The notes below the pieces were generated by a model, which worked only from the letters and a program-made list of their open reading frames with translations, did no database searches and was not told the origin of the DNA. Source: Aestuariispira ectoiniformans (lineage in GTDB: Bacteria; Pseudomonadota; Alphaproteobacteria; UBA8366; Aestuariispiraceae). Taken from it: a DNA stretch of 64,000 nucleotides. Below are positions 1-64,000 of this stretch, one piece after another. The stretch's first letter is position 1. Each line of letters opens with the position of its first letter. The stretch spans positions 2,460,501-2,524,500 of the forward strand of contig NZ_CP062788.1 of NCBI RefSeq assembly GCF_025136295.1. Direction: 5' to 3'. The translations under genes and the position numbers were made by a program.

Positions 1-106
1 ACGCCATCCTTATACGCAGGGCCTGTTGGATTGTTTGCCGCGCATTGATCGCATGCATACAGACCTGCCGGTCCTCAACCGCGACCCAGCCTGGATAGAG
101 GTGTAA
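1..106 (+). CDS. ABC transporter ATP-binding protein, oligopeptide type (3' end only)
   Basis: The gene enters from the left edge, reads in the frame whose first full codon is at position 2 and stops with TAA at 104-106. The visible residues begin RHPYTQGLLDCLPRID, the tail found after the nucleotide-binding domain in OppD/DppD ATPases, which energise import of peptides or similar solutes at the inner face of the membrane. The next ATPase gene starts 2 nt downstream, so the two form the usual D-F pair of a peptide-type importer. Nothing here tells the substrate. Confidence 0.8.
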   Translation, partial: RHPYTQGLLDCLPRIDRMHTDLPVLNRDPAWIEV

Positions 107-108
107 CG

Positions 109-879
109 ATGGCGATGATTGAGATATCGGACCTGAATGTCTATTTCCAGGATCTTCATGTCCTGAAGGACGTCTCGCTCAGTGTGGAAACGGAAGGGGC
201 CTTCGGGTTGGTCGGGGAGTCCGGTTCCGGGAAGTCGACGGTGTTGCGCACCCTGACCGGATTGACCGATGACTGGCATGGCCAGATGTCGGTGAACGGG
301 CAAACCCTCGGGCGTAAGCGTGACAAGGCATTCTACAGTTTGGTTCAGATGGTTTTCCAGGACCCCTTCGGCTCGTTGCACCCCAGACATACCATTGACC
401 GAATTCTCACCGAACCGGTGGATGTACACGGTCTGGGTAATTCGGAAATGCGCGTGAAACAGGCGTTGGAACAGGTGGGGCTGGATGCGTCATTCCGTTT
501 CCGCTATCCCCATCAACTGTCGGGCGGGCAACGACAAAGGGTTGCTATTGCGCGGGCCCTGATCCTGGAACCGAAAGTGCTTCTGCTGGACGAGCCGACA
601 TCCGCGCTTGATGTGTCCATTCAGGCGGAGGTTCTGAACCTTCTGTCGGGACTGCGGCGTGAGTTGGGGCTTACCTACATCATGGTCAGTCATGACCTCG
701 CCGTTGTGGCGCATATGTGCGATGACGTGGCCATTATGAACCATGGTCGCATCGTGGAACGCACAACGGCGGAGCAGCTATCTCGTGGTGCTTTGGAGGA
801 ATCCTATTCTCAACAACTTTTCAAGGCGTCAAGCGGCTATGACCGGGAGGTTGTCGCCGGTTTCTCCGACTGGGAATAG
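109..879 (+). CDS. ABC transporter ATP-binding protein, oligopeptide/dipeptide (OppF/DppF) type
   Basis: This is a single ABC ATPase domain of 256 residues. It has Walker A GESGSGKST, Q-loop MVFQDPFGSLHPRH, signature LSGGQRQR, Walker B VLLLDEPTSALD and H-loop MVSHDLAVV, all intact. The QDPFGSLHPR stretch is typical of the OppF/DppF branch. It is shorter than most OppF proteins (about 320 residues) because the C-terminal oligopeptide extension with its Cys-rich tail is largely absent. It follows the preceding ATPase gene by 2 nt and is the last gene of that operon. The next gene is convergent, 15 nt away. Substrate unknown, since the permeases and binding protein lie outside the window. Confidence 0.85.
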   Translation: MAMIEISDLNVYFQDLHVLKDVSLSVETEGAFGLVGESGSGKSTVLRTLTGLTDDWHGQMSVNGQTLGRKRDKAFYSLVQMVFQDPFGSLHPRHTIDRILTEPVDVHGLGNSEMRVKQALEQVGLDASFRFRYPHQLSGGQRQRVAIARALILEPKVLLLDEPTSALDVSIQAEVLNLLSGLRRELGLTYIMVSHDLAVVAHMCDDVAIMNHGRIVERTTAEQLSRGALEESYSQQLFKASSGYDREVVAGFSDWE

Positions 880-894
880 ACTTGGCTCCTGGGG

Positions 895-1491
895 CTAGTC
901 AAAGGCGGCCTGGGCGGTGAGTTCGTCGAAATTCAGGAAGACGTATTTGTAGTCGTCAGGCGTGGCATTCAGATGTTTGTCGTAGTGATATCCTGCGTCG
1001 TAGTCGTAGTAGGAGACACTCATGATTGTTACCGCGCCGGTTTTGTGATCCTGAAGCGGCAGTATGATGCGCCTGCCGTTGAGCCTGCTGTCGCTGTTTT
1101 CAAAACTGGACAGGACAAAGAGTATGCTTTTTTCCCTTACCGCATGCAGCCATAGACGGCGGATGGATGAAGCGCGCTGCTCGTCATAAAGCTCGGCGAG
1201 CGTATGTGTTTTCAGGCGCTTGATAAATGAATTCGAAACATCTTCTCCCGCCAGGCGGCAATAAAAGTCACCTTTGGATTCATCCCAGTCAAACAGGGAA
1301 ATATGAGGCATGGAAACTGCGAACTGTGCCGGGTCCATATCCTGTCGGGCGGGCAGATGACCCGATGAGAAAAGAGACAGCCAATGTTGCAAAACCGGCC
1401 TGAGATATTTATGCGACAGCGCGTCCTTTAAAACATAGGACCTATCTTCGAGGTTACGTAACACTGTCATTTGATATATTCGTTCCTTCAT
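895..1491 (-). CDS. PAS_5-family PAS domain protein
   Basis: A soluble protein of 198 residues. The order of conserved pieces (LRPVLQHWLSLF, ARQDMDP, ISLFDWDESKGDFYCRLAGE, TLAELYDEQ) matches the stand-alone PAS_5 proteins common in Rhodospirillales, where an N-terminal helix leads into one PAS fold and no output domain follows. No signal peptide or membrane segment is seen. Such proteins are presumed small-molecule or redox sensors acting through partners, but their role is unknown. It is a single-gene unit between a convergent ABC gene and a divergent kinase gene. Family placement is from memory of the motif pattern. Confidence 0.65.
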   Translation of the reverse strand: MKERIYQMTVLRNLEDRSYVLKDALSHKYLRPVLQHWLSLFSSGHLPARQDMDPAQFAVSMPHISLFDWDESKGDFYCRLAGEDVSNSFIKRLKTHTLAELYDEQRASSIRRLWLHAVREKSILFVLSSFENSDSRLNGRRIILPLQDHKTGAVTIMSVSYYDYDAGYHYDKHLNATPDDYKYVFLNFDELTAQAAFD

Positions 1492-1608
1492 ATCCGACCC
1501 TCAACAAGCCGGGATTAGTAAGTTCTTTATAAGATATTTTTTTAAATGTCAGGCTTTGAACCTAGCGGCGAATAGTAAATAACAAACAAAAAAATGGATT
1601 TTTAGTTT

Positions 1609-2601
1609 ATGGACCGTAAGAAAAATCGTGAAATCTATGTTCAGGCGATCGGCTGGGGTGACGCTGAGGTGGAGGCTTTGCCTGTGGACGCTTCTTTTCG
1701 GCGCTATTTTCGTCTGCGGCGTGGTGAATCCACGGCAATTCTTATGGATGCACCGCCGGAGCATGAGAATGTTCCGCTGTTTGTAACCCTGGCGGAGCAT
1801 TTGCGGTTTCTCGGACTTTCAACGCCGGAAGTCCTGGCGCAGGACGATGGGAACGGATTTTTACTGCTGGAGGATTTCGGGCATCAGACCTTCACGCATC
1901 TGCTTGCAGAAGGACATGACGAAAAGCCACTCTATGAGATGGCGGTGGATGTGCTCGCCCATCTGCAGCAAGCACCAAATGTGACTGCGGTGACTGTCGA
2001 TCCCTATGATGAGGAGATGTTGCTGCGTGAGGTGGCCTATGTGCCGGATTGGCTGTGGCCAGCCCTTCGGGACACAGACTGTCCGGGGGATGTCTCTACG
2101 TCGTTTGAAATGGCATGGCGTGAGGTTTTTGCTTCTGTCTCCCCTTTGCCGGACACGCTTGTGATCCGCGATTTCCATGTCGACAATTTGATGCTTTTGC
2201 CAGACCGACAGGGCGTGAAGGGGTGTGGGTTGCTTGATTTTCAGGGGGCTGTGATCGGCAATCCTGCATATGACCTGGTTTCCCTGCTGGAAGATGCGCG
2301 TCGCGACATTGGCGAATCCCTGCAGATGGCAATGAAAGATCGTTTCTATGAACGAATGGGGCTGACACATATCGTGGATTTTGATGCCTGGTACGGTATT
2401 ATGGGGGCTCAGCGGCATACGAAAATATTGGGGCTTTTTGTCAGGTTGTGGCGTCGTGATGGAAAAAACGGCTATCTGAAACATCTTCCGCGTGTCGCGA
2501 AACTTCTGGCGAGCCGCTTAGATAAGGACGAACTTAAGCCCGTGCGGGACTGGTTTGAAACCTATTTGCCTGACTATTCCTCGACATTGCCGGTAGGGTA
2601 G
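1609..2601 (+). CDS. amgK: Aminoglycoside-phosphotransferase-fold sugar kinase, AmgK-like
   Basis: A 330-residue kinase of the APH/choline-kinase fold. It begins with a P-loop-like segment (PVDASFRRYFRL) and has the family signature LLEDFG, the catalytic loop VIRDFHVDNLM and the metal-binding GLLDFQGAVIGNPAYDLVSL. The YDLVSLLEDARRD stretch is characteristic of AmgK, the anomeric MurNAc/GlcNAc kinase of the peptidoglycan recycling route that bypasses fosfomycin. In many proteobacteria amgK sits next to murU and, in alphaproteobacteria, tsaE. Here neither is adjacent and the gene stands alone. A 229-nt AT-rich gap separates it from cysD. The fold is secure, the exact substrate is an inference. 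Confidence 0.7.
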   Translation: MDRKKNREIYVQAIGWGDAEVEALPVDASFRRYFRLRRGESTAILMDAPPEHENVPLFVTLAEHLRFLGLSTPEVLAQDDGNGFLLLEDFGHQTFTHLLAEGHDEKPLYEMAVDVLAHLQQAPNVTAVTVDPYDEEMLLREVAYVPDWLWPALRDTDCPGDVSTSFEMAWREVFASVSPLPDTLVIRDFHVDNLMLLPDRQGVKGCGLLDFQGAVIGNPAYDLVSLLEDARRDIGESLQMAMKDRFYERMGLTHIVDFDAWYGIMGAQRHTKILGLFVRLWRRDGKNGYLKHLPRVAKLLASRLDKDELKPVRDWFETYLPDYSSTLPVG

Positions 2602-2830
2602 GGCAATTTTTGTCCAATCGGTTTTGTAAAAAAAATCGCTGTATTGGTTTAAATGCAGAAAAATAGTTCTCGCAGTGGTAGTGTGTTTGAAATCTACCCT
2701 TGAAAATTTCAAAGTTATGTGTAAATAGCAAAAAACAACAAAAAAATATGTTAAATATAATTTATTTACGTATTTGTAGTGTTGTTTATGTCGAGCCAAA
2801 ATTTAAATGTGTTGTGGAGTTACCGGACTG

Positions 2831-3748
2831 ATGTCTAAGCCTGTCACGAAGTCGATGACCCACCTTCAGCAATTGGAGGCGGAGAGCATCCATATTATTC
2901 GCGAGGTCGCGGCGGAATTTGAAAACCCGGTAATGATGTATTCCATCGGCAAAGATTCGTCGGTGATGCTGCATCTGGCCCGCAAGGCGTTTTATCCTTC
3001 GAAACCGCCGTTTCCTCTGATGCATGTGGATACGACCTGGAAATTCCGGGAAATGATCGAGTTCCGTGACCGCATGGCGGCTGAATACGGCTTCGACCTG
3101 ATCGTTCATATTAATGAGGATGGTGTGAAGCAGGGGGTCGGTCCGTTCACGCATGGGTCTTCTGTCCATACCGACGTGATGAAGACCGAGGCCCTGAAGC
3201 AGGCGCTCAACAAGTACAAGTTTGATGCCGCCTTTGGTGGGGCCCGCCGGGATGAGGAAAAATCCCGTGCGAAGGAACGTATCTTTTCGTTCCGTACGGA
3301 AAGTCATCGCTGGGACCCGAAGAGCCAACGTCCGGAGCTTTGGGATACTTACAATGCCCGCATCCACAAAGGCGAGAGCATTCGCGCCTTCCCGTTGAGC
3401 AACTGGACCGAACTGGATATCTGGCAATATATCCATCTGGAAAACATTCCCATCGTTCCGCTCTATCTGTCAGCCGAACGTCCCGTTGTTGAGCGCGATG
3501 GCATGCTCATCATGGTTGACGACGACCGCATGCCTCTGAAACCGGGCGAAGAGCCGATGATGAAGTCGGTTCGTTTCCGTACACTGGGCTGCTACCCGCT
3601 GACCGGGGCCGTTGAATCCAAGGCGGATACGCTTACCGATGTTATTCAGGAAATGCTGCTGACGCGGACATCTGAACGTCAGGGGCGCATGATCGACCAT
3701 GATCAGGCCGGTTCCATGGAAAAGAAAAAGCAGGAAGGATATTTCTAA
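2831..3748 (+). CDS. cysD: Sulfate adenylyltransferase subunit 2 (small, ATP-sulfurylase)
   Basis: CysD forms APS and pyrophosphate from sulfate and ATP in complex with the GTPase CysN, the first step of sulfate assimilation. The PP-loop [10 protein letters not shown], the [15 protein letters not shown] stretch and the conserved [15 protein letters not shown] are all visible. The ATG at 2831 ([16 protein letters not shown]) is preferred over an in-frame ATG at 2807 because a GGAG lies 11 nt upstream of it and the N-terminus then matches the family. The stop overlaps the start of cysNC as TAATG, so the two are translationally coupled. The upstream gap is strongly AT-rich and probably holds the promoter. 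Confidence 0.95.
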
Positions 3749-5673
3749 TGTCTCATCAATCCGACCTGATCGCGAAAGACATCACAGCCTATCTCAAGAC
3801 GCAGGAAGAAAAAGGCCTGTTGCGTTTCATTACCTGCGGCAGCGTTGACGACGGCAAGAGCACGTTGATCGGCCGCCTGCTGTGGGATTCCAAGTTAATT
3901 TTTGAAGACCAGCTTGCCGCCCTGGAAAGCGACAGTAAAAAAGTCGGCACCCAGGGGGGCGATATTGACTTTGCCCTTTTGCTGGACGGCCTTCAGGCAG
4001 AGCGGGAGCAGGGCATTACCATTGATGTTGCCTATCGCTTCTTCTCCACAGACAAGCGCAAGTTCATTGTCGCCGATACGCCGGGCCATGAACAATACAC
4101 CCGCAATATGGCGACCGGGGCGTCTCACGCCGAAGCCGCGGTTATTCTTGTCGATGCCCGCAAAGGCGTGCTGACGCAGACCCGTAGGCACAGTTACATC
4201 GTGTCGCTTGTAGGCATCAAACATGTGGTGCTGGCGGTCAACAAGATGGACCTTGTCGATGGTGGCAAGGACGTCTTTGACGAGATCGAGGCCGAATATC
4301 GGGCGTTTGCCGCAGACCTTGGCTTTGACGATATTACCTGCATTCCGATCTCCGCCTTGCGTGGTGACAATATCATTGATCGCAGCGGCCAGATGGACTG
4401 GTATGACGGTCCGACTTTGATGTCACATCTGGAGACGGTTGAGGTTGTTTCTGATCTGCAGGAAAAACCGTTCCGTATGCCGGTCCAATGGGTTAATCGC
4501 CCGAACCTCGATTTCCGTGGTTTTAGCGGAACGATCGCCAGCGGCAAGATCCGTCCGGGCGACAGCATTGTCGTTCCGTCATCGGGGCAGACGAGCGTCG
4601 TGGATCGTATCGTAACTTTCGATGGTGATCTGGAGGAGGCTGTTGCCGGGCAGGCGGTGACCCTGACGCTGACGGATGAAATCGATATCAGCCGTGGCGA
4701 TATGCTGTCGGATGGGCAGGCCCGCCCGGATCATGCGGACCAGTTCCAGGCGAAACTGATCTGGATGCATGAATCCGAACTGCTGCCGGGGCGTCACTAT
4801 CTTCTGAAGATGGGGACCCAGACCGTGGCGGCTCAGGTCAGTGAGCTGAAATACAGTGTTAACGTCAATACGTTGGAGCATACGGCTGCGAAGACGTTGG
4901 AGCTTAACGAGGTCGGCATTTGCAACCTGGCCCTCGACCGGGCATTGAGCTTTGATGCCTATGACGACAACAAGGGCACCGGCCGCTTTATCCTGATCGA
5001 CCGCTTTACCAATGCAACGGTTGCGGCTGGCATGATCTGCCACGCCTTGCGTCGGGCCACGAACATTCATTGGCAAAGCCTTGATATCAATAAAAAAGCG
5101 CGGGCAGACCTGAAGGGGCAGAAACCGGCAGTCCTTTGGTTCACAGGCCTTTCCGGGGCGGGCAAATCCACCATTGCCAATGCCGTGGAAAAGAAGCTTC
5201 ATTCCATGGGCAAGCACACTTATCTTCTGGATGGGGATAATGTGCGTCATGGGTTGAACAAGGACCTTGGCTTTACTGATGCCGACCGCGTGGAAAACAT
5301 TCGTCGCGTGGCGGAAACGGGTAAGCTGTTTGTCGATGCAGGCATGATCGTCCTGACGTCTTTCATCTCACCCTTCCGCAGTGAACGCCGCATGGCCCGT
5401 GAAATGCTGGATGATGGTGAATTCCTGGAGATTTGGGTAAATACCCCGCTTGAAGTTTGTGAAAGCCGCGACCCGAAAGGGCTTTATAAAAAAGCCCGAA
5501 GTGGTGAGATCGCGAACTTCACGGGGATTGATTCGGCCTATGAGGCGCCGGAGACTGCCGAGATTATCCTGGACGGCGGCGCCGCGACACCGGAGGAACA
5601 TGCCGAGATCATCGTTGACGAGCTTGAGAAGCGAGGGATGATCTGGCCATCAATTGGTGGTTACAGCATCTAG
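3748..5673 (+). CDS. cysNC: Bifunctional sulfate adenylyltransferase subunit 1 / APS kinase
   Basis: A 641-residue fusion. The N-terminal CysN part is a GTPase with P-loop GSVDDGKST near residue 31, switch motif [11 protein letters not shown] and base-specificity motif NKMDL, followed by EF-Tu-like barrels to about residue 430. The C-terminal CysC part has P-loop GLSGAGKST near residue 466, [11 protein letters not shown] and [11 protein letters not shown] with the family's reactive Ser. It drives APS synthesis by GTP hydrolysis and phosphorylates APS to PAPS. The fused form is common in alphaproteobacteria. It overlaps cysD by one base and is followed by a clear terminator at 5686. Confidence 0.95.
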
Positions 5674-5685
5674 AAGGTTGGAGGG

Positions 5686-5709
5686 GCCCCGCTTTTGGCG
5701 GGGCTTTTT
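5686..5709 (+). terminator. Rho-independent terminator of cysD-cysNC
   Basis: A perfect 7-bp GC-rich stem (GCCCCGC / GCGGGGC) with a 5-nt loop is followed directly by five T. It lies 12 nt after the cysNC stop. Confidence 0.9.
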
Positions 5710-5788
5710 CTTTGCGGAGGAAATTCTGCCTTATTCTTGCCTGTTTGGCATGCCAGATACGCCCGCATTCTGGAAAGTGAGGTTGGCG

Positions 5789-6550
5789 ATGCGCATGATG
5801 TTTAAATCGGTTTTCTTGGTCTTGATGCTTTTCGTTGTTTCCTGTTCCGCAACCAGGAACGACGGGCCTGAGACAACGGTGAAAGGGGCGCTGGCCTATC
5901 GGGAGCGGGTTGCTTTGCCACCGGGTGCTGTTGCGCGGGTGACGCTACAGGATATCTCAATTGCTGATCGTCCGGCACCGGTTCTGGTTGAGGTGGTGTT
6001 GGATACCCGTAACAAGCAGGTACCGCTGTCGTTCCAGTTAAATGTCCCTCAGGGCAGTTTGCAGCCGGGGATGCGATATTCCGTAAGCGGCTCCATTCGG
6101 GACCGCAGTGGCCGCCTGTTGTGGACGACGGACCGCGTGAACCTCGTCGATCCGACCAAACGGGAAGTAGACCTCGGCGTTCTCATGATGGTCCGGGCTA
6201 CGGACTTGGCAGAAACCCCGATGGGGGCGGCCTGGATTGTCGAAGACATTGACGGCAAGGGCATTATTGATTCGTCGCGGGCATCCATCACATTTTCCTC
6301 TGATGGCCGTATCAGCGGATCCGGGTCCTGCAACCGGTATATGGGGCGCTATGCTTTTGCCGGTGAAGGAAAAGTCATGATGGACTCTTTCGCCTCGACC
6401 GAAATGGCTTGTGCCAAGGCGCTCATGAACCAGGAACAGCGCTTCCTGACCATTCTGCAAAAAGTGACATCCTATGAAATCGACACTACCGGTGGGCTGG
6501 TTCTGAAGACAGAGACCGGCGAAACCATAACGGCACGCAAGGGCAAGTAG
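5789..6550 (+). CDS. Lipoprotein with YbaY-like and META (HslJ-like) domains
   Basis: The start at 5789 gives MRMMFKSVFLVLMLFVVSC, a lipoprotein signal ending in the lipobox VVSC. The longer frame from 5654 would overlap cysNC and its terminator and has no signal peptide, so it is rejected. A weak GTGAGG lies just upstream. The first half of the mature protein, with PGAVARVTLQDIS and YSVSGSIRDRSGRLLW, resembles YbaY/YscW-type small lipoprotein domains. The second half, with SGSGSCNRYMGRY and STEMAC followed by a Gln-Glu helix, is a META domain as in HslJ, a heat-inducible protein linked to envelope stress. Function unknown. The gene is a single unit. Confidence 0.8.
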   Translation: MRMMFKSVFLVLMLFVVSCSATRNDGPETTVKGALAYRERVALPPGAVARVTLQDISIADRPAPVLVEVVLDTRNKQVPLSFQLNVPQGSLQPGMRYSVSGSIRDRSGRLLWTTDRVNLVDPTKREVDLGVLMMVRATDLAETPMGAAWIVEDIDGKGIIDSSRASITFSSDGRISGSGSCNRYMGRYAFAGEGKVMMDSFASTEMACAKALMNQEQRFLTILQKVTSYEIDTTGGLVLKTETGETITARKGK

Positions 6551-6584
6551 CCCGAGGAGCGGTGTACGGTTTCTTCGCCCGGGT

Positions 6585-7832
6585 TTACGTGGTCTCTTCG
6601 GCCATGGATACCCGGTTGCGGCGGCGCGTCAGAAAAAGGCCGATCAGCGCAAGGATGGCAAAGCTGAGCGAGGCGAGGGTGGTTGCCTGGAAGGATTGCC
6701 AGGAAGCGATCATTCCGGTCAGGAAATTTCCGATCAACCCGCCAGTGAACAAGGTGCTGACATAATAGGCTGTGGCCATCCCGGGGCGGTCGGGAGCGGC
6801 ATTTTGTACGTAGGTCATGCTGACCCCGGCGAAGATACCGTAATAGGCACCGTCCAGAACCGAGAGGGCCAGGACTTCCGGCATGCTGGATGCGCTGTGT
6901 ATCAGTATAAAGAAGATTGCGGCGATGGCCGCTGCCAGGCAAAAGGCGCGCCTTTCCCCGATCAGTCTGATGAGATGTCCGCTGAAATAGATTGTCGGCA
7001 CTTCAATGAAGCATTTGACCGTCAGTCCAAGGCCCGAGGTGGCCGAAGGCAGCTTCAGTTCAGTGGTGAAGTAGAGCGGTGCGGCGGATAGATAAACCAC
7101 ATTGCCGATACCGATTAAAAGCACGGGAATGCAAGCCATCAGAAGCACCGGGTTGAAGGTCATACGGCGCTTGCCGCCTGTTGCATGTGGATGGTGGGAG
7201 GCGAACCTGTTGGGAATGATCAGAAAACAGCAGGCCAGCCAGAACATCCCGGTCAGCGCGATAACCAGGAAGGTCGCGCTGAAATCGATTTTTCCATAGA
7301 TGATCAGTGAAACTGCCGGGCCGATCATCCAGGCAAGTGACGTTTGCATGCGAAGCAGCGAATTGAAGCTGACAGGATCGCGTCCGCTTTGTTCTGCAAA
7401 AAGGCGGCCGAAGGAATACATCGCCGACAGGGCGGCCCCGGATGTGCCGATCAGGATTGCCCCGATCGTTGCAAACAGCAGGAAGCTGTGTATTTGCGAG
7501 ATGAGCAGCATCGCCGTAATGAAGGCGAGACAACTGGTGATCGGTAAAACCTTGAGCGGCTTTCCTGTATCAATCCATTGACCGTAGAAACGGTTGACCA
7601 GCAATGTTGTGACCACCTGAATACAGGCATAGATGCTCATCTTCCAGGGCAGTTCGCCCAGGCCCTCAACGATGAAAAGGCCCGTCAACGGCACAAAGCT
7701 TGATGTGGTCAGGCTGCCGATGAAAAGTAAAAAAAGGAGGAAAAACGGGCGTTTGTCGAGAAAACGAAAGGTCGCGCCGCCAGCGGTCTGTTCCACGTCC
7801 GATCTCCGGGCCCCGGGGGGCAATGCAGTCAA
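6585..7832 (-). CDS. MFS transporter, sugar-efflux (SetB/SotA-like)
   Basis: A 415-residue membrane protein with 12 predicted transmembrane segments in two halves divided by a basic loop (ASHHPHATGGKRRM). Features that recall the sugar efflux transporter group are SSFVPLTGLFIVEGLG near TM1, DRPGMATAYYVSTLFTGGLIGN in the second half and the C-terminal LTRRRNR. These proteins export sugars or sugar analogues by proton antiport. The gene is convergent with the META lipoprotein gene and lies 81 nt upstream of the glpK stop on the same strand, so it is not obviously in the glp operon. Substrate is inferred only from resemblance. Confidence 0.65.
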   Translation of the reverse strand: MTALPPGARRSDVEQTAGGATFRFLDKRPFFLLFLLFIGSLTTSSFVPLTGLFIVEGLGELPWKMSIYACIQVVTTLLVNRFYGQWIDTGKPLKVLPITSCLAFITAMLLISQIHSFLLFATIGAILIGTSGAALSAMYSFGRLFAEQSGRDPVSFNSLLRMQTSLAWMIGPAVSLIIYGKIDFSATFLVIALTGMFWLACCFLIIPNRFASHHPHATGGKRRMTFNPVLLMACIPVLLIGIGNVVYLSAAPLYFTTELKLPSATSGLGLTVKCFIEVPTIYFSGHLIRLIGERRAFCLAAAIAAIFFILIHSASSMPEVLALSVLDGAYYGIFAGVSMTYVQNAAPDRPGMATAYYVSTLFTGGLIGNFLTGMIASWQSFQATTLASLSFAILALIGLFLTRRRNRVSMAEETT

Positions 7833-7913
7833 TCCAGTTATTGTTGTTAGACTGCATTGCTAATGCGAGTAAAGAGACAATTGCGGGCAACCGCCGGGCG
7901 TGGGTAATCGATA

Positions 7914-9401
7914 TCAGACCTGTTGGCTGACCACCTTGCTGACGGCGTGTTGCCAGCCCGCGAGATTACGGTCGCGATCCGTAGCGGCCATTTTCGCCTT
8001 GAAGTGCGCCTGGAGGTTCCAGTGTTCGGCGATTTCGTCGAGGTCCTGATAAAGGCCGTGCTGCAGGCCGGCGAGATAGGCGGCCCCCAGGGCCGTTGTT
8101 TCCAACACGGACGGACGATCGACGTCGATATTCACGATATCCGCCAGGAATTGGCACAGCCAGTCGTTCGCCACCATGCCGCCGTCCACACGAAGATGCG
8201 TGGGATGGACGCCGTCACGAGCCATGGCTTCCAGCAGGTCATGTGTCTGGTAACAGACCGATTCCAGGGCGGCGCGGGCGAATTCACCGGCGCCGGTGTC
8301 ACGAGTCAGGCCGAAAATGGCGCCACGGGCATCCGGGTCCCAGTGCGGTGCGCCCAGACCGGTGAAGGCGGGCACGAGATAGACCCCGTGGTTGTCCGGT
8401 GTTTCGCTTGCCAGCCGTTGCGTTTCGGCAGCCGTATTGATCAGGCCCAGACCGTCGCGAAGCCACTGAACGGCAGCGCCCGCCACAAAGATGGACCCTT
8501 CGGAGGCATAGGTGGTCTCGCCATTCAACTGATAACCAACGGTCGTCAGCAGTTTGTTCCGTGACGTGACAGCCTGTTTACCGGTGTTCAACAGGACAAA
8601 ACAGCCTGTTCCATAAGTGCTTTTGATCATGCCCGGTTCAAAACAGCATTGGCCGAAGGCGGCTGCCTGCTGGTCGCCTGCAATGCCACCGATGGGGATC
8701 GGGTGGCCAAAAATCTCTGCATCTGTAACGCCGTAATCGGCGGCGCTGTCTTTTACCTCGGGCAGGACCGTGCGGGGGATATTGAACAGACGCAGCAGCG
8801 TGTCATCCCAGTCGCCGGTATGAATATTGTAGAGATTGGTCCGCGAGGCGTTGGTTGCATCGGTGGCGTGCACTTTGCCGCCGGTCAGCCGCCAGAGAAG
8901 GAAGCTGTCAATCGTGCCAAAGGCCAGGTCGCCACGTTCTGCCTTTTCTCGGGCACCTTCGACATTCTCCAGTATCCAACGCAGCTTCGTGGCGGAGAAA
9001 TAGGGGTCGAGCAGGAGGCCCGTTCTGGCCGTGACGTCCGCTTCTACCCCTTGTTTTTTCAGGTCTGCGCAATAGGCGGATGTCCGGCGGTCCTGCCAGA
9101 CAATGGCGTTATAGACCGGTGCGCCGGTCGTGCGGTCCCAGGCGACAGTGGTCTCACGCTGGTTGGTGATGCCGATGCTGACAACATTTTCCGGGGATAT
9201 CTGCGCCAGGGCGTCCCGGCATACGGACAATACCGAATCCCAGATATCCTCGGCGTCATGTTCTACCCAGCCGTCATTGGGGAAATGTTGTTTGAACTCC
9301 TGCTGCACCGTTGCATGTGCGCGTCCGTCCTTACTGAAGAGGATGGCGCGGCTGCTGGTCGTTCCCTGGTCGATGGCAAGCAGCATCGGTTCCCCAGTCA
9401 T
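7914..9401 (-). CDS. glpK: Glycerol kinase
   Basis: Phosphorylates glycerol to sn-glycerol 3-phosphate with ATP. The FGGY-kinase N-terminus [15 protein letters not shown], the glycerol-specific [12 protein letters not shown] and [18 protein letters not shown] and the C-terminal [10 protein letters not shown] are all present. The start at 9401 (MTGEPMLL) is chosen over the ATG at 9407 because the GGGAG ribosome site ends about 7 nt before the former and abuts the latter. Length of 495 residues is normal. It is divergent from glpD, so product and oxidiser of glycerol 3-phosphate are likely controlled from the shared 357-nt region. Confidence 0.97.
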
Positions 9402-9758
9402 GATCATCTCCCATATGACGGTTTTTTTGCAGTTATAGCCCGAATTAGCGAGAGGACGAGAGAAAAATCAAGAGAAATGTTCTTTTCCGAAAAAATAGTT
9501 GGATTTTTCACCAGCAGAATGCGGATTTCGGAGTTGAGTGCTGGAGTATTTCGGGCCCGCAACCTCTGAATTTATGCCGCAATGCGGTAAGTGCTTCTAT
9601 GTTTTCGTTTATTCCTTATATCGTTTGAAATTTTCGAATATGAGGCGGCGTTTCGGCGCAAGAATTGAAATTTTTCTGTTGAATTCACTATTAAATCGCG
9701 TGTAGTTTCGAAAACGAAAAATATAAACAATCATAATCGAAAGTGTTTGAAAGGTAGG
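9402..9758. promoter_or_regulatory. glpK-glpD divergent control region
   Basis: This 357-nt region has no credible gene. It is AT-rich and contains several TTTCG / CGAAA half-sites. The best is a perfect inverted repeat TTTCG-AAAA-CGAAA at 9706-9719, 40 nt before the glpD start. A second symmetrical patch (TTTTCCGAAAA) at 9483-9493 lies nearer glpK. DeoR-family GlpR repressors bind such A/T-flanked CGAA-type sites, so these are candidate GlpR operators. That is inference: no glpR gene is in the window. Confidence 0.4.
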
Positions 9759-11315
9759 ATGTCGAAGGTGGCGCAAGAACAGCCCTACGACCTCGCAATT
9801 ATCGGCGGCGGTATTAATGGTGCGGGAATAGCGCGAGACGCAGCCGGGCGCGGCTTGTCCGTTTTCCTTTGCGAAAAGAATGATCTGGCGAGTGCGACGT
9901 CTTCGTCCAGCACGAAGTTGATTCATGGCGGGCTGCGCTATCTGGAACATTATGAGTTCCGTTTGGTGCGTGAGGCACTGAAGGAACGTGAGGTTCTCTT
10001 GCGGGCGGCTCCGCATATTATCTGGCCGCTGCGCTTTGTGCTGCCGCATGTGAAGGGCTTGCGCCCCGCATGGCTTATCCGTCTTGGTCTGTTTCTTTAT
10101 GACAATCTGGGCGGTCGGGAGATTCTTCCTGGTTCGGAGGGGATTCGTTTTGCCAATCATCCTTCCGGTAAGCCTCTGACCAAGGACCTGAAAAAGGGCT
10201 TTGTCTATTCCGACTGCTGGGTTCAGGATTCACGTTTGACGGTGTTGAACGCCATGGATGCCAGCCGGATGGGGGCTGAAATCCATACGCGTGAGGAATG
10301 CATCGAGGCACGTCGCGAGGGCGACCTCTGGCTTGTTCGCACGCGTCGCCAGGACAACGGCGAGGTCTCCGAAATCAAGGCACGAAGCCTTGTTAACGCG
10401 TCGGGCCCATGGTGTGCAGAGATTATTGAACAGACGCTGTCCTTGCACTCAAAGCGGCAGATACGTCTGGTAAAGGGCAGCCATATCGTCGTTCCCAGGC
10501 TGTTTGAGCACAACTACTGCTACATTTTCCAAAATCCCGATGGCCGAATTGTTTTCGCCATTCCCTATGAAAACGACTTCACGCTGGTCGGCACGACTGA
10601 CGTTGATTATCAGGGGAACCCGTCTGACACGAAGATATCGGGTGAGGAAGTCGATTATCTTTGTAAGTTGATCAATCAATATTTCGAAAAGAAAATCACT
10701 GCCGACGACGTCGTCTGGAATTACTCCGGCGTCCGTCCGCTTTATGGCGAGGATTCGGAAAACGCGTCTGCCGTGACCCGCGATTATACGCTGGACCTGG
10801 AAGGGGAAGGCGGGGAAGCGCCGCTGCTGAATATTTTCGGCGGCAAGATCACGACATACAGGAAACTGGCAGAGCATGCGATGCAAAAGCTGTCGGGCGC
10901 GCTGCATATTCCAGATAAACCCTGGACCGCAGGTGCCAAACTGCCGGGGGGTGATATCGGCGGTGTTGATTTCGACGGTTATGTCGAACAGGTAAAAGCA
11001 AAATACCCCTGGTTGCCGTCGGCGCTTGCCTATCGATATGCGAGAAATTACGGTACCCTGCTGGAAAAGATTGTGGGGGGAGCCACCAATTTGGAGGGCT
11101 TGGGGGAATGTCTCGGAGACGATCTCTTTGAGGCGGAAGTCAGCTATCTCATAAGCTGTGAATGGGCTCGCACTGCAGAGGATATTCTGTGGCGCCGTTC
11201 AAAACTTGGGCTGCATTTGTCTAAATCAACAATAAATAGATTGAACGCCTACATGTCGGCACAGAATGCCGATGTTTCGAAGGCTGTTTCAAAAGAAAAG
11301 AAGGTAAGTTCGTAA
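9759..11315 (+). CDS. glpD: Glycerol-3-phosphate dehydrogenase, aerobic FAD-dependent
   Basis: Oxidises glycerol 3-phosphate to dihydroxyacetone phosphate at the membrane, passing electrons to quinone. The FAD-binding motif LAIIGGGINGAGIARDA, the SSSSTKLIHGGLRYLE stretch and the C-terminal FGGKITTYRKLAE are diagnostic. The ATG at 9759 (MSKVAQEQ) is used. A TTG at 9747 is possible. The stop overlaps the next start as TAATG. It is the first gene of the glpDSTPQUV operon, an arrangement known from rhizobia in which the ABC importer for glycerol follows glpD. Confidence 0.96.
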   Translation: MSKVAQEQPYDLAIIGGGINGAGIARDAAGRGLSVFLCEKNDLASATSSSSTKLIHGGLRYLEHYEFRLVREALKEREVLLRAAPHIIWPLRFVLPHVKGLRPAWLIRLGLFLYDNLGGREILPGSEGIRFANHPSGKPLTKDLKKGFVYSDCWVQDSRLTVLNAMDASRMGAEIHTREECIEARREGDLWLVRTRRQDNGEVSEIKARSLVNASGPWCAEIIEQTLSLHSKRQIRLVKGSHIVVPRLFEHNYCYIFQNPDGRIVFAIPYENDFTLVGTTDVDYQGNPSDTKISGEEVDYLCKLINQYFEKKITADDVVWNYSGVRPLYGEDSENASAVTRDYTLDLEGEGGEAPLLNIFGGKITTYRKLAEHAMQKLSGALHIPDKPWTAGAKLPGGDIGGVDFDGYVEQVKAKYPWLPSALAYRYARNYGTLLEKIVGGATNLEGLGECLGDDLFEAEVSYLISCEWARTAEDILWRRSKLGLHLSKSTINRLNAYMSAQNADVSKAVSKEKKVSS

Positions 11316-12412
11316 TGACTCTGGTCCTGGAAAACCTGACCAAGTCCGTGGACGGGGAGGAATATCTAACCGATATTTCCATGACGTTGGAACCTGGGAG
11401 TTTCAACGTACTTCTCGGGCGAACGCTCGCGGGCAAAACGACGCTGATGCGCCTGATGGCTGGCCTGGACCAGCCAACATCCGGCCGTGTGCTGATGAAC
11501 GGCATCGATGTGACCGGTCTGCCGGTGCAAAAGCGCAATGTCGCCATGGTCTATCAGCAGTTCATCAACTATCCGTCGTTGACGGTCTATAACAACATTG
11601 CGTCGCCGCTTAAACTGGCGCGTATCCCCAAGGACGATATAGACCGGCGCGTCCGCGAGACTGCGGAACTGATGCATATCGAGCATCTGCTGGACCGCCT
11701 GCCGCAGGAACTTTCCGGTGGCCAGCAGCAGCGTTGTGCAATGGCGCGTGCCATGGTCAAGGATTGCTCCATCCTGCTGCTCGATGAGCCGCTCGTGAAC
11801 CTCGACTACAAATTGCGTGAGGAATTGCGCGAGGAAATCCCGAACATGCTGAAAGGCCGGGAAACCATCGTGGTCTATGCCAGTACGGAACCGGCAGAGG
11901 CATTGCTGCTGGGCGGGAAGACGGCCGTTCTGCATGAAGGCCGCCTGCTGCAATTCGGTCCGGCGACCAGTGTGTTCCATAATCCGGGGTCCGTTCAGGT
12001 CGGCAATATCTTCTCCGACCCGCCGATCAATTTCGTGGATGCCGAAGTGGATGGAAATCACATTCGGCTCGGCACCGGGCAGATGATCGAGAAGACCGGC
12101 CACCTGACCGACCTGCCGCAGGGCAGTTGCACGGTCGGCGTCCGCGCCAACCATCTCGGCATGTCCCAGAGCAGTGACAATGATATTGCAATGCAGGGGC
12201 AGGTTGAACTGGCGGAGATCACCGGCTCGGAAACCTTTGTCCATGTTCATTACAACGACGTTTCCTGGGTGATCCAGGAGGAGGGCGTTCACGACCCGCG
12301 TCTGGGCGACAATGTCACCTTTTATGTTGATCCCGCACGGCTGTTCGTTTTCGAACGCCGCGGCAATCTGATTGCCGCGCCGACAGTCGGCGGCAATGCC
12401 CGGTTGAGTTAG
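11315..12412 (+). CDS. glpS: Glycerol ABC transporter ATP-binding subunit GlpS
   Basis: One of two ATPases of the glycerol importer: an ABC domain (residues 1-230) plus a C-terminal regulatory domain of the MalK/UgpC type. Walker A is GRTLAGKTT (about 35-43), Q-loop VYQQFINYPS, signature LSGGQQQR (133-140) and Walker B SILLLDEP are present. The H-loop, normally THDQ, reads STEP, with Thr191 in place of the switch His. This defect complements the one in GlpT (see finding). It is coupled to glpD by a TAATG overlap, and glpT begins 12 nt after its stop. Confidence 0.92.
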   Translation: MTLVLENLTKSVDGEEYLTDISMTLEPGSFNVLLGRTLAGKTTLMRLMAGLDQPTSGRVLMNGIDVTGLPVQKRNVAMVYQQFINYPSLTVYNNIASPLKLARIPKDDIDRRVRETAELMHIEHLLDRLPQELSGGQQQRCAMARAMVKDCSILLLDEPLVNLDYKLREELREEIPNMLKGRETIVVYASTEPAEALLLGGKTAVLHEGRLLQFGPATSVFHNPGSVQVGNIFSDPPINFVDAEVDGNHIRLGTGQMIEKTGHLTDLPQGSCTVGVRANHLGMSQSSDNDIAMQGQVELAEITGSETFVHVHYNDVSWVIQEEGVHDPRLGDNVTFYVDPARLFVFERRGNLIAAPTVGGNARLS

Positions 12413-12424
12413 GGAGAGCGCATA

Positions 12425-13510
12425 ATGGCACGTATTGATTTGAAAGAGCTTGCGCATTCCTATCTGCCGGACCCGCAGTCCGAAGACGATTATGCGCTGC
12501 GCCGTATGAACCATGTCTGGGAAGATGGCAGTGCCTATGCGCTGTTGGGCCCGTCCGGTTGCGGCAAGACAACCCTGTTGAACATCATCTCGGGTCTGCG
12601 GACACCGTCCGAAGGGCAGGTTCTGTTTGACGACAAGGACGTCACGCGTCTGCCGCCGGAAGCACGAAATATTGCGCAGGTTTTCCAGTTCCCGGTCATC
12701 TACGACACCATGACGGTCTACGATAACCTGGCTTTCCCGCTGCGCAATCGCGGCGTGGCCGAGGCGCAGGTCGATGCGCGTGTGCGTGAGATCGCAGGGA
12801 TGCTGGACCTGGATGACGCGTTGAAGCACAAGGCAAAGGGCCTTGGTGCAGAGGCAAAACAGACGATTTCGCTGGGCCGGGGCCTGGTGCGCGACGATGT
12901 GGCGGCGATCCTTTTCGACGAACCGCTCACAGTGATCGACCCGCATCTGAAATGGCACCTGCGTCGCAAGTTGAAGGAAATCCACAAAAAGACCGATGTG
13001 ACCATGGTCTATGTGACCCACGACCAGGTGGAGGCACTGACCTTCGCCGACAAGGTTGTCGTCATGTATGACGGTCAGGTGGTGCAGTTGGGAACGCCTC
13101 AGGAGTTGTTTGAAAATCCGCAGCATACCTTTGTCGGCTATTTCATCGGCAGCCCGGGTATGAACCTGATGGCCTGCGGGCTTGAGGGGGATTGCGCGGT
13201 TGTTGATGGCATTGCCATTCCGCTTGATCCTGCTGTCCGTGCGAAGGCGGAAAAAGCCGGTGGCACCCTGGAAATCGGCATCCGGCCGGAATTTCTGACG
13301 CTGGATACTGCTGCAGATGCGCAGGGGATTCCTGTATCCATCACCCGGGTCGAAGACCTGGGGCAATACCAGATCGCGACCGTGACTTTCGGTAATCAGA
13401 AGCTGCGTGTGAAGCTCTCCGAAGATCAGCATGTAAGCGGCACCGAGGGCAAGCTGTCCTTCCCGACGGAATGGACGAAGCTTTACTCAGACAGCCGGTT
13501 GGTTGCGTAA
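12425..13510 (+). CDS. glpT: Glycerol ABC transporter ATP-binding subunit GlpT
   Basis: Second ATPase of the glycerol importer, 361 residues, MalK-like with a C-terminal regulatory domain. It should not be confused with the unrelated MFS glycerol-3-phosphate antiporter also called GlpT. Walker A GPSGCGKTT (42-50), Q-loop VFQFPVIYD, Walker B AILFDEP and H-loop VYVTHDQVEA with His199 are intact. The signature is degenerate: where LSGGQ is expected the protein reads LGAEA (140-144), followed by KQTISLGRGL. It probably pairs with GlpS as a heterodimer. A good ribosome site (GGGAGAG) precedes the ATG. Confidence 0.92.
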   Translation: MARIDLKELAHSYLPDPQSEDDYALRRMNHVWEDGSAYALLGPSGCGKTTLLNIISGLRTPSEGQVLFDDKDVTRLPPEARNIAQVFQFPVIYDTMTVYDNLAFPLRNRGVAEAQVDARVREIAGMLDLDDALKHKAKGLGAEAKQTISLGRGLVRDDVAAILFDEPLTVIDPHLKWHLRRKLKEIHKKTDVTMVYVTHDQVEALTFADKVVVMYDGQVVQLGTPQELFENPQHTFVGYFIGSPGMNLMACGLEGDCAVVDGIAIPLDPAVRAKAEKAGGTLEIGIRPEFLTLDTAADAQGIPVSITRVEDLGQYQIATVTFGNQKLRVKLSEDQHVSGTEGKLSFPTEWTKLYSDSRLVA

Positions 13511-13524
13511 GGGGAGGCGGAACA

Positions 13525-14396
<872 letters not shown>

Positions 14397-14397
<1 letters not shown>

Positions 14398-15194
14398 TGA
14401 AAAAGCGTTATCTCGCTCTTTACGTCTATGTCCTGTTCCTGTTGGTGCCGATCTATTGGCTGATCAACATGTCCCTGAAGACCAACCAGGAAATCCTGGG
14501 GACCTTCACCCTTTGGCCGGACGCGTTGACCTTTGCCAACTACATGACGATCTTCACCGATCCGGCGTGGTACTCGGGCTATATCAACTCGATCATCTAT
14601 GTGGTCACCAACGTGATTATCTCGCTGTCGGTGGCGCTGCCTGCGGCTTATGCCTTTTCGCGCTTCCGCTTTACCGGTGACAGCCATCTCTTCTTCTGGC
14701 TGTTGACCAACCGTATGGCGCCTCCGGCGGTCTTCCTGCTGCCTTTCTTCCAGCTTTATTCCAGTGTCGGCCTGTTTGATACGCATATCGCAGTGGCAAT
14801 TTCCCACTGTCTGTTCAACGTGCCGCTGGCGGTCTGGATCCTGGAAGGCTTTATGTCGGGTGTGCCGCGTGAGATCGACGAGACGGCCTATATTGACGGA
14901 TACAGTTTCCCGCGTTTCTTCACTACCATCTTCCTGCCGCTGATCCGTTCCGGCATTGGTGTGACGGCATTCTTCTGCTTCATGTTCAGCTGGGTGGAAC
15001 TGCTGCTGGCGCGGACGCTGACGTCGGTCAATGCAAAGCCGATCGTAGCAACCATGACGCGGACGGTCTCGGCCTCCGGGCTGGACTGGGGCGTGCTGGC
15101 TGCGGCCGGTGTGCTGACCATCGTGCCGGGCGCGCTCGTGATCTGGTTTGTACGTAACTACATCGCCAAGGGCTTTGCCCTGGGCCGCGTGTAA
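14397..15194 (+). CDS. glpQ: Glycerol ABC transporter permease GlpQ
   Basis: Second permease, 265 residues, MalG/UgpE group, with six predicted transmembrane segments. The EAA loop reads IDETAYIDGYSFPRFFTTIFLP. It should form the translocation pore with GlpP. This is not the glycerophosphodiesterase that shares the name GlpQ. It is coupled to glpP by a one-base TAATG overlap and followed 15 nt later by glpU. Confidence 0.92.
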
Positions 15195-15209
15195 GGGGAG
15201 GAACAAGAT

Positions 15210-15608
15210 ATGCAATGGATGGCTTGGACCCCTGTTACGGCAGCTTTCTTTGTCACAATCGTGCTGATCTTGGTGGGGATGACGGTCTGGCAGATGGCAT
15301 CTCCCTCGGTGGCCCGCAAAGGCTTTCTGCCGATTGAGACCCATCGCGGTGACAGGTTGTTCATCTCGCTGTTGGGCAGCGCCTTTATTCACCTGGCCTG
15401 GCTGACGTTTACCGAAACGCCGGTAACCGGCATTCCGTCGGCGACCCTGTTCCTCGGTGTCGAGGCGGTTGCCGACAGCCTTGGTGTGGTGACGACAGAG
15501 ATCGAATCCTACAGCGATGCGATGTCTGAAATTCTCTCTGATCACTCGGTGATCGGCGCCTTTGAAATCGCAATTGTATGGGTCTTCGCGGTGTTCCGCT
15601 GGGGCTGA
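15210..15608 (+). CDS. glpU: Small membrane protein GlpU (DUF2160), enlarged
   Basis: A 132-residue membrane protein that accompanies glycerol ABC importers. The N-terminal MQWMAWTPVTAAFFVTIVLI helix, the loop RKGFLPIETHRGDRLFISLL and the final VFAVFRWG match DUF2160. Members that I recall are about 85-95 residues with three helices. Here about 40 extra, mostly polar residues (roughly residues 68-110, including GVVTTEIESYSDAMSEILSD) sit between the second and last helix. Its function in transport is not established. Position in the operon and motifs make the identity firm. Confidence 0.85.
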   Translation: MQWMAWTPVTAAFFVTIVLILVGMTVWQMASPSVARKGFLPIETHRGDRLFISLLGSAFIHLAWLTFTETPVTGIPSATLFLGVEAVADSLGVVTTEIESYSDAMSEILSDHSVIGAFEIAIVWVFAVFRWG

Positions 15609-15626
15609 TGCTTAAGAATTCGGGAG

Positions 15627-15652
15627 CCGGGGGGCGACGCCTTCCCCCACCG
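15627..15652 (+). other. Possible intercistronic hairpin, glpU-glpV
   Basis: The 109-nt gap between glpU and glpV contains a G-run and C-run patch that can fold (CCGGGGG with CCCCC...CCGG arms). There is no T-run. It may serve as an mRNA-stability or processing element ahead of the binding-protein gene. Confidence 0.3.
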
Positions 15653-15717
15653 GCGACCGCCCGAAGCCAGTTTGGCGAACAGGGAAATAAAAGGAAGGCT
15701 TCATGGGAGGTTCTGTA

Positions 15718-17475
15718 ATGACAATGTTATCCAGAACAAAGTTTAGTAAAGGCCTGCTGGGTGGGGTCGGCGGCGCTGCTTTGGCGTTGACGGTAGCCAT
15801 GTCTCCGGCACAGGCAGACCAGTATATGGATGCTGCTAAAAAGTGGGTTGATAGTGAGTTCAACCCGTCGACGCTCAGCAAGGAAGAGCAGCTCAAGGAA
15901 CTGGAATGGTTCATTCAAGCGTCCAAGCCGTATCGCGGCATGGAAATCAAGGTGGTTTCCGAAACCATTGCGACGCATGAATATGAATCCAAGGTTCTGG
16001 CCAAGGCGTTCTCTGAAATCACCGGCATCAAGTTGACCCACGATCTGATCGGTGAAGGTGACGTGATCGAAAAGCTGCAGACCGAAATGCAATCCGGCCG
16101 CAGCATTTACGATGCCTACATCAACGACTCCGACCTGATCGGTACGCACTCGCGTTACCACAAGGTTGTTCCGCTGAGCGATTATATGGCGGGTGAGGGT
16201 AAAGACGTTACCCTGCCGACGCTGGATATCGACGACTTCATCGGGACGTCCTTTACGACCGGTCCGGATGGCAAGCTCTATCAGCTTCCTGACCAGCAGT
16301 TCGCGAACCTTTACTGGTTCCGCTATGACTGGTTCCAGCGTCCCGAGCTGAAAGCCAAGTTCAAGGAAATCTACGGTTACGACCTGGGTGTTCCGGTGAA
16401 CTGGTCTGCTTATGAAGACATTGCAGAGTTCTTCTCCAAGCATGTGAAGGAAATCGACGGTCAGCCGGTCTATGGTCACATGGACTATGGCAAGAAAGAC
16501 CCGTCCCTCGGCTGGCGCTTTACCGATGCATGGCTGTCCATGGCCGGTGCCGGTGACAAGGGCATTCCGAACGGCCTGCCGGTCGATGAATGGGGTATTC
16601 GCGTTGAAGGTTGCGCACCGGCTGGTGCCAGCGTTGAACGTGGTGGTGCGACCAACGGCCCGGCTGCGGTCTATGCGCTGACCAAATATCGTGACTGGCT
16701 GAAAGAATATGCGCCGCCCGAAGCTGCGGGCATGACCTTTGGCGAAGCCGGTCCGGTCCCCGCACAGGGCAACATCGCCCAGCAGATCTTCTGGTACACC
16801 GCCTTCACCGAAGCAATGACCAAAGACGGCCTGCCGGTGGTAAACGAGGACGGCACGCCGAAATGGCGTATGGCACCGTCCCCGCACGGTCCGTATTGGG
16901 AAGAAGGCATGAAGCTCGGTTATCAGGACACCGGTTCCTGGACCCTGATGAAAGACACCGATCCGGTGCGTCGTAAGGCAGCCTGGCTCTATGCTCAGTT
17001 CACCGTTTCCAAAACGGTTTCCCTGAAAAAACTGCTGGTTGGTCTGACCCCGATCCGTGAGTCCGATCTGCAGTCCCAGGCGATGACCGACGTGGCACCG
17101 AAACTGGGTGGTCTGGTCGAATTCTATCGCAGCCCGGCCCGCGTGGCCTGGACGCCGACCGGCACCAACGTTCCTGACTATCCGAAGCTGGCTCAGCTCT
17201 GGTGGCAGAACGTGGCCGAAGCGGTGACGGAAGAAAAGACCCCGCAGCAGGCGATGGACAACCTTGCCGAAGGTATGGACAAGGTTATGAAGCGTCTGGA
17301 GCGTGCCAAGATCGGTGGCGAATGCGCACCGAAACTGAACAAGAAACGTGAAGCATCCTATTGGCTCGAAAAGCCGGGCGCGCCGAAGGCGAAACTGGCC
17401 AACGAAAAGCCGCAGGGTGAAACCGTTCCTTACGACGACCTGCTTCAGGCCTGGAAAGAAGGGCGCGTGCGCTAA
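15718..17475 (+). CDS. glpV: Glycerol ABC transporter solute-binding protein GlpV
   Basis: A periplasmic binding protein of 585 residues, long for the cluster-B sugar-binding fold but normal for GlpV. The start at 15718 has GGGAGG 7 nt upstream and gives a signal peptide ending SPAQADQ. Inside, EGDVIEKLQTEMQSGRSIYDAY and LPDQQFANLYWFRYDWF are visible. It delivers glycerol to GlpPQ and is the last gene of the operon. A terminator follows at 17501. Confidence 0.92.
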   Translation: MTMLSRTKFSKGLLGGVGGAALALTVAMSPAQADQYMDAAKKWVDSEFNPSTLSKEEQLKELEWFIQASKPYRGMEIKVVSETIATHEYESKVLAKAFSEITGIKLTHDLIGEGDVIEKLQTEMQSGRSIYDAYINDSDLIGTHSRYHKVVPLSDYMAGEGKDVTLPTLDIDDFIGTSFTTGPDGKLYQLPDQQFANLYWFRYDWFQRPELKAKFKEIYGYDLGVPVNWSAYEDIAEFFSKHVKEIDGQPVYGHMDYGKKDPSLGWRFTDAWLSMAGAGDKGIPNGLPVDEWGIRVEGCAPAGASVERGGATNGPAAVYALTKYRDWLKEYAPPEAAGMTFGEAGPVPAQGNIAQQIFWYTAFTEAMTKDGLPVVNEDGTPKWRMAPSPHGPYWEEGMKLGYQDTGSWTLMKDTDPVRRKAAWLYAQFTVSKTVSLKKLLVGLTPIRESDLQSQAMTDVAPKLGGLVEFYRSPARVAWTPTGTNVPDYPKLAQLWWQNVAEAVTEEKTPQQAMDNLAEGMDKVMKRLERAKIGGECAPKLNKKREASYWLEKPGAPKAKLANEKPQGETVPYDDLLQAWKEGRVR

Positions 17476-17500
17476 GCGCATCCGTTCGACAGCTTTAAGC

Positions 17501-17536
17501 AAAAGGGAGGCGGCCTCTTTCGGGGCCGCCTCTTTT
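17501..17536 (+). terminator. Rho-independent terminator of the glp operon
   Basis: A 9-bp stem GAGGCGGCC / GGCCGCCTC (17507-17515 and 17524-17532) is flanked by an A-run and a T-run, so it could work in both directions. It lies 31 nt after the glpV stop. Confidence 0.85.
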
Positions 17537-17635
17537 CTATGTGCGGGGTTGCTTCGCAAGTCAGGTGCATTCTGCTACCATGGAACAAAGTCGTATCAGT
17601 GACTTATAACTCCAGGAAATATGAAGGGGTGCGTT

Positions 17636-19945
17636 ATGGGCGGGGTCCAGCATTTGATGAGCGCAAAAGCATGGCGGATCGGTATCGGCGCTGCCGTCGT
17701 GGCGATGATGGCGGGATGTGCGCCGGTAGAGACCCCGACGCTGAACGATCAATATGTGAGTGACCTGGCGTCCGCAGGCTCCTTCACCGGGGTCGAGGGC
17801 CGCATTATCACGGATAATGACGCTGCCTTTCAGGCCAAGCTGGACCTGATCCGACGGGCAGAGAAATCCATCGACGCCATGTATTACATCTATGCCGATG
17901 ACCTTTCGTCATCCGTTATGAGCATGGCATTGCTGGATGCAGCAAAACGTGGCGTAAAGGTAAGGCTTCTGGTCGATTATCTGACGAATTACAGCCGCTT
18001 GGACCATTTTTCGATGATGGAACGTGAGGCCCGCAAATCCGGTGGGGACCTGGAAGTGCGGTTCTTTAACCGCCCGACACGGAATATTATCAAGAATGCG
18101 GCTTATCTGACGTCCGGCTGTGTAGGTACCTCCCTTGATGCGCCGGACCGGGCCTGTTCACAGGCCAAGACGGCCAACATTGATGCTTTTTTTGCTGGTG
18201 AGAAAATCGACGGCGTTGAGGCCAAATCCCTTAACATTTCCAATCGCAACACGGGGTTCTCCGGTATTTTCCTATCCGGTCTTTACGCCAAGGAACCGGA
18301 TGTCATGGCCTATGCGGTAACAGCCGGGCAGGGGATCGACCCTGACGCTGCCATGTCAGGCGGGCCGCAATTGAGCGACGAGGACAAAGACAAGCTTGCA
18401 GAACTTGGAAAGCTTTACTGGCATGCCAAAACCGGGTCGGGATTTTCCGGCCTTGTGGCACGGGTGAAACTGGGGCTCGCCTTTACCCTTTACGGTGACA
18501 CGATTGATCCCGTGTTTAACCAGTTTACCGCGGTGATACCGTCTGAAACACCAGATGCGGATGCCGCAGCCCGCGATTGGGAATATTTCACTCAGTTCCT
18601 GCATCATAAATTCTTATTGGTGGATGGCCGATGGGTGCAACTTGGCGGTCGCAATGTGGAGGATTCCTACCACATGCATCCGACCGAGCTGACCCATAAA
18701 TATGTGTTTATGGACACTGATCTGAACGCGGACCTGGGACAGCAGACGCAACTTGGTGACACGTTCGAACGGATCTGGGGTTTCCGGACAATGGTGGCGG
18801 GGCTGGACGAAATCCGCCAGCACGCGCCGAACGAGATCGTGGCCAACCTTCATGCTTGGAATGCGGCGCAGGAAACCTGCAAGGGGCAGGGAGATCAGGA
18901 GATGGTCGCGACTTGCACCGGTGTCCTATTTGCAGGCAAGGCGGAAAGCCTGGACCAGCGGGAGGATGCCGCCTATGCCCGTATGCTGGACAACGCGGCG
19001 ACCTATAAGAACAGATATGAACCGGCAACGGCCGGTGCCTGGCCGTCGATTGCGCTGCCCGTCGGGGCCGAGCTGACCTATCTGGAAAACCTTACCTTGA
19101 AACGGGATGCCAGAACAGGAGCGTTGCAACGCCAGTTCGACACGACAAACGGGCGTGAGTTGCAGGAGAACAAACATATCCATGCACTTTGGCTTTCCGC
19201 TATGAAAACCACTTGTCAGCAGTCCTATCTGGATGGGCGGACCCGGCGCGTCGTCCTGCATAATGCCTATTTCTTCCCGTCGTCCAATTTCATAAGTGCA
19301 CTGGCCAAGATGATTGACGGTACGTGGAATTGCGGGAATGTCGATATTATGGTTTTGACCAATTCGCTGGACACGACGGACCTCAGTATAGTCAATCTCT
19401 TTGCCCGGCATGGGACGAAGGCATTTTCGGAATACTACCGGGATCACCGCTCACCGGACCGTGGCGCGCGCGTCCGCTATCTGGAATATGTGCGTGATCC
19501 GAACGGGCCGTGGTTGTCCCTGCATTCCAAGGTGATGGTCATTGGCGATTATCTTTTTGTGGGCTCCGCCAATACCGACGTGCGCAGTTATGTGATGGAT
19601 ACGAATAACGGTTTCCTGATCCGTAATGCGCCAGAATTGGTGAATGCCTATCTTGAATTTGTAGATGGTCTTGCAGGAGACCCGGATCGTGTTCGCTACA
19701 GAACCGCCTATTTCGCGGCAACTCCCCGCGAACAGATTCTGGAGGAAGACATTGTGTCCCTTCGTCAGATGCTCAAGAAATACCGGGCAGATCGCTGGAT
19801 CAATGAAGAGCAGGTCAAGAAGCTGGAGCAACAGGCGGTCCAGTCTCTGAACGAAACCTATGCCCTGACGAAGAAGCTGCTGACCCGCGCCCCCGGCGCA
19901 AAGGAAGCCGCAGAGGCCTTCAATCGCAAGTTCAAACCGATCTAG
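17636..19945 (+). CDS. Phospholipase-D-superfamily lipoprotein, cardiolipin-synthase-C-like
   Basis: A large (about 769 residues) lipoprotein with a signal ending MMAGC. Two PLD half-sites are seen. The first, HHKFLLVDGRW followed by LGGRNVEDSY (from about residue 323), is the canonical HxKx4D with the GGRN variant known in ClsC/YmdC proteins. The second, LHSKVMVIGDYLFVGSAN (from about residue 629), has Gly where Asp is expected and Asp one place later. An early IDAMYYIYADDLS is also typical. ClsC makes cardiolipin from phosphatidylglycerol and phosphatidylethanolamine, but the activity here is unproven. The start at 17636 is favoured by AAGGGG upstream; 17621 is possible. It overlaps the convergent kinase gene by 4 nt. 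Confidence 0.75.
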   Translation: MGGVQHLMSAKAWRIGIGAAVVAMMAGCAPVETPTLNDQYVSDLASAGSFTGVEGRIITDNDAAFQAKLDLIRRAEKSIDAMYYIYADDLSSSVMSMALLDAAKRGVKVRLLVDYLTNYSRLDHFSMMEREARKSGGDLEVRFFNRPTRNIIKNAAYLTSGCVGTSLDAPDRACSQAKTANIDAFFAGEKIDGVEAKSLNISNRNTGFSGIFLSGLYAKEPDVMAYAVTAGQGIDPDAAMSGGPQLSDEDKDKLAELGKLYWHAKTGSGFSGLVARVKLGLAFTLYGDTIDPVFNQFTAVIPSETPDADAAARDWEYFTQFLHHKFLLVDGRWVQLGGRNVEDSYHMHPTELTHKYVFMDTDLNADLGQQTQLGDTFERIWGFRTMVAGLDEIRQHAPNEIVANLHAWNAAQETCKGQGDQEMVATCTGVLFAGKAESLDQREDAAYARMLDNAATYKNRYEPATAGAWPSIALPVGAELTYLENLTLKRDARTGALQRQFDTTNGRELQENKHIHALWLSAMKTTCQQSYLDGRTRRVVLHNAYFFPSSNFISALAKMIDGTWNCGNVDIMVLTNSLDTTDLSIVNLFARHGTKAFSEYYRDHRSPDRGARVRYLEYVRDPNGPWLSLHSKVMVIGDYLFVGSANTDVRSYVMDTNNGFLIRNAPELVNAYLEFVDGLAGDPDRVRYRTAYFAATPREQILEEDIVSLRQMLKKYRADRWINEEQVKKLEQQAVQSLNETYALTKKLLTRAPGAKEAAEAFNRKFKPI

Positions 19946-22707
19946 GCCTGGAGACTTTTCGGAGATATATCGGCAGCGGCTTCGGCCGCTGCCTTTTTCA
20001 TGACGACGACAAAGCAGGCCCCTGCATCATTGTCGTGAACCAGATACAAATCACCGCCCAGGTTTTGCATGATCTGCTTGGAGATCGCGAGGCCCAGGCC
20101 TGCCCCGGCTTGCTCCCGTGAGCGCGCGTTCCAGCCTCTTGAAAATTTGGAGAAGAGGGCGGAGCGGTCTTCGGGTGGAATACCCGGGCCATTGTCGCGC
20201 ACCCGAATGGCTGCGCCGTCCCGTGCGTCTGTTTCAACCAGTTCTATCCAGACCTTGGGCGCATCGCTGTTGTTGTATTTGATTGCATTGGAAATGAGGT
20301 TGATGAAAACCTGTTTCAGGCGGTCGGCATCGGCGATGACGGGCAATGACCCGTCGCCCAGATTATTGATCAGTTCAACATTCCGGTCACTGGCCAGGCC
20401 CCGCATCGTCTCTATTGCATCGGCGGTGATGGCAAGGGCATCAACATCCTGAAAGTCCCAATTCGCCTGACCGTCTTCCATCTGGCTAAGGTCCAGGATT
20501 TCATCAAGAAGGCGGGTCAGGCGGACGCTTTCGTCCTGGATAATGCCTAAAAACCTATTTGATTGCTGCTGGTCCAGCCCCTGTTGCGATACCAGGATTT
20601 CGGAGAAAGAGCGGATGGAGGTCATCGGCGTGCGAAGTTCATGACTGACGCGGCTCAGGAAGTCATCTTTCATCTTGTCCAGCCGGGTGAGCTGTTCGTT
20701 CGCCTGACGCAGTTGTTCCGCCGTTTCCTCCAACTCATGGGACTTGCGTTCCAGCTCGTGGCTGTAGCGGATGGCCTCCTGCGTTTCATCCAGAATGTCG
20801 ATGACGGCTTCGAGGCTGATGCTTTCGCCTTTGGCCACGCGGGATACCAGTGTTCTGGCGGATGCCGCACCGACGCCGCTGGCCAGTTGTCGTTCGATAT
20901 AGGCGATGAAGCGCGGGTCCGGCGTTGGCAATTGGTCTGCCCGCCCTTGTTTGCGGGCATAGGACTGGAAGATGCGTGCAGCCCGGTCCCGGCCCAGAAT
21001 CCGTTGCGTCAGTTGGAATAGATCTTCTGACGTTGCCGAGCGCTGCAAGCCGCTTTCAACTCCCTGGCGGCGACTGTTGAAGGCGTCGACGAAGAGGATG
21101 CTTTGCAGCCTTTCCAGAGGCAACTGGCTGGTAGACAGGGAAACGAGGACATAGCAGAGAACATTGATGGAGAAACTCCAGAACAGGCCGTGGACCAGCG
21201 GGTCCCATTCAGACAACCCGAACAGCGCGTCCGGTTTCAGAAGTTCAATGGAAAACGGGCCGGTTTGCACAAGGCCGATAAACGCCCAGCCGGAACTGGC
21301 AAAGCTCGGCACCAGCAGGGTATAGATCCAAAGCAGGAAACCGGCGATCAGGCCCGTGGTCGCGCCAGCCTTGGTGCCGCCTTCCCAATAGATGCCACCG
21401 ATCAAGGCAGGCAGGAATTGTGCCACGCCTGCAAAAGAAATCAGACCGATTGAGGCAAGCGGGTTCGTCGTGCCGGTCAGGTGGTAGTAACTGAAACCGA
21501 GGGTCAGAATGGCGACAATACTCAAGCGCCGAACAATGATCAGCAGGCGCGAGAAGTCGCCGCTGCCCGGGCCGGTGAAGAAGGGCAGGCGGAGAAGCAG
21601 CGGCGTCACCAGGTGGTTCGAGATCATGATTGAAAGCGCGATACTGGCGACAATGACCATGCTGGTCGCGGCAGACAGCCCGCCAATGAAGGCGAGGAGG
21701 GCCAGGCCACCCTGGCCTGCGGAAAGTGGTACTTTCAGAACATAGAGGTCCGGATTGTCGGTTTCCGGCAGGTGGACCATTCCGCTGATGGCGATCGGAA
21801 TGACGAAAAGACTAACCAGCAACATATAAAGCGGGAAAAGCCAGGCGGCGGTTGCCAGATGTCTTTCTTCGGAATTCTCAACCACGGCAACCTGGAACTG
21901 GCGGGGCAGACAGATGATTGCCGCCGCCGACAGGAAGGTCGTTGCCAGCCAGCGGGGCTCAAAGCCTTCGCTGAAGGCGTAGAGGTTTTTGACGCCCTGA
22001 TGCCATTTGGCGGTATCAAACAGGTCGCGCACGCCGTCATTCAGGCCATAGACGGCAAAGACGGCAATTGCGCCCAGGCTCAACAACTTGACGATAGACT
22101 CGAAGGCAATGGCGGCGACAACGCCTGGATGGCGCTCATCCGCGCCGACATTGCGCGTGCCGAACAAGATCACGAATGTGGCCATGCAGACTGCCACCCA
22201 AAAGCCGGTGTCGGCAAAAATGCCACGGTCACCGACAGTGTGCGGCACCCAGGTCTGTGCCGCGCCAAGGGCATCGAAACTTGCCGCGACGGCCTTTAGC
22301 TGAAGGGCAATATAGGGCGTAACCCCGATAAGGGCGATCACCGTGACCAGGGCCGAAAGCAGGGCGCTTTTGCCATAGCGCGCAGAAATGAAATCTGCAA
22401 TCGAGGTGATTTTCTGGGCCTTGCTGATCCGTACCAGTTTGCGCAGCAGAAACCACCAGCCCATCAACACGAATGTCGGGCCGAGATAGATGGTCAGGTA
22501 TTCCAGGCCACTGCGGGCAGCGGAGCCAACCGCGCCATAGAAGGTCCAGGACGTGCAATAAACGGCCAGTGACAGGGTATAGACGATCGGTGAAGAGACG
22601 AAAGATGCCGCGCCACGCTCCGCGCGCCGATCGCTGACAAATGCCAACAGGAACAAACCGCCCAGATAAAGGCTGGCTACAAGGACGATGAGACCGGTGC
22701 TGAGCAT
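19942..22707 (-). CDS. Sensor histidine kinase with SLC5 symporter and STAC domains (CbrA/CrbS-like)
   Basis: A 921-residue membrane kinase. Residues 1 to about 520 are a sodium/solute symporter-like (SLC5) module with some 13 helices (SPIVYTLSLAVYCTSWTFYGAVG near the start). A STAC domain follows (TSEDLFQLTQRILGRDRAARIF), then a coiled coil, an H-box SHELRTPM with His689, an N-box ISNAIKYNN, and VRDNGPGIP and GAGLGLAISKQ. There is no PAS domain and no C-terminal receiver. CbrA and CrbS relatives control use of amino acids or acetate and may sense transport through the SLC5 part. It is the last gene of a four-gene operon with a regulator, a receiver and a 2-TM protein. Ligand unknown. Confidence 0.9.
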   Translation of the reverse strand: MLSTGLIVLVASLYLGGLFLLAFVSDRRAERGAASFVSSPIVYTLSLAVYCTSWTFYGAVGSAARSGLEYLTIYLGPTFVLMGWWFLLRKLVRISKAQKITSIADFISARYGKSALLSALVTVIALIGVTPYIALQLKAVAASFDALGAAQTWVPHTVGDRGIFADTGFWVAVCMATFVILFGTRNVGADERHPGVVAAIAFESIVKLLSLGAIAVFAVYGLNDGVRDLFDTAKWHQGVKNLYAFSEGFEPRWLATTFLSAAAIICLPRQFQVAVVENSEERHLATAAWLFPLYMLLVSLFVIPIAISGMVHLPETDNPDLYVLKVPLSAGQGGLALLAFIGGLSAATSMVIVASIALSIMISNHLVTPLLLRLPFFTGPGSGDFSRLLIIVRRLSIVAILTLGFSYYHLTGTTNPLASIGLISFAGVAQFLPALIGGIYWEGGTKAGATTGLIAGFLLWIYTLLVPSFASSGWAFIGLVQTGPFSIELLKPDALFGLSEWDPLVHGLFWSFSINVLCYVLVSLSTSQLPLERLQSILFVDAFNSRRQGVESGLQRSATSEDLFQLTQRILGRDRAARIFQSYARKQGRADQLPTPDPRFIAYIERQLASGVGAASARTLVSRVAKGESISLEAVIDILDETQEAIRYSHELERKSHELEETAEQLRQANEQLTRLDKMKDDFLSRVSHELRTPMTSIRSFSEILVSQQGLDQQQSNRFLGIIQDESVRLTRLLDEILDLSQMEDGQANWDFQDVDALAITADAIETMRGLASDRNVELINNLGDGSLPVIADADRLKQVFINLISNAIKYNNSDAPKVWIELVETDARDGAAIRVRDNGPGIPPEDRSALFSKFSRGWNARSREQAGAGLGLAISKQIMQNLGGDLYLVHDNDAGACFVVVMKKAAAEAAADISPKSLQA

Positions 22708-22710
22708 CGC

Positions 22711-22980
22711 CTAGGTCTCATCTTTTTTATAGGGAAAGCTGTTGTTTGCCTTTGGCTCTTTCGAACGTTGGGCAGGGCCTTTCCCTACAAGTCTGCGGGC
22801 GACAATCGCCGTCAGGACAATGCCGATGAACCACAGCATGAAGATATAGATGAACAGCACCGGTATGCCTGCCAGAAACGCATTCTGGTCAAAAATGCGG
22901 ATATAGGGGGGCAGGAAGATCAGAATCCCGATCAAGGGTAAAACAAGAGCGGCATCACGTGTGCGGCGTTCCGGCGACAT
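22711..22980 (-). CDS. Small two-TM membrane protein, kinase-associated
   Basis: An 89-residue protein with two predicted helices (ALVLPLIGILIFLPPYIRIF and a second around IPVLFIYIFMLWFIGIVLTA) and a basic polar tail. It lies 3 nt upstream of the SLC5 kinase gene and 20 nt after the receiver gene, so it is in the operon. It resembles DUF3311-like two-helix proteins often found beside SLC5-type transporters, as far as I can recall. It could be a subunit of the kinase's symporter module. Function is unknown. Confidence 0.7.
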   Translation of the reverse strand: MSPERRTRDAALVLPLIGILIFLPPYIRIFDQNAFLAGIPVLFIYIFMLWFIGIVLTAIVARRLVGKGPAQRSKEPKANNSFPYKKDET

Positions 22981-23000
22981 TACATTTCTCCCGATCCCGC

Positions 23001-23405
23001 CTATTCGTGACCGCCGGCAACATGTGTGACGTTGCTGTTCTGGGCCAGCAGGCCGGAGATACGGTCGACCAAATCCTGGTTGGAGAAGGGCTTGGTCACA
23101 AATTCATTCGCACCGAGGTCCAGCATCAGCTTGCGGTCCGCTTCCTGACCTTTGGCGGTCAGGGCGAGAACCGGCAAATCCTCGAAGCCGGGCGCGTTGC
23201 GAATCTGGCGCAATATCTCGAATCCGTTTGATGTGGGCAGCATGACGTCCAACACCAACAGGTCGGGCTTTTCACGTTGAACTGTTTCCAATACCGCGGC
23301 GCCGTCATTGACCGAGACGACCCTATGCCCCTCCCGCGATAGAAGGAAGTTCAACGATTCTACGATATACGGCTCATCCTCTGCGATAAGGATAGTCGTC
23401 CCCAT
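23001..23405 (-). CDS. Receiver-only response regulator (CheY-like)
   Basis: A single receiver domain of 134 residues. The acidic pair in LIAEDEP, phosphoacceptor Asp53 in LLVLDVMLP, Thr in LALTAKG and Lys in VTKPF are all in place. No output domain follows; only about 10 residues remain after the fold. The gene lies between the ScfR-type regulator (68 nt upstream) and the 2-TM/kinase pair, so it is the likely partner of the kinase. Without an output domain it must act through another protein, possibly the adjacent regulator. Confidence 0.9.
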   Translation of the reverse strand: MGTTILIAEDEPYIVESLNFLLSREGHRVVSVNDGAAVLETVQREKPDLLVLDVMLPTSNGFEILRQIRNAPGFEDLPVLALTAKGQEADRKLMLDLGANEFVTKPFSNQDLVDRISGLLAQNSNVTHVAGGHE

Positions 23406-23473
23406 TACAAATTACCTCCCAATAGGCCGTTCTTTTTGTTTTTTAGACCTTCCTTGTTATTAAGTTTATCAAA

Positions 23474-25042
23474 TCATGTATTCATTTCCGAGGCGAGTTT
23501 TTCATTCATTGGCGCCAAGATAGCGGCATGAGCGCGCTGATTGCAATTTTTTCGTGGACACGATCTGCAGTTGAAGCCGACAGGCGTTGTCAATTTGCCC
23601 TGCCGATTGGCAAAACGGTCACCATATACCAGCCGGTCACGGTAAGAGATATCACAGCCGAGCATGACACTGTAAGTAACTGGGTGGGTGCCAAATGCAC
23701 CATACTGTTTTGTCAGGCGTCGGGCGATGAAAAGATACTGCTCTCCGGACGACAGGCTGGCCAGTTGGGCAATGGTCCGATCTGTGCCGAGGGCTTCGTA
23801 GATCGCCCAAAGCGGGCAGGCACCACCATAACGCGGCATGCGAAGGCCGGGGATACTGAACGGCTTTGAAATATTGCCTGCTGGGTCGGCGCGGAGAAAG
23901 GCGAATGGTACGCCCTCCGCGCCGGAGCGTCTCAAGGTTACCATCCGATGGGCAATCTGTTCAAAGCTTCCTGCGAAACGTGGTTGCAGGCGTTCGATAT
24001 CGTATCGGTCGTTCTCCGCCGCATCAAGAAAGGGCTGATAGGGGAACAACAAGGCTCCAGCAGCATAGTTGGCCAGAGCCCGGCGGGCGGCCTGACGCGA
24101 TGCGTCGCTTGTCAGGCGACTGTCCCGGACAAGGCTGTCCAAAGTGTCCGACATCTCCAGTTCCGCAAGGCGTTGTGCTTCGCGAAAGCGGATTGTGGTT
24201 TCCTTCAGGCCTTCCGCATGGATCAATGTCTTTTCATCGACCAGTGATGGTTGCCGCACGGGGTCATAGGCCCTGCGTACGGTCAGGCCGTGTTTGTGGG
24301 TCAGTCGTTCATGGATAGCGGCGCTTATGGTGGAGGGGGCATACTCCATCTCCTTGTTCAGCGCCTCCGCAGCCCACTCCAGGTCCGGGAAGTAGTTGCC
24401 GTGATGGATGATGAAATCGTCAACCTCATTGGCGGGGGACGTCGGTTTTTCCGTTTCCGAGGCGCTGCTCAACAGGTCGATCATCGTCCGTGCGCTGGAC
24501 CCCAATTGGTCACTTTGTGAAGCAATGATGCTTGAGAATCGATTTCGTTCGTCTGATGAAAGGTCGCTATATTGCTCAAGGATTTCCGCGAAAGAGCGGA
24601 TCGACGTGATCTGCGTCAGGACGGAATGGCTGAGTTCCATGAGCGCCGGGTCCTGGCTTAGCCGATCAGACAACGCCAGCGCCGTTTCCGTGACATCCTG
24701 ATAGCGCCGATGCAAAGCCAGAAACGCATTGGCCCATTCGGGCGTCTGCGCCACGAAATTAAGGGCGTTACGGTCGTCCAGGTCGTCGATTGCCATCGAC
24801 CGGGTCAGTTCGACGATATCCTGCGCCAGCCTGGCATCCTCAGTACCGCTCAACCATCCGATTTCAACATGCAGGGCTTCGGCGATCCGCTTCATGAGCT
24901 TGCCGCCGATCATGCGTTTGTCGTGTTCGATCAGGTTCAGATAGGACGGCGAAATACCAATGGCCTCGGCCAGGTCCGATTGGGTCAGGCCTTTGTCTTT
25001 CCGGCTGTTCCGTATGCGTTGTCCTATCGGGAGGCGAGCCAA
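23474..25042 (-). CDS. ScfR/RamB-type XRE regulator with an internal histidine-kinase DHp-like segment
   Basis: A 522-residue transcription factor. Residues 5-65 form an XRE helix-turn-helix (GLTQSDLAEAIGISPSYLNLIE). Residues 131-192 look like a HisKA helix pair with the SH motif at His139 (see finding). From about 260 an ImmA/IrrE-like region follows in which the HExxH site is degenerate (FREAQRLAE), then the DUF2083-type part with NYAAGALLFPYQPFLDAA, DIERLQPRFAGSFEQ and a Cys cluster CRSCPRKNC near the end. Such proteins sense short-chain acyl-CoAs and control acetate or propionate use. The start is TTG, supported by GAGGGA 7 nt upstream and an upstream in-frame stop. It heads the kinase operon and is divergent from the ABC importer genes. 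Confidence 0.85.
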   Translation of the reverse strand: MARLPIGQRIRNSRKDKGLTQSDLAEAIGISPSYLNLIEHDKRMIGGKLMKRIAEALHVEIGWLSGTEDARLAQDIVELTRSMAIDDLDDRNALNFVAQTPEWANAFLALHRRYQDVTETALALSDRLSQDPALMELSHSVLTQITSIRSFAEILEQYSDLSSDERNRFSSIIASQSDQLGSSARTMIDLLSSASETEKPTSPANEVDDFIIHHGNYFPDLEWAAEALNKEMEYAPSTISAAIHERLTHKHGLTVRRAYDPVRQPSLVDEKTLIHAEGLKETTIRFREAQRLAELEMSDTLDSLVRDSRLTSDASRQAARRALANYAAGALLFPYQPFLDAAENDRYDIERLQPRFAGSFEQIAHRMVTLRRSGAEGVPFAFLRADPAGNISKPFSIPGLRMPRYGGACPLWAIYEALGTDRTIAQLASLSSGEQYLFIARRLTKQYGAFGTHPVTYSVMLGCDISYRDRLVYGDRFANRQGKLTTPVGFNCRSCPRKNCNQRAHAAILAPMNEKLASEMNT

Positions 25043-25079
25043 ATTTATCCCTCAGCGTTTAAAATTTTAGATGTTTTCT

Positions 25080-25095
25080 TGTAAAGAAATTTACA
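25080..25095. promoter_or_regulatory. Inverted repeat TGTAAA-N4-TTTACA near the regulator start
   Basis: A perfect 6-bp inverted repeat with a 4-nt spacer lies 38 nt upstream of the ScfR-type regulator's TTG start. It resembles a diverged TTTGCAAA-type site and is a candidate autoregulatory operator. Confidence 0.35.
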
Positions 25096-25131
25096 CCTGC
25101 AATGCAGCATTTACAGTATTCTTCACAAACC

Positions 25132-25139
25132 TTTGCAAA
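25132..25139. promoter_or_regulatory. TTTGCAAA palindrome, candidate ScfR/RamB-type operator
   Basis: The exact octamer TTTGCAAA occurs in the 214-nt gap between the ScfR-type regulator and the ABC binding-protein gene. As I recall, ScfR-type regulators such as PccR and RamB bind TTTGCAAA-like sequences. The only such octamer I noticed in this gap is this one, and no clean second copy sits at a 4-nt spacing. Confidence 0.45.
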
Positions 25140-25256
25140 TGGCAAGGGTATTTTATTGCGGCTTGTCCGGGTCTCTCTGTAACGTAATTAGCACGCGAAT
25201 TTCTCCATCGCGCCGCTTGAAACAGAACAAAATCCGAATGGGGAGGAGACCAAAAT

Positions 25257-26606
25257 ATGAATTTTTCTGACAAGAAGTGGACGCGTCGTGGCGTCCTGAA
25301 AACCGGTTCCGTTTTGGCCGGTGCGGCTGTTGCTGCGCCGACCATGTTTGTACGCGGTGCCTGGGCGGATATGGATTTCCGCAATAACCCGGGCAACGCA
25401 AGTTCCGTAAAGTTCGGTTTTAACGTTCCTCAAACCGGCCCCTATGCCGATGAGGGGGCAGACGAACTGAGGGCCTATAAACTGGCCGTGAAGCATCTCA
25501 ACGGTGAAGGTGACGGCGGAATGTTGCTCACCATGAACCCGCTGTCGCTGAAGGGTAATGGTGTGTTGGGCAAGAAGGTCGAATATGTGACCGGCGACAC
25601 CCAGACCAAATCCGATGCCGCCCGCGCATCCGCCAAGCGGATGATCGAAAAAGACGGGATCATCATGTTCTCCGGCGGTTCATCCTCCGGCGTGGCGATT
25701 GCGGAACAGTCCCTGGCCCAGGAAATGGGCGTTGTCTTCATGGCGGGACTGACCCATTCCAACGACACGACGGGTAAGGACAAACGCCGTTACGGTTTCC
25801 GTCATTTCTTCAACGCCTATATGTCCGGCGCCGCTCTGGGGCCGGTGTTGAAGGAAGAAATGGGCACGGATCGTCGCGCCTATCATCTGACGGCGGACTA
25901 TACCTGGGGCTGGACCCAGGAAGAGTCGATCAAAAACACCACCGAGGCCCTGGGCTGGGAAACCGTGAACACGGTTCGCACGCCGCTGGGTGCCGGTGAC
26001 TTCTCCCAGTATATTACGCCGGTTCTGAACTCCGGTGCCGATGTGCTGATCCTGAACCACTACGGCAAGGATATGATCAACTCCCTGACCCAGGCGGTTC
26101 AGTTCGGCCTGCGTGACAAGATGGTCAACGGCAAGAAATTTGAAATTGTCGTGCCGCTCTTCTCACGTCTGATGGCGCAGGGTGCCGGTGAAAACATCAA
26201 GGGTATCCTTGGGACGACGAACTGGAACTGGTCCCTGACCGACGCGGGCTCCCAGGCCTTCGTGAAATCCTTTGGTCAGGAATACGGTTTCCCGCCGTCG
26301 CAGGCTGCTCATACCTGCTATGTCCAGACGCTGCTTTATGCAAACGCCTGTGAAATGGCCGGGACCTTCTATCCGCCGGAAGTGATCAAGGCGCTGGAAG
26401 GCTTCAAATTCGACGGCATGGGCAATGGCCCGACGGAATATCGTGCCGCTGATCACCAGTGCTTCAAGAACGTTCTGGTCGTGCGCGGGAATGAAAACCC
26501 GACCAGCCAGTTCGACCTGTTGAAGGTGGTGAAGGAAGTGCCGCGTGAACAGGTGGAATACGATCCCGCCATCTTTGGCGGCGAGCTTGGCCCGTATCAA
26601 GTTTAA
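25257..26606 (+). CDS. ABC transporter substrate-binding protein, branched-chain/amide type, Tat-exported
   Basis: A 449-residue periplasmic binding protein of the LivJ/UrtA fold. The signal carries a twin Arg (WTRRGVLKTG) and ends near RGAWAD, so export by Tat is likely. VKFGFNVPQTGPYADEGADELRAY opens the mature domain, and the GGSSSGVAIAEQSLAQEMG stretch follows. It is longer than LivJ (about 370). A GGGGAGG site precedes the ATG. It is the first gene of a five-gene importer, divergent from the regulator-kinase operon. The ligand is unknown. The neighbouring acyl-CoA-type regulator makes a short-chain organic acid one possibility. Confidence 0.85.
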   Translation: MNFSDKKWTRRGVLKTGSVLAGAAVAAPTMFVRGAWADMDFRNNPGNASSVKFGFNVPQTGPYADEGADELRAYKLAVKHLNGEGDGGMLLTMNPLSLKGNGVLGKKVEYVTGDTQTKSDAARASAKRMIEKDGIIMFSGGSSSGVAIAEQSLAQEMGVVFMAGLTHSNDTTGKDKRRYGFRHFFNAYMSGAALGPVLKEEMGTDRRAYHLTADYTWGWTQEESIKNTTEALGWETVNTVRTPLGAGDFSQYITPVLNSGADVLILNHYGKDMINSLTQAVQFGLRDKMVNGKKFEIVVPLFSRLMAQGAGENIKGILGTTNWNWSLTDAGSQAFVKSFGQEYGFPPSQAAHTCYVQTLLYANACEMAGTFYPPEVIKALEGFKFDGMGNGPTEYRAADHQCFKNVLVVRGNENPTSQFDLLKVVKEVPREQVEYDPAIFGGELGPYQV

Positions 26607-26622
26607 GTCTCCCTAAACTTGG

Positions 26623-26651
26623 GCCAGCCGTCGCCTTTGGCGGCGGCTGGC
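26623..26651 (+). other. Intercistronic hairpin after the binding-protein gene
   Basis: A 13-bp stem (one G-T pair) with a 3-nt loop lies 16 nt after the stop, without a T-run. It is likely an mRNA 3'-end stabiliser or partial terminator that raises binding-protein levels over the permeases. Confidence 0.65.
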
Positions 26652-26691
26652 GCGGCCAATTTAGTATTCCCCGTGAAGCAGTAATGGTTGT

Positions 26692-27714
26692 ATGGCTATG
26701 GATGCGATAATTCTCCAAATACTGAACGGGTTGGACAAGGGCGGTGCCTATGCATTGATCGCCCTGGGTCTGACTCTCGTCTTCGGGACCCTGGGGGTCG
26801 TGAATTTTGCCCATGGGGCGATCTTCATGATGGGGGCCTTTTGTGCGGTTACTCTCGAAAAAATTCTTACGATTTCCAAACAGGTGAAAGACCCGACCAT
26901 CACCTATTTCGATGCGTTCAAGGAAACGCCTTACCTGGAAATCTGGTTTGGCGACTTTGGCCGGACTATCATCGACTATTCCGTTCCTTTATCGATCATC
27001 CTTGCCATACCGGTCATGCTGCTGATCGGTCTTGCCATGGAACGCGGACTGATCCGCTTTTTCTACAAGCGTCCTCATGCGGAACAAATCCTTGTGACCT
27101 TCGGTCTGGCGATCGTTCTGCAGGAAATTATCAAGGCAATTTTTGGCGCCAATCCGATCCCGACGGCGGCCCCCGACATCGTTTCGGGCAGCGCGGCTAT
27201 CGGCACTTTCCTGGGGCTTGGCGACGCAGTGGTCTATCCCTGGTGGCGTCTGATCTACTTCGGTTTCGCCGGCATCGTCATTTTCAGCGTCTTCGCATTT
27301 TTGCGGCTGACAACTTACGGCATGGTCGTTCGCGCTGGTATGCAGGACCGCGAGACAGTCGGTCTGCTCGGCATCAACATCGAACGCCGGTTCACTGTTG
27401 TCTTTGGTATTGCGGCCGTGGTCGCCGGGTTGGCGGGGGTTATGTATACCCCGATCCTGCCGCCTGATTACCACATGGGTATGGATTTCCTGGTGCTCTC
27501 CTTCGTCGTTGTTGTTGTTGGCGGCATGGGGTCTCTGGAAGGGGCGGTTCTGGCCGGTTTCCTGCTGGGAATTCTTCAGTCCTTCGCTTCGATGAACGAA
27601 GTGAAGCAAATCCTGCCGGGCATCGATCAGATCATCATCTATGCCGTTGCCGTTGCCATCCTCTTGCTGCGTCCGCGCGGGCTTCTTGGCCGCCGCGGCC
27701 TGATGGAGAGTTGA
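26692..27714 (+). CDS. Branched-chain-type ABC transporter permease (LivH-like)
   Basis: A 340-residue inner-membrane permease. The N-terminal [32 protein letters not shown] and the later [11 protein letters not shown] and [13 protein letters not shown] are typical of LivH/UrtB. It is about 40-50 residues longer than LivH because of a polar stretch after the second helix (around [18 protein letters not shown]). It should pair with the next gene's product to form the pore. Confidence 0.88.
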
Positions 27715-27715
27715 T

Positions 27716-28855
27716 ATGACCGCCGCATTCGCCAAAAAAGACTGGGTCACCATCGCGATTTTTGCTGCGGTGATCCTCCTTATGCCAATCTGGCTTTCGC
27801 CGCTTGGTGCATCCTACCCCGACCTGTTGCAGAAATTTGCAATCTACGGGCTGTTTGCCATCGGCTTTAACATTCTCTTCGGTCTGACCGGCTATCTGTC
27901 CTTCGGTCATGCTGCCTTTCTCGGCGCGGGTTCCTATGCTGCGGTGTGGTCATTCAAGCTTTTCACCATGAATGTGATCCCGGCTGTCCTGTTCGGTACT
28001 TTGATCGGTGGTTTGTTTGCCGCATTGATCGGCTTTATCTGCCTGCGGCGGTCGGGGATCTACTTCTCGATCCTGACGCTGGCCTTCGCCCAGATGAGCT
28101 ACAACCTTGCCTATTCCGTGCTGACGCCGATTACCAATGGCGAGACCGGTCTGCAGCTCAGCCAGACTGACCCGCGCATTTTCGATGCTGCGCTGGACCA
28201 TAGTGGCCTTCCGATGACGAGCCTGCTCGGGGTGGAAATGACCGGTTATCCGGGATTCTACTTCTGTGCCGCCCTGTTGATCCTTGGTTTCTTCATCTCG
28301 CTGCGCATCTTCCGTTCTCCCTTTGGCATGAAGCTGCAGGCGTTGAAGTCCAATCAGGTTCGCATGAGTTACACCGGTTTCAACACGCGACCCTATATGC
28401 TGACGGCCTTCATTATTTCAGGGATGTATGCCGGTCTGGCAGGTTCCCTGCTGGCCGTGACCGACCCTTTGGCAGGCGCAGAACGCATGCAGTGGACCGC
28501 ATCCGGTGAGGTTGTGCTGATGACAATTCTCGGCGGTGCCGGAACGTTGATCGGGCCGCTGCTGGGGGCAGGGATCATTAAATACTTCGAGAATATTTTC
28601 TCTGCCTATAACGATGCCACCCTGCATGACATTTTCAGCTTCCTGCCTGATTTCATCGCGGACCCGATTGTCGCCGTCCTTGGGCTTTTTGTCGGTGACG
28701 GCTGGCATCTGACCCTGGGCGTTCTGTTCATGCTGATCGTGATCTTCCTGCCGGGTGGCGTGATGGAAGGTATCCGTCGACTGACGGCCTTCGTCCGCAG
28801 CAAGACGCGGGGAGAATCCTCTAACGGCGCAACCGCGACCCAGCCATCGGAATAA
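27716..28855 (+). CDS. Branched-chain-type ABC transporter permease (LivM-like)
   Basis: A 379-residue permease with about ten predicted helices. [53 protein letters not shown] and [13 protein letters not shown] are LivM hallmarks. Its ATG is 1 nt after the stop of the preceding permease gene, so the two are translationally coupled. Confidence 0.88.
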
Positions 28856-28866
28856 GGAAGAACGTC

Positions 28867-29628
28867 ATGGTTAAGACGATACTTAATGTCCAGGACGTGG
28901 ATAAGTATTTCGCTGGGTTGCACGCGCTCAGCAATATCAATCTGCAAATTGAAGAAGGGCAGACCCATGCGATCATCGGGCCGAACGGGGCGGGCAAGTC
29001 GACCTTGCTCAACGTCTGCGTTGGCCGTTTGAAGCCGAACAGCGGAACCGTCACCTTTGATGGCGAGATCCTGACCGGCAAGGCCCCGCATGAAATCAAC
29101 CAGTGCGGTGTGGCGCGGGTTTTTCAGACGCCTGAAATTTTTCCGGAACTGAGCCTGCTTCAGAATGTCATGATCCCGGCTTTTGCCAAACGGGAGGGGT
29201 CGTTCAAGTTCAACGCCTTTCGGGCTCTCGCCGGAGAGAAGGAAATTCAGGAAGAAGCGGTTGATATCCTGGAAGACCTTGGCCTGCACGGACAGAAGGA
29301 CAGGGTTGCGGGAAGTCTGTCGCGCGGCGATAAAAGGCGTCTGGAACTGGCCATGTGCCTCGTACAGCATCCCCGCCTTCTGCTGTTGGATGAACCGACG
29401 GCGGGCATGTCCCGGCATGATACCAACAAGACAATCGAAATCCTGAAGCGGATCAAGGAACGCGGTATGACCAAGGTCATCATCGAGCATGACATGCATG
29501 TGGTCTTCAGCCTGGCCGACCGCGTTTCGGTTCTGGCGCAAGGGGCGATTATCGCCCAGGGCGCGCCTGATGATGTCCGTGGTGATCCGAAGGTCCAGGA
29601 AGCCTATTTGGGAGGAGCAGCCGCATGA
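28867..29628 (+). CDS. Branched-chain-type ABC transporter ATP-binding protein (LivG-like)
   Basis: ABC ATPase of 253 residues with Walker A GPNGAGKST, Q-loop VARVFQTPEIFP, Walker B LLLLDEPTAGM and H-loop VIIEHDMHVV. The signature reads LSRGDKR instead of LSGGQ, as is common in LivG/UrtD. An insertion around KREGSFKFNAFRAL is usual for LivG. It overlaps the following ATPase start by 4 nt (ATGA). Confidence 0.88.
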   Translation: MVKTILNVQDVDKYFAGLHALSNINLQIEEGQTHAIIGPNGAGKSTLLNVCVGRLKPNSGTVTFDGEILTGKAPHEINQCGVARVFQTPEIFPELSLLQNVMIPAFAKREGSFKFNAFRALAGEKEIQEEAVDILEDLGLHGQKDRVAGSLSRGDKRRLELAMCLVQHPRLLLLDEPTAGMSRHDTNKTIEILKRIKERGMTKVIIEHDMHVVFSLADRVSVLAQGAIIAQGAPDDVRGDPKVQEAYLGGAAA

Positions 29629-30383
29629 CACAAGCCGCTCAGCAAATGAATGAACAAGCAAAGGGGCGCAATAAAGCCCCGGCCTTTTTCTCCTGCTATG
29701 ATCTGCATGCCTATTATGGTGAAAGCTACATTGTGCAGGGTGTCAGTTTTGATGTCCGGGAAGGCGAAATCGTAGCCCTGTTGGGACGGAACGGGGCGGG
29801 GAAGACCTCGACCCTCCGCACCATTGCAAGGGCAACCGACCCTCAGTTACGGCGTGGTGAAATCTGGCTGGATCATCAAGCCGTTCATCAGATGCGCGAT
29901 TATCAGGCCGCCCAGGCAGGTATTGCGCTGGTACCTGAGGATCGGCGCATCATTCCGGGCCTGACGGTGGAAGAAAATCTTCAACTTTCCCAGATCGCAG
30001 AGCCGATCGGGTGGTCCATCGAACGAATCTATGACCATTTCCCGCGGCTTGCCGAACGTCGGAAACAGGAAGCGGTCACCATGTCCGGCGGGGAACAGCA
30101 GATGCTGGCCGTTGCACGTGCGTTGGCCCGTGACATCAAGCTGTTGCTGCTGGATGAGCCCTATGAGGGACTGGCTCCGGTCATCGTCCGGGAGATTGAA
30201 GGGATTCTGGAAAGTGTGAAGGACCTCGGTATCACGACAATTATCGTGGAGCAGAATGCAATTGCAGCCCTGAATCTTTCCGATCGGGCAATCATTCTGG
30301 ATATGGGGGAAGTCGCCTTCGAGGGAAGCGCCCAGGAGGTTCTGGATAATGCGGATATCCGCCAGGAATATCTGGCTGTGTAG
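29625..30383 (+). CDS. Branched-chain-type ABC transporter ATP-binding protein (LivF-like)
   Basis: ABC ATPase of 252 residues with Walker A GRNGAGKTS, the LivF motif ALVPEDRRIIPGLTVEENL, signature MSGGEQQM, Walker B LLLLDEPYEGL and H-loop IIVEQNAIAAL. Gln-Asn replaces the His-Asp of the H-loop, as in most LivF proteins. An extra 25-residue N-terminal leader (from MTQAAQQMNEQ) precedes the domain, so an inner start is possible. Last gene of the importer. Confidence 0.88.
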   Translation: MTQAAQQMNEQAKGRNKAPAFFSCYDLHAYYGESYIVQGVSFDVREGEIVALLGRNGAGKTSTLRTIARATDPQLRRGEIWLDHQAVHQMRDYQAAQAGIALVPEDRRIIPGLTVEENLQLSQIAEPIGWSIERIYDHFPRLAERRKQEAVTMSGGEQQMLAVARALARDIKLLLLDEPYEGLAPVIVREIEGILESVKDLGITTIIVEQNAIAALNLSDRAIILDMGEVAFEGSAQEVLDNADIRQEYLAV

Positions 30384-30598
30384 ATACCGGTTTGGGGGGT
30401 AGACCGTACTCGGTCTCATGGGGGAAGGCGGTCGCGTTTATCGCGGCCGTTTTCCGTTGGCGGCAATGCTGTTGTGGTGTCGGGCAAAACCGATGCGCAG
30501 ACTTGCTGTTGTGTCACCCGGCTTGCGGGGATAACGGTGGCGCTTTACTTTGCGGCAGGCAAGGTTCTTTCTGACAGGTGTTTCCGGAGGTTGATCGG

Positions 30599-32359
30599 GT
30601 GTTGAGGTTTCGGCGGCTCGGCCGTTTCCCTTTCTGGATAATTGGTTTCTGTGTGACGGTCGTGGCCGTGTGGGGGGCAACCACCTGGACGACGCGTATC
30701 ACGGTCGACCAGTTGCGTGAGACGGCATCGGGCCGGTTGACCCTTTATGAAAGTACACTTTGGGCCGCGATCAAGCGTTACCACTATCTGCCCTATGTCC
30801 TCAGCCGCAATGTGGAGGTTCACAATGTGCTGGCTGGCAGCGCCCCGGCCGATGATCTGAACCTGTATCTGGAGGCATTGAACGAGCGCTCCGGTGCGGC
30901 GGCCCTTTATCTGATGGACAAGAACGGGGATACGCTGGCCGCCAGTAACTGGCGAACACCGGAAAGCTTTGTCGGGAGCAACTATGCTTTCCGGCCTTAC
31001 TATAAAAATGCGCTTGAAGGGCGCGGCGGGTTTTTCTTTGGCATTGGCGTCACAACCGGATTGCCAGGACTGTTCTTGTCTCATCCGGTTGTCATTGATG
31101 ATGAAGTCGCGGGCGTTGCTGTCGTGAAGGTCGACCTGGAGCCGTTGCAGCGTAACTGGCAGCAGGGCGGGGAGGTCGTCTTTGCCAGCGATATGGAAGA
31201 TGTGATCATCCTTTCCAGCCGCTCTGATTGGCGGTACCAGACGCTCAGTCCTCTGATACTGCCGACCATCAAGCGGATCAGTCTCGAGCGGCGTTACCCC
31301 GGCGTGAACCTGCAGCCACTTTCTATCCGGCGCCGGGGAAGCGACGGGGAAGAATTCTTTGAAATCGGACAGGAAGAATATCTGGTCGAAAAAAGGCATG
31401 TGCGCGGCACGGACTGGTCCCTGTATTTCCTGTCTCCCACGACCTTGCTCGCCGAACGCAGAAGCACTGCGGTGATCATTGTCGGAATCAGTGTTGGCCT
31501 AGTGTTGTTGGGCTCGTTATTTGCCAGGGAGCGGCGGCTGAAGCTGTCGTCACAGCGTGAAGCCGCCGAGGCGGAACGGTTTCGACAGTTGAACCGGCGT
31601 CTGGAAGTGGAAATAGAAGAGCGTCGACGGGCGGAAAGCGTCCTTCGCGACACCCAGGATGAATTGGTTCAATCCGGAAAGCTGGCGGCCCTTGGTCAGA
31701 TGTCGGCGGCAATCGCCCATGAACTTAATCAGCCGATTTCCGCCATCCGGACATTCTCGGCAAGCGCCAGGGTCATGCTGGGCCGTGGGGTTGTTGATCC
31801 GGTAAATGAGACGCTGGACCAGATATCCAAAATGACGGAGCGCATGGGCGTGATCACGGGGCAGCTCAAGACGTTCTCCCGAAAGTCCCAGGGGCGTCTT
31901 GAAGATATTGATGTGCTGGACTGCCTGAAGAACGCGCTGGTCCTCGTTGAGCCACAGTTACGCATGGATAAATGCGCACTTGAAACGTCACTACCGGACA
32001 AACCGGTCTTCATTCGTGGTGATGCGGTTCGTCTGGAGCAGGTCATGGTTAATCTGATCAGGAATGCCCTGGATGCCATGAAGGCACAGCCGTCCCCTTG
32101 GATTTGCTGCGAGGTGTTCACCGAGGAAAACTGGGCCGTGATCCAGATATCCGACTGCGGTGACGGTATTGATGAGGCCATTGCCGGGCAACTTTTCGAT
32201 CCGTTCTTTACGACCAAGGAACCCGGCAAAGGCGTTGGCCTGGGGCTGTCTGTCTCCTATGGTATCGTCCAGGACCTCAAAGGCATGATAAAGGCGAAAA
32301 ACCGTGTCGGTGGTGGGGCTGTTTTCGAAGTGTGGCTTCCGCTTGAATCCAAAGAGTAG
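30599..32359 (+). CDS. dctB: C4-dicarboxylate sensor histidine kinase DctB
   Basis: A membrane kinase of 586 residues. A first helix (FPFWIIGFCVTVVAVWGATTW) is followed by a periplasmic double-PAS-like sensor with NYAFRPYYKNALEGRGGFFFGIG, typical of DctB. A second helix, a coiled coil, the H-box AAIAHELNQP with His374, and the ATPase motifs ISDCGDGID and GVGLGLSVSYGIV follow. The GTG at 30599 is preferred over GTG at 30578 because GGAGG sits 8 nt before it. It senses succinate, malate or fumarate and phosphorylates DctD, encoded 7 nt downstream. Confidence 0.93.
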   Translation: MLRFRRLGRFPFWIIGFCVTVVAVWGATTWTTRITVDQLRETASGRLTLYESTLWAAIKRYHYLPYVLSRNVEVHNVLAGSAPADDLNLYLEALNERSGAAALYLMDKNGDTLAASNWRTPESFVGSNYAFRPYYKNALEGRGGFFFGIGVTTGLPGLFLSHPVVIDDEVAGVAVVKVDLEPLQRNWQQGGEVVFASDMEDVIILSSRSDWRYQTLSPLILPTIKRISLERRYPGVNLQPLSIRRRGSDGEEFFEIGQEEYLVEKRHVRGTDWSLYFLSPTTLLAERRSTAVIIVGISVGLVLLGSLFARERRLKLSSQREAAEAERFRQLNRRLEVEIEERRRAESVLRDTQDELVQSGKLAALGQMSAAIAHELNQPISAIRTFSASARVMLGRGVVDPVNETLDQISKMTERMGVITGQLKTFSRKSQGRLEDIDVLDCLKNALVLVEPQLRMDKCALETSLPDKPVFIRGDAVRLEQVMVNLIRNALDAMKAQPSPWICCEVFTEENWAVIQISDCGDGIDEAIAGQLFDPFFTTKEPGKGVGLGLSVSYGIVQDLKGMIKAKNRVGGGAVFEVWLPLESKE

Positions 32360-32366
32360 TGTCGTA

Positions 32367-33743
32367 ATGGGTGCAGAAACGCAGACAATCAAGAATTTGT
32401 TCCTGATAGATGATGAGGAGGCCATGCGGGTTGCAACCCGGCAGTGGCTGGAATTATCGGGTTGGGTTGTGGTCGACTTTGCCGCGGCGGGAGAGGCTGT
32501 TGCGGCGGTGGCACCCGATTTTGACGGGGTCATCATCAGCGACGTTAAAATGTCCGGTATGGACGGCCTGGCCTTGTTGGACGATGTGCGGCGTATCGAC
32601 AGGGAGATACCAGTCATCCTTATTACTGGGCATGGCGACGTGCCGATGGCGGTCGATGCGTTGAAGCGCGGTGCCTATGACTTTCTTGAAAAGCCCTTTG
32701 CACCGGAGCGGTTGATCGAGGTTGTCGACCGCGCCTTGGACAAGCGCCGGCTGGTTCTACAAAACCGGGACCTGAAGCGCCTGCTGGATCAGAAATCCGG
32801 CCTGGACGCCCGTTTGATTGGGCGCAGTTCCCCCATGTCTGCGATCAAGGATGAAATATTGAACCTTGCCGGGACCAGGGCGTCGGTCCTGATATCGGGA
32901 GAAACTGGTACGGGTAAGGAGGTCGTGGCTAAATGTCTGCATGATTTCGGGGGCTGGAAGGAAGGGCCCTTTGTTGCAGTCAATTGCGCAGCTATTCCTG
33001 AAAATATGGTCGAAAGCGAGCTGTTCGGGCATGAGGCCGGTGCCTTTACAGGGGCAGTCGGGCGCAGAATTGGCCATCTGGAACATGCAAACGGCGGCAC
33101 ACTTTTCCTGGATGAAATCGGAAGCATGCCGCTTGAAATGCAAAGCAAGCTCTTAAGGGCGCTGGAAAACAGGGAAATTACGCGTCTGGGGGCCAGCATG
33201 CCTGTACCGGTCGATTTCCGGCTTGTATCCGCTGCCAATGAAGACCTGAACAAGGCGGTGTCAGAAGGGCGTTTCCGCGAAGACCTCTTTTACAGGATTA
33301 ATACCGTTGAACTGACGGTCGCGCCTCTAAGAGAGCGCCGTGAGGATATTCCCCTCCTGTTTCAGGCTTTTGCATCGCAGGCAGCGGAGACTTATGACCG
33401 GGAGTTTGTACAGCCTGATGCCACGGCGACAGCCTTGCTGTTGGCGCAGGACTGGCCCGGTAATGTGCGTCAGCTCAAGAATATTGCAGAGCGTTATGTC
33501 TTGTCGTCGGCGGAACCCGCGGACAGAATGAGCCGGATTCTCAACGGGCATCCGGGTATGCGGGAAGAGGGCGGAGATGGGACGTCGCTTGCCGACCAGG
33601 TGAGGCATTTCGAGCGGCACCTGATCAAGGATGCCCTGAAGCGTTACGGTGGCAATGTGAAGGCCGTTATGGAAGAACTCGACATCCCCCGGCGGACGCT
33701 GAATGAGAAAATGGTGAAATACGGCATTGCACGTTTGGATTGA
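32367..33743 (+). CDS. dctD: C4-dicarboxylate response regulator DctD (sigma-54 activator)
   Basis: An NtrC-family regulator of 458 residues. It has a receiver with phosphoacceptor Asp59 (IISDVKMSGMDG), an AAA+ domain with GETGTGKE, the sigma-54 contact loop GAFTGA and GGTLFLDEIG, and a C-terminal Fis-type HTH (LKRYGGNVKAVMEELDIPRRTL). The ATG at 32367 gives the usual DctD N-terminus; the longer frame lies inside dctB. It should activate the sigma-54 promoter at 33865 from tandem sites just after its own stop. Confidence 0.95.
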   Translation: MGAETQTIKNLFLIDDEEAMRVATRQWLELSGWVVVDFAAAGEAVAAVAPDFDGVIISDVKMSGMDGLALLDDVRRIDREIPVILITGHGDVPMAVDALKRGAYDFLEKPFAPERLIEVVDRALDKRRLVLQNRDLKRLLDQKSGLDARLIGRSSPMSAIKDEILNLAGTRASVLISGETGTGKEVVAKCLHDFGGWKEGPFVAVNCAAIPENMVESELFGHEAGAFTGAVGRRIGHLEHANGGTLFLDEIGSMPLEMQSKLLRALENREITRLGASMPVPVDFRLVSAANEDLNKAVSEGRFREDLFYRINTVELTVAPLRERREDIPLLFQAFASQAAETYDREFVQPDATATALLLAQDWPGNVRQLKNIAERYVLSSAEPADRMSRILNGHPGMREEGGDGTSLADQVRHFERHLIKDALKRYGGNVKAVMEELDIPRRTLNEKMVKYGIARLD

Positions 33744-33745
33744 TC

Positions 33746-33793
33746 GGCGGATTTCCGCCTATCATTTTTGGCCTGATCGGCGGAATCTTGCCC
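33746..33793. promoter_or_regulatory. Tandem DctD upstream activator sites (putative)
   Basis: A perfect palindrome GGCGGATTTCCGCC starts at 33746 and a related GGCGGAATCTTGCC starts at 33779, 33 bp later, or about three helical turns. They lie about 140 and 105 bp upstream of the expected sigma-54 start, a typical enhancer spacing. The first site begins 2 nt after the dctD stop. The palindrome could also act as a weak hairpin. Confidence 0.6.
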
Positions 33794-33864
33794 AATTGTA
33801 TTTAGTAAGCTAAAAATACTCATATAAAACAATAACTTAATATGTTGTTTGCCGTTCGGTTTTC

Positions 33865-33880
33865 TGGCATGTGACTTGCG
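33865..33880 (+). promoter_or_regulatory. Sigma-54 promoter of dctPQM
   Basis: The sequence TGGCATGTGACTTGCG matches the -24/-12 consensus (GG and GC elements at the right spacing). Transcription should begin near 33891, 42 nt before the dctP ATG. Confidence 0.85.
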
Positions 33881-33932
33881 TTTTATTCGTTACACCCATG
33901 GGAGGGTGACGAGAAAAATTGGGAGGTTCAAA

Positions 33933-34946
33933 ATGTTCAAAAAGACCGCAACGGCCATCGTTGGCCTTCTGGCGATTGGCTATGCAGACATGGCGTCCGC
34001 AGCCGATGTCGAGTGGAAGGCGTCACTTTGGGGCAAACGCCGCGCATTCACCGAACATCTGGAAAAACTGTCCGAATATGTTTCGGAAAAGACAGACGGC
34101 AAATTCAAAATCACTCTGTATTACGGCGCAGCTTTGTCCAAGCCGCGTGAAAACCTGGACGTGATTTCTTTTGGTGCATTTGAAATGGCGCAGTTCTGTG
34201 CGTCCTACCATCCGGACAAGAACCCGACGCTGACGGTTCTTGAACTGCCGATGTTGCCGATCAACGACCTGGAAACGCAGATTCGCGTTGACCAGGCTGT
34301 TTACGCACATCCGGCTGTGAAAAAGGATATGGCCCGTTGGAATGTGGACCTGCTGATGTCCACGCCGATGCCGCAGTATAACTTCATTGGCATCGGCGAT
34401 GCGCCTGAGAAGCTGGAAGACTTCGACGGTATGCGTGTCCGTGCGCTGGGTGGCGTTGGCAAGGCCATGAGCGAGATTGGCGCCGTTCCGACCACGGTGA
34501 CTGCGTCTGAGGCTTACACGGCTATTGAGGCTGGTGCCGTTCAGGCGGTCTCTTTTGCGCCGCATGCGCATCTGGCATTCAAGACCGTTGAAGTTGGTGA
34601 CTGGTACACGACGAACCTGAACCCGGGCACGGTGAACTGCCCGGTTGTTGTGAATTCTGCGGCGCTTGAGGCCCTGCCGGAAGAGTATCGCAAGGTTCTG
34701 GAAGACGCAGTGCCGGTCGCCTATGACCACTACGTCAAGAATTACGCCAAAGTGTACGACAAGTTCTATCCGGCTCTGGATGAGCGCAAGATCGAGCGTA
34801 TCACCTACTCCGATGCAGAGCTGAAGCGTTTCCACGAAAAAGCCCGTCAGCCGGTTTGGGACGCTTGGTTGGAAGACATGAAGAGCAAGGGCCTGCCGGG
34901 TCAGGAACTGCTCGATCTGGTTCTCGCAACCGCATCAAGTAAATAA
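33933..34946 (+). CDS. dctP: TRAP transporter solute-binding protein DctP
   Basis: A periplasmic binding protein of 337 residues. The start at 33933 gives the signal peptide MFKKTATAIVGLLAIGYADMASAAD with GGGAGG upstream; the frame from 33849 runs through the promoter and is rejected. The family's conserved Arg that binds the carboxylate lies in FDGMRVRALGG. It captures dicarboxylates such as malate or succinate for DctQM. Some TRAP proteins bind other acids, so the ligand rests on the dctBD neighbours. Confidence 0.88.
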   Translation: MFKKTATAIVGLLAIGYADMASAADVEWKASLWGKRRAFTEHLEKLSEYVSEKTDGKFKITLYYGAALSKPRENLDVISFGAFEMAQFCASYHPDKNPTLTVLELPMLPINDLETQIRVDQAVYAHPAVKKDMARWNVDLLMSTPMPQYNFIGIGDAPEKLEDFDGMRVRALGGVGKAMSEIGAVPTTVTASEAYTAIEAGAVQAVSFAPHAHLAFKTVEVGDWYTTNLNPGTVNCPVVVNSAALEALPEEYRKVLEDAVPVAYDHYVKNYAKVYDKFYPALDERKIERITYSDAELKRFHEKARQPVWDAWLEDMKSKGLPGQELLDLVLATASSK

Positions 34947-34973
34947 GCTTTCCAGTAAAAGCTTTCTGTGAAC

Positions 34974-35011
34974 TTCACTACCCCGGTCGCTTGCGGCCGG
35001 GGTAGCGTGAA
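34974..35011 (+). other. Intercistronic hairpin dctP-dctQ
   Basis: An interrupted stem of about 15 bp, with arms beginning TTCAC and ending GTGAA and a CCCCGG / CCGGGG core. There is no T-run. It lies between the binding protein and the permease genes. Confidence 0.7.
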
Positions 35012-35023
35012 GGAGGGAGTTCC

Positions 35024-35680
35024 ATGAATAATCAAACGCCTCAACCGCCCGCCGGGCGGGGTGGCGGTGTCGTCGGCGTGGCCGACCGACTGCTGCGGCC
35101 CCTGGAGAATGCGTTTAACCTGCTGGCAGCGGGCAGTATTCTGTTCCTGATGTTGCTGGCTGTGGCCCAGGTCGTTGGCCGGGCTGCCTTCAATGCGCCG
35201 ATCCCCGGTTTTATTGATTTCGTCGAGCAGGCGATGGTTATGTTTGCCTTCTTGGGCGTTGCATATTGCCAGCGCGAAGGCGGCCATATCCGCATGGATC
35301 TGGTGCTTGGCCGCTTGCACGGTCGCTGGCCTTGGCTGTCGGAATTGCTGACGACGTTGCTGACGCTCTTTTTGATCGTTGGGCTGATTTATGGCAGTTG
35401 GGAGCATTTCCTGCGGGCCTGGGATTTTGGTGACAGCACCATTGATATCGGCCTGCCGATCTGGCCCTCCAAACTGCTTGTGCCGGTCACCCTTGGCCTT
35501 TTGGCCCTGCGTCTGGTGATCCAGGTACTGGGTTTTGTTCGTCTGCTTGCCAAACCGGATGCCGAGCCGATCGGCGTGCCACGGATGGAATCCGTGGAAG
35601 AGCACGCCCGTGATGAGATTGATGAAGTCATGGGGGATGAAGAGGAAGAGGCTGGTGAAAGTCTGGGAGGCCGCCAATGA
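35024..35680 (+). CDS. dctQ: TRAP transporter small permease DctQ
   Basis: A 218-residue protein with four predicted helices, including AGSILFLMLLAVAQVVGRAAF and VMFAFLGVAYCQREGGHIRMDL, which are characteristic of DctQ. An acidic C-terminal tail of about 40 residues (with EEEEAGESLGG) is an addition to the family core. AAGGAGGGA precedes the ATG. It overlaps dctM by 4 nt. Confidence 0.9.
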   Translation: MNNQTPQPPAGRGGGVVGVADRLLRPLENAFNLLAAGSILFLMLLAVAQVVGRAAFNAPIPGFIDFVEQAMVMFAFLGVAYCQREGGHIRMDLVLGRLHGRWPWLSELLTTLLTLFLIVGLIYGSWEHFLRAWDFGDSTIDIGLPIWPSKLLVPVTLGLLALRLVIQVLGFVRLLAKPDAEPIGVPRMESVEEHARDEIDEVMGDEEEEAGESLGGRQ

Positions 35681-37002
35681 CAACATTTGAAATCGGCGTT
35701 GTTATGACGTGTGGGCTGCTGGTGCTCGTGATCCTCGGGATGCGTGTTGCCTTTGCTGCCGGTGTCATCGGCCTGTTGGGAATTTTTGCAATCTTCTCAT
35801 CCCGTATGGGAATTGAAAATGGCTTCTGGAATGCCCTGAAACTGGCAGGGACCGTACCGCACTCCAAGACGGTGACCTATTCGCTGAGCGTCTTGCCGAC
35901 CTTCATCCTGATCGGTTTTCTGGCTTACTATGCCGGATTGACCAAGGCATTGTTCGAGGCTGCAAAGCGCTGGCTTGGCTGGTTGCCGGGCGGTATGGCC
36001 GTGGCAACGATTTTTGCAACCGCGGGCTTTGCGGCAGTTTCCGGGGCAAGCACGGCAACGGCGGCAGTCTTCTCCCGCGTTGCGATCCCGGAAATGCTGA
36101 AGCTGGGTTATGACAAGAAACTGGCGGCTGGCGTGGTCGCGGCGGGCGGCACCCTGGCCGCATTGATTCCGCCCAGTGCGATGCTGGTGATCTATGCGAT
36201 TATTGTTGAAGAATCGGTCGGCAAATTGCTGATCGCCGGTTTTGTGCCGGGACTGGTTTCGGCAATCATCTATGGCGTCATGGTGGTCTTCGTGGCGAAA
36301 CGGTATCCGGAGCGGGCACCGCGTATCACGGGCTTCACCTGGAAACAGCGTGTTGAATCACTGCCCGCAACGGCACCGATCTTTGCGGTTGTGCTGATCA
36401 TCTTCGCCAGTATCTATTTTGGCCTTGCGACACCGACCGAGGCGGGGGCCCTGGGGGCTTTCGTCGTGCTTATCCTGGCCTTCATCCGGGGAATGCGTTG
36501 GGGCAACCTGCGCCATGCCCTGCATGAAACAGCCAAGTTGACGGTGATGATTTTCACGCTGATCTGGGGCATTCTGCTTTACGTGCGCTTCCTTGGGTTT
36601 GCCGGTCTGCCGGAGGCCTTCAAGGACTGGGTGATGCATCTGGACCAACCGCCGCTGGTTGTGCTGCTGATGATCCTGGGGGCCTATGCCGTCCTCGGTA
36701 TGTTCATGGATGCAATCGGCATGCTGCTGCTGACCCTGCCGGTGGTTTATCCCGCTATTGTCGGTCTGGGCTACGATCCGATCTGGTTCGGCATCATCGT
36801 TGTCAAGATGGTGGAGCTTTGCCTGATTTCACCGCCGATCGGCCTGAACTGCTTTGTGGTGGCCGGGGTCCGGCCGGATATTCCGGTACAGCAGGTATTC
36901 CGGGGCTGTTTCCCGTTCTTCTTCGCCGAAGTTGTAACGGTTGCTGTCCTGATTGCCTTCCCGCAAATCGTCCTGTGGTTACCGAATCTGATGCAAAACT
37001 AG
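35677..37002 (+). CDS. dctM: TRAP transporter large permease DctM
   Basis: A 441-residue sodium-coupled permease with about twelve predicted helices. GLTKALFEAAKRWLGWLPGG, GFAAVSGASTATAAVFSRVA and GTLAALIPPSAMLVIYAI are DctM signatures. It forms the transport unit with DctQ and receives substrate from DctP. The ATGA overlap with dctQ indicates coupling, and a terminator follows. Confidence 0.93.
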   Translation: MTTFEIGVVMTCGLLVLVILGMRVAFAAGVIGLLGIFAIFSSRMGIENGFWNALKLAGTVPHSKTVTYSLSVLPTFILIGFLAYYAGLTKALFEAAKRWLGWLPGGMAVATIFATAGFAAVSGASTATAAVFSRVAIPEMLKLGYDKKLAAGVVAAGGTLAALIPPSAMLVIYAIIVEESVGKLLIAGFVPGLVSAIIYGVMVVFVAKRYPERAPRITGFTWKQRVESLPATAPIFAVVLIIFASIYFGLATPTEAGALGAFVVLILAFIRGMRWGNLRHALHETAKLTVMIFTLIWGILLYVRFLGFAGLPEAFKDWVMHLDQPPLVVLLMILGAYAVLGMFMDAIGMLLLTLPVVYPAIVGLGYDPIWFGIIVVKMVELCLISPPIGLNCFVVAGVRPDIPVQQVFRGCFPFFFAEVVTVAVLIAFPQIVLWLPNLMQN

Positions 37003-37023
37003 ATCAAACCACATGAGATCCTG

Positions 37024-37058
37024 ATACCCGTCTCATCATCGAGGCGGGTATTTTTTTT
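37024..37058 (+). terminator. Rho-independent terminator of dctPQM
   Basis: An 11-bp stem ATACCCGTCTC / GAGGCGGGTAT (one G-T pair) with a 6-nt loop is followed by eight T. Confidence 0.92.
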
Positions 37059-37152
37059 GCGTAATTCCTGTGTTTTTTCATCGCTTGTTGACAGTCAAAA
37101 ATAGGAAGGCTACGATTTCTTATATTTATTCGTATAAATAGGAAAAATAAAC

Positions 37153-37932
37153 GTGACTTCGGGAGAGGCGACATTGGGATCGGGGATGCGTGTTCCGCAA
37201 AAGCGGAAGCGGTCCGATATGATCGCCGAGGAAATCAAACGCTGGATTATCGCCGAGCATAAGGTGGCCGGAGAGCGATTACCGCAGGAGCGGGATCTGG
37301 CCGCATTGTTCGATTGTGCGAAAGGGACCTTGCGGGAAGCACTGAAGTCGCTGGAGGTGCAGGGCCTGATCAATGTTCGTACCGGGCCGAACGGCGGCGC
37401 TGTTCTGGCGGAAGTCAGCTATGACCGGTCCACCGAACTGTTGCGCAACTACATGCATTTCCAGAACCTGACAGTGGAACAGGTTTACGAATTCCGTAAG
37501 GCCGTCGAGGTCGAAATGGCCGTCAGTGTCGTCGGTCACCTGGATGAGGAAGCGTTCGCGCGCCTGGAGGAAAGCGTTGGTTGCTGTGCCTGTTCCGGGC
37601 ATAAGGAATCGGAACAGATGAAGGTTCGTCAGGCGGAGCTGGATTTCCATGTCCTGCTGGCGCAATACTGCCCGAACCCGCTTTTGTCCTTCCATAGCCG
37701 CTTTATCAGCGACCTTCTGCGCGATTTCATCCGGCTGCGTACCGACGTGCCCGATGCCTTCGACAAATTCACAACAGTCAACCGGGACTTTCACCGCCAA
37801 CTCATTGATGCCTTGCGTCGCGAAGACCGCGAGGCAGTGGGACGGCTCATGCGGGAACATATGGAACTCGCAGAGCGTTTCACGCTGGAGTTGGAAGGGG
37901 TCGTTTCGGAGAACCTGATGTTGGTGCCCTGA
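37153..37932 (+). CDS. GntR-family regulator, FadR/FCD subfamily
   Basis: A 259-residue repressor-type protein. The winged helix covers about residues 17-85 (PQERDLAALFDCAKGTLREAL, then GLINVRTGPNGG) and is followed by an FCD effector domain with metal-type residues in EFRKAVEVEMA, ELDFHVLLA and VNRDFHRQLIDAL. The start is GTG at 37153; ATG at 37186 is an alternative. It lies 35 nt upstream of a catabolic operon in the same direction and probably controls it in response to a carboxylate. An unusual Cys-rich patch (VGCCACSG) sits in the FCD domain. Confidence 0.88.
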   Translation: MTSGEATLGSGMRVPQKRKRSDMIAEEIKRWIIAEHKVAGERLPQERDLAALFDCAKGTLREALKSLEVQGLINVRTGPNGGAVLAEVSYDRSTELLRNYMHFQNLTVEQVYEFRKAVEVEMAVSVVGHLDEEAFARLEESVGCCACSGHKESEQMKVRQAELDFHVLLAQYCPNPLLSFHSRFISDLLRDFIRLRTDVPDAFDKFTTVNRDFHRQLIDALRREDREAVGRLMREHMELAERFTLELEGVVSENLMLVP

Positions 37933-37967
37933 TCAGGGGCCGACAGAGACGAGAACAGGAAAGTATC

Positions 37968-39254
37968 ATGTCACTGGATTATGCCGAGCAGCTTGCCAAG
38001 CTTGTGGATGAGAGGGAGGAAGAACTCGTTTCTCTGACGCAGGACCTGATCCGTATTCCCACGGTCAATCCGCCGGGGGATGCCTACACGCCATGCGCGG
38101 AATATATCGGGAGCCGTCTAAAGAAACTCGGTTTCGATGTGGAATATGTGCGCGGTGTCGGCACGCCGGGCGACAGTGACAAATATCCGCGGACCAATAT
38201 CGTGGCCCGCATTGAAGGCAAACGGCCAGGCCCCTGCGTTCATTTCAACAGCCATATCGACGTGGTCGAGGTTGGCAAGGGCTGGACTGTCGATCCTTTC
38301 GGCGGCGAAGTGAAGGATCGCAAGGTTTACGGACGCGGTGCCTGTGACATGAAAGGCGGGCTCGCTGCCTCGATCATTGCTGTCGAGGCGATTCTGGCAT
38401 CCGGTATCGACTTCCCCGGCACGATAGAGATTTCCGGTTCTGTGGATGAGGAATCCGGCGGTTACGGCGGCGTGGGCTATCTGGCGGAGAAGGGTTACTT
38501 CTCCAGGCCCAAGGTCGATCATGTCATTATCCCGGAGCCGCTGAATGTGGATCGTGTCTGCATCGGGCACCGTGGCGTGTGGTGGGCGGAAATCGAGACC
38601 CATGGCCGTATCGCGCATGGTTCCATGCCGTTCCTTGGGGATTGCGCCGTGCGCCACATGGGGGCGTTCCTGCACAAGGTTGAAACGGAACTGCTGCCGC
38701 ATCTGGCGAGTAAACATACGGATATGCCGGTTGTTCCGGAGGGCGCACGTCAGTCCACGTTGAATATCAACTCGATCCATGGCGGGTTGGAAGAAGACTT
38801 TGAAGGGCTGCCCAGTCCTCTGGTGCCGGATAGCTGCCGTCTGGTCCTGGACCGGCGCTACCTGATCGAAGAGGACCCGGAGGAAGTGCGCCTGGAAGTG
38901 CGTCGAATTTTGGAAAAGCTGAAAGAGGAACGGCCCGGTTTTTCCTATGACGTGAAAGATGTACTGTCCTTTGAGCCGACCATGACGGACGCCAATGCGC
39001 CGGTTGTGCGCGTGGTCAGTGAAGAGATTGAACGCGTGCTTGGCAAGCCGGCTGAGCAGGTCGTCTCGCCGGGTACTTACGATCAAAAGCATATCGCGCG
39101 TGTCGGTCATCTGAAGGATTGCATTGCCTATGGCCCGGGGATTCTGGATCTGGCGCATCAGCCGGATGAATATGTCGGTATCGACGATATGCTGAATTCC
39201 GCGAAAGTCATGGCAATGGCCACCCTGCGTCTGTTGAATGGGGAGCAGCCGTGA
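37968..39254 (+). CDS. M20-family amidohydrolase (ArgE/DapE-like)
   Basis: A cytoplasmic dinuclear zinc hydrolase of 428 residues. The metal and catalytic residues are visible in HFNSHIDVV, RGACDMKGG, DEESGG and the late PGTYDQKHIA. The insertion with IAHGSMPF is the dimerisation lid. Members deacylate N-acyl amino acids or cleave dipeptides. In this operon it probably hydrolyses an imported amide or peptide. The stop overlaps the next gene's GTG start. Exact substrate cannot be read from sequence. Confidence 0.85.
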   Translation: MSLDYAEQLAKLVDEREEELVSLTQDLIRIPTVNPPGDAYTPCAEYIGSRLKKLGFDVEYVRGVGTPGDSDKYPRTNIVARIEGKRPGPCVHFNSHIDVVEVGKGWTVDPFGGEVKDRKVYGRGACDMKGGLAASIIAVEAILASGIDFPGTIEISGSVDEESGGYGGVGYLAEKGYFSRPKVDHVIIPEPLNVDRVCIGHRGVWWAEIETHGRIAHGSMPFLGDCAVRHMGAFLHKVETELLPHLASKHTDMPVVPEGARQSTLNINSIHGGLEEDFEGLPSPLVPDSCRLVLDRRYLIEEDPEEVRLEVRRILEKLKEERPGFSYDVKDVLSFEPTMTDANAPVVRVVSEEIERVLGKPAEQVVSPGTYDQKHIARVGHLKDCIAYGPGILDLAHQPDEYVGIDDMLNSAKVMAMATLRLLNGEQP

Positions 39255-40231
39255 TCCGCTCGGGCACAAGGAACAGCATCACGGATGTTGCGGGCATCAA
39301 GGTCGGTAACGCGGAAGATAAGAAAGTTCGCAGCGGTGTAACGGTTATCCTCCCGGATGAGCCGGTCACAGCAGCGGTGGATGTGCGCGGCGGCGGGCCG
39401 GGCACGCGTGAGACAGACGCCCTGAACCCTGCCTGTGTCGTTGAGGCTGTTCACGCGCTGGTCTTGAGTGGCGGTTCGGCCTATGGGCTGGACGCGGCGT
39501 CAGGCATGATGTCCTGGTTGCGGGCGCGTGGTCGTGGCCTTCATGTCGGGGAGGCGCTGGTTCCGATCGTTCCTTCTGCAATCATCTTTGACCTTCTGAG
39601 CGGCGGCGACAAGGACTGGGGGGAAGAACCTCCTTATCGTGACCTGGCGCAGCAGGCGGCGGATGCTGTGTCCGTCGATTTTGCTCTCGGCAACGCCGGG
39701 GCGGGGCTTGGCGCACGTGCGGGAACGCTCAAAGGCGGTCTGGGAACCTCATCATTCGTGACGGATGACTTCACCGTCGGCTCGCTGGTTGTGGCCAATC
39801 CCCTTGGGTCTGTTGTCATGCCGGGGACCAAGACGTTCTGGTCCTGGCCTTTGGAGCAGGATGGTGAATTGGGTGGTCAGGTGCCGCCGGAAGGCCCCTG
39901 TGCGGATATGGATTTCAAATTTCAGGAGCCTGTGGCCGCCAATACGACCCTGGCGGTGGTGGCGACGGATGCGACGTTGACCAAGGCACAGGCGGAACGG
40001 ATCGCGATCATGGCTCACGACGGCTTTGCCCGGGCGATTCGACCGGTTCATTCGCCCTTGGATGGCGACAGTATATTTGTCATATCTACTGGCAAGCGAG
40101 ACCTGAAAGACCCGGTAGGCGAGCTGGCCAGGCTGGGTATGTTGGCTGCCGATAGCGTTGCGCGCTCTGTGGCGCGGGGCGTCTATGAGGCGGAAAGTAT
40201 TGGAAGCCTGAAGGCATATAAGGACCTTTAG
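39251..40231 (+). CDS. P1-family (S58) peptidase/amidase, DmpA/NylC-like
   Basis: An N-terminal-nucleophile hydrolase of 326 residues made as a precursor that cuts itself. NSITDVAGIKVGNA, VDVRGGGPGTRETD, LSGGSAYGLDAA and GNAGAGLGARAG are family signatures. The predicted self-cleavage is before Thr232 in AANTTLAVVATDA, the position used by NylC-type enzymes. Known members release N-terminal beta-amino acids or D-residues, or hydrolyse 6-aminohexanoate oligomers. The GTG start overlaps the previous stop (GTGA). With the M20 enzyme it gives the operon two different amide hydrolases. Confidence 0.88.
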   Translation: MIRSGTRNSITDVAGIKVGNAEDKKVRSGVTVILPDEPVTAAVDVRGGGPGTRETDALNPACVVEAVHALVLSGGSAYGLDAASGMMSWLRARGRGLHVGEALVPIVPSAIIFDLLSGGDKDWGEEPPYRDLAQQAADAVSVDFALGNAGAGLGARAGTLKGGLGTSSFVTDDFTVGSLVVANPLGSVVMPGTKTFWSWPLEQDGELGGQVPPEGPCADMDFKFQEPVAANTTLAVVATDATLTKAQAERIAIMAHDGFARAIRPVHSPLDGDSIFVISTGKRDLKDPVGELARLGMLAADSVARSVARGVYEAESIGSLKAYKDL

Positions 40232-40287
40232 GAACAAGAAAGTAACGGGCTGTGACAAAAAGAATCCGGATTGACTGGGAGAGAGTG

Positions 40288-41769
40288 ATGAAGCGCAAAA
40301 TAATTACATTGGGGGTGGCCGGTATTGCGTTTGCCGCAATGACTGCAGGGGCCCAGGCCAAGGACAGCCTGTCCATGGGAATGGTACTGGAACCCCCGCA
40401 TCTTGATCCGACGGCAGGCTCTGCCGCGGCAATCGATGAAGTGGTCTATGCCAATGTTTTTGAAGGGCTGACCCGTATTGACCGCAATGGTGAGGTTAAA
40501 CCGGCCCTGGCGGAAAGCTGGTCGGTCTCCGAGGACGGATTGACCTATAATTTCAAATTGCATGATGGGGTGACCTTTCACGACGGGGCCGTATTTGATT
40601 GCTCCGACGTGATGTTCAGTTTCGAACGCGCGATGGCCGACGACAGCGTCAATGCGCAAAAGCGGTTGTTTGCCCCGATTTCCTCAATCGCCTGTCCGGC
40701 ATCGGACAAAGTGGCGATTACGCTCAAGGAACCGACAGGCACCTTCTTATCCGACCTGGCCTGGGGCGATGCGGTGATCGTCGATCCGGCCAGCGCCGCC
40801 GACAATAAGACCAATCCTGTTGGCACAGGGCCGTTCAAATTCAAACGCTGGGTCAAGGGCGACCGGGTTGAACTGGTTCGTTATGACAACTACTGGGGTG
40901 ACAAAGTCGCGCTGGCATCGGCAACCTTCAAATTCGTATCCGATCCTTCTGCCGCGACCGCTGCGATGATGGCGGGTGATCTGGATGCCTTTGCCAATAT
41001 CCCGGCACCGGAAGCCCTTCCGGCCATGGAGGCAAACCCCAACCTGAAAGTCCACGTCGGGACGACAGAGGGTGAAACCATCCTCGCCCTCAATAACGGA
41101 GCCAAACCGTTCGACGACATACGTGTCCGCCGGGCCATTGCCTATGCGCTGGACCGTCAGTCCATCATTGATGGGGCGATGTTCGGGCAGGGCGCACTGA
41201 TCGGGTCGCATGTGGCGCCGCATAATCCGGCCTATGTGGATCTGACAGGCCGTTATCCCTTAAACCAGGACGAAGCCAAGAAACTGCTGGCCGAAGCCGG
41301 GTATGGCGATGGTCTGACGTTGCGGCTGATGCTGCCGCCGCCGTCCTACGCCCGCCGCAGCGGTGAGATCATTGCGGCACAACTGGCAGAGATCGGCGTT
41401 GACGTGGAGATCATTCCTCTGGAATGGGCGCAATGGCTGGATCAGGTCTTCAAGCGCACCGATTACGATATGACCATCGTGTCTCACACGGAACCGGCAG
41501 ATATCGAAATCTACGCCCGTGATAAATATTACTTCAATTATCACAGCCCGGAATTCAAGGAGTTGTACAAGAAGTACGTTGCAACCCTGGACCCGGAAGA
41601 AGCCAAGAAGATCATGGGTGACCTGCAGCGCAAGCTGTCGGAGGATTCAGTCAATGTCTTCCTGTTCCAGTTGCCCAAGCAGGGTGTCTGGAATGCCAAA
41701 GTCCAGGGACTTTGGGAAAACAGCCCGATCCAGGCCAACGACCTGACGGAAGTCCATTGGGCCCAATAA
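40288..41769 (+). CDS. Peptide-type ABC transporter substrate-binding protein
   Basis: A periplasmic binding protein of 493 residues, SBP family 5. The signal MKRKIITLGVAGIAFAAMTAGAQA is followed by LEPPHLDPTAGSAAAIDEVVYANVFEGL, the usual opening. VNVFLFQLPKQGVWNAKVQGLW closes the fold. The ATG at 40288 has GGGAGAG upstream; the GTG at 40252 would add a non-signal leader. It should bind the substrate that the two hydrolases attack. Confidence 0.85.
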   Translation: MKRKIITLGVAGIAFAAMTAGAQAKDSLSMGMVLEPPHLDPTAGSAAAIDEVVYANVFEGLTRIDRNGEVKPALAESWSVSEDGLTYNFKLHDGVTFHDGAVFDCSDVMFSFERAMADDSVNAQKRLFAPISSIACPASDKVAITLKEPTGTFLSDLAWGDAVIVDPASAADNKTNPVGTGPFKFKRWVKGDRVELVRYDNYWGDKVALASATFKFVSDPSAATAAMMAGDLDAFANIPAPEALPAMEANPNLKVHVGTTEGETILALNNGAKPFDDIRVRRAIAYALDRQSIIDGAMFGQGALIGSHVAPHNPAYVDLTGRYPLNQDEAKKLLAEAGYGDGLTLRLMLPPPSYARRSGEIIAAQLAEIGVDVEIIPLEWAQWLDQVFKRTDYDMTIVSHTEPADIEIYARDKYYFNYHSPEFKELYKKYVATLDPEEAKKIMGDLQRKLSEDSVNVFLFQLPKQGVWNAKVQGLWENSPIQANDLTEVHWAQ

Positions 41770-41792
41770 GGCCTGTTTTGAAGTAACTGTAG

Positions 41793-41819
41793 CGGGGAAC
41801 CGGTTTTTACGGTTCCCCG
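41793..41819 (+). other. Intercistronic hairpin after the binding-protein gene
   Basis: A perfect 10-bp stem CGGGGAACCG / CGGTTCCCCG with a loop containing five T, 23 nt after the stop. There is no T-run after it. Confidence 0.7.
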
Positions 41820-41843
41820 GTCCCTCCGGCAACGGTCACGACC

Positions 41844-42800
41844 ATGATTCCATTCATTTTTTATCGCCTGATGAGTTTGGTGGCGACGGTCCTCGTAGCA
41901 TCCATTGTGGTCTTCCTGGTCCTCGAAGTGCTGCCTGGCGATCCGGCGCAGGTCATGCTGGGTGTGAATGCCCAGCCCGATACGCTTGCGGCATTGCGCA
42001 CGGAACTGGGGCTCGATCAGCCCCTGATGCAGCGCTATATCTCGTGGATATCGGGCTTTTTCGTTGGTGATTTCGGTAACAGCTATACCTATGGCGTGCC
42101 CGTGGCGGAACTGGTGGCGGATCGTGTTGTCGTAAGCCTGCCGCTGGCGATCATGGCGATTGTCCTGTCGACGGTGCTTGCTATTCCGCTTGGCGTGTAT
42201 TCAGCCTCAAAACATGGCAAGGCCCCTGACGCGGCCGTGATGGGCCTCGCCCAGATTGGTGTGGCGGTGCCGAATTTCTGGTTGGGGCTTTTGTTTATCC
42301 TGCTGTTTGCCGTTGAATGGAAGCTGCTTCCCGCCGGTGGTTTTGCCGGTTGGGATGCGGGCGTCTGGCCTGCGGTGAAATCCCTGTTGCTGCCGGCGGT
42401 ATCGCTTGCCTTGCCGCAGGCGGCCATTCTGGCGCGTGTGACACGATCCTCGGTGTTGGAAACCCTGACAGAGGACTACCTTCGTACGGCGCGTGCCAAA
42501 GGTCTGAACCGGCGAACAGCCCTGTGGCGTCATGCGGTGCGTAATGCCCTGATTCCGGTTGTGACCATTATGGGGCTGCAGTTTTCCTTCCTGCTGGCCG
42601 GGACGATTATCATCGAAAGCGTTTTCACCCTGCCGGGGCTTGGCCGTCTGATCTTCCAGGCCATCGCCCAACGGGACCTGATTGTTGTGGAGACCGTGAT
42701 TGTCCTTCTGGCCGTCAGTGTGATCCTGGTGAATTTCATTGTGGACCTGACGTACGGATTGCTTGATCCGCGTTTGCGGGGAGGCGCTCATGGCCATTAA
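41844..42800 (+). CDS. Peptide-type ABC transporter permease (DppB-like)
   Basis: A 318-residue permease with six predicted helices. VFLVLEVLPGDPAQVMLG near the start and the EAA loop YLRTARAKGLNRRTALWRHAVRNALIPV are DppB hallmarks. It ends 11 nt inside the next permease gene, so the two are coupled. Confidence 0.9.
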   Translation: MIPFIFYRLMSLVATVLVASIVVFLVLEVLPGDPAQVMLGVNAQPDTLAALRTELGLDQPLMQRYISWISGFFVGDFGNSYTYGVPVAELVADRVVVSLPLAIMAIVLSTVLAIPLGVYSASKHGKAPDAAVMGLAQIGVAVPNFWLGLLFILLFAVEWKLLPAGGFAGWDAGVWPAVKSLLLPAVSLALPQAAILARVTRSSVLETLTEDYLRTARAKGLNRRTALWRHAVRNALIPVVTIMGLQFSFLLAGTIIIESVFTLPGLGRLIFQAIAQRDLIVVETVIVLLAVSVILVNFIVDLTYGLLDPRLRGGAHGH

Positions 42801-43641
42801 GTCGCTCATGGAAGTGCTGGGCAAGGGGCTCCACAATCGCTCCTTCCTGCTTGGTGCGCTGATAACGCTGGTATTGGTCGTCATGGCGATTTTGTCCGTC
42901 GCCTGGACGCCATATTCCGTGGCGAAGATGGATATCGCGCATAAATTGGCCGCGCCCGGATGGGATCACTGGCTGGGGACCGACCACTACGGGCGGGATA
43001 TTCTGTCCATGATCATGGCGGGTGCCCAGAACTCTATCCTGGTTTCCATTGTGGCGGTGGGGATCGGCCTTGGTCTTGGCGTGCCACTAGGGACGATGGC
43101 GGCAGCCAAGGGCGGTTGGGTCGACGACCTCGTCATGCGTTTCAACGATTTCGCCTTTGCCTTTCCTGCCTTGCTGACGGCTGTGATGATCACGGCGTTG
43201 GCCGGGCCCGGTGCTGTGAATGCCATTATTGCCATCGGGATTTTCAATATCCCGGTGTTCGCAAGGCTCAGCCGTGGTGCTGCATTGCCGGTATGGAAGC
43301 GCGATTATGTGATGGCCGCCCGCGTGGCCGGCAAAGGCGGGGTGTCGATCACGATCGACCATATCCTGCCCAATATCGCTGGCGTGATGATCGTGCAGGT
43401 AACTATTCAGTTCGCCCTCGCCATTCTGGCAGAGGCGGGGCTTTCCTATCTGGGGCTGGGCGCACAACCGCCACAAGCTAGCTGGGGGCGTATGCTGAAC
43501 GAGGCGCAGACGATGATTTATTTTGCGCCGCAACTGGCGATTATGCCGGGCGTTGCGATTACCTTGTCCGTCTTGGGGCTGAACATGATGGGGGATGGCC
43601 TTCGGGACATTCTGGACCCACGTTTGCGGCGGGAGCGATAG
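42790..43641 (+). CDS. Peptide-type ABC transporter permease (DppC-like)
   Basis: A 283-residue permease. HWLGTDHYGRDILSMIMAGAQ and the EAA loop YVMAARVAGKGGVSITIDHILP are typical of DppC. The ATG at 42790 with GGGAGGCG upstream is preferred to an upstream in-frame codon at 42763 inside dppB. The C-terminus GDGLRDILDPRLRRE is standard. Confidence 0.9.
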   Translation: MAIKSLMEVLGKGLHNRSFLLGALITLVLVVMAILSVAWTPYSVAKMDIAHKLAAPGWDHWLGTDHYGRDILSMIMAGAQNSILVSIVAVGIGLGLGVPLGTMAAAKGGWVDDLVMRFNDFAFAFPALLTAVMITALAGPGAVNAIIAIGIFNIPVFARLSRGAALPVWKRDYVMAARVAGKGGVSITIDHILPNIAGVMIVQVTIQFALAILAEAGLSYLGLGAQPPQASWGRMLNEAQTMIYFAPQLAIMPGVAITLSVLGLNMMGDGLRDILDPRLRRER

Positions 43642-43644
43642 GAT

Positions 43645-44640
43645 ATGGCAGATAAGCTTCTCGATATCCGCAACCTGAAGCTCTCCATCCCGTTGGGCGG
43701 CGGGGAGTTGAAGATCCTGGATGATGTTTCCTTTTCATTGGAACCCGGTGAAACTGCCAGTTTCGTAGGCGAGTCCGGCTGCGGGAAGTCCATGACGGTG
43801 ATGGCGGTCATGGGGCTTTTGCCGGATGCCATGCAGGCCAGCGGGGAAATTCTCTTCAAAGGGCAAAACCTTCTGTCCCTGACGGAAGAAGAAATGTGTG
43901 CCATTCGTGGCAGGCATATCGGCATGATTTTTCAGGAGCCGATGACGGCCCTGAACCCGGTTATGACGATCGGGCAGCAGATCGCGGAAGGAATGCTCCT
44001 GCATCTCAACATATCGAAGGCAGAGGCGGGGCAACGCGCGGCGAAACTGTTGGATCGTGTTGGTCTGCCAAAACCGCGTTTCTCGCCAGACCTCTACCCC
44101 CATCAGCTTTCCGGTGGTCAGCGCCAGCGCGTGGTCATCGCCATGGCTCTTGCCTGCGAACCGGAACTTCTGATCGCGGATGAGCCGACAACAGCACTGG
44201 ATGTGACGGTGCAGGCACAAATTCTGGACCTGATTATGGATGTGGCCGAGGAAAAGAATATGGGGCTTATCATGATCACCCATGACCTCGGCGTCGTGGC
44301 TGAGACCACTGAACAGGTGATGGTCATGTATGCGGGGCAGGTGGTTGAGCAGGGTTTGACAGACAATGTCTTCCATACAATGGCCCATCCCTATACGCGG
44401 GCGCTTTTCGCGGCATCACCGCATACGGTTGCCCTGCAAAGCACGGCATCGCGGCCTTATCTGCCCGCCATTGCAGGGATGGTGCCGGAACCGGGAAATC
44501 GTCCGCCGGGTTGCGCCTTTGCCACGCGTTGCGACCGTCACAGCCTGGAATGTGACAGCAAGCCATGCATGGACACCGTGGGGGATGGTCATCAGGTCGC
44601 CTGCTATCATCCACATATCCGGGAGGAGGCATTGTCATGA
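43645..44640 (+). CDS. Peptide-type ABC transporter ATP-binding protein (DppD-like)
   Basis: 331 residues, with Walker [11 protein letters not shown]-loop [14 protein letters not shown], signature LSGGQRQR, Walker [14 protein letters not shown] and H-loop MITHDLGVV. The C-terminal extension has the Cys-containing motif [13 protein letters not shown] that in some members holds an iron-sulfur cluster. It overlaps the next gene by 4 nt. Confidence 0.9.
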
Positions 44641-45611
44641 CAACGGGACCGCTTCTGGAAGTTAAATCGGTTGTGCGGGATTACGACCTGCCGCGGGAGG
44701 GTCTGTTCAAACCGCGCGACAAGTTCCGCGCATTGCACGGTATTGATCTGTCAGTGGATGCGGGGCGCAGCCTCGGCATTGTCGGTGAGTCCGGCTGTGG
44801 GAAATCCACGCTGGCGAAGGCCATTCTGGCCTTGGAGGCTCCGACGGAAGGCACGGTAATACTGCGCGGACAGGATATCTATTCCCTGCCTGCCAAAGAG
44901 CTCAAGGCGATGCGCCGCCATCTCCAGATTATTTTCCAGGACCCTTATGGGTCGCTGGACCCGCGTCACAAGGTGGACTGGATCATTTCCGAACCTCTGG
45001 AGCAGATGCGCCCGAGGGTCGGTCGCGCAGAAAGGCGCCGGATGGTGTTGGAGGTCCTGGAGGCGGTTGGGTTACCCGCGTCGGCGGCGGACAAATATCC
45101 ACATGAATTCTCCGGCGGGCAACGTCAGCGTATTGCAATCGCCAGGTCCCTGATCACGCGGCCCGATGTGATCGTCGCCGATGAACCCGTCTCCGCGCTT
45201 GATGTTTCTGTCCAGGCACAGGTGTTGAACCTGATGAACGACCTGCAGGCGGAACTGGGCCTGACCTATCTGTTTATCAGCCATGACTTGAGCGTTGTGC
45301 GCTGTGTGACCGACGATGTGGTGGTTATGTACCTGGGCCGCGTTGTTGAACAAGGCCCGACGGCGGAGGTCTTCACTGACCCTCATCATCCCTATACCAA
45401 GGCGCTGCTGGATGCGGTTCCTCATCCGGACCCAAGCCGACGGGGGCTTCGCCGTCGGCGCGCCAAACAGGAAGAGCCTGTTGTCGAAGCATCGGGCACC
45501 GGCTGCCCCTATGCGCCGCGTTGCCCGCATGTGCAGGATCGCTGTCGTGTGGAACAGCCGGTCCTTAGAGATATTTCAGCCAATCGCAAAGCGGCCTGCC
45601 ATTTTGCGTGA
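44637..45611 (+). CDS. Peptide-type ABC transporter ATP-binding protein (DppF-like)
   Basis: 324 residues, with Walker [11 protein letters not shown]-loop IIFQDPYGSLDPRH, signature FSGGQRQR, Walker B VIVADEPVSALDV and H-loop FISHDLSVV. The tail has GCPYAPRCPHVQDRC, the Cys cluster of this branch. The ATG at 44637 overlaps the previous stop as ATGA; the frame from 44565 lies in the preceding gene. Last transporter gene of the operon; an aldehyde dehydrogenase follows 26 nt later. Confidence 0.9.
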   Translation: MTTGPLLEVKSVVRDYDLPREGLFKPRDKFRALHGIDLSVDAGRSLGIVGESGCGKSTLAKAILALEAPTEGTVILRGQDIYSLPAKELKAMRRHLQIIFQDPYGSLDPRHKVDWIISEPLEQMRPRVGRAERRRMVLEVLEAVGLPASAADKYPHEFSGGQRQRIAIARSLITRPDVIVADEPVSALDVSVQAQVLNLMNDLQAELGLTYLFISHDLSVVRCVTDDVVVMYLGRVVEQGPTAEVFTDPHHPYTKALLDAVPHPDPSRRGLRRRRAKQEEPVVEASGTGCPYAPRCPHVQDRCRVEQPVLRDISANRKAACHFA

Positions 45612-45637
45612 GATTAAGTCTGTGGGAAGGAAAGAAC

Positions 45638-47077
45638 ATGTTTGACCCATTACATCTGATCGACGGTGAGTGGTGTGCTGAAGAAGGCGTAGCGCCCATT
45701 CAGGTGTTGAACCCCAGTGATGGTCAGCCGCTTTTGGAAATTGCCCGTGGTGGACAGGCCAGCGTCGACAAGGCGGTTGCCGCGGCGCAAAACGCCCTCG
45801 ATGGTGACTGGGGGCAACTGGACGCTGCGGAGCGCGGCAGCCTCATGTTCCGGTTAAGCGCGCTTGTTCTGGATCACGCTGACAAGCTGGCCGAATTGGA
45901 AGCCCTGGATGTTGGCAAGCCACTGAAACAGGCCAAGGCCGATGCGATCGCCTGTGCCCGTTATTTCGAATTTTACGGTGGGGCGGCGGACAAGCTGCAC
46001 GGGCAAACCATTCCCTACAAGAATGGATATACCGTGATGACGGTGCGTGAACCCCATGGTGTTACCGCGCATATCATTCCCTGGAACTATCCGATGCAGA
46101 TCATCGGGCGCAGTGTGGGTGCGGCACTTGCCATGGGTAATGCCTGTGTGGTGAAACCGGGCGAGGATGCATCTCAGACGGCGCTTTATATCGGCAAATT
46201 GGCTTTGGAGGCCGGTTTCCCGAAAGGGGCCCTGAATATTGTAACGGGCTTTGGCGGCGAGGCCGGGGCGGCGCTGTCGTCGCATCCGGGCGTGCGCCAT
46301 ATCTCTTTCACCGGCTCCACCGAAGTTGGCCGTCTGATCCAGAAGGCCGGGGCGGAAAACACCATTCCCGTCACGCTGGAACTGGGAGGGAAATCACCTC
46401 AGCTCGTCTTTGCTGATGCCGACATTGATGCTGCTCTACCGTTTCTGGTCAATGCCTCAATCCAGAACGCGGGCCAGACCTGTTCTGCAGGCAGCCGACT
46501 TCTGATCCAGGACAGCATCTATGATGAAGTCGTCGGACGAATTGCCGACGCCTTCAACGCCCTGCAGGTTGGTCCGGCCTTGCAGGACCTGAATGTCGGC
46601 CCGGTAATCAATGCCAAGCAGTGCGACCGCGTCAAAGGCTTCATTGCCGATGCGAAGGCCAGCGGTTTACCGGTTCTGGGCGAGGGTAAGATTGTCAGCG
46701 ATGCGCCGGATGGCGGTTTCTATGTGGCCCCGACATTCTTTGGCGAGGTGTCGCCGGACCATCGACTGGCGCAGGAAGAGGTATTCGGCCCCGTGCTGGC
46801 GGCGATCCGCTTCAAGGACGAGGCGGATGCCCTGCGTATTGCCAATGGCACCAAATACGGGTTGGTGGCAGGTGTCTGGACGCGCGATGGCGCCCGCCAG
46901 ATGCGTCTCGCACGTAAGCTCGAGGCAGGGCAGGTATTCGTGAATAACTATGGTGCCGGCGGCGGTGTGGAACTGCCGTTCGGTGGTATGAAGGGTAGTG
47001 GTCATGGCCGGGAGAAAGGGTTTGAAGCGCTCTATGGCTTCTCGACCTCGAAAACCATTGCCGTGAACCATAACTGA
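45638..47077 (+). CDS. NAD(P)-dependent aldehyde dehydrogenase
   Basis: A 479-residue ALDH. The nucleotide-binding HIIPWNYPMQ and FTGSTEVGRLI, the general base Glu in LELGGKSPQ, the catalytic Cys in NAGQTCSAGSR and the C-terminal PFGGMKGSGHGREKG are intact. It resembles the betaine-aldehyde/aminoaldehyde group. Substrate unknown. It is likely to oxidise an aldehyde formed downstream of the hydrolases in the same operon. The ATG at 45638 is used; the frame from 45608 starts within the ATPase gene. Confidence 0.9.
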   Translation: MFDPLHLIDGEWCAEEGVAPIQVLNPSDGQPLLEIARGGQASVDKAVAAAQNALDGDWGQLDAAERGSLMFRLSALVLDHADKLAELEALDVGKPLKQAKADAIACARYFEFYGGAADKLHGQTIPYKNGYTVMTVREPHGVTAHIIPWNYPMQIIGRSVGAALAMGNACVVKPGEDASQTALYIGKLALEAGFPKGALNIVTGFGGEAGAALSSHPGVRHISFTGSTEVGRLIQKAGAENTIPVTLELGGKSPQLVFADADIDAALPFLVNASIQNAGQTCSAGSRLLIQDSIYDEVVGRIADAFNALQVGPALQDLNVGPVINAKQCDRVKGFIADAKASGLPVLGEGKIVSDAPDGGFYVAPTFFGEVSPDHRLAQEEVFGPVLAAIRFKDEADALRIANGTKYGLVAGVWTRDGARQMRLARKLEAGQVFVNNYGAGGGVELPFGGMKGSGHGREKGFEALYGFSTSKTIAVNHN

Positions 47078-47090
47078 TAGGGGAAGAGCT

Positions 47091-47837
47091 ATGCGTCTCG
47101 AAAACAAGATTGCCGTCGTAACCGGGGCCGCCTCCGGTTTCGGTGAAGGGATTGCCCGCCGTTTCGTGGCCGAAGGGGCAAAGGTTGTTATCGCCGATCT
47201 CAACGGCGAGGCGGCCGAAAAGGTCGCCGCCGATATTGGCGAGAATGCGATTGCCGTGGTTGCCGACGTCAGTAAAGGCGATGACGTAACCGCGATGATT
47301 GATGCAGCCTGCGAGAAATGGGGTGGCATCGACATCCTGGTCAATAATGCCGGCTATTCCCATCGCAACCGCCCGATGCTGGAGGTTACGGAAGACGAGT
47401 TTGACCGCATTTTTGATGTGAATGTGAAATCCATCTATCTGGGCGCGCAGGCGTCCGTGCCGAAATTTCGGGAACGTGGGGCCGGGGTAATCTTGAACGT
47501 GGCGTCTACGGCCGGCGTCCGGCCGCGCCCGGGCCTGACCTGGTATAATGGGTCCAAAGGGGCGGCGATCACGCTGACCAAATCCATGGCTGTGGAGCTG
47601 GCGCCGGAGAAAATCCGGGTTGTTGCGATTAACCCCGTGGCAGGTGAAACCGGCATGCTGCACCTGTTCATGGGCGAGGATACGCCTGAAAAGCGGGCCC
47701 AGTTCAAGTCTTCCATTCCGCTTGGCCGGTTGAGTACGCCGACGGATATTGCCAATGCCGCCCTGTTCCTGTGTTCGGACGAGGCGGAATTCCTGACCGG
47801 CGTCTGCATGGAAGTCGACGGCGGGCGTTGCATCTAG
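47091..47837 (+). CDS. Short-chain dehydrogenase/reductase (SDR)
   Basis: A classical SDR of 248 residues. It has the cofactor motif VTGAASGFGEGIA, DADV-type patch ADVSKG, NNAG and the catalytic set Ser in VASTAGVRP, Tyr and Lys in WYNGSKGA. The acidic residue at the end of the second strand (IADLNG) favours NAD. A poly-purine ribosome site precedes it. It closes the cluster that begins with the GntR gene and is followed by a strong terminator. Substrate unknown; a hydroxy acid or alcohol arising from the imported compound is plausible. Confidence 0.9.
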   Translation: MRLENKIAVVTGAASGFGEGIARRFVAEGAKVVIADLNGEAAEKVAADIGENAIAVVADVSKGDDVTAMIDAACEKWGGIDILVNNAGYSHRNRPMLEVTEDEFDRIFDVNVKSIYLGAQASVPKFRERGAGVILNVASTAGVRPRPGLTWYNGSKGAAITLTKSMAVELAPEKIRVVAINPVAGETGMLHLFMGEDTPEKRAQFKSSIPLGRLSTPTDIANAALFLCSDEAEFLTGVCMEVDGGRCI

Positions 47838-47848
47838 GAAATGTTTCG

Positions 47849-47885
47849 GTTCCCCCGGTCCACGATGGCCGGGGGAACAGTTTTT
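47849..47885 (+). terminator. Rho-independent terminator after the SDR gene
   Basis: A 10-bp GC-rich stem GTTCCCCCGG / CCGGGGGAAC with a 10-nt loop is followed by AGTTTTT. It also lies just 3' of the convergent GNAT gene. Confidence 0.9.
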
Positions 47886-47889
47886 AGTG

Positions 47890-48330
47890 TTAGGCGCTCA
47901 GTTGCATATGGAGCAGGGGATAAGGCTTTCCAGTGCTATCCTTTTCTGAGCGGCCAATGACGTCAAAACCGATATGCCGGTAGAAATCCACGCCCTGTCG
48001 GTTTTGTTCGTTCACGTCTACCTTCGTCGCCTGAAGGGACGTTCTGGCAAAATTGAAGAGTGCCTTGCCGACGCCTTGCCCGCGACGGCTGGCGTCTATG
48101 AACAGCATTTCGATATTGCCCTCGACCACGGCAACAAAGCCAAGGATTTCACCGTCGTCATTGCGTGCGCAATAGGGGCCGACAGCCTCCAGCCATTCAT
48201 TCAGCAAGCCATTTCTGAAAAAGGCAATATCCTCTTCGGTTAGAAAGTCATGGGTCGCGCGAACGGAGCCTTCCCACAGGTCAACGAGCGCCGGGAAATC
48301 GCCCGGTACGGCTTTCTCAATCGTAATCAT
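47890..48330 (-). CDS. GNAT-family N-acetyltransferase
   Basis: A 146-residue acetyltransferase. The acetyl-CoA-binding motif is seen as IDASRRGQGVGKALFNFA. Strand and helix pattern around LGFVAVVEGNIEMLF and the C-terminal DFYRHIGFDVIGRSEKD resemble YjaB/YiaC types that acetylate small molecules or proteins. Substrate not identifiable. It lies 7 nt downstream of the DUF599 gene's stop on the same strand and may be cotranscribed with it. Confidence 0.85.
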   Translation of the reverse strand: MITIEKAVPGDFPALVDLWEGSVRATHDFLTEEDIAFFRNGLLNEWLEAVGPYCARNDDGEILGFVAVVEGNIEMLFIDASRRGQGVGKALFNFARTSLQATKVDVNEQNRQGVDFYRHIGFDVIGRSEKDSTGKPYPLLHMQLSA

Positions 48331-48337
48331 TACGGTG

Positions 48338-49039
48338 TCACTTTTTTGTTGTTTTGCGGGCTTTTTCCGCCTGGATCAGGGTCTTGAGAGTACGGGAGCG
48401 GAATTCCCGGCGATACATGACCAGGACAATCCACACACCTGCCAACGCCATCAACAGCGGGTGCAGGAACCAGGTAAGGGCGGCCAGCCCGAAATAATAG
48501 GTTCTGATCCCCTGATTATAGCTTTTGACCGCCAGAGACCCCAGCGAGGCGAGAGCTTCCGGGATTTCACTGAACTCCTCCTCCGATGCATTCAACGGCG
48601 CGGCACCCAGCAGGGTGGCCGTATAGTTGAACTGTCTGAGTGACCAGGCAAACTTGAAAAAGGCGTGAATGAAGATCGTGCTTAGAATCAGAAGCTTGAT
48701 CTCCCACATCGCCTTGCTGGTTTCCTGAACGAAGGCAAGATCGCTGGCAAGGCCACGGACTTTTTCCAAAGACCCGAGAATGGCCACGGACCCACCCAGT
48801 ATCAGGACGGAAATGGATGCGAAGAGGGCGACATTTCGCATGGTGAGACCAAGAATCTGCGCGTCCACTACACGGTTTTCCCGTTCCAGCATACGATGCA
48901 TCCAGGCCGCGCGATGATCATGCATGATCGTAATCAGCGTTGGGGACTTGGTGTAGTTATCGGCAAAAATCGTATAGCCGACCCAGCTTGCAAAGAAGAT
49001 TGCAACCCCGATGTAGTCGTAAAGCGTGGCGTCAGCCAT
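48338..49039 (-). CDS. DUF599 membrane protein
   Basis: A 233-residue integral membrane protein with four or five predicted helices. The N-terminal YDYIGVAIFFASWVGYTIF, the RAAWMHRML patch, KFAWSLRQFNYT and NQGIRTYYFGLAALTWF are DUF599 hallmarks. The family has no established function. The 191-nt gap to the divergent exbBD-tonB operon is AT-rich and presumably holds both promoters. Confidence 0.88.
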   Translation of the reverse strand: MADATLYDYIGVAIFFASWVGYTIFADNYTKSPTLITIMHDHRAAWMHRMLERENRVVDAQILGLTMRNVALFASISVLILGGSVAILGSLEKVRGLASDLAFVQETSKAMWEIKLLILSTIFIHAFFKFAWSLRQFNYTATLLGAAPLNASEEEFSEIPEALASLGSLAVKSYNQGIRTYYFGLAALTWFLHPLLMALAGVWIVLVMYRREFRSRTLKTLIQAEKARKTTKK

Positions 49040-49230
49040 GGTAACCTCAATCCAATGTTACCTCCACTATAACCCATTGACTGCAAGGGAAAAAGAACAG
49101 CTTTCCTGTTCAAAATCGTCACAATTGATTATGGCGATCTGACGATTGTGAACACAATTTATGAGAAAGTTAATATTGAGTATCACTTTTATTTGCACTA
49201 TCCTCCGCCGGAAATAGGGTATGAATTTCA

Positions 49231-49671
49231 ATGGATATAGCCATGTGGGGTCACAGAATTGGGGCAGTCGCCTGTGCCGCGGCAGTGCTGTTTTATGCAT
49301 CGGTCGGCGTTGCCGCGGAGGGTGGTGCAGTCAGCATTGAGCTCAACAAAGCGGAAACGCGCGGTAATCAGTGCAACATGTATTTCATGCTGCAGAACAA
49401 CAGCGGCCAAGCCTTTCAAAGCTACAAGCTGGATCTCGTTGTCTTCGATGCCGATGGGGTGATCGCCAGACAATTGATGGTTGAGACCGCACCTCTGGCA
49501 GCCGGGAAGACGGTCGTCAAAGCCTTCCCGGTCAAGGATATGCCCTGTAAGGAGATCAGCCAGCTTTTACTAAATGATGTGCCACAGTGTTCGGGCAGTG
49601 ACGGCGCGCAGAAAAGCTGTACCGCCATAACGACTGTTTCGACACGGACGCAAATCAAATTCATTAAATAA
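49231..49671 (+). CDS. Periplasmic protein of unknown function in the tonB operon
   Basis: A 146-residue exported protein. A signal peptide (IGAVACAAAVLFYASVGVAAE) is followed by a small beta-rich domain with the pattern NQCNMYFMLQNNSGQAFQSY and three further Cys residues (in MPCKEIS, PQCSG and KSCTA). It sits 43 nt upstream of exbB, pointing the same way, so it may assist the Ton complex. The start could be 49231 or 49243; neither has a strong ribosome site. I do not recognise a named family. Confidence 0.7.
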   Translation: MDIAMWGHRIGAVACAAAVLFYASVGVAAEGGAVSIELNKAETRGNQCNMYFMLQNNSGQAFQSYKLDLVVFDADGVIARQLMVETAPLAAGKTVVKAFPVKDMPCKEISQLLLNDVPQCSGSDGAQKSCTAITTVSTRTQIKFIK

Positions 49672-49714
49672 CGGGCGGAAGCCAATCCGCTGTTTTGGCC
49701 GGAAGGGAAAAGAC

Positions 49715-50338
49715 ATGTTGGAAAGTCTGATGAGCGGCGAACTGGCCGACACGTTGAGCCGCGGCGGCGTGGTTGTCACTGTGTTGATTGTTCTGTCTGT
49801 TGTGGTTCTGGCGATTGTCTTGCGCAAGGTCCTTCAGTTTTCGCGTTTGCGGGTCTGGCGTGGCAATGCGGGCAAGGCGGAACCGGTTGCGCTGGTCGTG
49901 CGCTCCGGTCAGGAAATTCTGCGCTGCTCACCGAACCGGGAAGACCTTTGCCGCGAAGAGATGGAATGTGTCGCCCGCCAGCAAATAGATCGGCTGGAAA
50001 GTGGTTTGGGGATTATCGGTGCAATTGCTGTATTGAGCCCGCTGCTGGGCCTTTTGGGCACAGTGATGGGGATGATTGAGGCCTTTCAGCGCTTGGAAGG
50101 GGCTGGTAGCCGTGTGGACCCGGCGGTGTTGTCCGGCGGTATCTGGGAGGCCTTGCTGACCACGGCGGCGGGGCTGATTGTCGCCATTCCGGCGACGGCG
50201 CTGCACGCCTGGCTGAAATCTGTGATCAAGCGCAATACGCGGGCCATGGAGGATAGCGCAACAGCCTTGCTGACACGCCGCCAACCTGCGGCAGATATCG
50301 ACGATATCGGCTTTGTTGCAGCGCAGGCAGCCGAATAG
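49715..50338 (+). CDS. exbB: ExbB-type proton-channel protein
   Basis: A 207-residue MotA/TolQ/ExbB family protein with three predicted helices. The second and third carry the conserved LSPLLGLLGTVMGMIEAF and ALLTTAAGLIVAIPATA with the pore-lining Thr residues. It forms the pentameric channel that turns proton-motive force into TonB movement. A GGAAGGG ribosome site precedes the ATG. The next gene starts 2 nt after its stop. Confidence 0.92.
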   Translation: MLESLMSGELADTLSRGGVVVTVLIVLSVVVLAIVLRKVLQFSRLRVWRGNAGKAEPVALVVRSGQEILRCSPNREDLCREEMECVARQQIDRLESGLGIIGAIAVLSPLLGLLGTVMGMIEAFQRLEGAGSRVDPAVLSGGIWEALLTTAAGLIVAIPATALHAWLKSVIKRNTRAMEDSATALLTRRQPAADIDDIGFVAAQAAE

Positions 50339-50340
50339 TC

Positions 50341-50745
50341 ATGAACCTCTCTTCCCGAGACGAGGGCACGGTTGTGATCAGCCTGACGCCGTTGGTCGAT
50401 GTGGTCTTCATCCTGCTGGTGTTCTTCATGCTTGCATCCAGTTTTGTCGAATGGCGGTCGATTGATGCACAGACACAGGCGGCGCAAGGGCGGTCTAACG
50501 GCCTGGTCGGCACCGTGCTGGCGGATTTGAAGCCGGATGGTGACGTTGTTGTGGGGGGGCGGTCTATGCCACCCTCGATGGCCTTGCAGTATATTGACGA
50601 CCTTCATGGGGATCGGCCGGAGCTGAAGGTATTGCTCCGCCCGGCAGATGGCGTGGCCCTGCAGGTTGCAGTCGATTTCGCCGAAAGCCTCAAAGCCAAG
50701 GGGCTTGCCGATGTCAGTTTCAAACCGATGGGCGTTGCACAATGA
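50341..50745 (+). CDS. exbD: ExbD-type biopolymer transport protein, first copy
   Basis: A 134-residue protein with a short cytoplasmic tail, one helix and a periplasmic domain. The helix reads LVDVVFILLVFFM, with the essential proton-pathway Asp at residue 20. It overlaps the second exbD by 4 nt (ATGA). Canonical ExbD partner of ExbB. Confidence 0.92.
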   Translation: MNLSSRDEGTVVISLTPLVDVVFILLVFFMLASSFVEWRSIDAQTQAAQGRSNGLVGTVLADLKPDGDVVVGGRSMPPSMALQYIDDLHGDRPELKVLLRPADGVALQVAVDFAESLKAKGLADVSFKPMGVAQ

Positions 50746-51131
50746 GGCTGCACGGATCAGACGATGACGACGGGACGGCACCGGAAAATACGCTGCCGTT
50801 GATCAATATCGTTTTTCTTCTGCTGACATTTTTCATGGTCGCGGGCGCGTTGGAACGCACGGACCTGTTCAATGTTTCCCCTCCCGCGTCGAACAGCGAA
50901 CAGGCCGCACCCGATGGCGGGCCTTTGCTCCTGATCGGTGCCGACGGGACGCTGGCCTTGAATGACCAGACGATCGGGGAAGAGGGCGTGGGTAAAGCCG
51001 TGCTAGGGGAAAGCAAACTGGTGCGGATCAAGGCGGATGCGGCATCCGATGCGGCCTTTGTTGTGCGGTTGATGGAAAAGTTGCGTCAGGCCGGCGTTGA
51101 GAAAGTCAGTCTGATTACGATGGAGCGTTGA
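50742..51131 (+). CDS. ExbD-like protein, second copy lacking the helix Asp
   Basis: A 129-residue ExbD paralogue with the same topology. The helix reads PLINIVFLLLTFFMVAG: Asn22 (codon AAT at 50805-50807) occupies the place of the proton-carrying Asp. The tail is very acidic (DDDD near the N-terminus). Since ExbD is a dimer inside the ExbB ring, this copy may pair with the canonical ExbD in an asymmetric motor. Coupled by overlap to the first exbD. Confidence 0.9.
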   Translation: MRLHGSDDDDGTAPENTLPLINIVFLLLTFFMVAGALERTDLFNVSPPASNSEQAAPDGGPLLLIGADGTLALNDQTIGEEGVGKAVLGESKLVRIKADAASDAAFVVRLMEKLRQAGVEKVSLITMER

Positions 51132-51133
51132 CG

Positions 51134-52009
51134 GTGGCTGTTCTGACCCAAACGGACCGCCCGTTTATTGATTGGGGCCTGGGAATTGCCGTGGCTGTGA
51201 TCGCTCATGGCGCAGTTTACTGGTGGATGAATTCAACTGATATCCCGGCGACGGCACTGGGGGTAGGCGTCAATGGCATTGAAATCTCGTTAAGTAGCGC
51301 AGGCGGCACTGCCGGAAGCCTTGCGGCCGCTATTGAACCGCAAGCGGTGACTGCGGAGGTGGTGAAACCGGAAACCCCGCAGGAAGTCGAGACCGTTGAG
51401 GTGGAAGAAGTTTCTGCCCGAATGGAAACGATTGAGCCTGTTGTGGAGGACGTGGAGGCGATAGAGACGCCAAGCGTGACAGAGGTTGCAGCAGTTCTGC
51501 AGCCCAAACCGGTTGCGAAGCCCGTGGAGCCCGCGCAGGCGCCGCATGTCCAGGAGACTGCGCAGACAGCCTCACAACAAAAGACACAGGCCGATAGCGA
51601 AAGGCCGGTCAAGGATGACGTGGCGCAGGTGGACGGATCACGAGGGCAGGGAGATGCTGGTGTGGCGTCGAATGTCGGCGCGGGGACAAATGGCCAGTCG
51701 TCTGGTGGAGGGATACCGGGTGAGGTGCGCGACTACTACGCGTCGCTTCAGGCGTTGCTGGAACGGCAGAAGAAATACCCCCGCCGAGCCAAACGCCGGG
51801 GAATCGAAGGCGTTGTGACTCTCTGGTTCCAGATGAACCGCCGTGGCGAGGTTTTGGACTACAGAATTCAGGAAAGCTCTGGCAATCGTGTGCTGGACAA
51901 GGCAATAGAACGGCTCATCGAAAATGCGTCTCCCCTGCCACCTTTCCCGGATCAGATGACGGAGGAAGAGGTAAGTCTCGTCGTTCCTTTCCGGTTCTAT
52001 TTCAAATAG
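51134..52009 (+). CDS. tonB: Energy transducer TonB
   Basis: A 291-residue protein with an N-terminal helix (LGIAVAVIAHGAVYWW), a long linker rich in Glu, Val and Pro with repeated Pro-Lys/Glu-Pro patches, and a C-terminal TonB domain with KKYPRRAKRRGIEGVVTLWF and SSGNRVLDKAIERLIENASPLP. It passes energy to outer-membrane receptors. The GTG at 51134 lies 8 nt after a GGAG. A TTG at 51128 is less well placed. No TonB-dependent receptor gene is in the window. Confidence 0.9.
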   Translation: MAVLTQTDRPFIDWGLGIAVAVIAHGAVYWWMNSTDIPATALGVGVNGIEISLSSAGGTAGSLAAAIEPQAVTAEVVKPETPQEVETVEVEEVSARMETIEPVVEDVEAIETPSVTEVAAVLQPKPVAKPVEPAQAPHVQETAQTASQQKTQADSERPVKDDVAQVDGSRGQGDAGVASNVGAGTNGQSSGGGIPGEVRDYYASLQALLERQKKYPRRAKRRGIEGVVTLWFQMNRRGEVLDYRIQESSGNRVLDKAIERLIENASPLPPFPDQMTEEEVSLVVPFRFYFK

Positions 52010-52030
52010 ATAATCGATAAATTGTAAGTT

Positions 52031-52052
52031 ATGTTGTCAATAACGACAACAT
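52031..52052. repeat. Inverted repeat between convergent tonB and cdhR
   Basis: Perfect 8-bp arms ATGTTGTC / GACAACAT with a 6-nt loop lie in the 61-nt gap between two convergent genes. It could be a shared terminator, but neither strand has a T-run directly after it. Confidence 0.45.
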
Positions 52053-52070
52053 GATTGACAAAAACATTGA

Positions 52071-53048
52071 TCAGGAACGGATCGGGGCGTTGCTGAGCCT
52101 GCCTCGCCGGAAGTCGCGGGGCGGCGCGCCGAATTGCTTTGTGAAGGCGCGGCTGAAAGTGGCGGCGGATGAAAAGCCCGTTCGTGCCGCGATTTCAGCC
52201 ATCGACTGGCTGGTCTCTGCGATCAGGCTCCGGGCTGTCTTCAGGCGGATATAGAGATAGTATCGGCCCGGCGGAATGCCAATTTCTTTGGTGAAAGCAC
52301 GGTCCAGCGTTCGCGCCGATGTGTTTACCCGGCGGGCGATTTCATCTGTCGCAACCGGTTCCTCGATGTTCTTTTCCATTTCCTCAAGTGCTGCCACCAC
52401 AAGAGGGGCACGCGCGGCAAAGGGCGCAAAGCGCGCGCCACGTTGAGACATATGCTCCTGACCATGAGATTCATAGATGAAGAGGTTCATCACATCGAGG
52501 GCGAGGGCCTCACCCTGATCCTGTCGCACCTGGCTTAACATAAGATCAAGCGCGCTGGTCGCGCCGCCGCAGGTGATCCGGTTGCGGTCGATGACAAAGC
52601 GATCAAGCGAAAGCGTAATATCCGAAAAGGCCTCTTCGAAGAGCGTCAATTCCTGCCAGTGGATCGTGGCCTCATATCCATCAAGCAGGCCGGCCGCGGC
52701 CAACAGCCATGCGCCGGTATCCAATCCGCCGATGACCTTGGCGGATCGGGCCGCAGTCCGAATTGCGCCAAGCGTCTTCCGGTCGCAGTAATGCTTGTAG
52801 TTATATCCCGAGACAACAAACAGGATGTCTTCATTTGTCAGTTCGGAAAGGGATTGAGACGGCTGGATTGTAATGCCGCTGGACGATTGAACCGGCTGTC
52901 CGTCCAAGGACACCAGTTGATGCCGGTAAAGCTGTGCCTCTGCGTAGTTGTTGGCCGCGCGAAGGGGTTCCACTGCGCAGGCGAGGCACATGTTACTGAA
53001 ACCATCGAACAGAAGGTAGGAAACACGAGTCTGTGAGTTTGGCGACAT
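52071..53048 (-). CDS. cdhR: GlxA-type AraC-family regulator, probably CdhR (carnitine catabolism)
   Basis: A 325-residue regulator. Residues 8 to about 190 are a DJ-1/PfpI-like domain (YLLFDGFSNMCLACAVEPLRAAN). At the usual Cys nucleophile the sequence reads GGLDTGAWLLAAAGLLDG with Asp, so it senses rather than catalyses. Two AraC helix-turn-helices follow (RTLDRAFTKEIGIPPGRYY, AARTGFSSAATFSRAFTKQFG). The start at 53048 is chosen because it yields the family N-terminus. Divergent from the carnitine cleavage enzyme gene; the 92-nt gap has a GACAT/ATGTC pair around the start codon. By analogy with Pseudomonas CdhR it activates the carnitine genes. Confidence 0.8.
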   Translation of the reverse strand: MSPNSQTRVSYLLFDGFSNMCLACAVEPLRAANNYAEAQLYRHQLVSLDGQPVQSSSGITIQPSQSLSELTNEDILFVVSGYNYKHYCDRKTLGAIRTAARSAKVIGGLDTGAWLLAAAGLLDGYEATIHWQELTLFEEAFSDITLSLDRFVIDRNRITCGGATSALDLMLSQVRQDQGEALALDVMNLFIYESHGQEHMSQRGARFAPFAARAPLVVAALEEMEKNIEEPVATDEIARRVNTSARTLDRAFTKEIGIPPGRYYLYIRLKTARSLIAETSQSMAEIAARTGFSSAATFSRAFTKQFGAPPRDFRRGRLSNAPIRS

Positions 53049-53140
53049 TCGCGATATATATGTCTGAATATGCAAAAAGTAAATTGATGATTTTGTTACA
53101 GTGGCGGCTGGACAGGAACTCATTTTGAAAGAGGCAAGAC

Positions 53141-54034
53141 GTGAACTGGGAAGTATTTATCACCAGCGCAGTGACCGGCTCCGGCGATACCGTAAGCAAA
53201 AGCGACAAGGTGCCCGTAACGCCCAAGGAAATTGCAGATGCGGCGATTGAGTCCGCCAAGGCTGGTGCGGCGATTGCACATATTCACGTGCGTGACCCTG
53301 AAACCGGTGCGCCCTCCCGTGATCCGAAGCTTTTTGCCGAAGTCGTGGAGCGTATCCGCGAAAGTGATACGGACGTCATCATCAACCTGACTGCCGGTAT
53401 GGGGGGCGATATCATTCTGGGTGGTGTGGAAAATCCGCTGCCGCTGAATGAGGCGGGAACCGATATGGCTGGTGCGACCGAACGTGTCCAGCATGTACGC
53501 GAATTGCTGCCGGAGATCTGCACGCTTGATTGCGGCACCATGAACTTCTCCCACGGCGATTACATCATGACGAATACGCCGGGCATGCTGCGCGAAATGG
53601 CGCGTCAGATGACGGCTTTGGGCGTGCGTCCGGAAATCGAGGTTTTCGATACCGGCCACCTGGTGATGGCGAAGGATCTGGTCAAGGAAGGCCTGATCGA
53701 GGACCCGGTGATGATTCAGCTTTGCACGGGCATTCCCTATGGTGCGCCGGATGATCCGCTGACCCTGATGTCGCTGGTCAAGGCCATGCCGGAAAACTGG
53801 ACTTTCTCTGCTTTCTCCATCGGGCGGATGCAGATGCCGATGGTGGCCATGGCGGCCTATGCCGGTGGTAACGTCCGCGTTGGTCTGGAAGACAATATCT
53901 TCCTGAAAAAAGGCGTGTTGGCCAGCAATGGCGATCTGGTTGAACGCGCCGCCGGCATCCTGGAAGGGATGGGGGCCAAAGTGATCGGCCCGGATCAGGT
54001 TCGTGAAAAACTGCGCCTGACAAAACGCGGCTGA
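53141..54034 (+). CDS. cdhC: Beta-keto acid cleavage enzyme (BKACE, DUF849), dehydrocarnitine cleaving
   Basis: A 297-residue zinc enzyme with a TIM barrel. The metal ligands in [13 protein letters not shown], the strand [17 protein letters not shown] and the late RVGLEDN are BKACE signatures. It condenses 3-dehydrocarnitine with acetyl-CoA to give acetoacetate and betainyl-CoA. That substrate is inferred from the regulator and the carnitine dehydrogenase in the same cluster; other BKACEs act on different beta-keto acids. The start is GTG at 53141 ([10 protein letters not shown]). Confidence 0.85.
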
Positions 54035-54088
54035 CCGCAGCCGGGGATCGGGCCAGAGAACACCCGACCATACCAAAAATAGGAGACC

Positions 54089-54129
54089 TATCCCGGCCTG
54101 ATGTGCAGGAGGCCGGCAAGGCCGGGATA
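54089..54129 (+). other. Intercistronic RNA structure with two alternative stems
   Basis: The arm at 54089-54099 can pair over 11 bp with 54119-54129, or its inner part can pair over 7 bp with 54110-54116. It lies in the 126-nt gap between the BKACE gene and the first permease gene. It may tune expression of the downstream transporter. Confidence 0.4.
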
Positions 54130-54160
54130 TGCTCTGAAACAGTGAGAGGACATCACGGAT

Positions 54161-55117
54161 ATGAACGCTATAGGACGTTTGATCCTGCAGCGATTGGCGA
54201 TGGGGCTGGGGACGCTTTTTGTTGTATCGGGTATAATCTTTTTCGCCGTAGAGCTTCTGCCAGGTGATCTGGCGCAGGAAATCCTGGGGCAGGCCGCGAC
54301 CAAGGAAACGGTTGCCGCTTTCCGCAAGGAAGCCGGTCTCGACCGCCCGGTCATGGAACGTTACGTGGATTGGGTCAGCGGTGTCGCGACGGGCGACTTC
54401 GGCAAATCGCTTGCCAATGGCCGCGAGATTTCGGACCTGATCGGCACACGCCTTTACAACACATTGTTCCTGGCGGGTATGGCGGCCATTATTGCGGTTC
54501 CTCTGTCACTGACCCTGGGATTGCTTAGTGCGCTATACCGTAACAGTTGGTTCGACCGATTGGCCAACGTATCCACATTGGCCTCCATATCATTCCCGGA
54601 ATTCTTTATTGCCTATATTCTGATTTTCTTCTTTTCCGTTAAATACGGCCTGTTCCCATCCATCGCGAATGTCGCGCCTGAAACGCATGTCGGGGAGGCG
54701 ATCTATAAGCTGACCCTGCCGGCGCTGACCCTGACGCTGGTCGTGGTTGCGCATATGATGCGGATGACGCGGGCCAGTATCATCAACCTGCTCGCCAGCC
54801 CCTACATCGAAATGGCGCGGCTGAAGGGGATGAAGCCATGGCGGATTATCGTCATGCACGCCCTTCCCAATGCCCTGGCCCCCATCATCAACGTTGTGGC
54901 CCTGAACCTGGCCTATCTGGTGGTCGGCGTGGTCGTTGTTGAAGTTGTCTTTGTCTATCCCGGTCTGGGGCAATTGCTTGTAGATTCCGTTGCCAAACGG
55001 GATGTGACCGTCGTCCAGGCCTGCAGCCTTGTGTTTGCGGCCACCTATATCCTGCTCAATCTGACGGCTGATGTGTTGTCCATCGTGACAAACCCGCGCC
55101 TGATCCACCAGCGATAG
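54161..55117 (+). CDS. ABC transporter permease, peptide type (DppB-like), probable carnitine uptake
   Basis: 318 residues and six predicted helices. FFAVELLPGDLAQEILGQAA at the start and the EAA loop YIEMARLKGMKPWRIIVMHALPNALAP are DppB signatures. Its place between BKACE and the dehydrogenase suggests import of carnitine or a relative. The carnitine assignment is context only. Confidence 0.88.
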   Translation: MNAIGRLILQRLAMGLGTLFVVSGIIFFAVELLPGDLAQEILGQAATKETVAAFRKEAGLDRPVMERYVDWVSGVATGDFGKSLANGREISDLIGTRLYNTLFLAGMAAIIAVPLSLTLGLLSALYRNSWFDRLANVSTLASISFPEFFIAYILIFFFSVKYGLFPSIANVAPETHVGEAIYKLTLPALTLTLVVVAHMMRMTRASIINLLASPYIEMARLKGMKPWRIIVMHALPNALAPIINVVALNLAYLVVGVVVVEVVFVYPGLGQLLVDSVAKRDVTVVQACSLVFAATYILLNLTADVLSIVTNPRLIHQR

Positions 55118-55126
55118 GAGGGCGTG

Positions 55127-55966
55127 ATGAATACAGCACTTGTTTCCACCTGGAAGACCCTGCGCACGGCACCGATTACCGGCTGGGTTGGCCTTGCAAT
55201 TATTGTGACCTATCTGATCGCGATGGTCTTCGCGCCCGTGATTGCGCCTTATGGCGAAACCGAGATTGTATCCTCCCAGTTTGAACCCTGGGGAGATGTC
55301 TATCTTCTCGGCACGGACAATCTGGGACGCGACCTGTTCTCGCGTTTGATCTATGGCGCACGCAACACTGTCGGTGTTGCGCTGGTTACGACAATTATTG
55401 CCTTCCTGCTGGGGGGCGTTACCGGACTGCTGGCCGCCACCGTGCAGGGGTGGACCGATCATATCCTCAGCCGGGTCGTCGATGTGTTGATGGCAATTCC
55501 GCAGCTCATCTTTGCATTGCTGTTCCTGACCATTGTCGGTTCGTCGACGACGTCGGTCATTATTGTGATCGCCGTCCTGGACTCGACCCGTGTTTTCCGT
55601 CTGGCGCGTGCCGTGGCGATGAACGTGGTGGTGATGGACTATGTGGAGGCAGCCCGTATGCGAGGGGAAGGGCTGTGGTGGCTGGTCCGCCGCGAGGTTC
55701 TCCCCAACACGATGGCGCCGCTCATTGCCGAATTCGGCCTGCGCTTTTGCTTTGTATTTCTTTTCATCTCCGCACTTTCCTTCCTTGGCCTTGGTATCCA
55801 GCCGCCGACGGCGGACTGGGGCGGGATGGTGCGTGATATCGCGACGCTGATGACCTTCGGGGATGTGACCCCGCTGTTGCCTGCTGCTGCCATCGCGATT
55901 CTGACGGTGGGCGTGAATTTCGTGGTCGACTGGATGCTGCACAAATCCAGCGGGTTGAAGGAGTAG
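55127..55966 (+). CDS. ABC transporter permease, peptide type (DppC-like), probable carnitine uptake
   Basis: 279 residues. LLGTDNLGRDLFSRLIYGAR and the EAA loop YVEAARMRGEGLWWLVRREVLPN place it in the DppC group. The ATG at 55127 follows GGAGGG, 9 nt after the previous stop; a GTG directly before it (55124) is less likely. It should form the pore with the preceding permease. Confidence 0.88.
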   Translation: MNTALVSTWKTLRTAPITGWVGLAIIVTYLIAMVFAPVIAPYGETEIVSSQFEPWGDVYLLGTDNLGRDLFSRLIYGARNTVGVALVTTIIAFLLGGVTGLLAATVQGWTDHILSRVVDVLMAIPQLIFALLFLTIVGSSTTSVIIVIAVLDSTRVFRLARAVAMNVVVMDYVEAARMRGEGLWWLVRREVLPNTMAPLIAEFGLRFCFVFLFISALSFLGLGIQPPTADWGGMVRDIATLMTFGDVTPLLPAAAIAILTVGVNFVVDWMLHKSSGLKE

Positions 55967-55970
55967 GCTC

Positions 55971-57611
55971 ATGGAAAAGAATGATACCGATATCCTGCTG
56001 GAAATCCGCGACCTGCAAATCGAAGGGCTGGCGAATGACGGCTGGCAGGGGATTGTGCATGGTGTCGATCTGACGCTTCGTCGTGGTGAGGTTATGGGCC
56101 TGATTGGTGAGTCCGGTGCGGGTAAATCCACAATCGGTCTGGCTGCCATGGGCTTTACCCGTGGCGGCTGCCGCATTTCAGGTGGTTCTGTTTGTTTCGA
56201 CGGCATTGAGCTGACAACGGTCAGTGAGGAGACGCGCCGTGCCCTGCGCGGTGCGCGGATTGCCTATGTTGCGCAGTCGGCCGCCGCCTCCTTCAATCCA
56301 GCTCATCGGCTGATTGACCAATATGCCGAAATGCCGGTACAGCATGGCGTTGCCAGCAAGGCGGAGGCCTATGAAGATGCCAAGGAACTGTATGATCGCC
56401 TTCGTTTGCCCAATCCCGACGAGATTGGTTTCCGCTATCCGCATCAGGTAAGCGGCGGCCAGTTGCAGCGGGCCATGACCGCCATGGCAATGTCCTGCCG
56501 TCCGGATCTGATCATCTTCGACGAGCCGACCACGGCGCTGGACGTGACCACGCAGGTGAATGTTCTGGCGGCTATCCGTGATGTGGTGGAACAGTTCAAT
56601 ACAGCGGCCATTTACATCACCCATGACCTGGCCGTCGTGGCCCAGATGGCGGACCGGATCAAGGTCCTGCGCTATGGCCGAACGGTTGAAGATGCCGATA
56701 CCCGAACGATGTTGAATGCGCCCAAAGAGGATTACACCAAATCTCTCTGGGCTGTTCGAAGCTTTCAGAAACATCACAAGGCACCGGTTGTTTCGGATGA
56801 AACGCCGGTTATCGAGGTCTCCGGCATTGACGCCGCTTATGGCGATAACAAGATTCTGGATGATGTTTCCTTCAAGATTCATCGGGGCAAGACGGTGGCG
56901 GTCGTGGGGGAATCCGGTTCCGGGAAATCGACAACCGCCCGTGTGATCACGGGTCTTCTTCCGCCACTCAAGGGAACTATCCTGAACCACGGGGAGGTGC
57001 TGCCGGCCTCTTTTAGGCAGCGTAACCGTGAGCAGCTTCGCCACGTCCAGATGATCTACCAGATGGCGGATACGGCCCTGAATCCGAAACAGCGTATTCG
57101 CGAGATCATCGGCCGGCCCCTGGAATTCTATCTCGGCCTGAAGGGGGCAAAAAAAGAAGAACGTATTCGCCAATTACTGACCCAGATCGAACTCGACCCG
57201 GACACCTTCATCGACCGCTTTCCGGGGGAGCTTTCCGGTGGCCAGAAACAGCGCGTCAGCATTGCCAGGGCGCTTGCGGCGGAACCTGATTTCATTATCT
57301 GCGATGAGGTGACATCCGCGCTCGATCAGGTCGTGGCGGAGGGCATCCTGAAACTGCTGGACCGCCTCCAGGAGGAATTGGGGCTGGCCTATATGTTCAT
57401 TACCCATGATCTGGCGACTGTGCGGGCCATTGCCGACGATGTTGTTGTCATGAACAAGGGACGCGTTGTCGAAAGTGGTCCGGTGGAGGAAATCTTCGCG
57501 CCGCCCCATCACGAATATACCGAATTGCTGTTGGCCTCTGTTCCGGAAATGGACCCGGACTGGTTGGACCGGCGGCTTGCGGAAGGCGGGACGTCCATGG
57601 CTGCCGACTGA
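55971..57611 (+). CDS. Fused dual ABC ATPase (DppD-DppF), probable carnitine uptake
   Basis: A 546-residue protein with two complete ABC domains. The first has [30 protein letters not shown] and YITHDLAVV. The second (from about residue 275) has GESGSGKST, LSGGQKQR, FIICDEVTSALD and FITHDLATV. Both sites look active. The second Walker B reads DEV rather than DEP. The fusion replaces two separate ATPase genes of the usual dpp operon. It starts 4 nt after the permease gene. Confidence 0.92.
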   Translation: MEKNDTDILLEIRDLQIEGLANDGWQGIVHGVDLTLRRGEVMGLIGESGAGKSTIGLAAMGFTRGGCRISGGSVCFDGIELTTVSEETRRALRGARIAYVAQSAAASFNPAHRLIDQYAEMPVQHGVASKAEAYEDAKELYDRLRLPNPDEIGFRYPHQVSGGQLQRAMTAMAMSCRPDLIIFDEPTTALDVTTQVNVLAAIRDVVEQFNTAAIYITHDLAVVAQMADRIKVLRYGRTVEDADTRTMLNAPKEDYTKSLWAVRSFQKHHKAPVVSDETPVIEVSGIDAAYGDNKILDDVSFKIHRGKTVAVVGESGSGKSTTARVITGLLPPLKGTILNHGEVLPASFRQRNREQLRHVQMIYQMADTALNPKQRIREIIGRPLEFYLGLKGAKKEERIRQLLTQIELDPDTFIDRFPGELSGGQKQRVSIARALAAEPDFIICDEVTSALDQVVAEGILKLLDRLQEELGLAYMFITHDLATVRAIADDVVVMNKGRVVESGPVEEIFAPPHHEYTELLLASVPEMDPDWLDRRLAEGGTSMAAD

Positions 57612-57655
57612 CCGGCAGGCCCCGCCTCATAAAGTTTGTACAGGGATTATTTGAA

Positions 57656-59224
57656 ATGAAAGGAATGTCAGGGATGTTTGAGATCAATCGTCGCCAATTG
57701 CTGGCTGGAACTGCCGCGGCTTCGCTCGCGCTTGGTACCGGGCTCGGGTTTGCGCCCAAGGCACAGGCCGCCGAACCCAAAAAAGGCGGGCACTTCCGTC
57801 TGGCACTGTCCGGTGGTGCCACGGCAGACTCCATGGACCCGGCGACCTATGCCGCCGGTCCGGTTGTTTTCGCCGCATTGGCAATTTGCAACAACCTGAC
57901 AGAGGTTGACGAGAACGGGAATGCCATTCCGGAACTGGCGGAAAGCTGGGAAGCCTCCGGCGATGCCAAGACCTGGACGTTTAAGCTGCGCCAAGGCATC
58001 AAATTTCACAACGGCAAGGTGATGACGTCCGAAGATGTGATTGCCTCCTTTAACCATCACCGCGGCAAGGACAGCAAGTCCGGTGCGAAATCCCTGCTGG
58101 CCGGTATCAAGGATATCCGCGCCGACGGCGACAGCGCCGTTGTCTTTGAACTGGCTGAAGGCAATGCGGACTTCCCGTTTGTCCCGGCGGACTATCACCT
58201 GGAAATCTTCCCGTCTGCAGACGGCAAGATCGATTGGAAATCGGGCATCGGCACCGGCGGTTACATGCTGGAAAGCTTTGAACCGGGCGTGCGGACTGTC
58301 CTGAAACGCAATCCGGATTATTGGAAACAGGGCCGGGCGAATTTCGATACGGTTGAAATTCTGACGATCAATGACCCGGCGGCCCGCGTCAGCGCCCTGA
58401 TGACGGGTGGCGTCGATGCGGTGAACAGCCTCGACCTGAAGACGGTTCACCTGCTGAAGCGCAACAAGAATATTGTCGTCGAGGAAGTCACGGGCACATC
58501 GCATTACACCCTGCCGATGTTTGCGGACACCGCACCGTTCAACGACAACAACGTCCGCATGGCGTTGAAACACGCGATTGACCGTGAACAACTGGTTGAG
58601 ACCATCCTGCGTGGTCATGGCCGTCCGGGCAACGACAGCCCGATCACTCCGGCAAACCGCTATTTCAATACCGACCTGCCGCAGCGCGCCTATGATGCGG
58701 ACAAGGCCAAATACTATCTGAAACAGGCAGGCATGAGTGACCTCAAGGTTGATCTGCATACATCCGACGCCGCATTCTCCGGTGCGGTTGATACGGCTGT
58801 TCTGTTCCGTGAAAGTGCGGCCAAGGCTGGCATCGACATCAATGTGGTTCGCGAACCGGCAGACGGCTACTGGTCCAATGTCTGGCTGAAAAAAGCCTTC
58901 TGCATGAGCTATTGGAACGGTCGTCCGACCGAAGACTGGATGTTCTCGCTGGTCTATGCCGGTGGCGCCGACTGGAACGACGGCCATTGGAACAACGAGC
59001 GTTTCAACAAATTGCTGGTCGAGGCGCGCGCTGAACTGGACGAAGCCAAGCGCAAGGCCATGTATTTCGAAATGCAGGAACTGGTCTATAACGACGGCAG
59101 CACCATCATTCCGATGTATGCTAACTATGTCGATGGCCGTTCTGCGAAAATCGCGCGTGGCAACCTGGCGTCCAACCGCTTCCTGGATGGTTGGAAGTGC
59201 ATTGAACGCTGGTGGATGGCGTAA
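57656..59224 (+). CDS. ABC transporter substrate-binding protein, peptide type, Tat-exported, probable carnitine uptake
   Basis: 522 residues, SBP family 5. A twin-Arg signal (INRRQLLAGTAAASLALGTG) ends near KAQAAEP, so export by Tat is likely. The conserved ALSGGATADSMDPATYAAG and KFHNGKVMTSEDVIAS follow. ATG at 57656 (AGGGA upstream) and 57674 (AAAGGA upstream) are equally plausible starts. Ligand inferred from the carnitine cluster. It is followed by a hairpin and then by the dehydrogenase gene. Confidence 0.85.
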   Translation: MKGMSGMFEINRRQLLAGTAAASLALGTGLGFAPKAQAAEPKKGGHFRLALSGGATADSMDPATYAAGPVVFAALAICNNLTEVDENGNAIPELAESWEASGDAKTWTFKLRQGIKFHNGKVMTSEDVIASFNHHRGKDSKSGAKSLLAGIKDIRADGDSAVVFELAEGNADFPFVPADYHLEIFPSADGKIDWKSGIGTGGYMLESFEPGVRTVLKRNPDYWKQGRANFDTVEILTINDPAARVSALMTGGVDAVNSLDLKTVHLLKRNKNIVVEEVTGTSHYTLPMFADTAPFNDNNVRMALKHAIDREQLVETILRGHGRPGNDSPITPANRYFNTDLPQRAYDADKAKYYLKQAGMSDLKVDLHTSDAAFSGAVDTAVLFRESAAKAGIDINVVREPADGYWSNVWLKKAFCMSYWNGRPTEDWMFSLVYAGGADWNDGHWNNERFNKLLVEARAELDEAKRKAMYFEMQELVYNDGSTIIPMYANYVDGRSAKIARGNLASNRFLDGWKCIERWWMA

Positions 59225-59239
59225 CGGAGCCCAAGGTCC

Positions 59240-59274
59240 CGACCGGCGCAGGGTGCTCCCCTTTGCGCCGGTCG
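59240..59274 (+). other. Intercistronic hairpin after the binding-protein gene
   Basis: A perfect 11-bp stem CGACCGGCGCA / TGCGCCGGTCG with a 13-nt loop lies 15 nt after the stop. There is no T-run, so it is probably a stabiliser or weak attenuator. Confidence 0.7.
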
Positions 59275-59347
59275 CCTGACCCGGGAGCAGATTTTATTTT
59301 TCCTATTGGCCGGAACCAGTTGGCCGGTTGTTGAAGGAGCTGACAGA

Positions 59348-60835
59348 ATGAGCAATATCACACAAGCAGCAGCGATCGGCGGTGGCGTAATCGGTGGCGG
59401 CTGGATCGCGCGCCTGATCCTGAACGGTATCAACGTGAAAGTCTTTGATCCGGCGCCGGGTGCCGAACGCAAGGTCGGCGAGATGCTGGCCAATGCGGAA
59501 CGCGCCTATGGTAAGCTGACCAACGCGCCACTGCCCAAGCCCGGCAAGCTGGAATATACCGCTACTCTGGAAGAGGCGGTTAAAGACGCGCAGTTCATCC
59601 AGGAAAGCGCCCCGGAGCGTATGGAGCTCAAGCAGTCGATCCTGAATGAGATCGACCAATATGCGCCCGCAGATGCATTGATCTGTTCATCGACCTCGGG
59701 GCTGATGCCGACGGAATTACAGAAGGGTATGACCCATCCGGATCGCATGATGGTGGGCCATCCTTTCAACCCGGTTTATCTGTTGCCGCTGGTGGAAATC
59801 TGTGGGGGTGAAAAAACCTCCGACGAAGCGAAAAAGCGCGCTGCGGCGTTTTACGAATATATCGGTATGAAGCCGCTGGTCCTGCGCAAGGAAATTGATG
59901 CCTTTATCGCCGACCGTATCCTTGAGGCCTATTGGCGTGAGGCGCTGTGGCTGGTGAACGACGGCATTGCCACGGTGGAAGAGGTTGACGATGCGATCCG
60001 CTATGGTGCGGGCCTGCGTTGGGCGATGATGGGAACCTTCCAGGTTTACCGTATCGCCGGTGGTGAGGCTGGCATGCGCCACTTCATGTCCCAGTTCGGT
60101 CCGGCCCTGAAATGGCCCTGGACGAAACTGATGGATGTGCCGGAACTGACCGACGAGTTGCTGGACACCATCGCGGACCAGTCCGACGATCAGGCCAAGG
60201 GCGTTTCCATCCGTGATATGGAACGTCAGCGCGATGATGGCCTGGTCTCTGTCATGCAGGCCCTGAAGACGCACGACCTGGCGGCTGGTGAGGTGCTGAA
60301 AGGCTATGAGAACAGCCTCTATGCCCGCGCCCATGCCCATGTGGAAGAGGCAGAGGTCGATCTGACCCAGCCGCTGGCCCTTCATGAGGCAACCGTCCGG
60401 CCCGACTGGGTGGATTACAACGGTCATATGACCGAACATCGCTATTTGCAGGTGTTTGGCGATGCAACCGACGCTTTCCTGCGTTTCATCGGGATGGACC
60501 AGGACTATCTGGCGCGGGATCGTTCCGTCTATACGGTCGAAACCCATATCCGCCATTTGCTGGAAGTGGCCGCTGAACAGCCGCTGTCTGTGACGACGCA
60601 GGTACTTGGTCTGGATGAAAAGCGGATTCGTATCCTGCATGTAATGCGCCACAGTGAGACAGGCAATGTCCTGGCGACAGCGGAACATATGCTGATGCAT
60701 GTGGATACGGCACAAGGCCGGGCTTGTCCGCTGGAAGCGCCGTTGGCGGGCAAGGTTCATCCCATCTGGGAAGCACACAGGTCCCTGGAAAAGCCTGAAT
60801 TTTCAGGCCGTGGAATCCGGGAACTGACTGCCTAG
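59348..60835 (+). CDS. lcdH: L-carnitine 3-dehydrogenase fused to a betainyl-CoA thioesterase
   Basis: A 495-residue two-domain enzyme. Residues 1 to about 320 are a 3-hydroxyacyl-CoA-dehydrogenase-like NAD enzyme (AIGGGVIGGGWIARL, MMVGHPFNPVYLLPLVEICGG). Residues from about 350 to the end are a hotdog thioesterase (TVRPDWVDYNGHMTEHRYLQVF). It oxidises carnitine to 3-dehydrocarnitine, and the second domain should hydrolyse betainyl-CoA made by BKACE to glycine betaine. Such fusions are known in alphaproteobacteria. The ATG at 59348 has GAAGGAG upstream. A terminator follows. Confidence 0.93.
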   Translation: MSNITQAAAIGGGVIGGGWIARLILNGINVKVFDPAPGAERKVGEMLANAERAYGKLTNAPLPKPGKLEYTATLEEAVKDAQFIQESAPERMELKQSILNEIDQYAPADALICSSTSGLMPTELQKGMTHPDRMMVGHPFNPVYLLPLVEICGGEKTSDEAKKRAAAFYEYIGMKPLVLRKEIDAFIADRILEAYWREALWLVNDGIATVEEVDDAIRYGAGLRWAMMGTFQVYRIAGGEAGMRHFMSQFGPALKWPWTKLMDVPELTDELLDTIADQSDDQAKGVSIRDMERQRDDGLVSVMQALKTHDLAAGEVLKGYENSLYARAHAHVEEAEVDLTQPLALHEATVRPDWVDYNGHMTEHRYLQVFGDATDAFLRFIGMDQDYLARDRSVYTVETHIRHLLEVAAEQPLSVTTQVLGLDEKRIRILHVMRHSETGNVLATAEHMLMHVDTAQGRACPLEAPLAGKVHPIWEAHRSLEKPEFSGRGIRELTA

Positions 60836-60861
60836 GTTTTTACCTCTGGCCCCAAACTGGC

Positions 60862-60895
60862 AAACGGCCGGCACCGTCCGGCCGTTTCTTTTTTT
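60862..60895 (+). terminator. Rho-independent terminator of the carnitine operon
   Basis: A 10-bp stem AAACGGCCGG / CCGGCCGTTT with a 6-nt loop is followed by C and a run of seven T. Confidence 0.9.
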
Positions 60896-61007
60896 GTTGT
60901 GGGGGGTGGCATCTACGGGCCATAGGCTTTAAAAGCCCCCGCAGGCTGGAATTTTGAATTTTCCAATTTTGAGCTATAGTTTTGCAAGAATTCGAAGGAT
61001 TAGGAAC

Positions 61008-61214
61008 ATGACCGGTGAAGAAATCGCCAAGGTAACCAATCACCTGCGCAGAACCTTCAATAACAACCGTATTATGGTTGATCCGCCGAAGAAGGCGAAT
61101 GCGCCGATCGAAGTTCGTGTTGGCGACGAAGTAATCGGGACGATTGATCGTGACGAAGACGAGGGTGAAGTCGCATACTACTTCACCATGGCGATTCTGG
61201 GTGAAGAGATCTAA
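61008..61214 (+). CDS. DUF3126 family protein
   Basis: A 68-residue acidic protein. EEIAKVTNHLRRTFNNNRI, EVRVGDEVIGTIDRDEDEGEV and a final FTMAILGEEI match DUF3126, a family restricted, to my knowledge, to alphaproteobacteria and without known function. The ATG at 61008 follows AGGA. A TATAGT at 60975 could be its -10 box. A terminator follows the stop. Confidence 0.85.
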   Translation: MTGEEIAKVTNHLRRTFNNNRIMVDPPKKANAPIEVRVGDEVIGTIDRDEDEGEVAYYFTMAILGEEI

Positions 61215-61241
61215 GTCTCTTTCCATAGGATTGAGAAAAAG

Positions 61242-61267
61242 CGCGGGGATCATCCCCGCGTTTTTTT
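61242..61267 (+). terminator. Rho-independent terminator after the DUF3126 gene
   Basis: A 9-bp stem CGCGGGGAT / ATCCCCGCG with a tight loop is followed by seven T. It also lies just 3' of the convergent permease gene. Confidence 0.9.
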
Positions 61268-61274
61268 GTTTGGA

Positions 61275-62066
61275 TCAGCGCCAGTTCAGGAGCCAGCGTT
61301 CGGCGCGGGTCAGCAGGGCCGATACCAGCAAGCCCAGGGCCGACAATACAACCACGCCAGCCAGCAGCTTTGATGTCTGGTAGAGGTTACCCGCCGCCAG
61401 GATAAGCGAGCCCACCCCGTATTCCGCGCCAATCATTTCTGCGGCGATCAGCAGGATGATTGCGATTGAGGTGGAAATCCGGAAGCCGGACAGGATTGTC
61501 GGCAGGGCGCCGGGGAAGACCACTTTACAGATGATCTGCCAGTTCGACAGGCCAAAGCTTTGCGCCATGCGGATCAGGTTGCGGGGCACGCCGTCAACGC
61601 CGCCGTAGGTATTGATCACGGTCGGGAAGAAGACACCGAAGGCGATTGTCGCAACCTTCGACGGTTCGCCAATGCCAAACCAGATGATGAACAGTGGCAA
61701 CAGGGCGATCTTCGGGATTGGGAAAATGGCCGATACGAAGGCGATCCCCGCCGACCGGACGACAGAGAACATGCCAACGGCAAAACCGACGGCCAGGCCT
61801 GCGGTGGTTCCCAGCAGCCACCCATATAACAACCGTTGCAGGGACGCGCTCAGATGGAGCCAGATTTCCCCGGATTCGATCAGTTCCCACAGCGCCTGGG
61901 CGATTGAGGCGGGGCTGGGCAGGGCGAGATCGGAAATCCATCCGGTCGAGGAACCTAACTGCCAGACGGCAATCACGATTGCAAAGAAGGCCCAGGCCAC
62001 GGCCGGAACCATACGCGGGGCAAATCCGGTTGCCCGGAAGGGGACTGGTTGCCGGTTATCATGCAT
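61275..62066 (-). CDS. ABC transporter permease, NitT/TauT (SsuC/TauC) type
   Basis: A 263-residue permease with six predicted helices. FPIPKIALLPLFIIWFGIGEPSKVA and the loop IRMAQSFGLSNWQIICKVVFPGALPTILSGFR are characteristic of the taurine/nitrate/sulfonate group. The ATG at 62066 (MHDNRQPVPF) overlaps the ATPase gene by 8 nt, so the two are coupled. Ligand not known. Confidence 0.88.
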   Translation of the reverse strand: MHDNRQPVPFRATGFAPRMVPAVAWAFFAIVIAVWQLGSSTGWISDLALPSPASIAQALWELIESGEIWLHLSASLQRLLYGWLLGTTAGLAVGFAVGMFSVVRSAGIAFVSAIFPIPKIALLPLFIIWFGIGEPSKVATIAFGVFFPTVINTYGGVDGVPRNLIRMAQSFGLSNWQIICKVVFPGALPTILSGFRISTSIAIILLIAAEMIGAEYGVGSLILAAGNLYQTSKLLAGVVVLSALGLLVSALLTRAERWLLNWR

Positions 62067-62826
62067 TTTCCAACTCCCGGTCGGCCACCAGGGCCTCATC
62101 GCGGATTAGAGACCAGAGGCGTTCTTCAATGGCAAGCAGTTCCGGTGAACGTTTGCCTCTTTCAGCCAGCGGAATGTCGATGGTGACGATGTCCTTGATG
62201 ACGCCGGGACGGCGGGACAGGGCAACAACCTTGTTGGCGAGATGCACCGCCTCGTTCAGGTTGTGCGTCACATAGACTGCCGTGATACCGTTGCGTGCAA
62301 AAAGGTCGGTAAATTCGTCCAGAAGAATTGTCCTGGTCTGGGCGTCCAATGCCGAAAGCGGTTCATCCATCAACAGTACGGCGGGCCGCACGGACAGGGC
62401 GCGTGCAATGCCGACACGCTGGCGCATGCCACCGGATAATTGCTTGGGATAGGCCTTACGGAATTCAGCCAGGCCGGTCAGGGTCAGGGCTTCTTCAATG
62501 CGTTCGGCTTTTTGTGCTTTGGACAGTTTATGACCTTCCAAAGCAAAGGAGAGGTTGCCCTCCACACTGCGCCAGGGAAGTAATGCGAAATCCTGGAAGA
62601 CATAGGTCAGGGGGTTAAGGCAGCCCTCGGGCTTTGCTCCGGACAGGAACACCGTACCGTCCGACGGCTGCAGAAGGCCGCCGAGAATAGACAGAAGAGT
62701 CGATTTCCCGCAACCGGATGGCCCGATAAGGGCAACAACATCTCCCCGTTCCACGGTAAAGGAGATGTCGTTCAGAACCGCCAGGTCATCATAGCGATGG
62801 GTAATGTTTTGAACGTCTAAACGCAT
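62059..62826 (-). CDS. ABC transporter ATP-binding protein, NitT/TauT type
   Basis: A 255-residue ATPase with Walker A GPSGCGKST, Q-loop YVFQDFALLPW, signature LSGGMRQR, Walker B VLLMDEPLSALD and H-loop YVTHNLNEA. The QDFALLPW stretch and LSGGMRQR fit SsuB/TauB. It is the middle gene of a three-gene importer. Confidence 0.88.
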   Translation of the reverse strand: MRLDVQNITHRYDDLAVLNDISFTVERGDVVALIGPSGCGKSTLLSILGGLLQPSDGTVFLSGAKPEGCLNPLTYVFQDFALLPWRSVEGNLSFALEGHKLSKAQKAERIEEALTLTGLAEFRKAYPKQLSGGMRQRVGIARALSVRPAVLLMDEPLSALDAQTRTILLDEFTDLFARNGITAVYVTHNLNEAVHLANKVVALSRRPGVIKDIVTIDIPLAERGKRSPELLAIEERLWSLIRDEALVADRELENA

Positions 62827-62850
62827 GGTTGTTTTTGCCCCTGAAACAGC

Positions 62851-62873
62851 AATGGCGGCATAATGCCGCCATT
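62851..62873 (-). other. Intercistronic hairpin after the binding-protein gene (minus strand)
   Basis: A perfect 10-bp stem AATGGCGGCA / TGCCGCCATT with a 3-nt loop, between the binding-protein stop (62896) and the ATPase start (62826). There is no T-run on the transcribed strand. Confidence 0.7.
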
Positions 62874-62895
62874 CGCCGGTTTTGGTTTTGAACCA

Positions 62896-63927
62896 TTAAT
62901 TCATGGATGGGACGAAGCGGGGGTCGACAAAGTCGTCGATGGAGACTTTTGCATCCACCAGCTTGTTATCCTGGAACCATTTCAGTTGTGATTTGATGCT
63001 GTCCACATCCAGGCGGGCCTGCGGGTCGAAGTACAGTGCGCCGTTCTTGATGCTGACATATGCCTTTTCCGCCGGGCGGTCCTTATAGACATATTTATGC
63101 ACGATTTTGAGGGTTTCGTCGGTTTTTGCGCCGTAGACGGGCTTGCCCTCCGCATCCCGTTTAAGGAAGGCTTCGGAATAATCCGCGACGCCTTTCTGGT
63201 ATGCCTTCACGAAACGTTGCACGACATCGCTCTTTTCTGCGGCATTGTCGGTGGAGGTGAACAGTGCACCGCCCTGGTATTCCGCATAATCCGCAACCCA
63301 CCCGATGATGTTAGCCGCGCCCGCGCCAGCAAGAGGTTTGGCGATATGCGGGACGATGATCATGGAATCGACCTGGTTGGTTTTCAGGGCCGCAATCATA
63401 TTGGGAACCTTCTGCAGCGGCTTCAGCGATACGTCTTTCAGCGTGAAGCCAGCCTTTTGCGCCACCTGTCCCAGCATGAAATGGAAAGAAGAACCGACCT
63501 GCGACATGGCATAGGAATGGTTCGGGAATTTCTCCGGCGCATCGAAGCCTTTGGCAAATGCATCGTTGGACGCAAGGATTGCGGAGCCGTCATAGCCCTT
63601 TTTCTCAAAGAACTGGGAGGCAACGACTTTCAGCGCACCTTTTCCCGCCAGGTTAAAGAAGCCACCGGTAAAGGCGGTCACGCCGAAATCAGCGTCGCCT
63701 GCCGTTACCGCGACGGCCACCGGCTGTGCAGCGTTGAAAAACTTGAACTCGACATCAATATCCTGGTCTTTGAAATAGCCGTTTTCATAGGCGATGAAGA
63801 GTGGTGACGACGAGACGAATGTCAGCGAGGCGACGGTAACTTTGTCTGCGGCCTGGGCTGCACCGGTGGCGACCATGCCACCAACAGCCAATGCAACAGC
63901 GGATTTGAGGAATTTGGTAACTTTCAT
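62896..63927 (-). CDS. ABC transporter substrate-binding protein, NitT/TauT (NMT1/THI5-like) type
   Basis: A 343-residue periplasmic protein. Signal MKVTKFLKSAVALAVGGMVA ends near AQAADK, followed by VTVASLTFVSSSPLFIAYENGYF, the usual opening of this fold. The start at 63927 has GGGAGG upstream. Ligands of the group include taurine, alkanesulfonates, nitrate and pyrimidine precursors; none can be chosen here. First gene of the importer; its promoter should lie in the last 70 nt of the window. Confidence 0.87.
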   Translation of the reverse strand: MKVTKFLKSAVALAVGGMVATGAAQAADKVTVASLTFVSSSPLFIAYENGYFKDQDIDVEFKFFNAAQPVAVAVTAGDADFGVTAFTGGFFNLAGKGALKVVASQFFEKKGYDGSAILASNDAFAKGFDAPEKFPNHSYAMSQVGSSFHFMLGQVAQKAGFTLKDVSLKPLQKVPNMIAALKTNQVDSMIIVPHIAKPLAGAGAANIIGWVADYAEYQGGALFTSTDNAAEKSDVVQRFVKAYQKGVADYSEAFLKRDAEGKPVYGAKTDETLKIVHKYVYKDRPAEKAYVSIKNGALYFDPQARLDVDSIKSQLKWFQDNKLVDAKVSIDDFVDPRFVPSMN

Positions 63928-64000
63928 TGTGACCTCCCAATACATCCCCTTCTTCGGTTGTTTCGCCCGAAGTAGGGGATAACCCCTTGGCTTTTACGTT

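Follow-up and report, generated by a model that had tools for sequence, protein, structure and literature searches.

In two-component systems the DNA-binding output normally resides on the receiver protein. ChpT and Spo0B contain a bundle of the DHp type that has no kinase activity and takes its phosphate from a receiver; they also have a degenerate ATPase-like domain and hand the phosphate to a second receiver. In the general stress response of the alphaproteobacterium Sphingomonas (PMC5898713), kinases phosphorylate a single-domain receiver, whose phosphate is then taken over by a conserved His in PhyT. The DivL pseudokinase is presented in another study (PMC5361649) as a kinase fold that has become a sensor of a phosphorylated single-domain receiver, DivK~P, which it binds by means of its docking module. 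CrbR and RpuR appear, in the portion of a further account that deals with them (PMC9100948), as LuxR-type receivers with a DNA-binding output of their own. CoA esters are the signals to which the transcription factors RamB and PrpR respond, and the parts of their descriptions that bear on this response mention no phospho-input. Here we analyze an operon from a 64,000-nucleotide stretch of Aestuariispira ectoiniformans DNA, the whole of which we term the window, in which an ScfR-type transcription factor contains a DHp-like segment and is encoded together with a stand-alone receiver and a transporter-kinase.

A DHp hairpin within an ScfR-type regulator

The regulator (23474..25042, minus strand; 522 aa, with a TTG start) combines an HTH_3 DNA-binding domain (residues 10-64, 24851..25015, minus strand; 54.3 bits), a helical part (residues 67-129), a Peptidase_M78 (IrrE N-terminal-like) domain (residues 271-367, 23942..24232, minus strand; 44 bits) and a ScfRs C-terminal domain (residues 369-512, 23507..23938, minus strand; 150 bits), and thus displays by family profiles the HTH, M78-like and ScfRs make-up of an ScfR-type factor. 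Its best match by fold and sequence is PrpR; against the RamB equivalog NF038139 it scores 351.6 bits, below the cut-off of 700, as does the DHp-less paralogue L104 at 421.3 bits. HTH_3 and ScfRs were recovered in 77/77 members of the regulator family and M78 in 53/77 (E<=0.01), and no HATPase family is among those matched by the regulators in profile scans. Regulators of this family occur in Alphaproteobacteria, Paracoccus species among them: P. pantotrophus DSM 11072 has the regulator together with receiver and kinase, and in the Paracoccus copy L250 the M78 match is absent and the DHp present. Cys409, 492, 495 and 500 of the ScfRs domain are nearly invariant (at least 90% of 77 regulator sequences), an indirect sign only of possible CoA-ester binding and a [4Fe-4S] cluster; we take the regulator to be an acyl-CoA/Fe-S transcription factor, with a ligand that we infer.

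The operon continues on the minus strand with a stand-alone receiver (23001..23405; 134 aa), in which Response_reg is the only family above cut-off; it has no output domain, as was anticipated from the sequence of the window, and so differs from the response regulators with a DNA-binding output that are expected of SLC5/STAC systems. Its D10, D53 and K105 are invariant in 70 loci, and position 83 is Thr in 95% of them and otherwise Ser. A small membrane protein follows (22711..22980, minus strand), weakly DUF3311-like (16.5 bits; DUF4834 18.0, both below cut-off), and then the SLC5-type transporter-kinase (19942..22707, minus strand; 921 aa) with HisKA (679-746) and HATPase (793-905) above cut-off. 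Residues 6-527 of the kinase match PDB chain 10ed_A 'histidine kinase' (3e-76), and the 921-aa protein has no match to a Pfam transporter family; we assume a STAC domain from the original prediction and the domain order, no such profile being among the family matches.

The DHp-like hairpin spans regulator residues 131-192 (24467..24652, minus strand; alpha1 132-157, alpha2 163-192) and aligns without gaps to kinase residues 681-742 (20482..20667, minus strand), with 24/62 identical residues; the motifs SH, TSIRSF, EIL, NRF and II are in register, as in the original prediction. Equally, His139 (codon 24626..24628, minus strand), the candidate phospho-acceptor and the sole His within residues 127-200, is kept in the window copy, with Ser directly after it and Gln at the Pro position. 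A search of the genome at E<=1e-3 gave 49 HisKA regions; against regulator residues 119-200 the operon kinase scored 101, the next 62 and the rest 27-62, although the operon kinase is only 24th of the 49 by HisKA score. A kinase match to the regulator (E<=1e-3) was obtained in 16 of the 39 genomes searched whole, always in frames of 890-966 aa, which match the operon kinase in size. The proposed check against the HisKA profile gave a divided result: the window copy remains below the PF00512 cut-off of 26.9 bits (17.6 bits as whole protein, 22.0 as fragment), but among five insert-bearing relatives scanned singly, four of which were chosen for strong matches, L109, L085, L089 and L077 exceed it with 39.7, 38.7, 33.8 and 32.0 bits, while L250 has no HisKA match at E<=0.01. 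At that threshold 23/77 regulator members match HisKA, the window copy included. An insert profile built from 77 sequences and searched against PDB sequences retrieved HK853 first (E 8e-6), and DivL at E 0.002; of its 17 matches at E<=0.1, 16 are histidine kinases, a PhoR DHp (5ukv) or DivL, and one is a phosphohydrolase.

The AlphaFold model of the regulator (mean pLDDT 89.4) has helices at 101-129, 132-157 and 163-192, the latter two forming the two-helix hairpin with His139 near the start of alpha1 that is characteristic of a HisKA DHp. Foldseek with a 100-residue fragment placed histidine kinases at ranks 1-13, all at E>=0.2 and hence not significant on their own. The same genome encodes a paralogue that lacks the DHp; there, 33 bases (11 codons) separate the stretches matching regulator residues 5-131 and 201-506, which marks the DHp as an insert in an ScfR-type factor, between its DNA-binding and ligand-binding parts. 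Based on these alignment and profile matches, we conclude that the segment is a true DHp-type relative of HisKA.

Origin, distribution and probable targets

For the comparative analysis 88 regulator rows were aligned and 85 counted, L054, L103 and L104 being left out as they have no DHp segment; L207-L209, the same genes as L099, L092 and L100, were dropped, and L249-L251 lie outside the 85. The alignment A1 has 77 rows, namely the window copy and 76 of 78 rows (L108 and L235 left out); L093, with its broken frame, is outside this alignment and inside the 85. From the phylum search, 20 of the 21 new genomes with a long match were taken in and G765 left out. In trees, which rest on 69 columns only, the DHps of the 85 regulators fall into a single group, placed either inside the SLC5-type kinases or next to them: FastTree nests them inside the kinases with support of 0.75-0.84 and puts 22 of 48 other HisKA to that side as well, and a better model with 84 rows does not reject a single kinase clade (p 0.867) and fits regulators plus kinases as one clade better than a free search. 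Apparently, then, the DHp was captured once, from inside this kinase lineage or from a neighbor of it. A recent conversion event with the kinase as donor finds no support, the identity of regulators to the kinase of their own locus (0.299) being close to that with kinases of other loci (0.285). All 53 genomes with a regulator match covering the insert also carry the kinase family, and 0/323 kinase-less genomes showed such a match. Eleven genomes have the kinase and a nearby receiver match without such a regulator; in these the receiver probably acts through something else.

The divergent promoter upstream of the regulator contains a putative operator (25080..25127, minus strand) with TGTGAA (25127-25122) and TGTAAA (25095-25090) 32 bp apart, a further TGTAAA at 25115-25110 and an inverted TTTACA at 25085-25080 (all positions counted by hand). 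Pairs of TGTAAA boxes 32 bp apart, with one mismatch allowed in all, recur as a sequence pattern in 46/85 upstream regions against 0.1 expected from single-base shuffles, 32 bp being the commonest spacing of such pairs upstream of the regulators. TTTGCAAA was tried as an operator and rejected (5/85 against 0.5 expected) in favor of the better-fitting TTTACAAA, which is found on either strand in 46/85 (1.0 expected). For Paracoccus RamB, the relevant section of PMC10370305 gives two boxes with an 18-bp spacer and an 80-bp probe with 17-bp flanks; the arithmetic of this probe yields 14-bp boxes and a 32-bp repeat, equal to the commonest spacing here. On the other side of the promoter lie genes for a Liv/Urt-type ABC transporter (25257..30383, plus strand), comprising an SBP (25257-26606), two permeases (26692-27714 and 27716-28855) and two ATPases (28867-29628 and 29625-30383), three of these five genes being assigned by family scan and two from their position and by eye. 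A divergent SBP gene is present in 47/85 regulator loci. From this pattern we suggest that the regulator probably targets its own operon and the divergent transporter through the paired TGTAAA boxes.

Proposed docking of the receiver and rival roles of the insert

We are moderately inclined to the view that, once an ScfR-type (RamB/PrpR-like) factor had captured a HisKA DHp, the output-less receiver came to dock there and to control the regulator, by phosphotransfer to His139 or by phospho-dependent binding. Behind this stand the DHp homology, the single regulator group, the co-occurrence, the operon, the operator pattern, the retained His and +4 residue and the lost kinase residues, all of them observed. 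The transporter-like domain of the kinase would sense a solute, and the kinase would phosphorylate the receiver, which would dock on the DHp bundle of the regulator as it does on that of the kinase and thereby alter DNA binding, with a direction of control that we infer. About half of the weight goes to transfer of the receiver phosphoryl group to His139, in which case a phosphorelay would terminate at a transcription factor, and the rest to phosphorylation-dependent binding or dephosphorylation with no stable phospho-His. The fully specified relay from kinase His to receiver Asp to His139, with phosphorylation, acyl-CoA and Fe-S cluster jointly setting DNA binding, we put forward only tentatively. 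Against docking count the ten His replacements, the drift at several docking positions, the covariation and docking-face comparisons given below, the eleven genomes with kinase and receiver match alone, and the near-equal likeness of a regulator DHp to its own kinase and to those of other loci.

Positions are numbered from the phospho-His (+1, +3, +5 and so on), and residues were compared, in this order, among 85 regulators, 89 kinases and 48 HisKA from elsewhere in the genome. The expected conservation of His139 in orthologues holds for 75/85 regulators, its column having the eighth-lowest entropy of 69, and fails in ten, with Phe (five), Tyr (three) or Gln (two); +4 is Thr, Ser or Asn in 84/85. 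The mean share of the kinase majority residue is 0.22/0.97/0.75 over +1 to +5, 0.66/0.90/0.29 over +7 to +16, 0.49/0.68/0.20 over +29 to +41 and 0.07/0.79/0.34 over +42 to +50, where in the last two stretches the other-HisKA share may be low through misaligned alpha2 fragments; judged by these shares, the regulators retain the stretch of alpha1 that follows the His and have lost the catalytic part. In the rewired-interface entry 4jau, five positions of HK853 were altered; they correspond to +8, +11, +15, +33 and +36 (HK853 has one extra residue before Phe291, which pairs with the regulator Phe at +30 in the profile alignment). Ser at +11 is found in 94/81/6% and Ile at +15 in 100/90/15%; at +8 Ala or Thr is commoner in regulators than the Ser of the kinases, the kinases' Ile at +33 is present in 51% of regulators, and +36 varies in both. 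Phe+12 occurs in 22% of regulators versus 97% of kinases. The regulators' Arg+10, Ser+11 and Glu/Asp+37 are kinase-like and rare in the other HisKA of the genome; Glu/Asp+37 is not one of the five 4jau positions.

It is unlikely, in our estimate, that the insert is a dimerization bundle only, a convenient four-helix module with no signaling input from the receiver. Three DHp columns are invariant (Ile154, Phe169 and Leu180); they include positions that, from HisKA structures, we take to pack in the bundle core, and this accords with such a role, as do the ten His replacements and the drift of several docking positions. So does the outcome of covariation by mutual information with product correction across regulator DHp, kinase DHp and receiver, which gave no interface signal between regulator and receiver in 67 triples (effective number 36), where the kinase-receiver control failed too, so that this outcome by itself speaks neither way. 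However, the phospho-His and +4 residue of a DHp are exposed and without part in dimerization, yet they are kept in 75 and 84 of the 85 regulators; the kinase-like state of +10, +11 and +37 likewise speaks against this reading, which would also leave the co-occurrence with the kinase family and the receiver linkage unexplained.

If a same-strand receiver no more than 700 bases away counts as linked, the receiver adjoins the regulator in 66 of 83 scorable loci (L108 and L119, at contig ends, are outside the count; L058, whose receiver lies in a 337-aa frame, was set as linked by hand; L088 has no adjacent receiver by the ORF rule). These 83 comprise 64 linked with His, nine unlinked with His, eight unlinked without His and two linked without His. 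That His loss follows unlinking was rejected as a finding and is a hint only, the His trait changing at least three times on the tree and independent pairs giving no significant result. Comparing 65 linked receivers with 19 lacking an adjacent regulator (10 from genomes without such a regulator, nine with the regulator elsewhere) placed positions 16 and 19 of alpha1 in the top three of 122; of the top 16, five fall in alpha1, 84-89 or 106-110 against 3.3 expected by length, as counted by hand, and these 65 and 19 receivers show no specific difference at the docking face.

The residues lost from the regulators bear on the remaining readings. Glu+1 is present in 27/100/81%, Arg+3 in 11/100/67% and Pro+5 in 0/100/92%, and kinase residues +42 to +44 are missing from at least 89% of regulators, which as a family lack the traits of a HisKA autokinase, namely Glu+1, Pro+5 and an attached HATPase; the original prediction that autophosphorylation looks compromised accords with this. 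In the HisKA proteins examined in PMC3510030, Glu+1 is needed for kinase activity only and Thr/Asn+4 for phosphatase activity only. We therefore consider it improbable that regulator and kinase form mixed bundles, or that the kinase ATPase domain phosphorylates His139 in trans with the regulator as substrate or titrator: the insert does resemble the kinase itself and the two share an operon, but Glu+1, Arg+3 and Pro+5, invariant in the 89 kinases and in the case of Glu+1 required for kinase activity, have mostly or wholly gone from the regulators, the regulator DHps form a separate group, and a membrane protein would have to pair with a DNA-bound factor. We likewise consider it improbable that the DHp works in reverse, the regulator being a phosphatase or sink for the receiver while acyl-CoA alone controls transcription, for although the retained His and +4 phosphatase residue and the mostly lost kinase-only Glu+1 (PMC3510030, as above) suit it, the receiver would be left with no known output in these operons, and some shorter copies without an M78 match, such as Paracoccus L250, keep HTH and DHp, a sign that the DHp serves as an input.

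Comparison with described systems

If docking of the receiver on the regulator holds true, the output has seemingly moved to a separate metabolite-sensing factor that gained the docking domain of the kinase, which would be an unusual finish for a bacterial two-component pathway. One protein would integrate an outside signal from the transporter-kinase, an inside signal from acyl-CoA and possibly redox through Fe-S. It would also explain in concrete terms how certain stand-alone receivers exert their effect, and be a natural case of domain capture rewiring a pathway while discarding catalysis. Were the relay true, a one-component regulator would have become the terminal acceptor by capturing the pathway's own kind of DHp.

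With the ScfR family (RamB, PccR, MccR/PrpR) the regulator shares the HTH_3, M78-like and ScfRs domains and the paired operator boxes; it adds to them the DHp hairpin insert, the linked receiver and the transporter-kinase. The latter is of the same general type as in CrbS/CrbR, RpuS/RpuR and CbrA/CbrB, but unlike CrbR and RpuR the stand-alone receiver here has no DNA-binding output. The likeness to Spo0B and ChpT that was first drawn is fair for the DHp alone; their degenerate ATPase-like domain is absent, and the rest of the regulator is instead DNA-binding and ligand-binding (HTH, M78-like and ScfRs). PhyT, in whose account in the relevant passages of PMC5898713 a DNA-binding domain goes unmentioned, is membrane-bound and passes phosphate onward to PhyR. 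DivL has Tyr for His and acts on CckA, whereas His is found in 75 and Tyr in only three of the 85 regulators, where a transcription factor would take the part of effector. In function, PhyT and DivL offer closer precedents for this regulator than Spo0B or ChpT.

A kinase-like insert in the operon's regulator

The regulator, a 522-residue ScfR-type factor with HTH_3, M78-like and ScfRs domains, is encoded by the first of four minus-strand genes (23474-25042), followed by those for a stand-alone receiver (23001-23405), a small membrane protein that is weakly DUF3311-like (22711-22980) and the transporter-kinase (19942-22707), with intergenic gaps of 68, 20 and 3 bases, respectively. Its top match by both fold and sequence is PrpR, whose residues 83 and 86 align to regulator residues 127 and 195, the first matched piece being weak (10.8 bits). 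In a DHp-less paralogue from the same genome, the stretches matching regulator residues 5-131 and 201-506 lie just 33 bases apart, and the AlphaFold model of the regulator has a long helix (101-129) followed by a hairpin (132-157/163-192). Judged from these sequence comparisons, the DHp segment of the regulator (residues 131-192) is an insert. Among shorter regulators (loci L090, L091, most of L231-L248, L250 and L251), the M78-like middle match is broken or weak and HTH and DHp are kept; a domain search found no M78 in the L250 regulator, and a single-protein Pfam scan gave no HisKA match there.

The original prediction of a DHp-like module matching the operon's own kinase was confirmed and strengthened: the two align without gaps at 24 of 62 identical positions, and in a comparison with the 49 HisKA regions detected in this genome the insert scores 101 with the operon kinase and at most 62 with any other. 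Of 39 genomes, 16 contain a kinase that the regulator matches at E<=1e-3, always in a frame of 890-966 aa. A 77-sequence profile run against PDB sequences retrieved HK853 (8e-6) and DivL (0.002); at E<=0.1, 16 of the 17 matches were kinases or DivL and the remaining one a phosphohydrolase. Foldseek with the DHp fragment was not significant by itself. The anticipated HisKA hit held in part, the window copy falling under the Pfam cut-off (17.6 and 22.0 versus 26.9 bits) whereas L085, L089, L077 and L109, proteins that also carry HTH, M78 and ScfRs domains, pass it.

Residues kept and lost

Aligning the regulators with further relatives gave 88 sequences, 85 with the insert. His139 is kept in 75 of these and replaced in ten (Phe in 5, Tyr in 3, Gln in 2); the replacements occur in L109, L110, L102, L092, L098-L101, L072 and L073, of which L092 and L098-L102 have lost Arg+10 (counted from the phospho-His) as well. 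Glu+1, Arg+3 and Pro+5 are present in 27%, 11% and 0% of regulators and each in 100% of 89 kinases; position +4 is Thr, Ser or Asn in 84/85 regulators. For the HisKA kinases studied in PMC3510030, it is reported that kinase activity depends on the residue following the His while phosphatase activity does not, and that the reverse holds for Thr/Asn+4.

Based on the position-wise mean share with the kinase majority residue (regulators versus other HisKA of the genome: 0.22 and 0.75 at +1 to +5; 0.66 and 0.29 at +7 to +16; 0.49 and 0.20 at +29 to +41; 0.07 and 0.34 at +42 to +50), the alpha1 stretch after the His is far better retained than the catalytic stretch. The docking positions are unevenly retained. 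Five HK853 residues that, according to the title of PDB entry 4jau, were altered so as to rewire the interface with the receiver were placed at +8, +11, +15, +33 and +36 via His260 (6rh7 title) and the profile-HK853 alignment. Ser+11 (94/81/6% in regulators, kinases and 48 other HisKA) and Ile+15 (100/90/15%) are common to the first two groups and rare in the third; Ile+33 stands at 51/90/8%, at +8 most regulators have Ala or Ser where kinases have Ser, and +36 varies in both. Phe+12 is mostly lost in regulators.

Distribution, origin and likely target

Among the matches listed (down to E ~8e-12), a regulator match spanning the insert occurs in 53 of 387 genomes of the class, all within the 64 that carry the kinase family (E<=1e-200), and in none of the 323 without it; the Fisher p of 9e-55 for this co-occurrence is overstated, since relatives among the genomes do not count independently. 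When 398 genomes were sampled across the phylum, 8 from outside the class matched (E<=1e-10), all of them only as far as query residue 158. Further carriers, outside the 85 counted, are Paracoccus ferrooxidans (regulator E3U26_20570; kinase gene E3U26_20555, annotated sodium:solute symporter), P. pantotrophus DSM 11072 and Neorhizobium sp. SOG26, and all three regulators keep the His. Eleven genomes (kinase loci L190-L200) have the kinase and a nearby receiver match, about 2-2.5 kb apart in 9/11 loci and inside a long frame in L195, but a DHp-bearing regulator was not found in them.

The regulator DHps form a single group (85/85, support 0.989 in a FastTree tree; 99% in a tree of 84 rows built under a better model). 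In the latter, one clade of regulators and transporter-kinases fits better than the free search, and a single kinase clade (p 0.867) is likewise compatible, so that regulators may lie inside or beside the kinases. This grouping, the deepest FastTree members (L109/L110, then L085, L096 and L089) and the near-full HisKA motif still seen in the L085 DHp fit a single capture of the DHp with subsequent loss of kinase features.

A Liv/Urt-type substrate-binding protein gene lies upstream of and divergent from the regulator in 47/85 loci; in the window it is followed by further transporter genes (25257-30383), and this transporter is the likely target. TGTAAA or TTTACA occurs in 75/85 upstream regions, and 46/85 contain TGTAAA pairs spaced at 32 bp (0.1 in shuffles), with repeats also at 31, 41 and 42 bp. 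These pairs are probably the operator of this ScfR branch, the putative window copy (25080-25127, in the stretch that separates the regulator from the divergent ABC operon) having TGTGAA at 25127 and TGTAAA at 25095, 32 bp apart. Arithmetic from a probe described in PMC10370305 gives RamB boxes this 32-bp repeat too. Past the transporter genes, at 30578-33743, come kinase and sigma54-type response regulator genes that look DctB/DctD-like on visual inspection of the ORFs, and after them a gene for a TRAP-type binding protein (33849).

Possible action of the receiver on the insert

In 66 of the 83 loci that could be scored, the receiver and the regulator are neighbours on one strand, and the receiver keeps Asp10, Asp53, Thr/Ser83 and Lys105 in 70 loci; a domain search found no output domain in it. 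The simplest reading is that it would dock on the regulator DHp. Of the original proposal that the receiver acts there, the observation itself stands, and we regard the interpretation as the best supported and somewhat probable; phosphoryl transfer to His139 would be about half as probable, hence rather doubtful. Retention of the His favours transfer or phosphatase action, and the ten copies without it show that some function without the His or that the link has been lost. Several results count against the reading, among them the eleven kinase-bearing genomes in which no such regulator was found, the uneven docking positions and the non-significant Foldseek comparison. Covariation gave no interface signal between regulator DHp and receiver, the kinase-receiver control failing likewise; His loss was not significantly associated with receiver linkage, and the receiver signature of regulator-bearing loci was not specific to the docking face.

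Among the open-licence literature matches listed, mostly at title or abstract level, none describes a DHp in ScfR or another XRE-type factor, and an earlier mention is possible. Both modes of receiver action have precedents, namely PhyT, for which a single-domain receiver is reported to pass phosphate to a conserved His (PMC5898713), for transfer, and DivL, with its reported phospho-dependent binding without transfer (PMC5361649), for docking.
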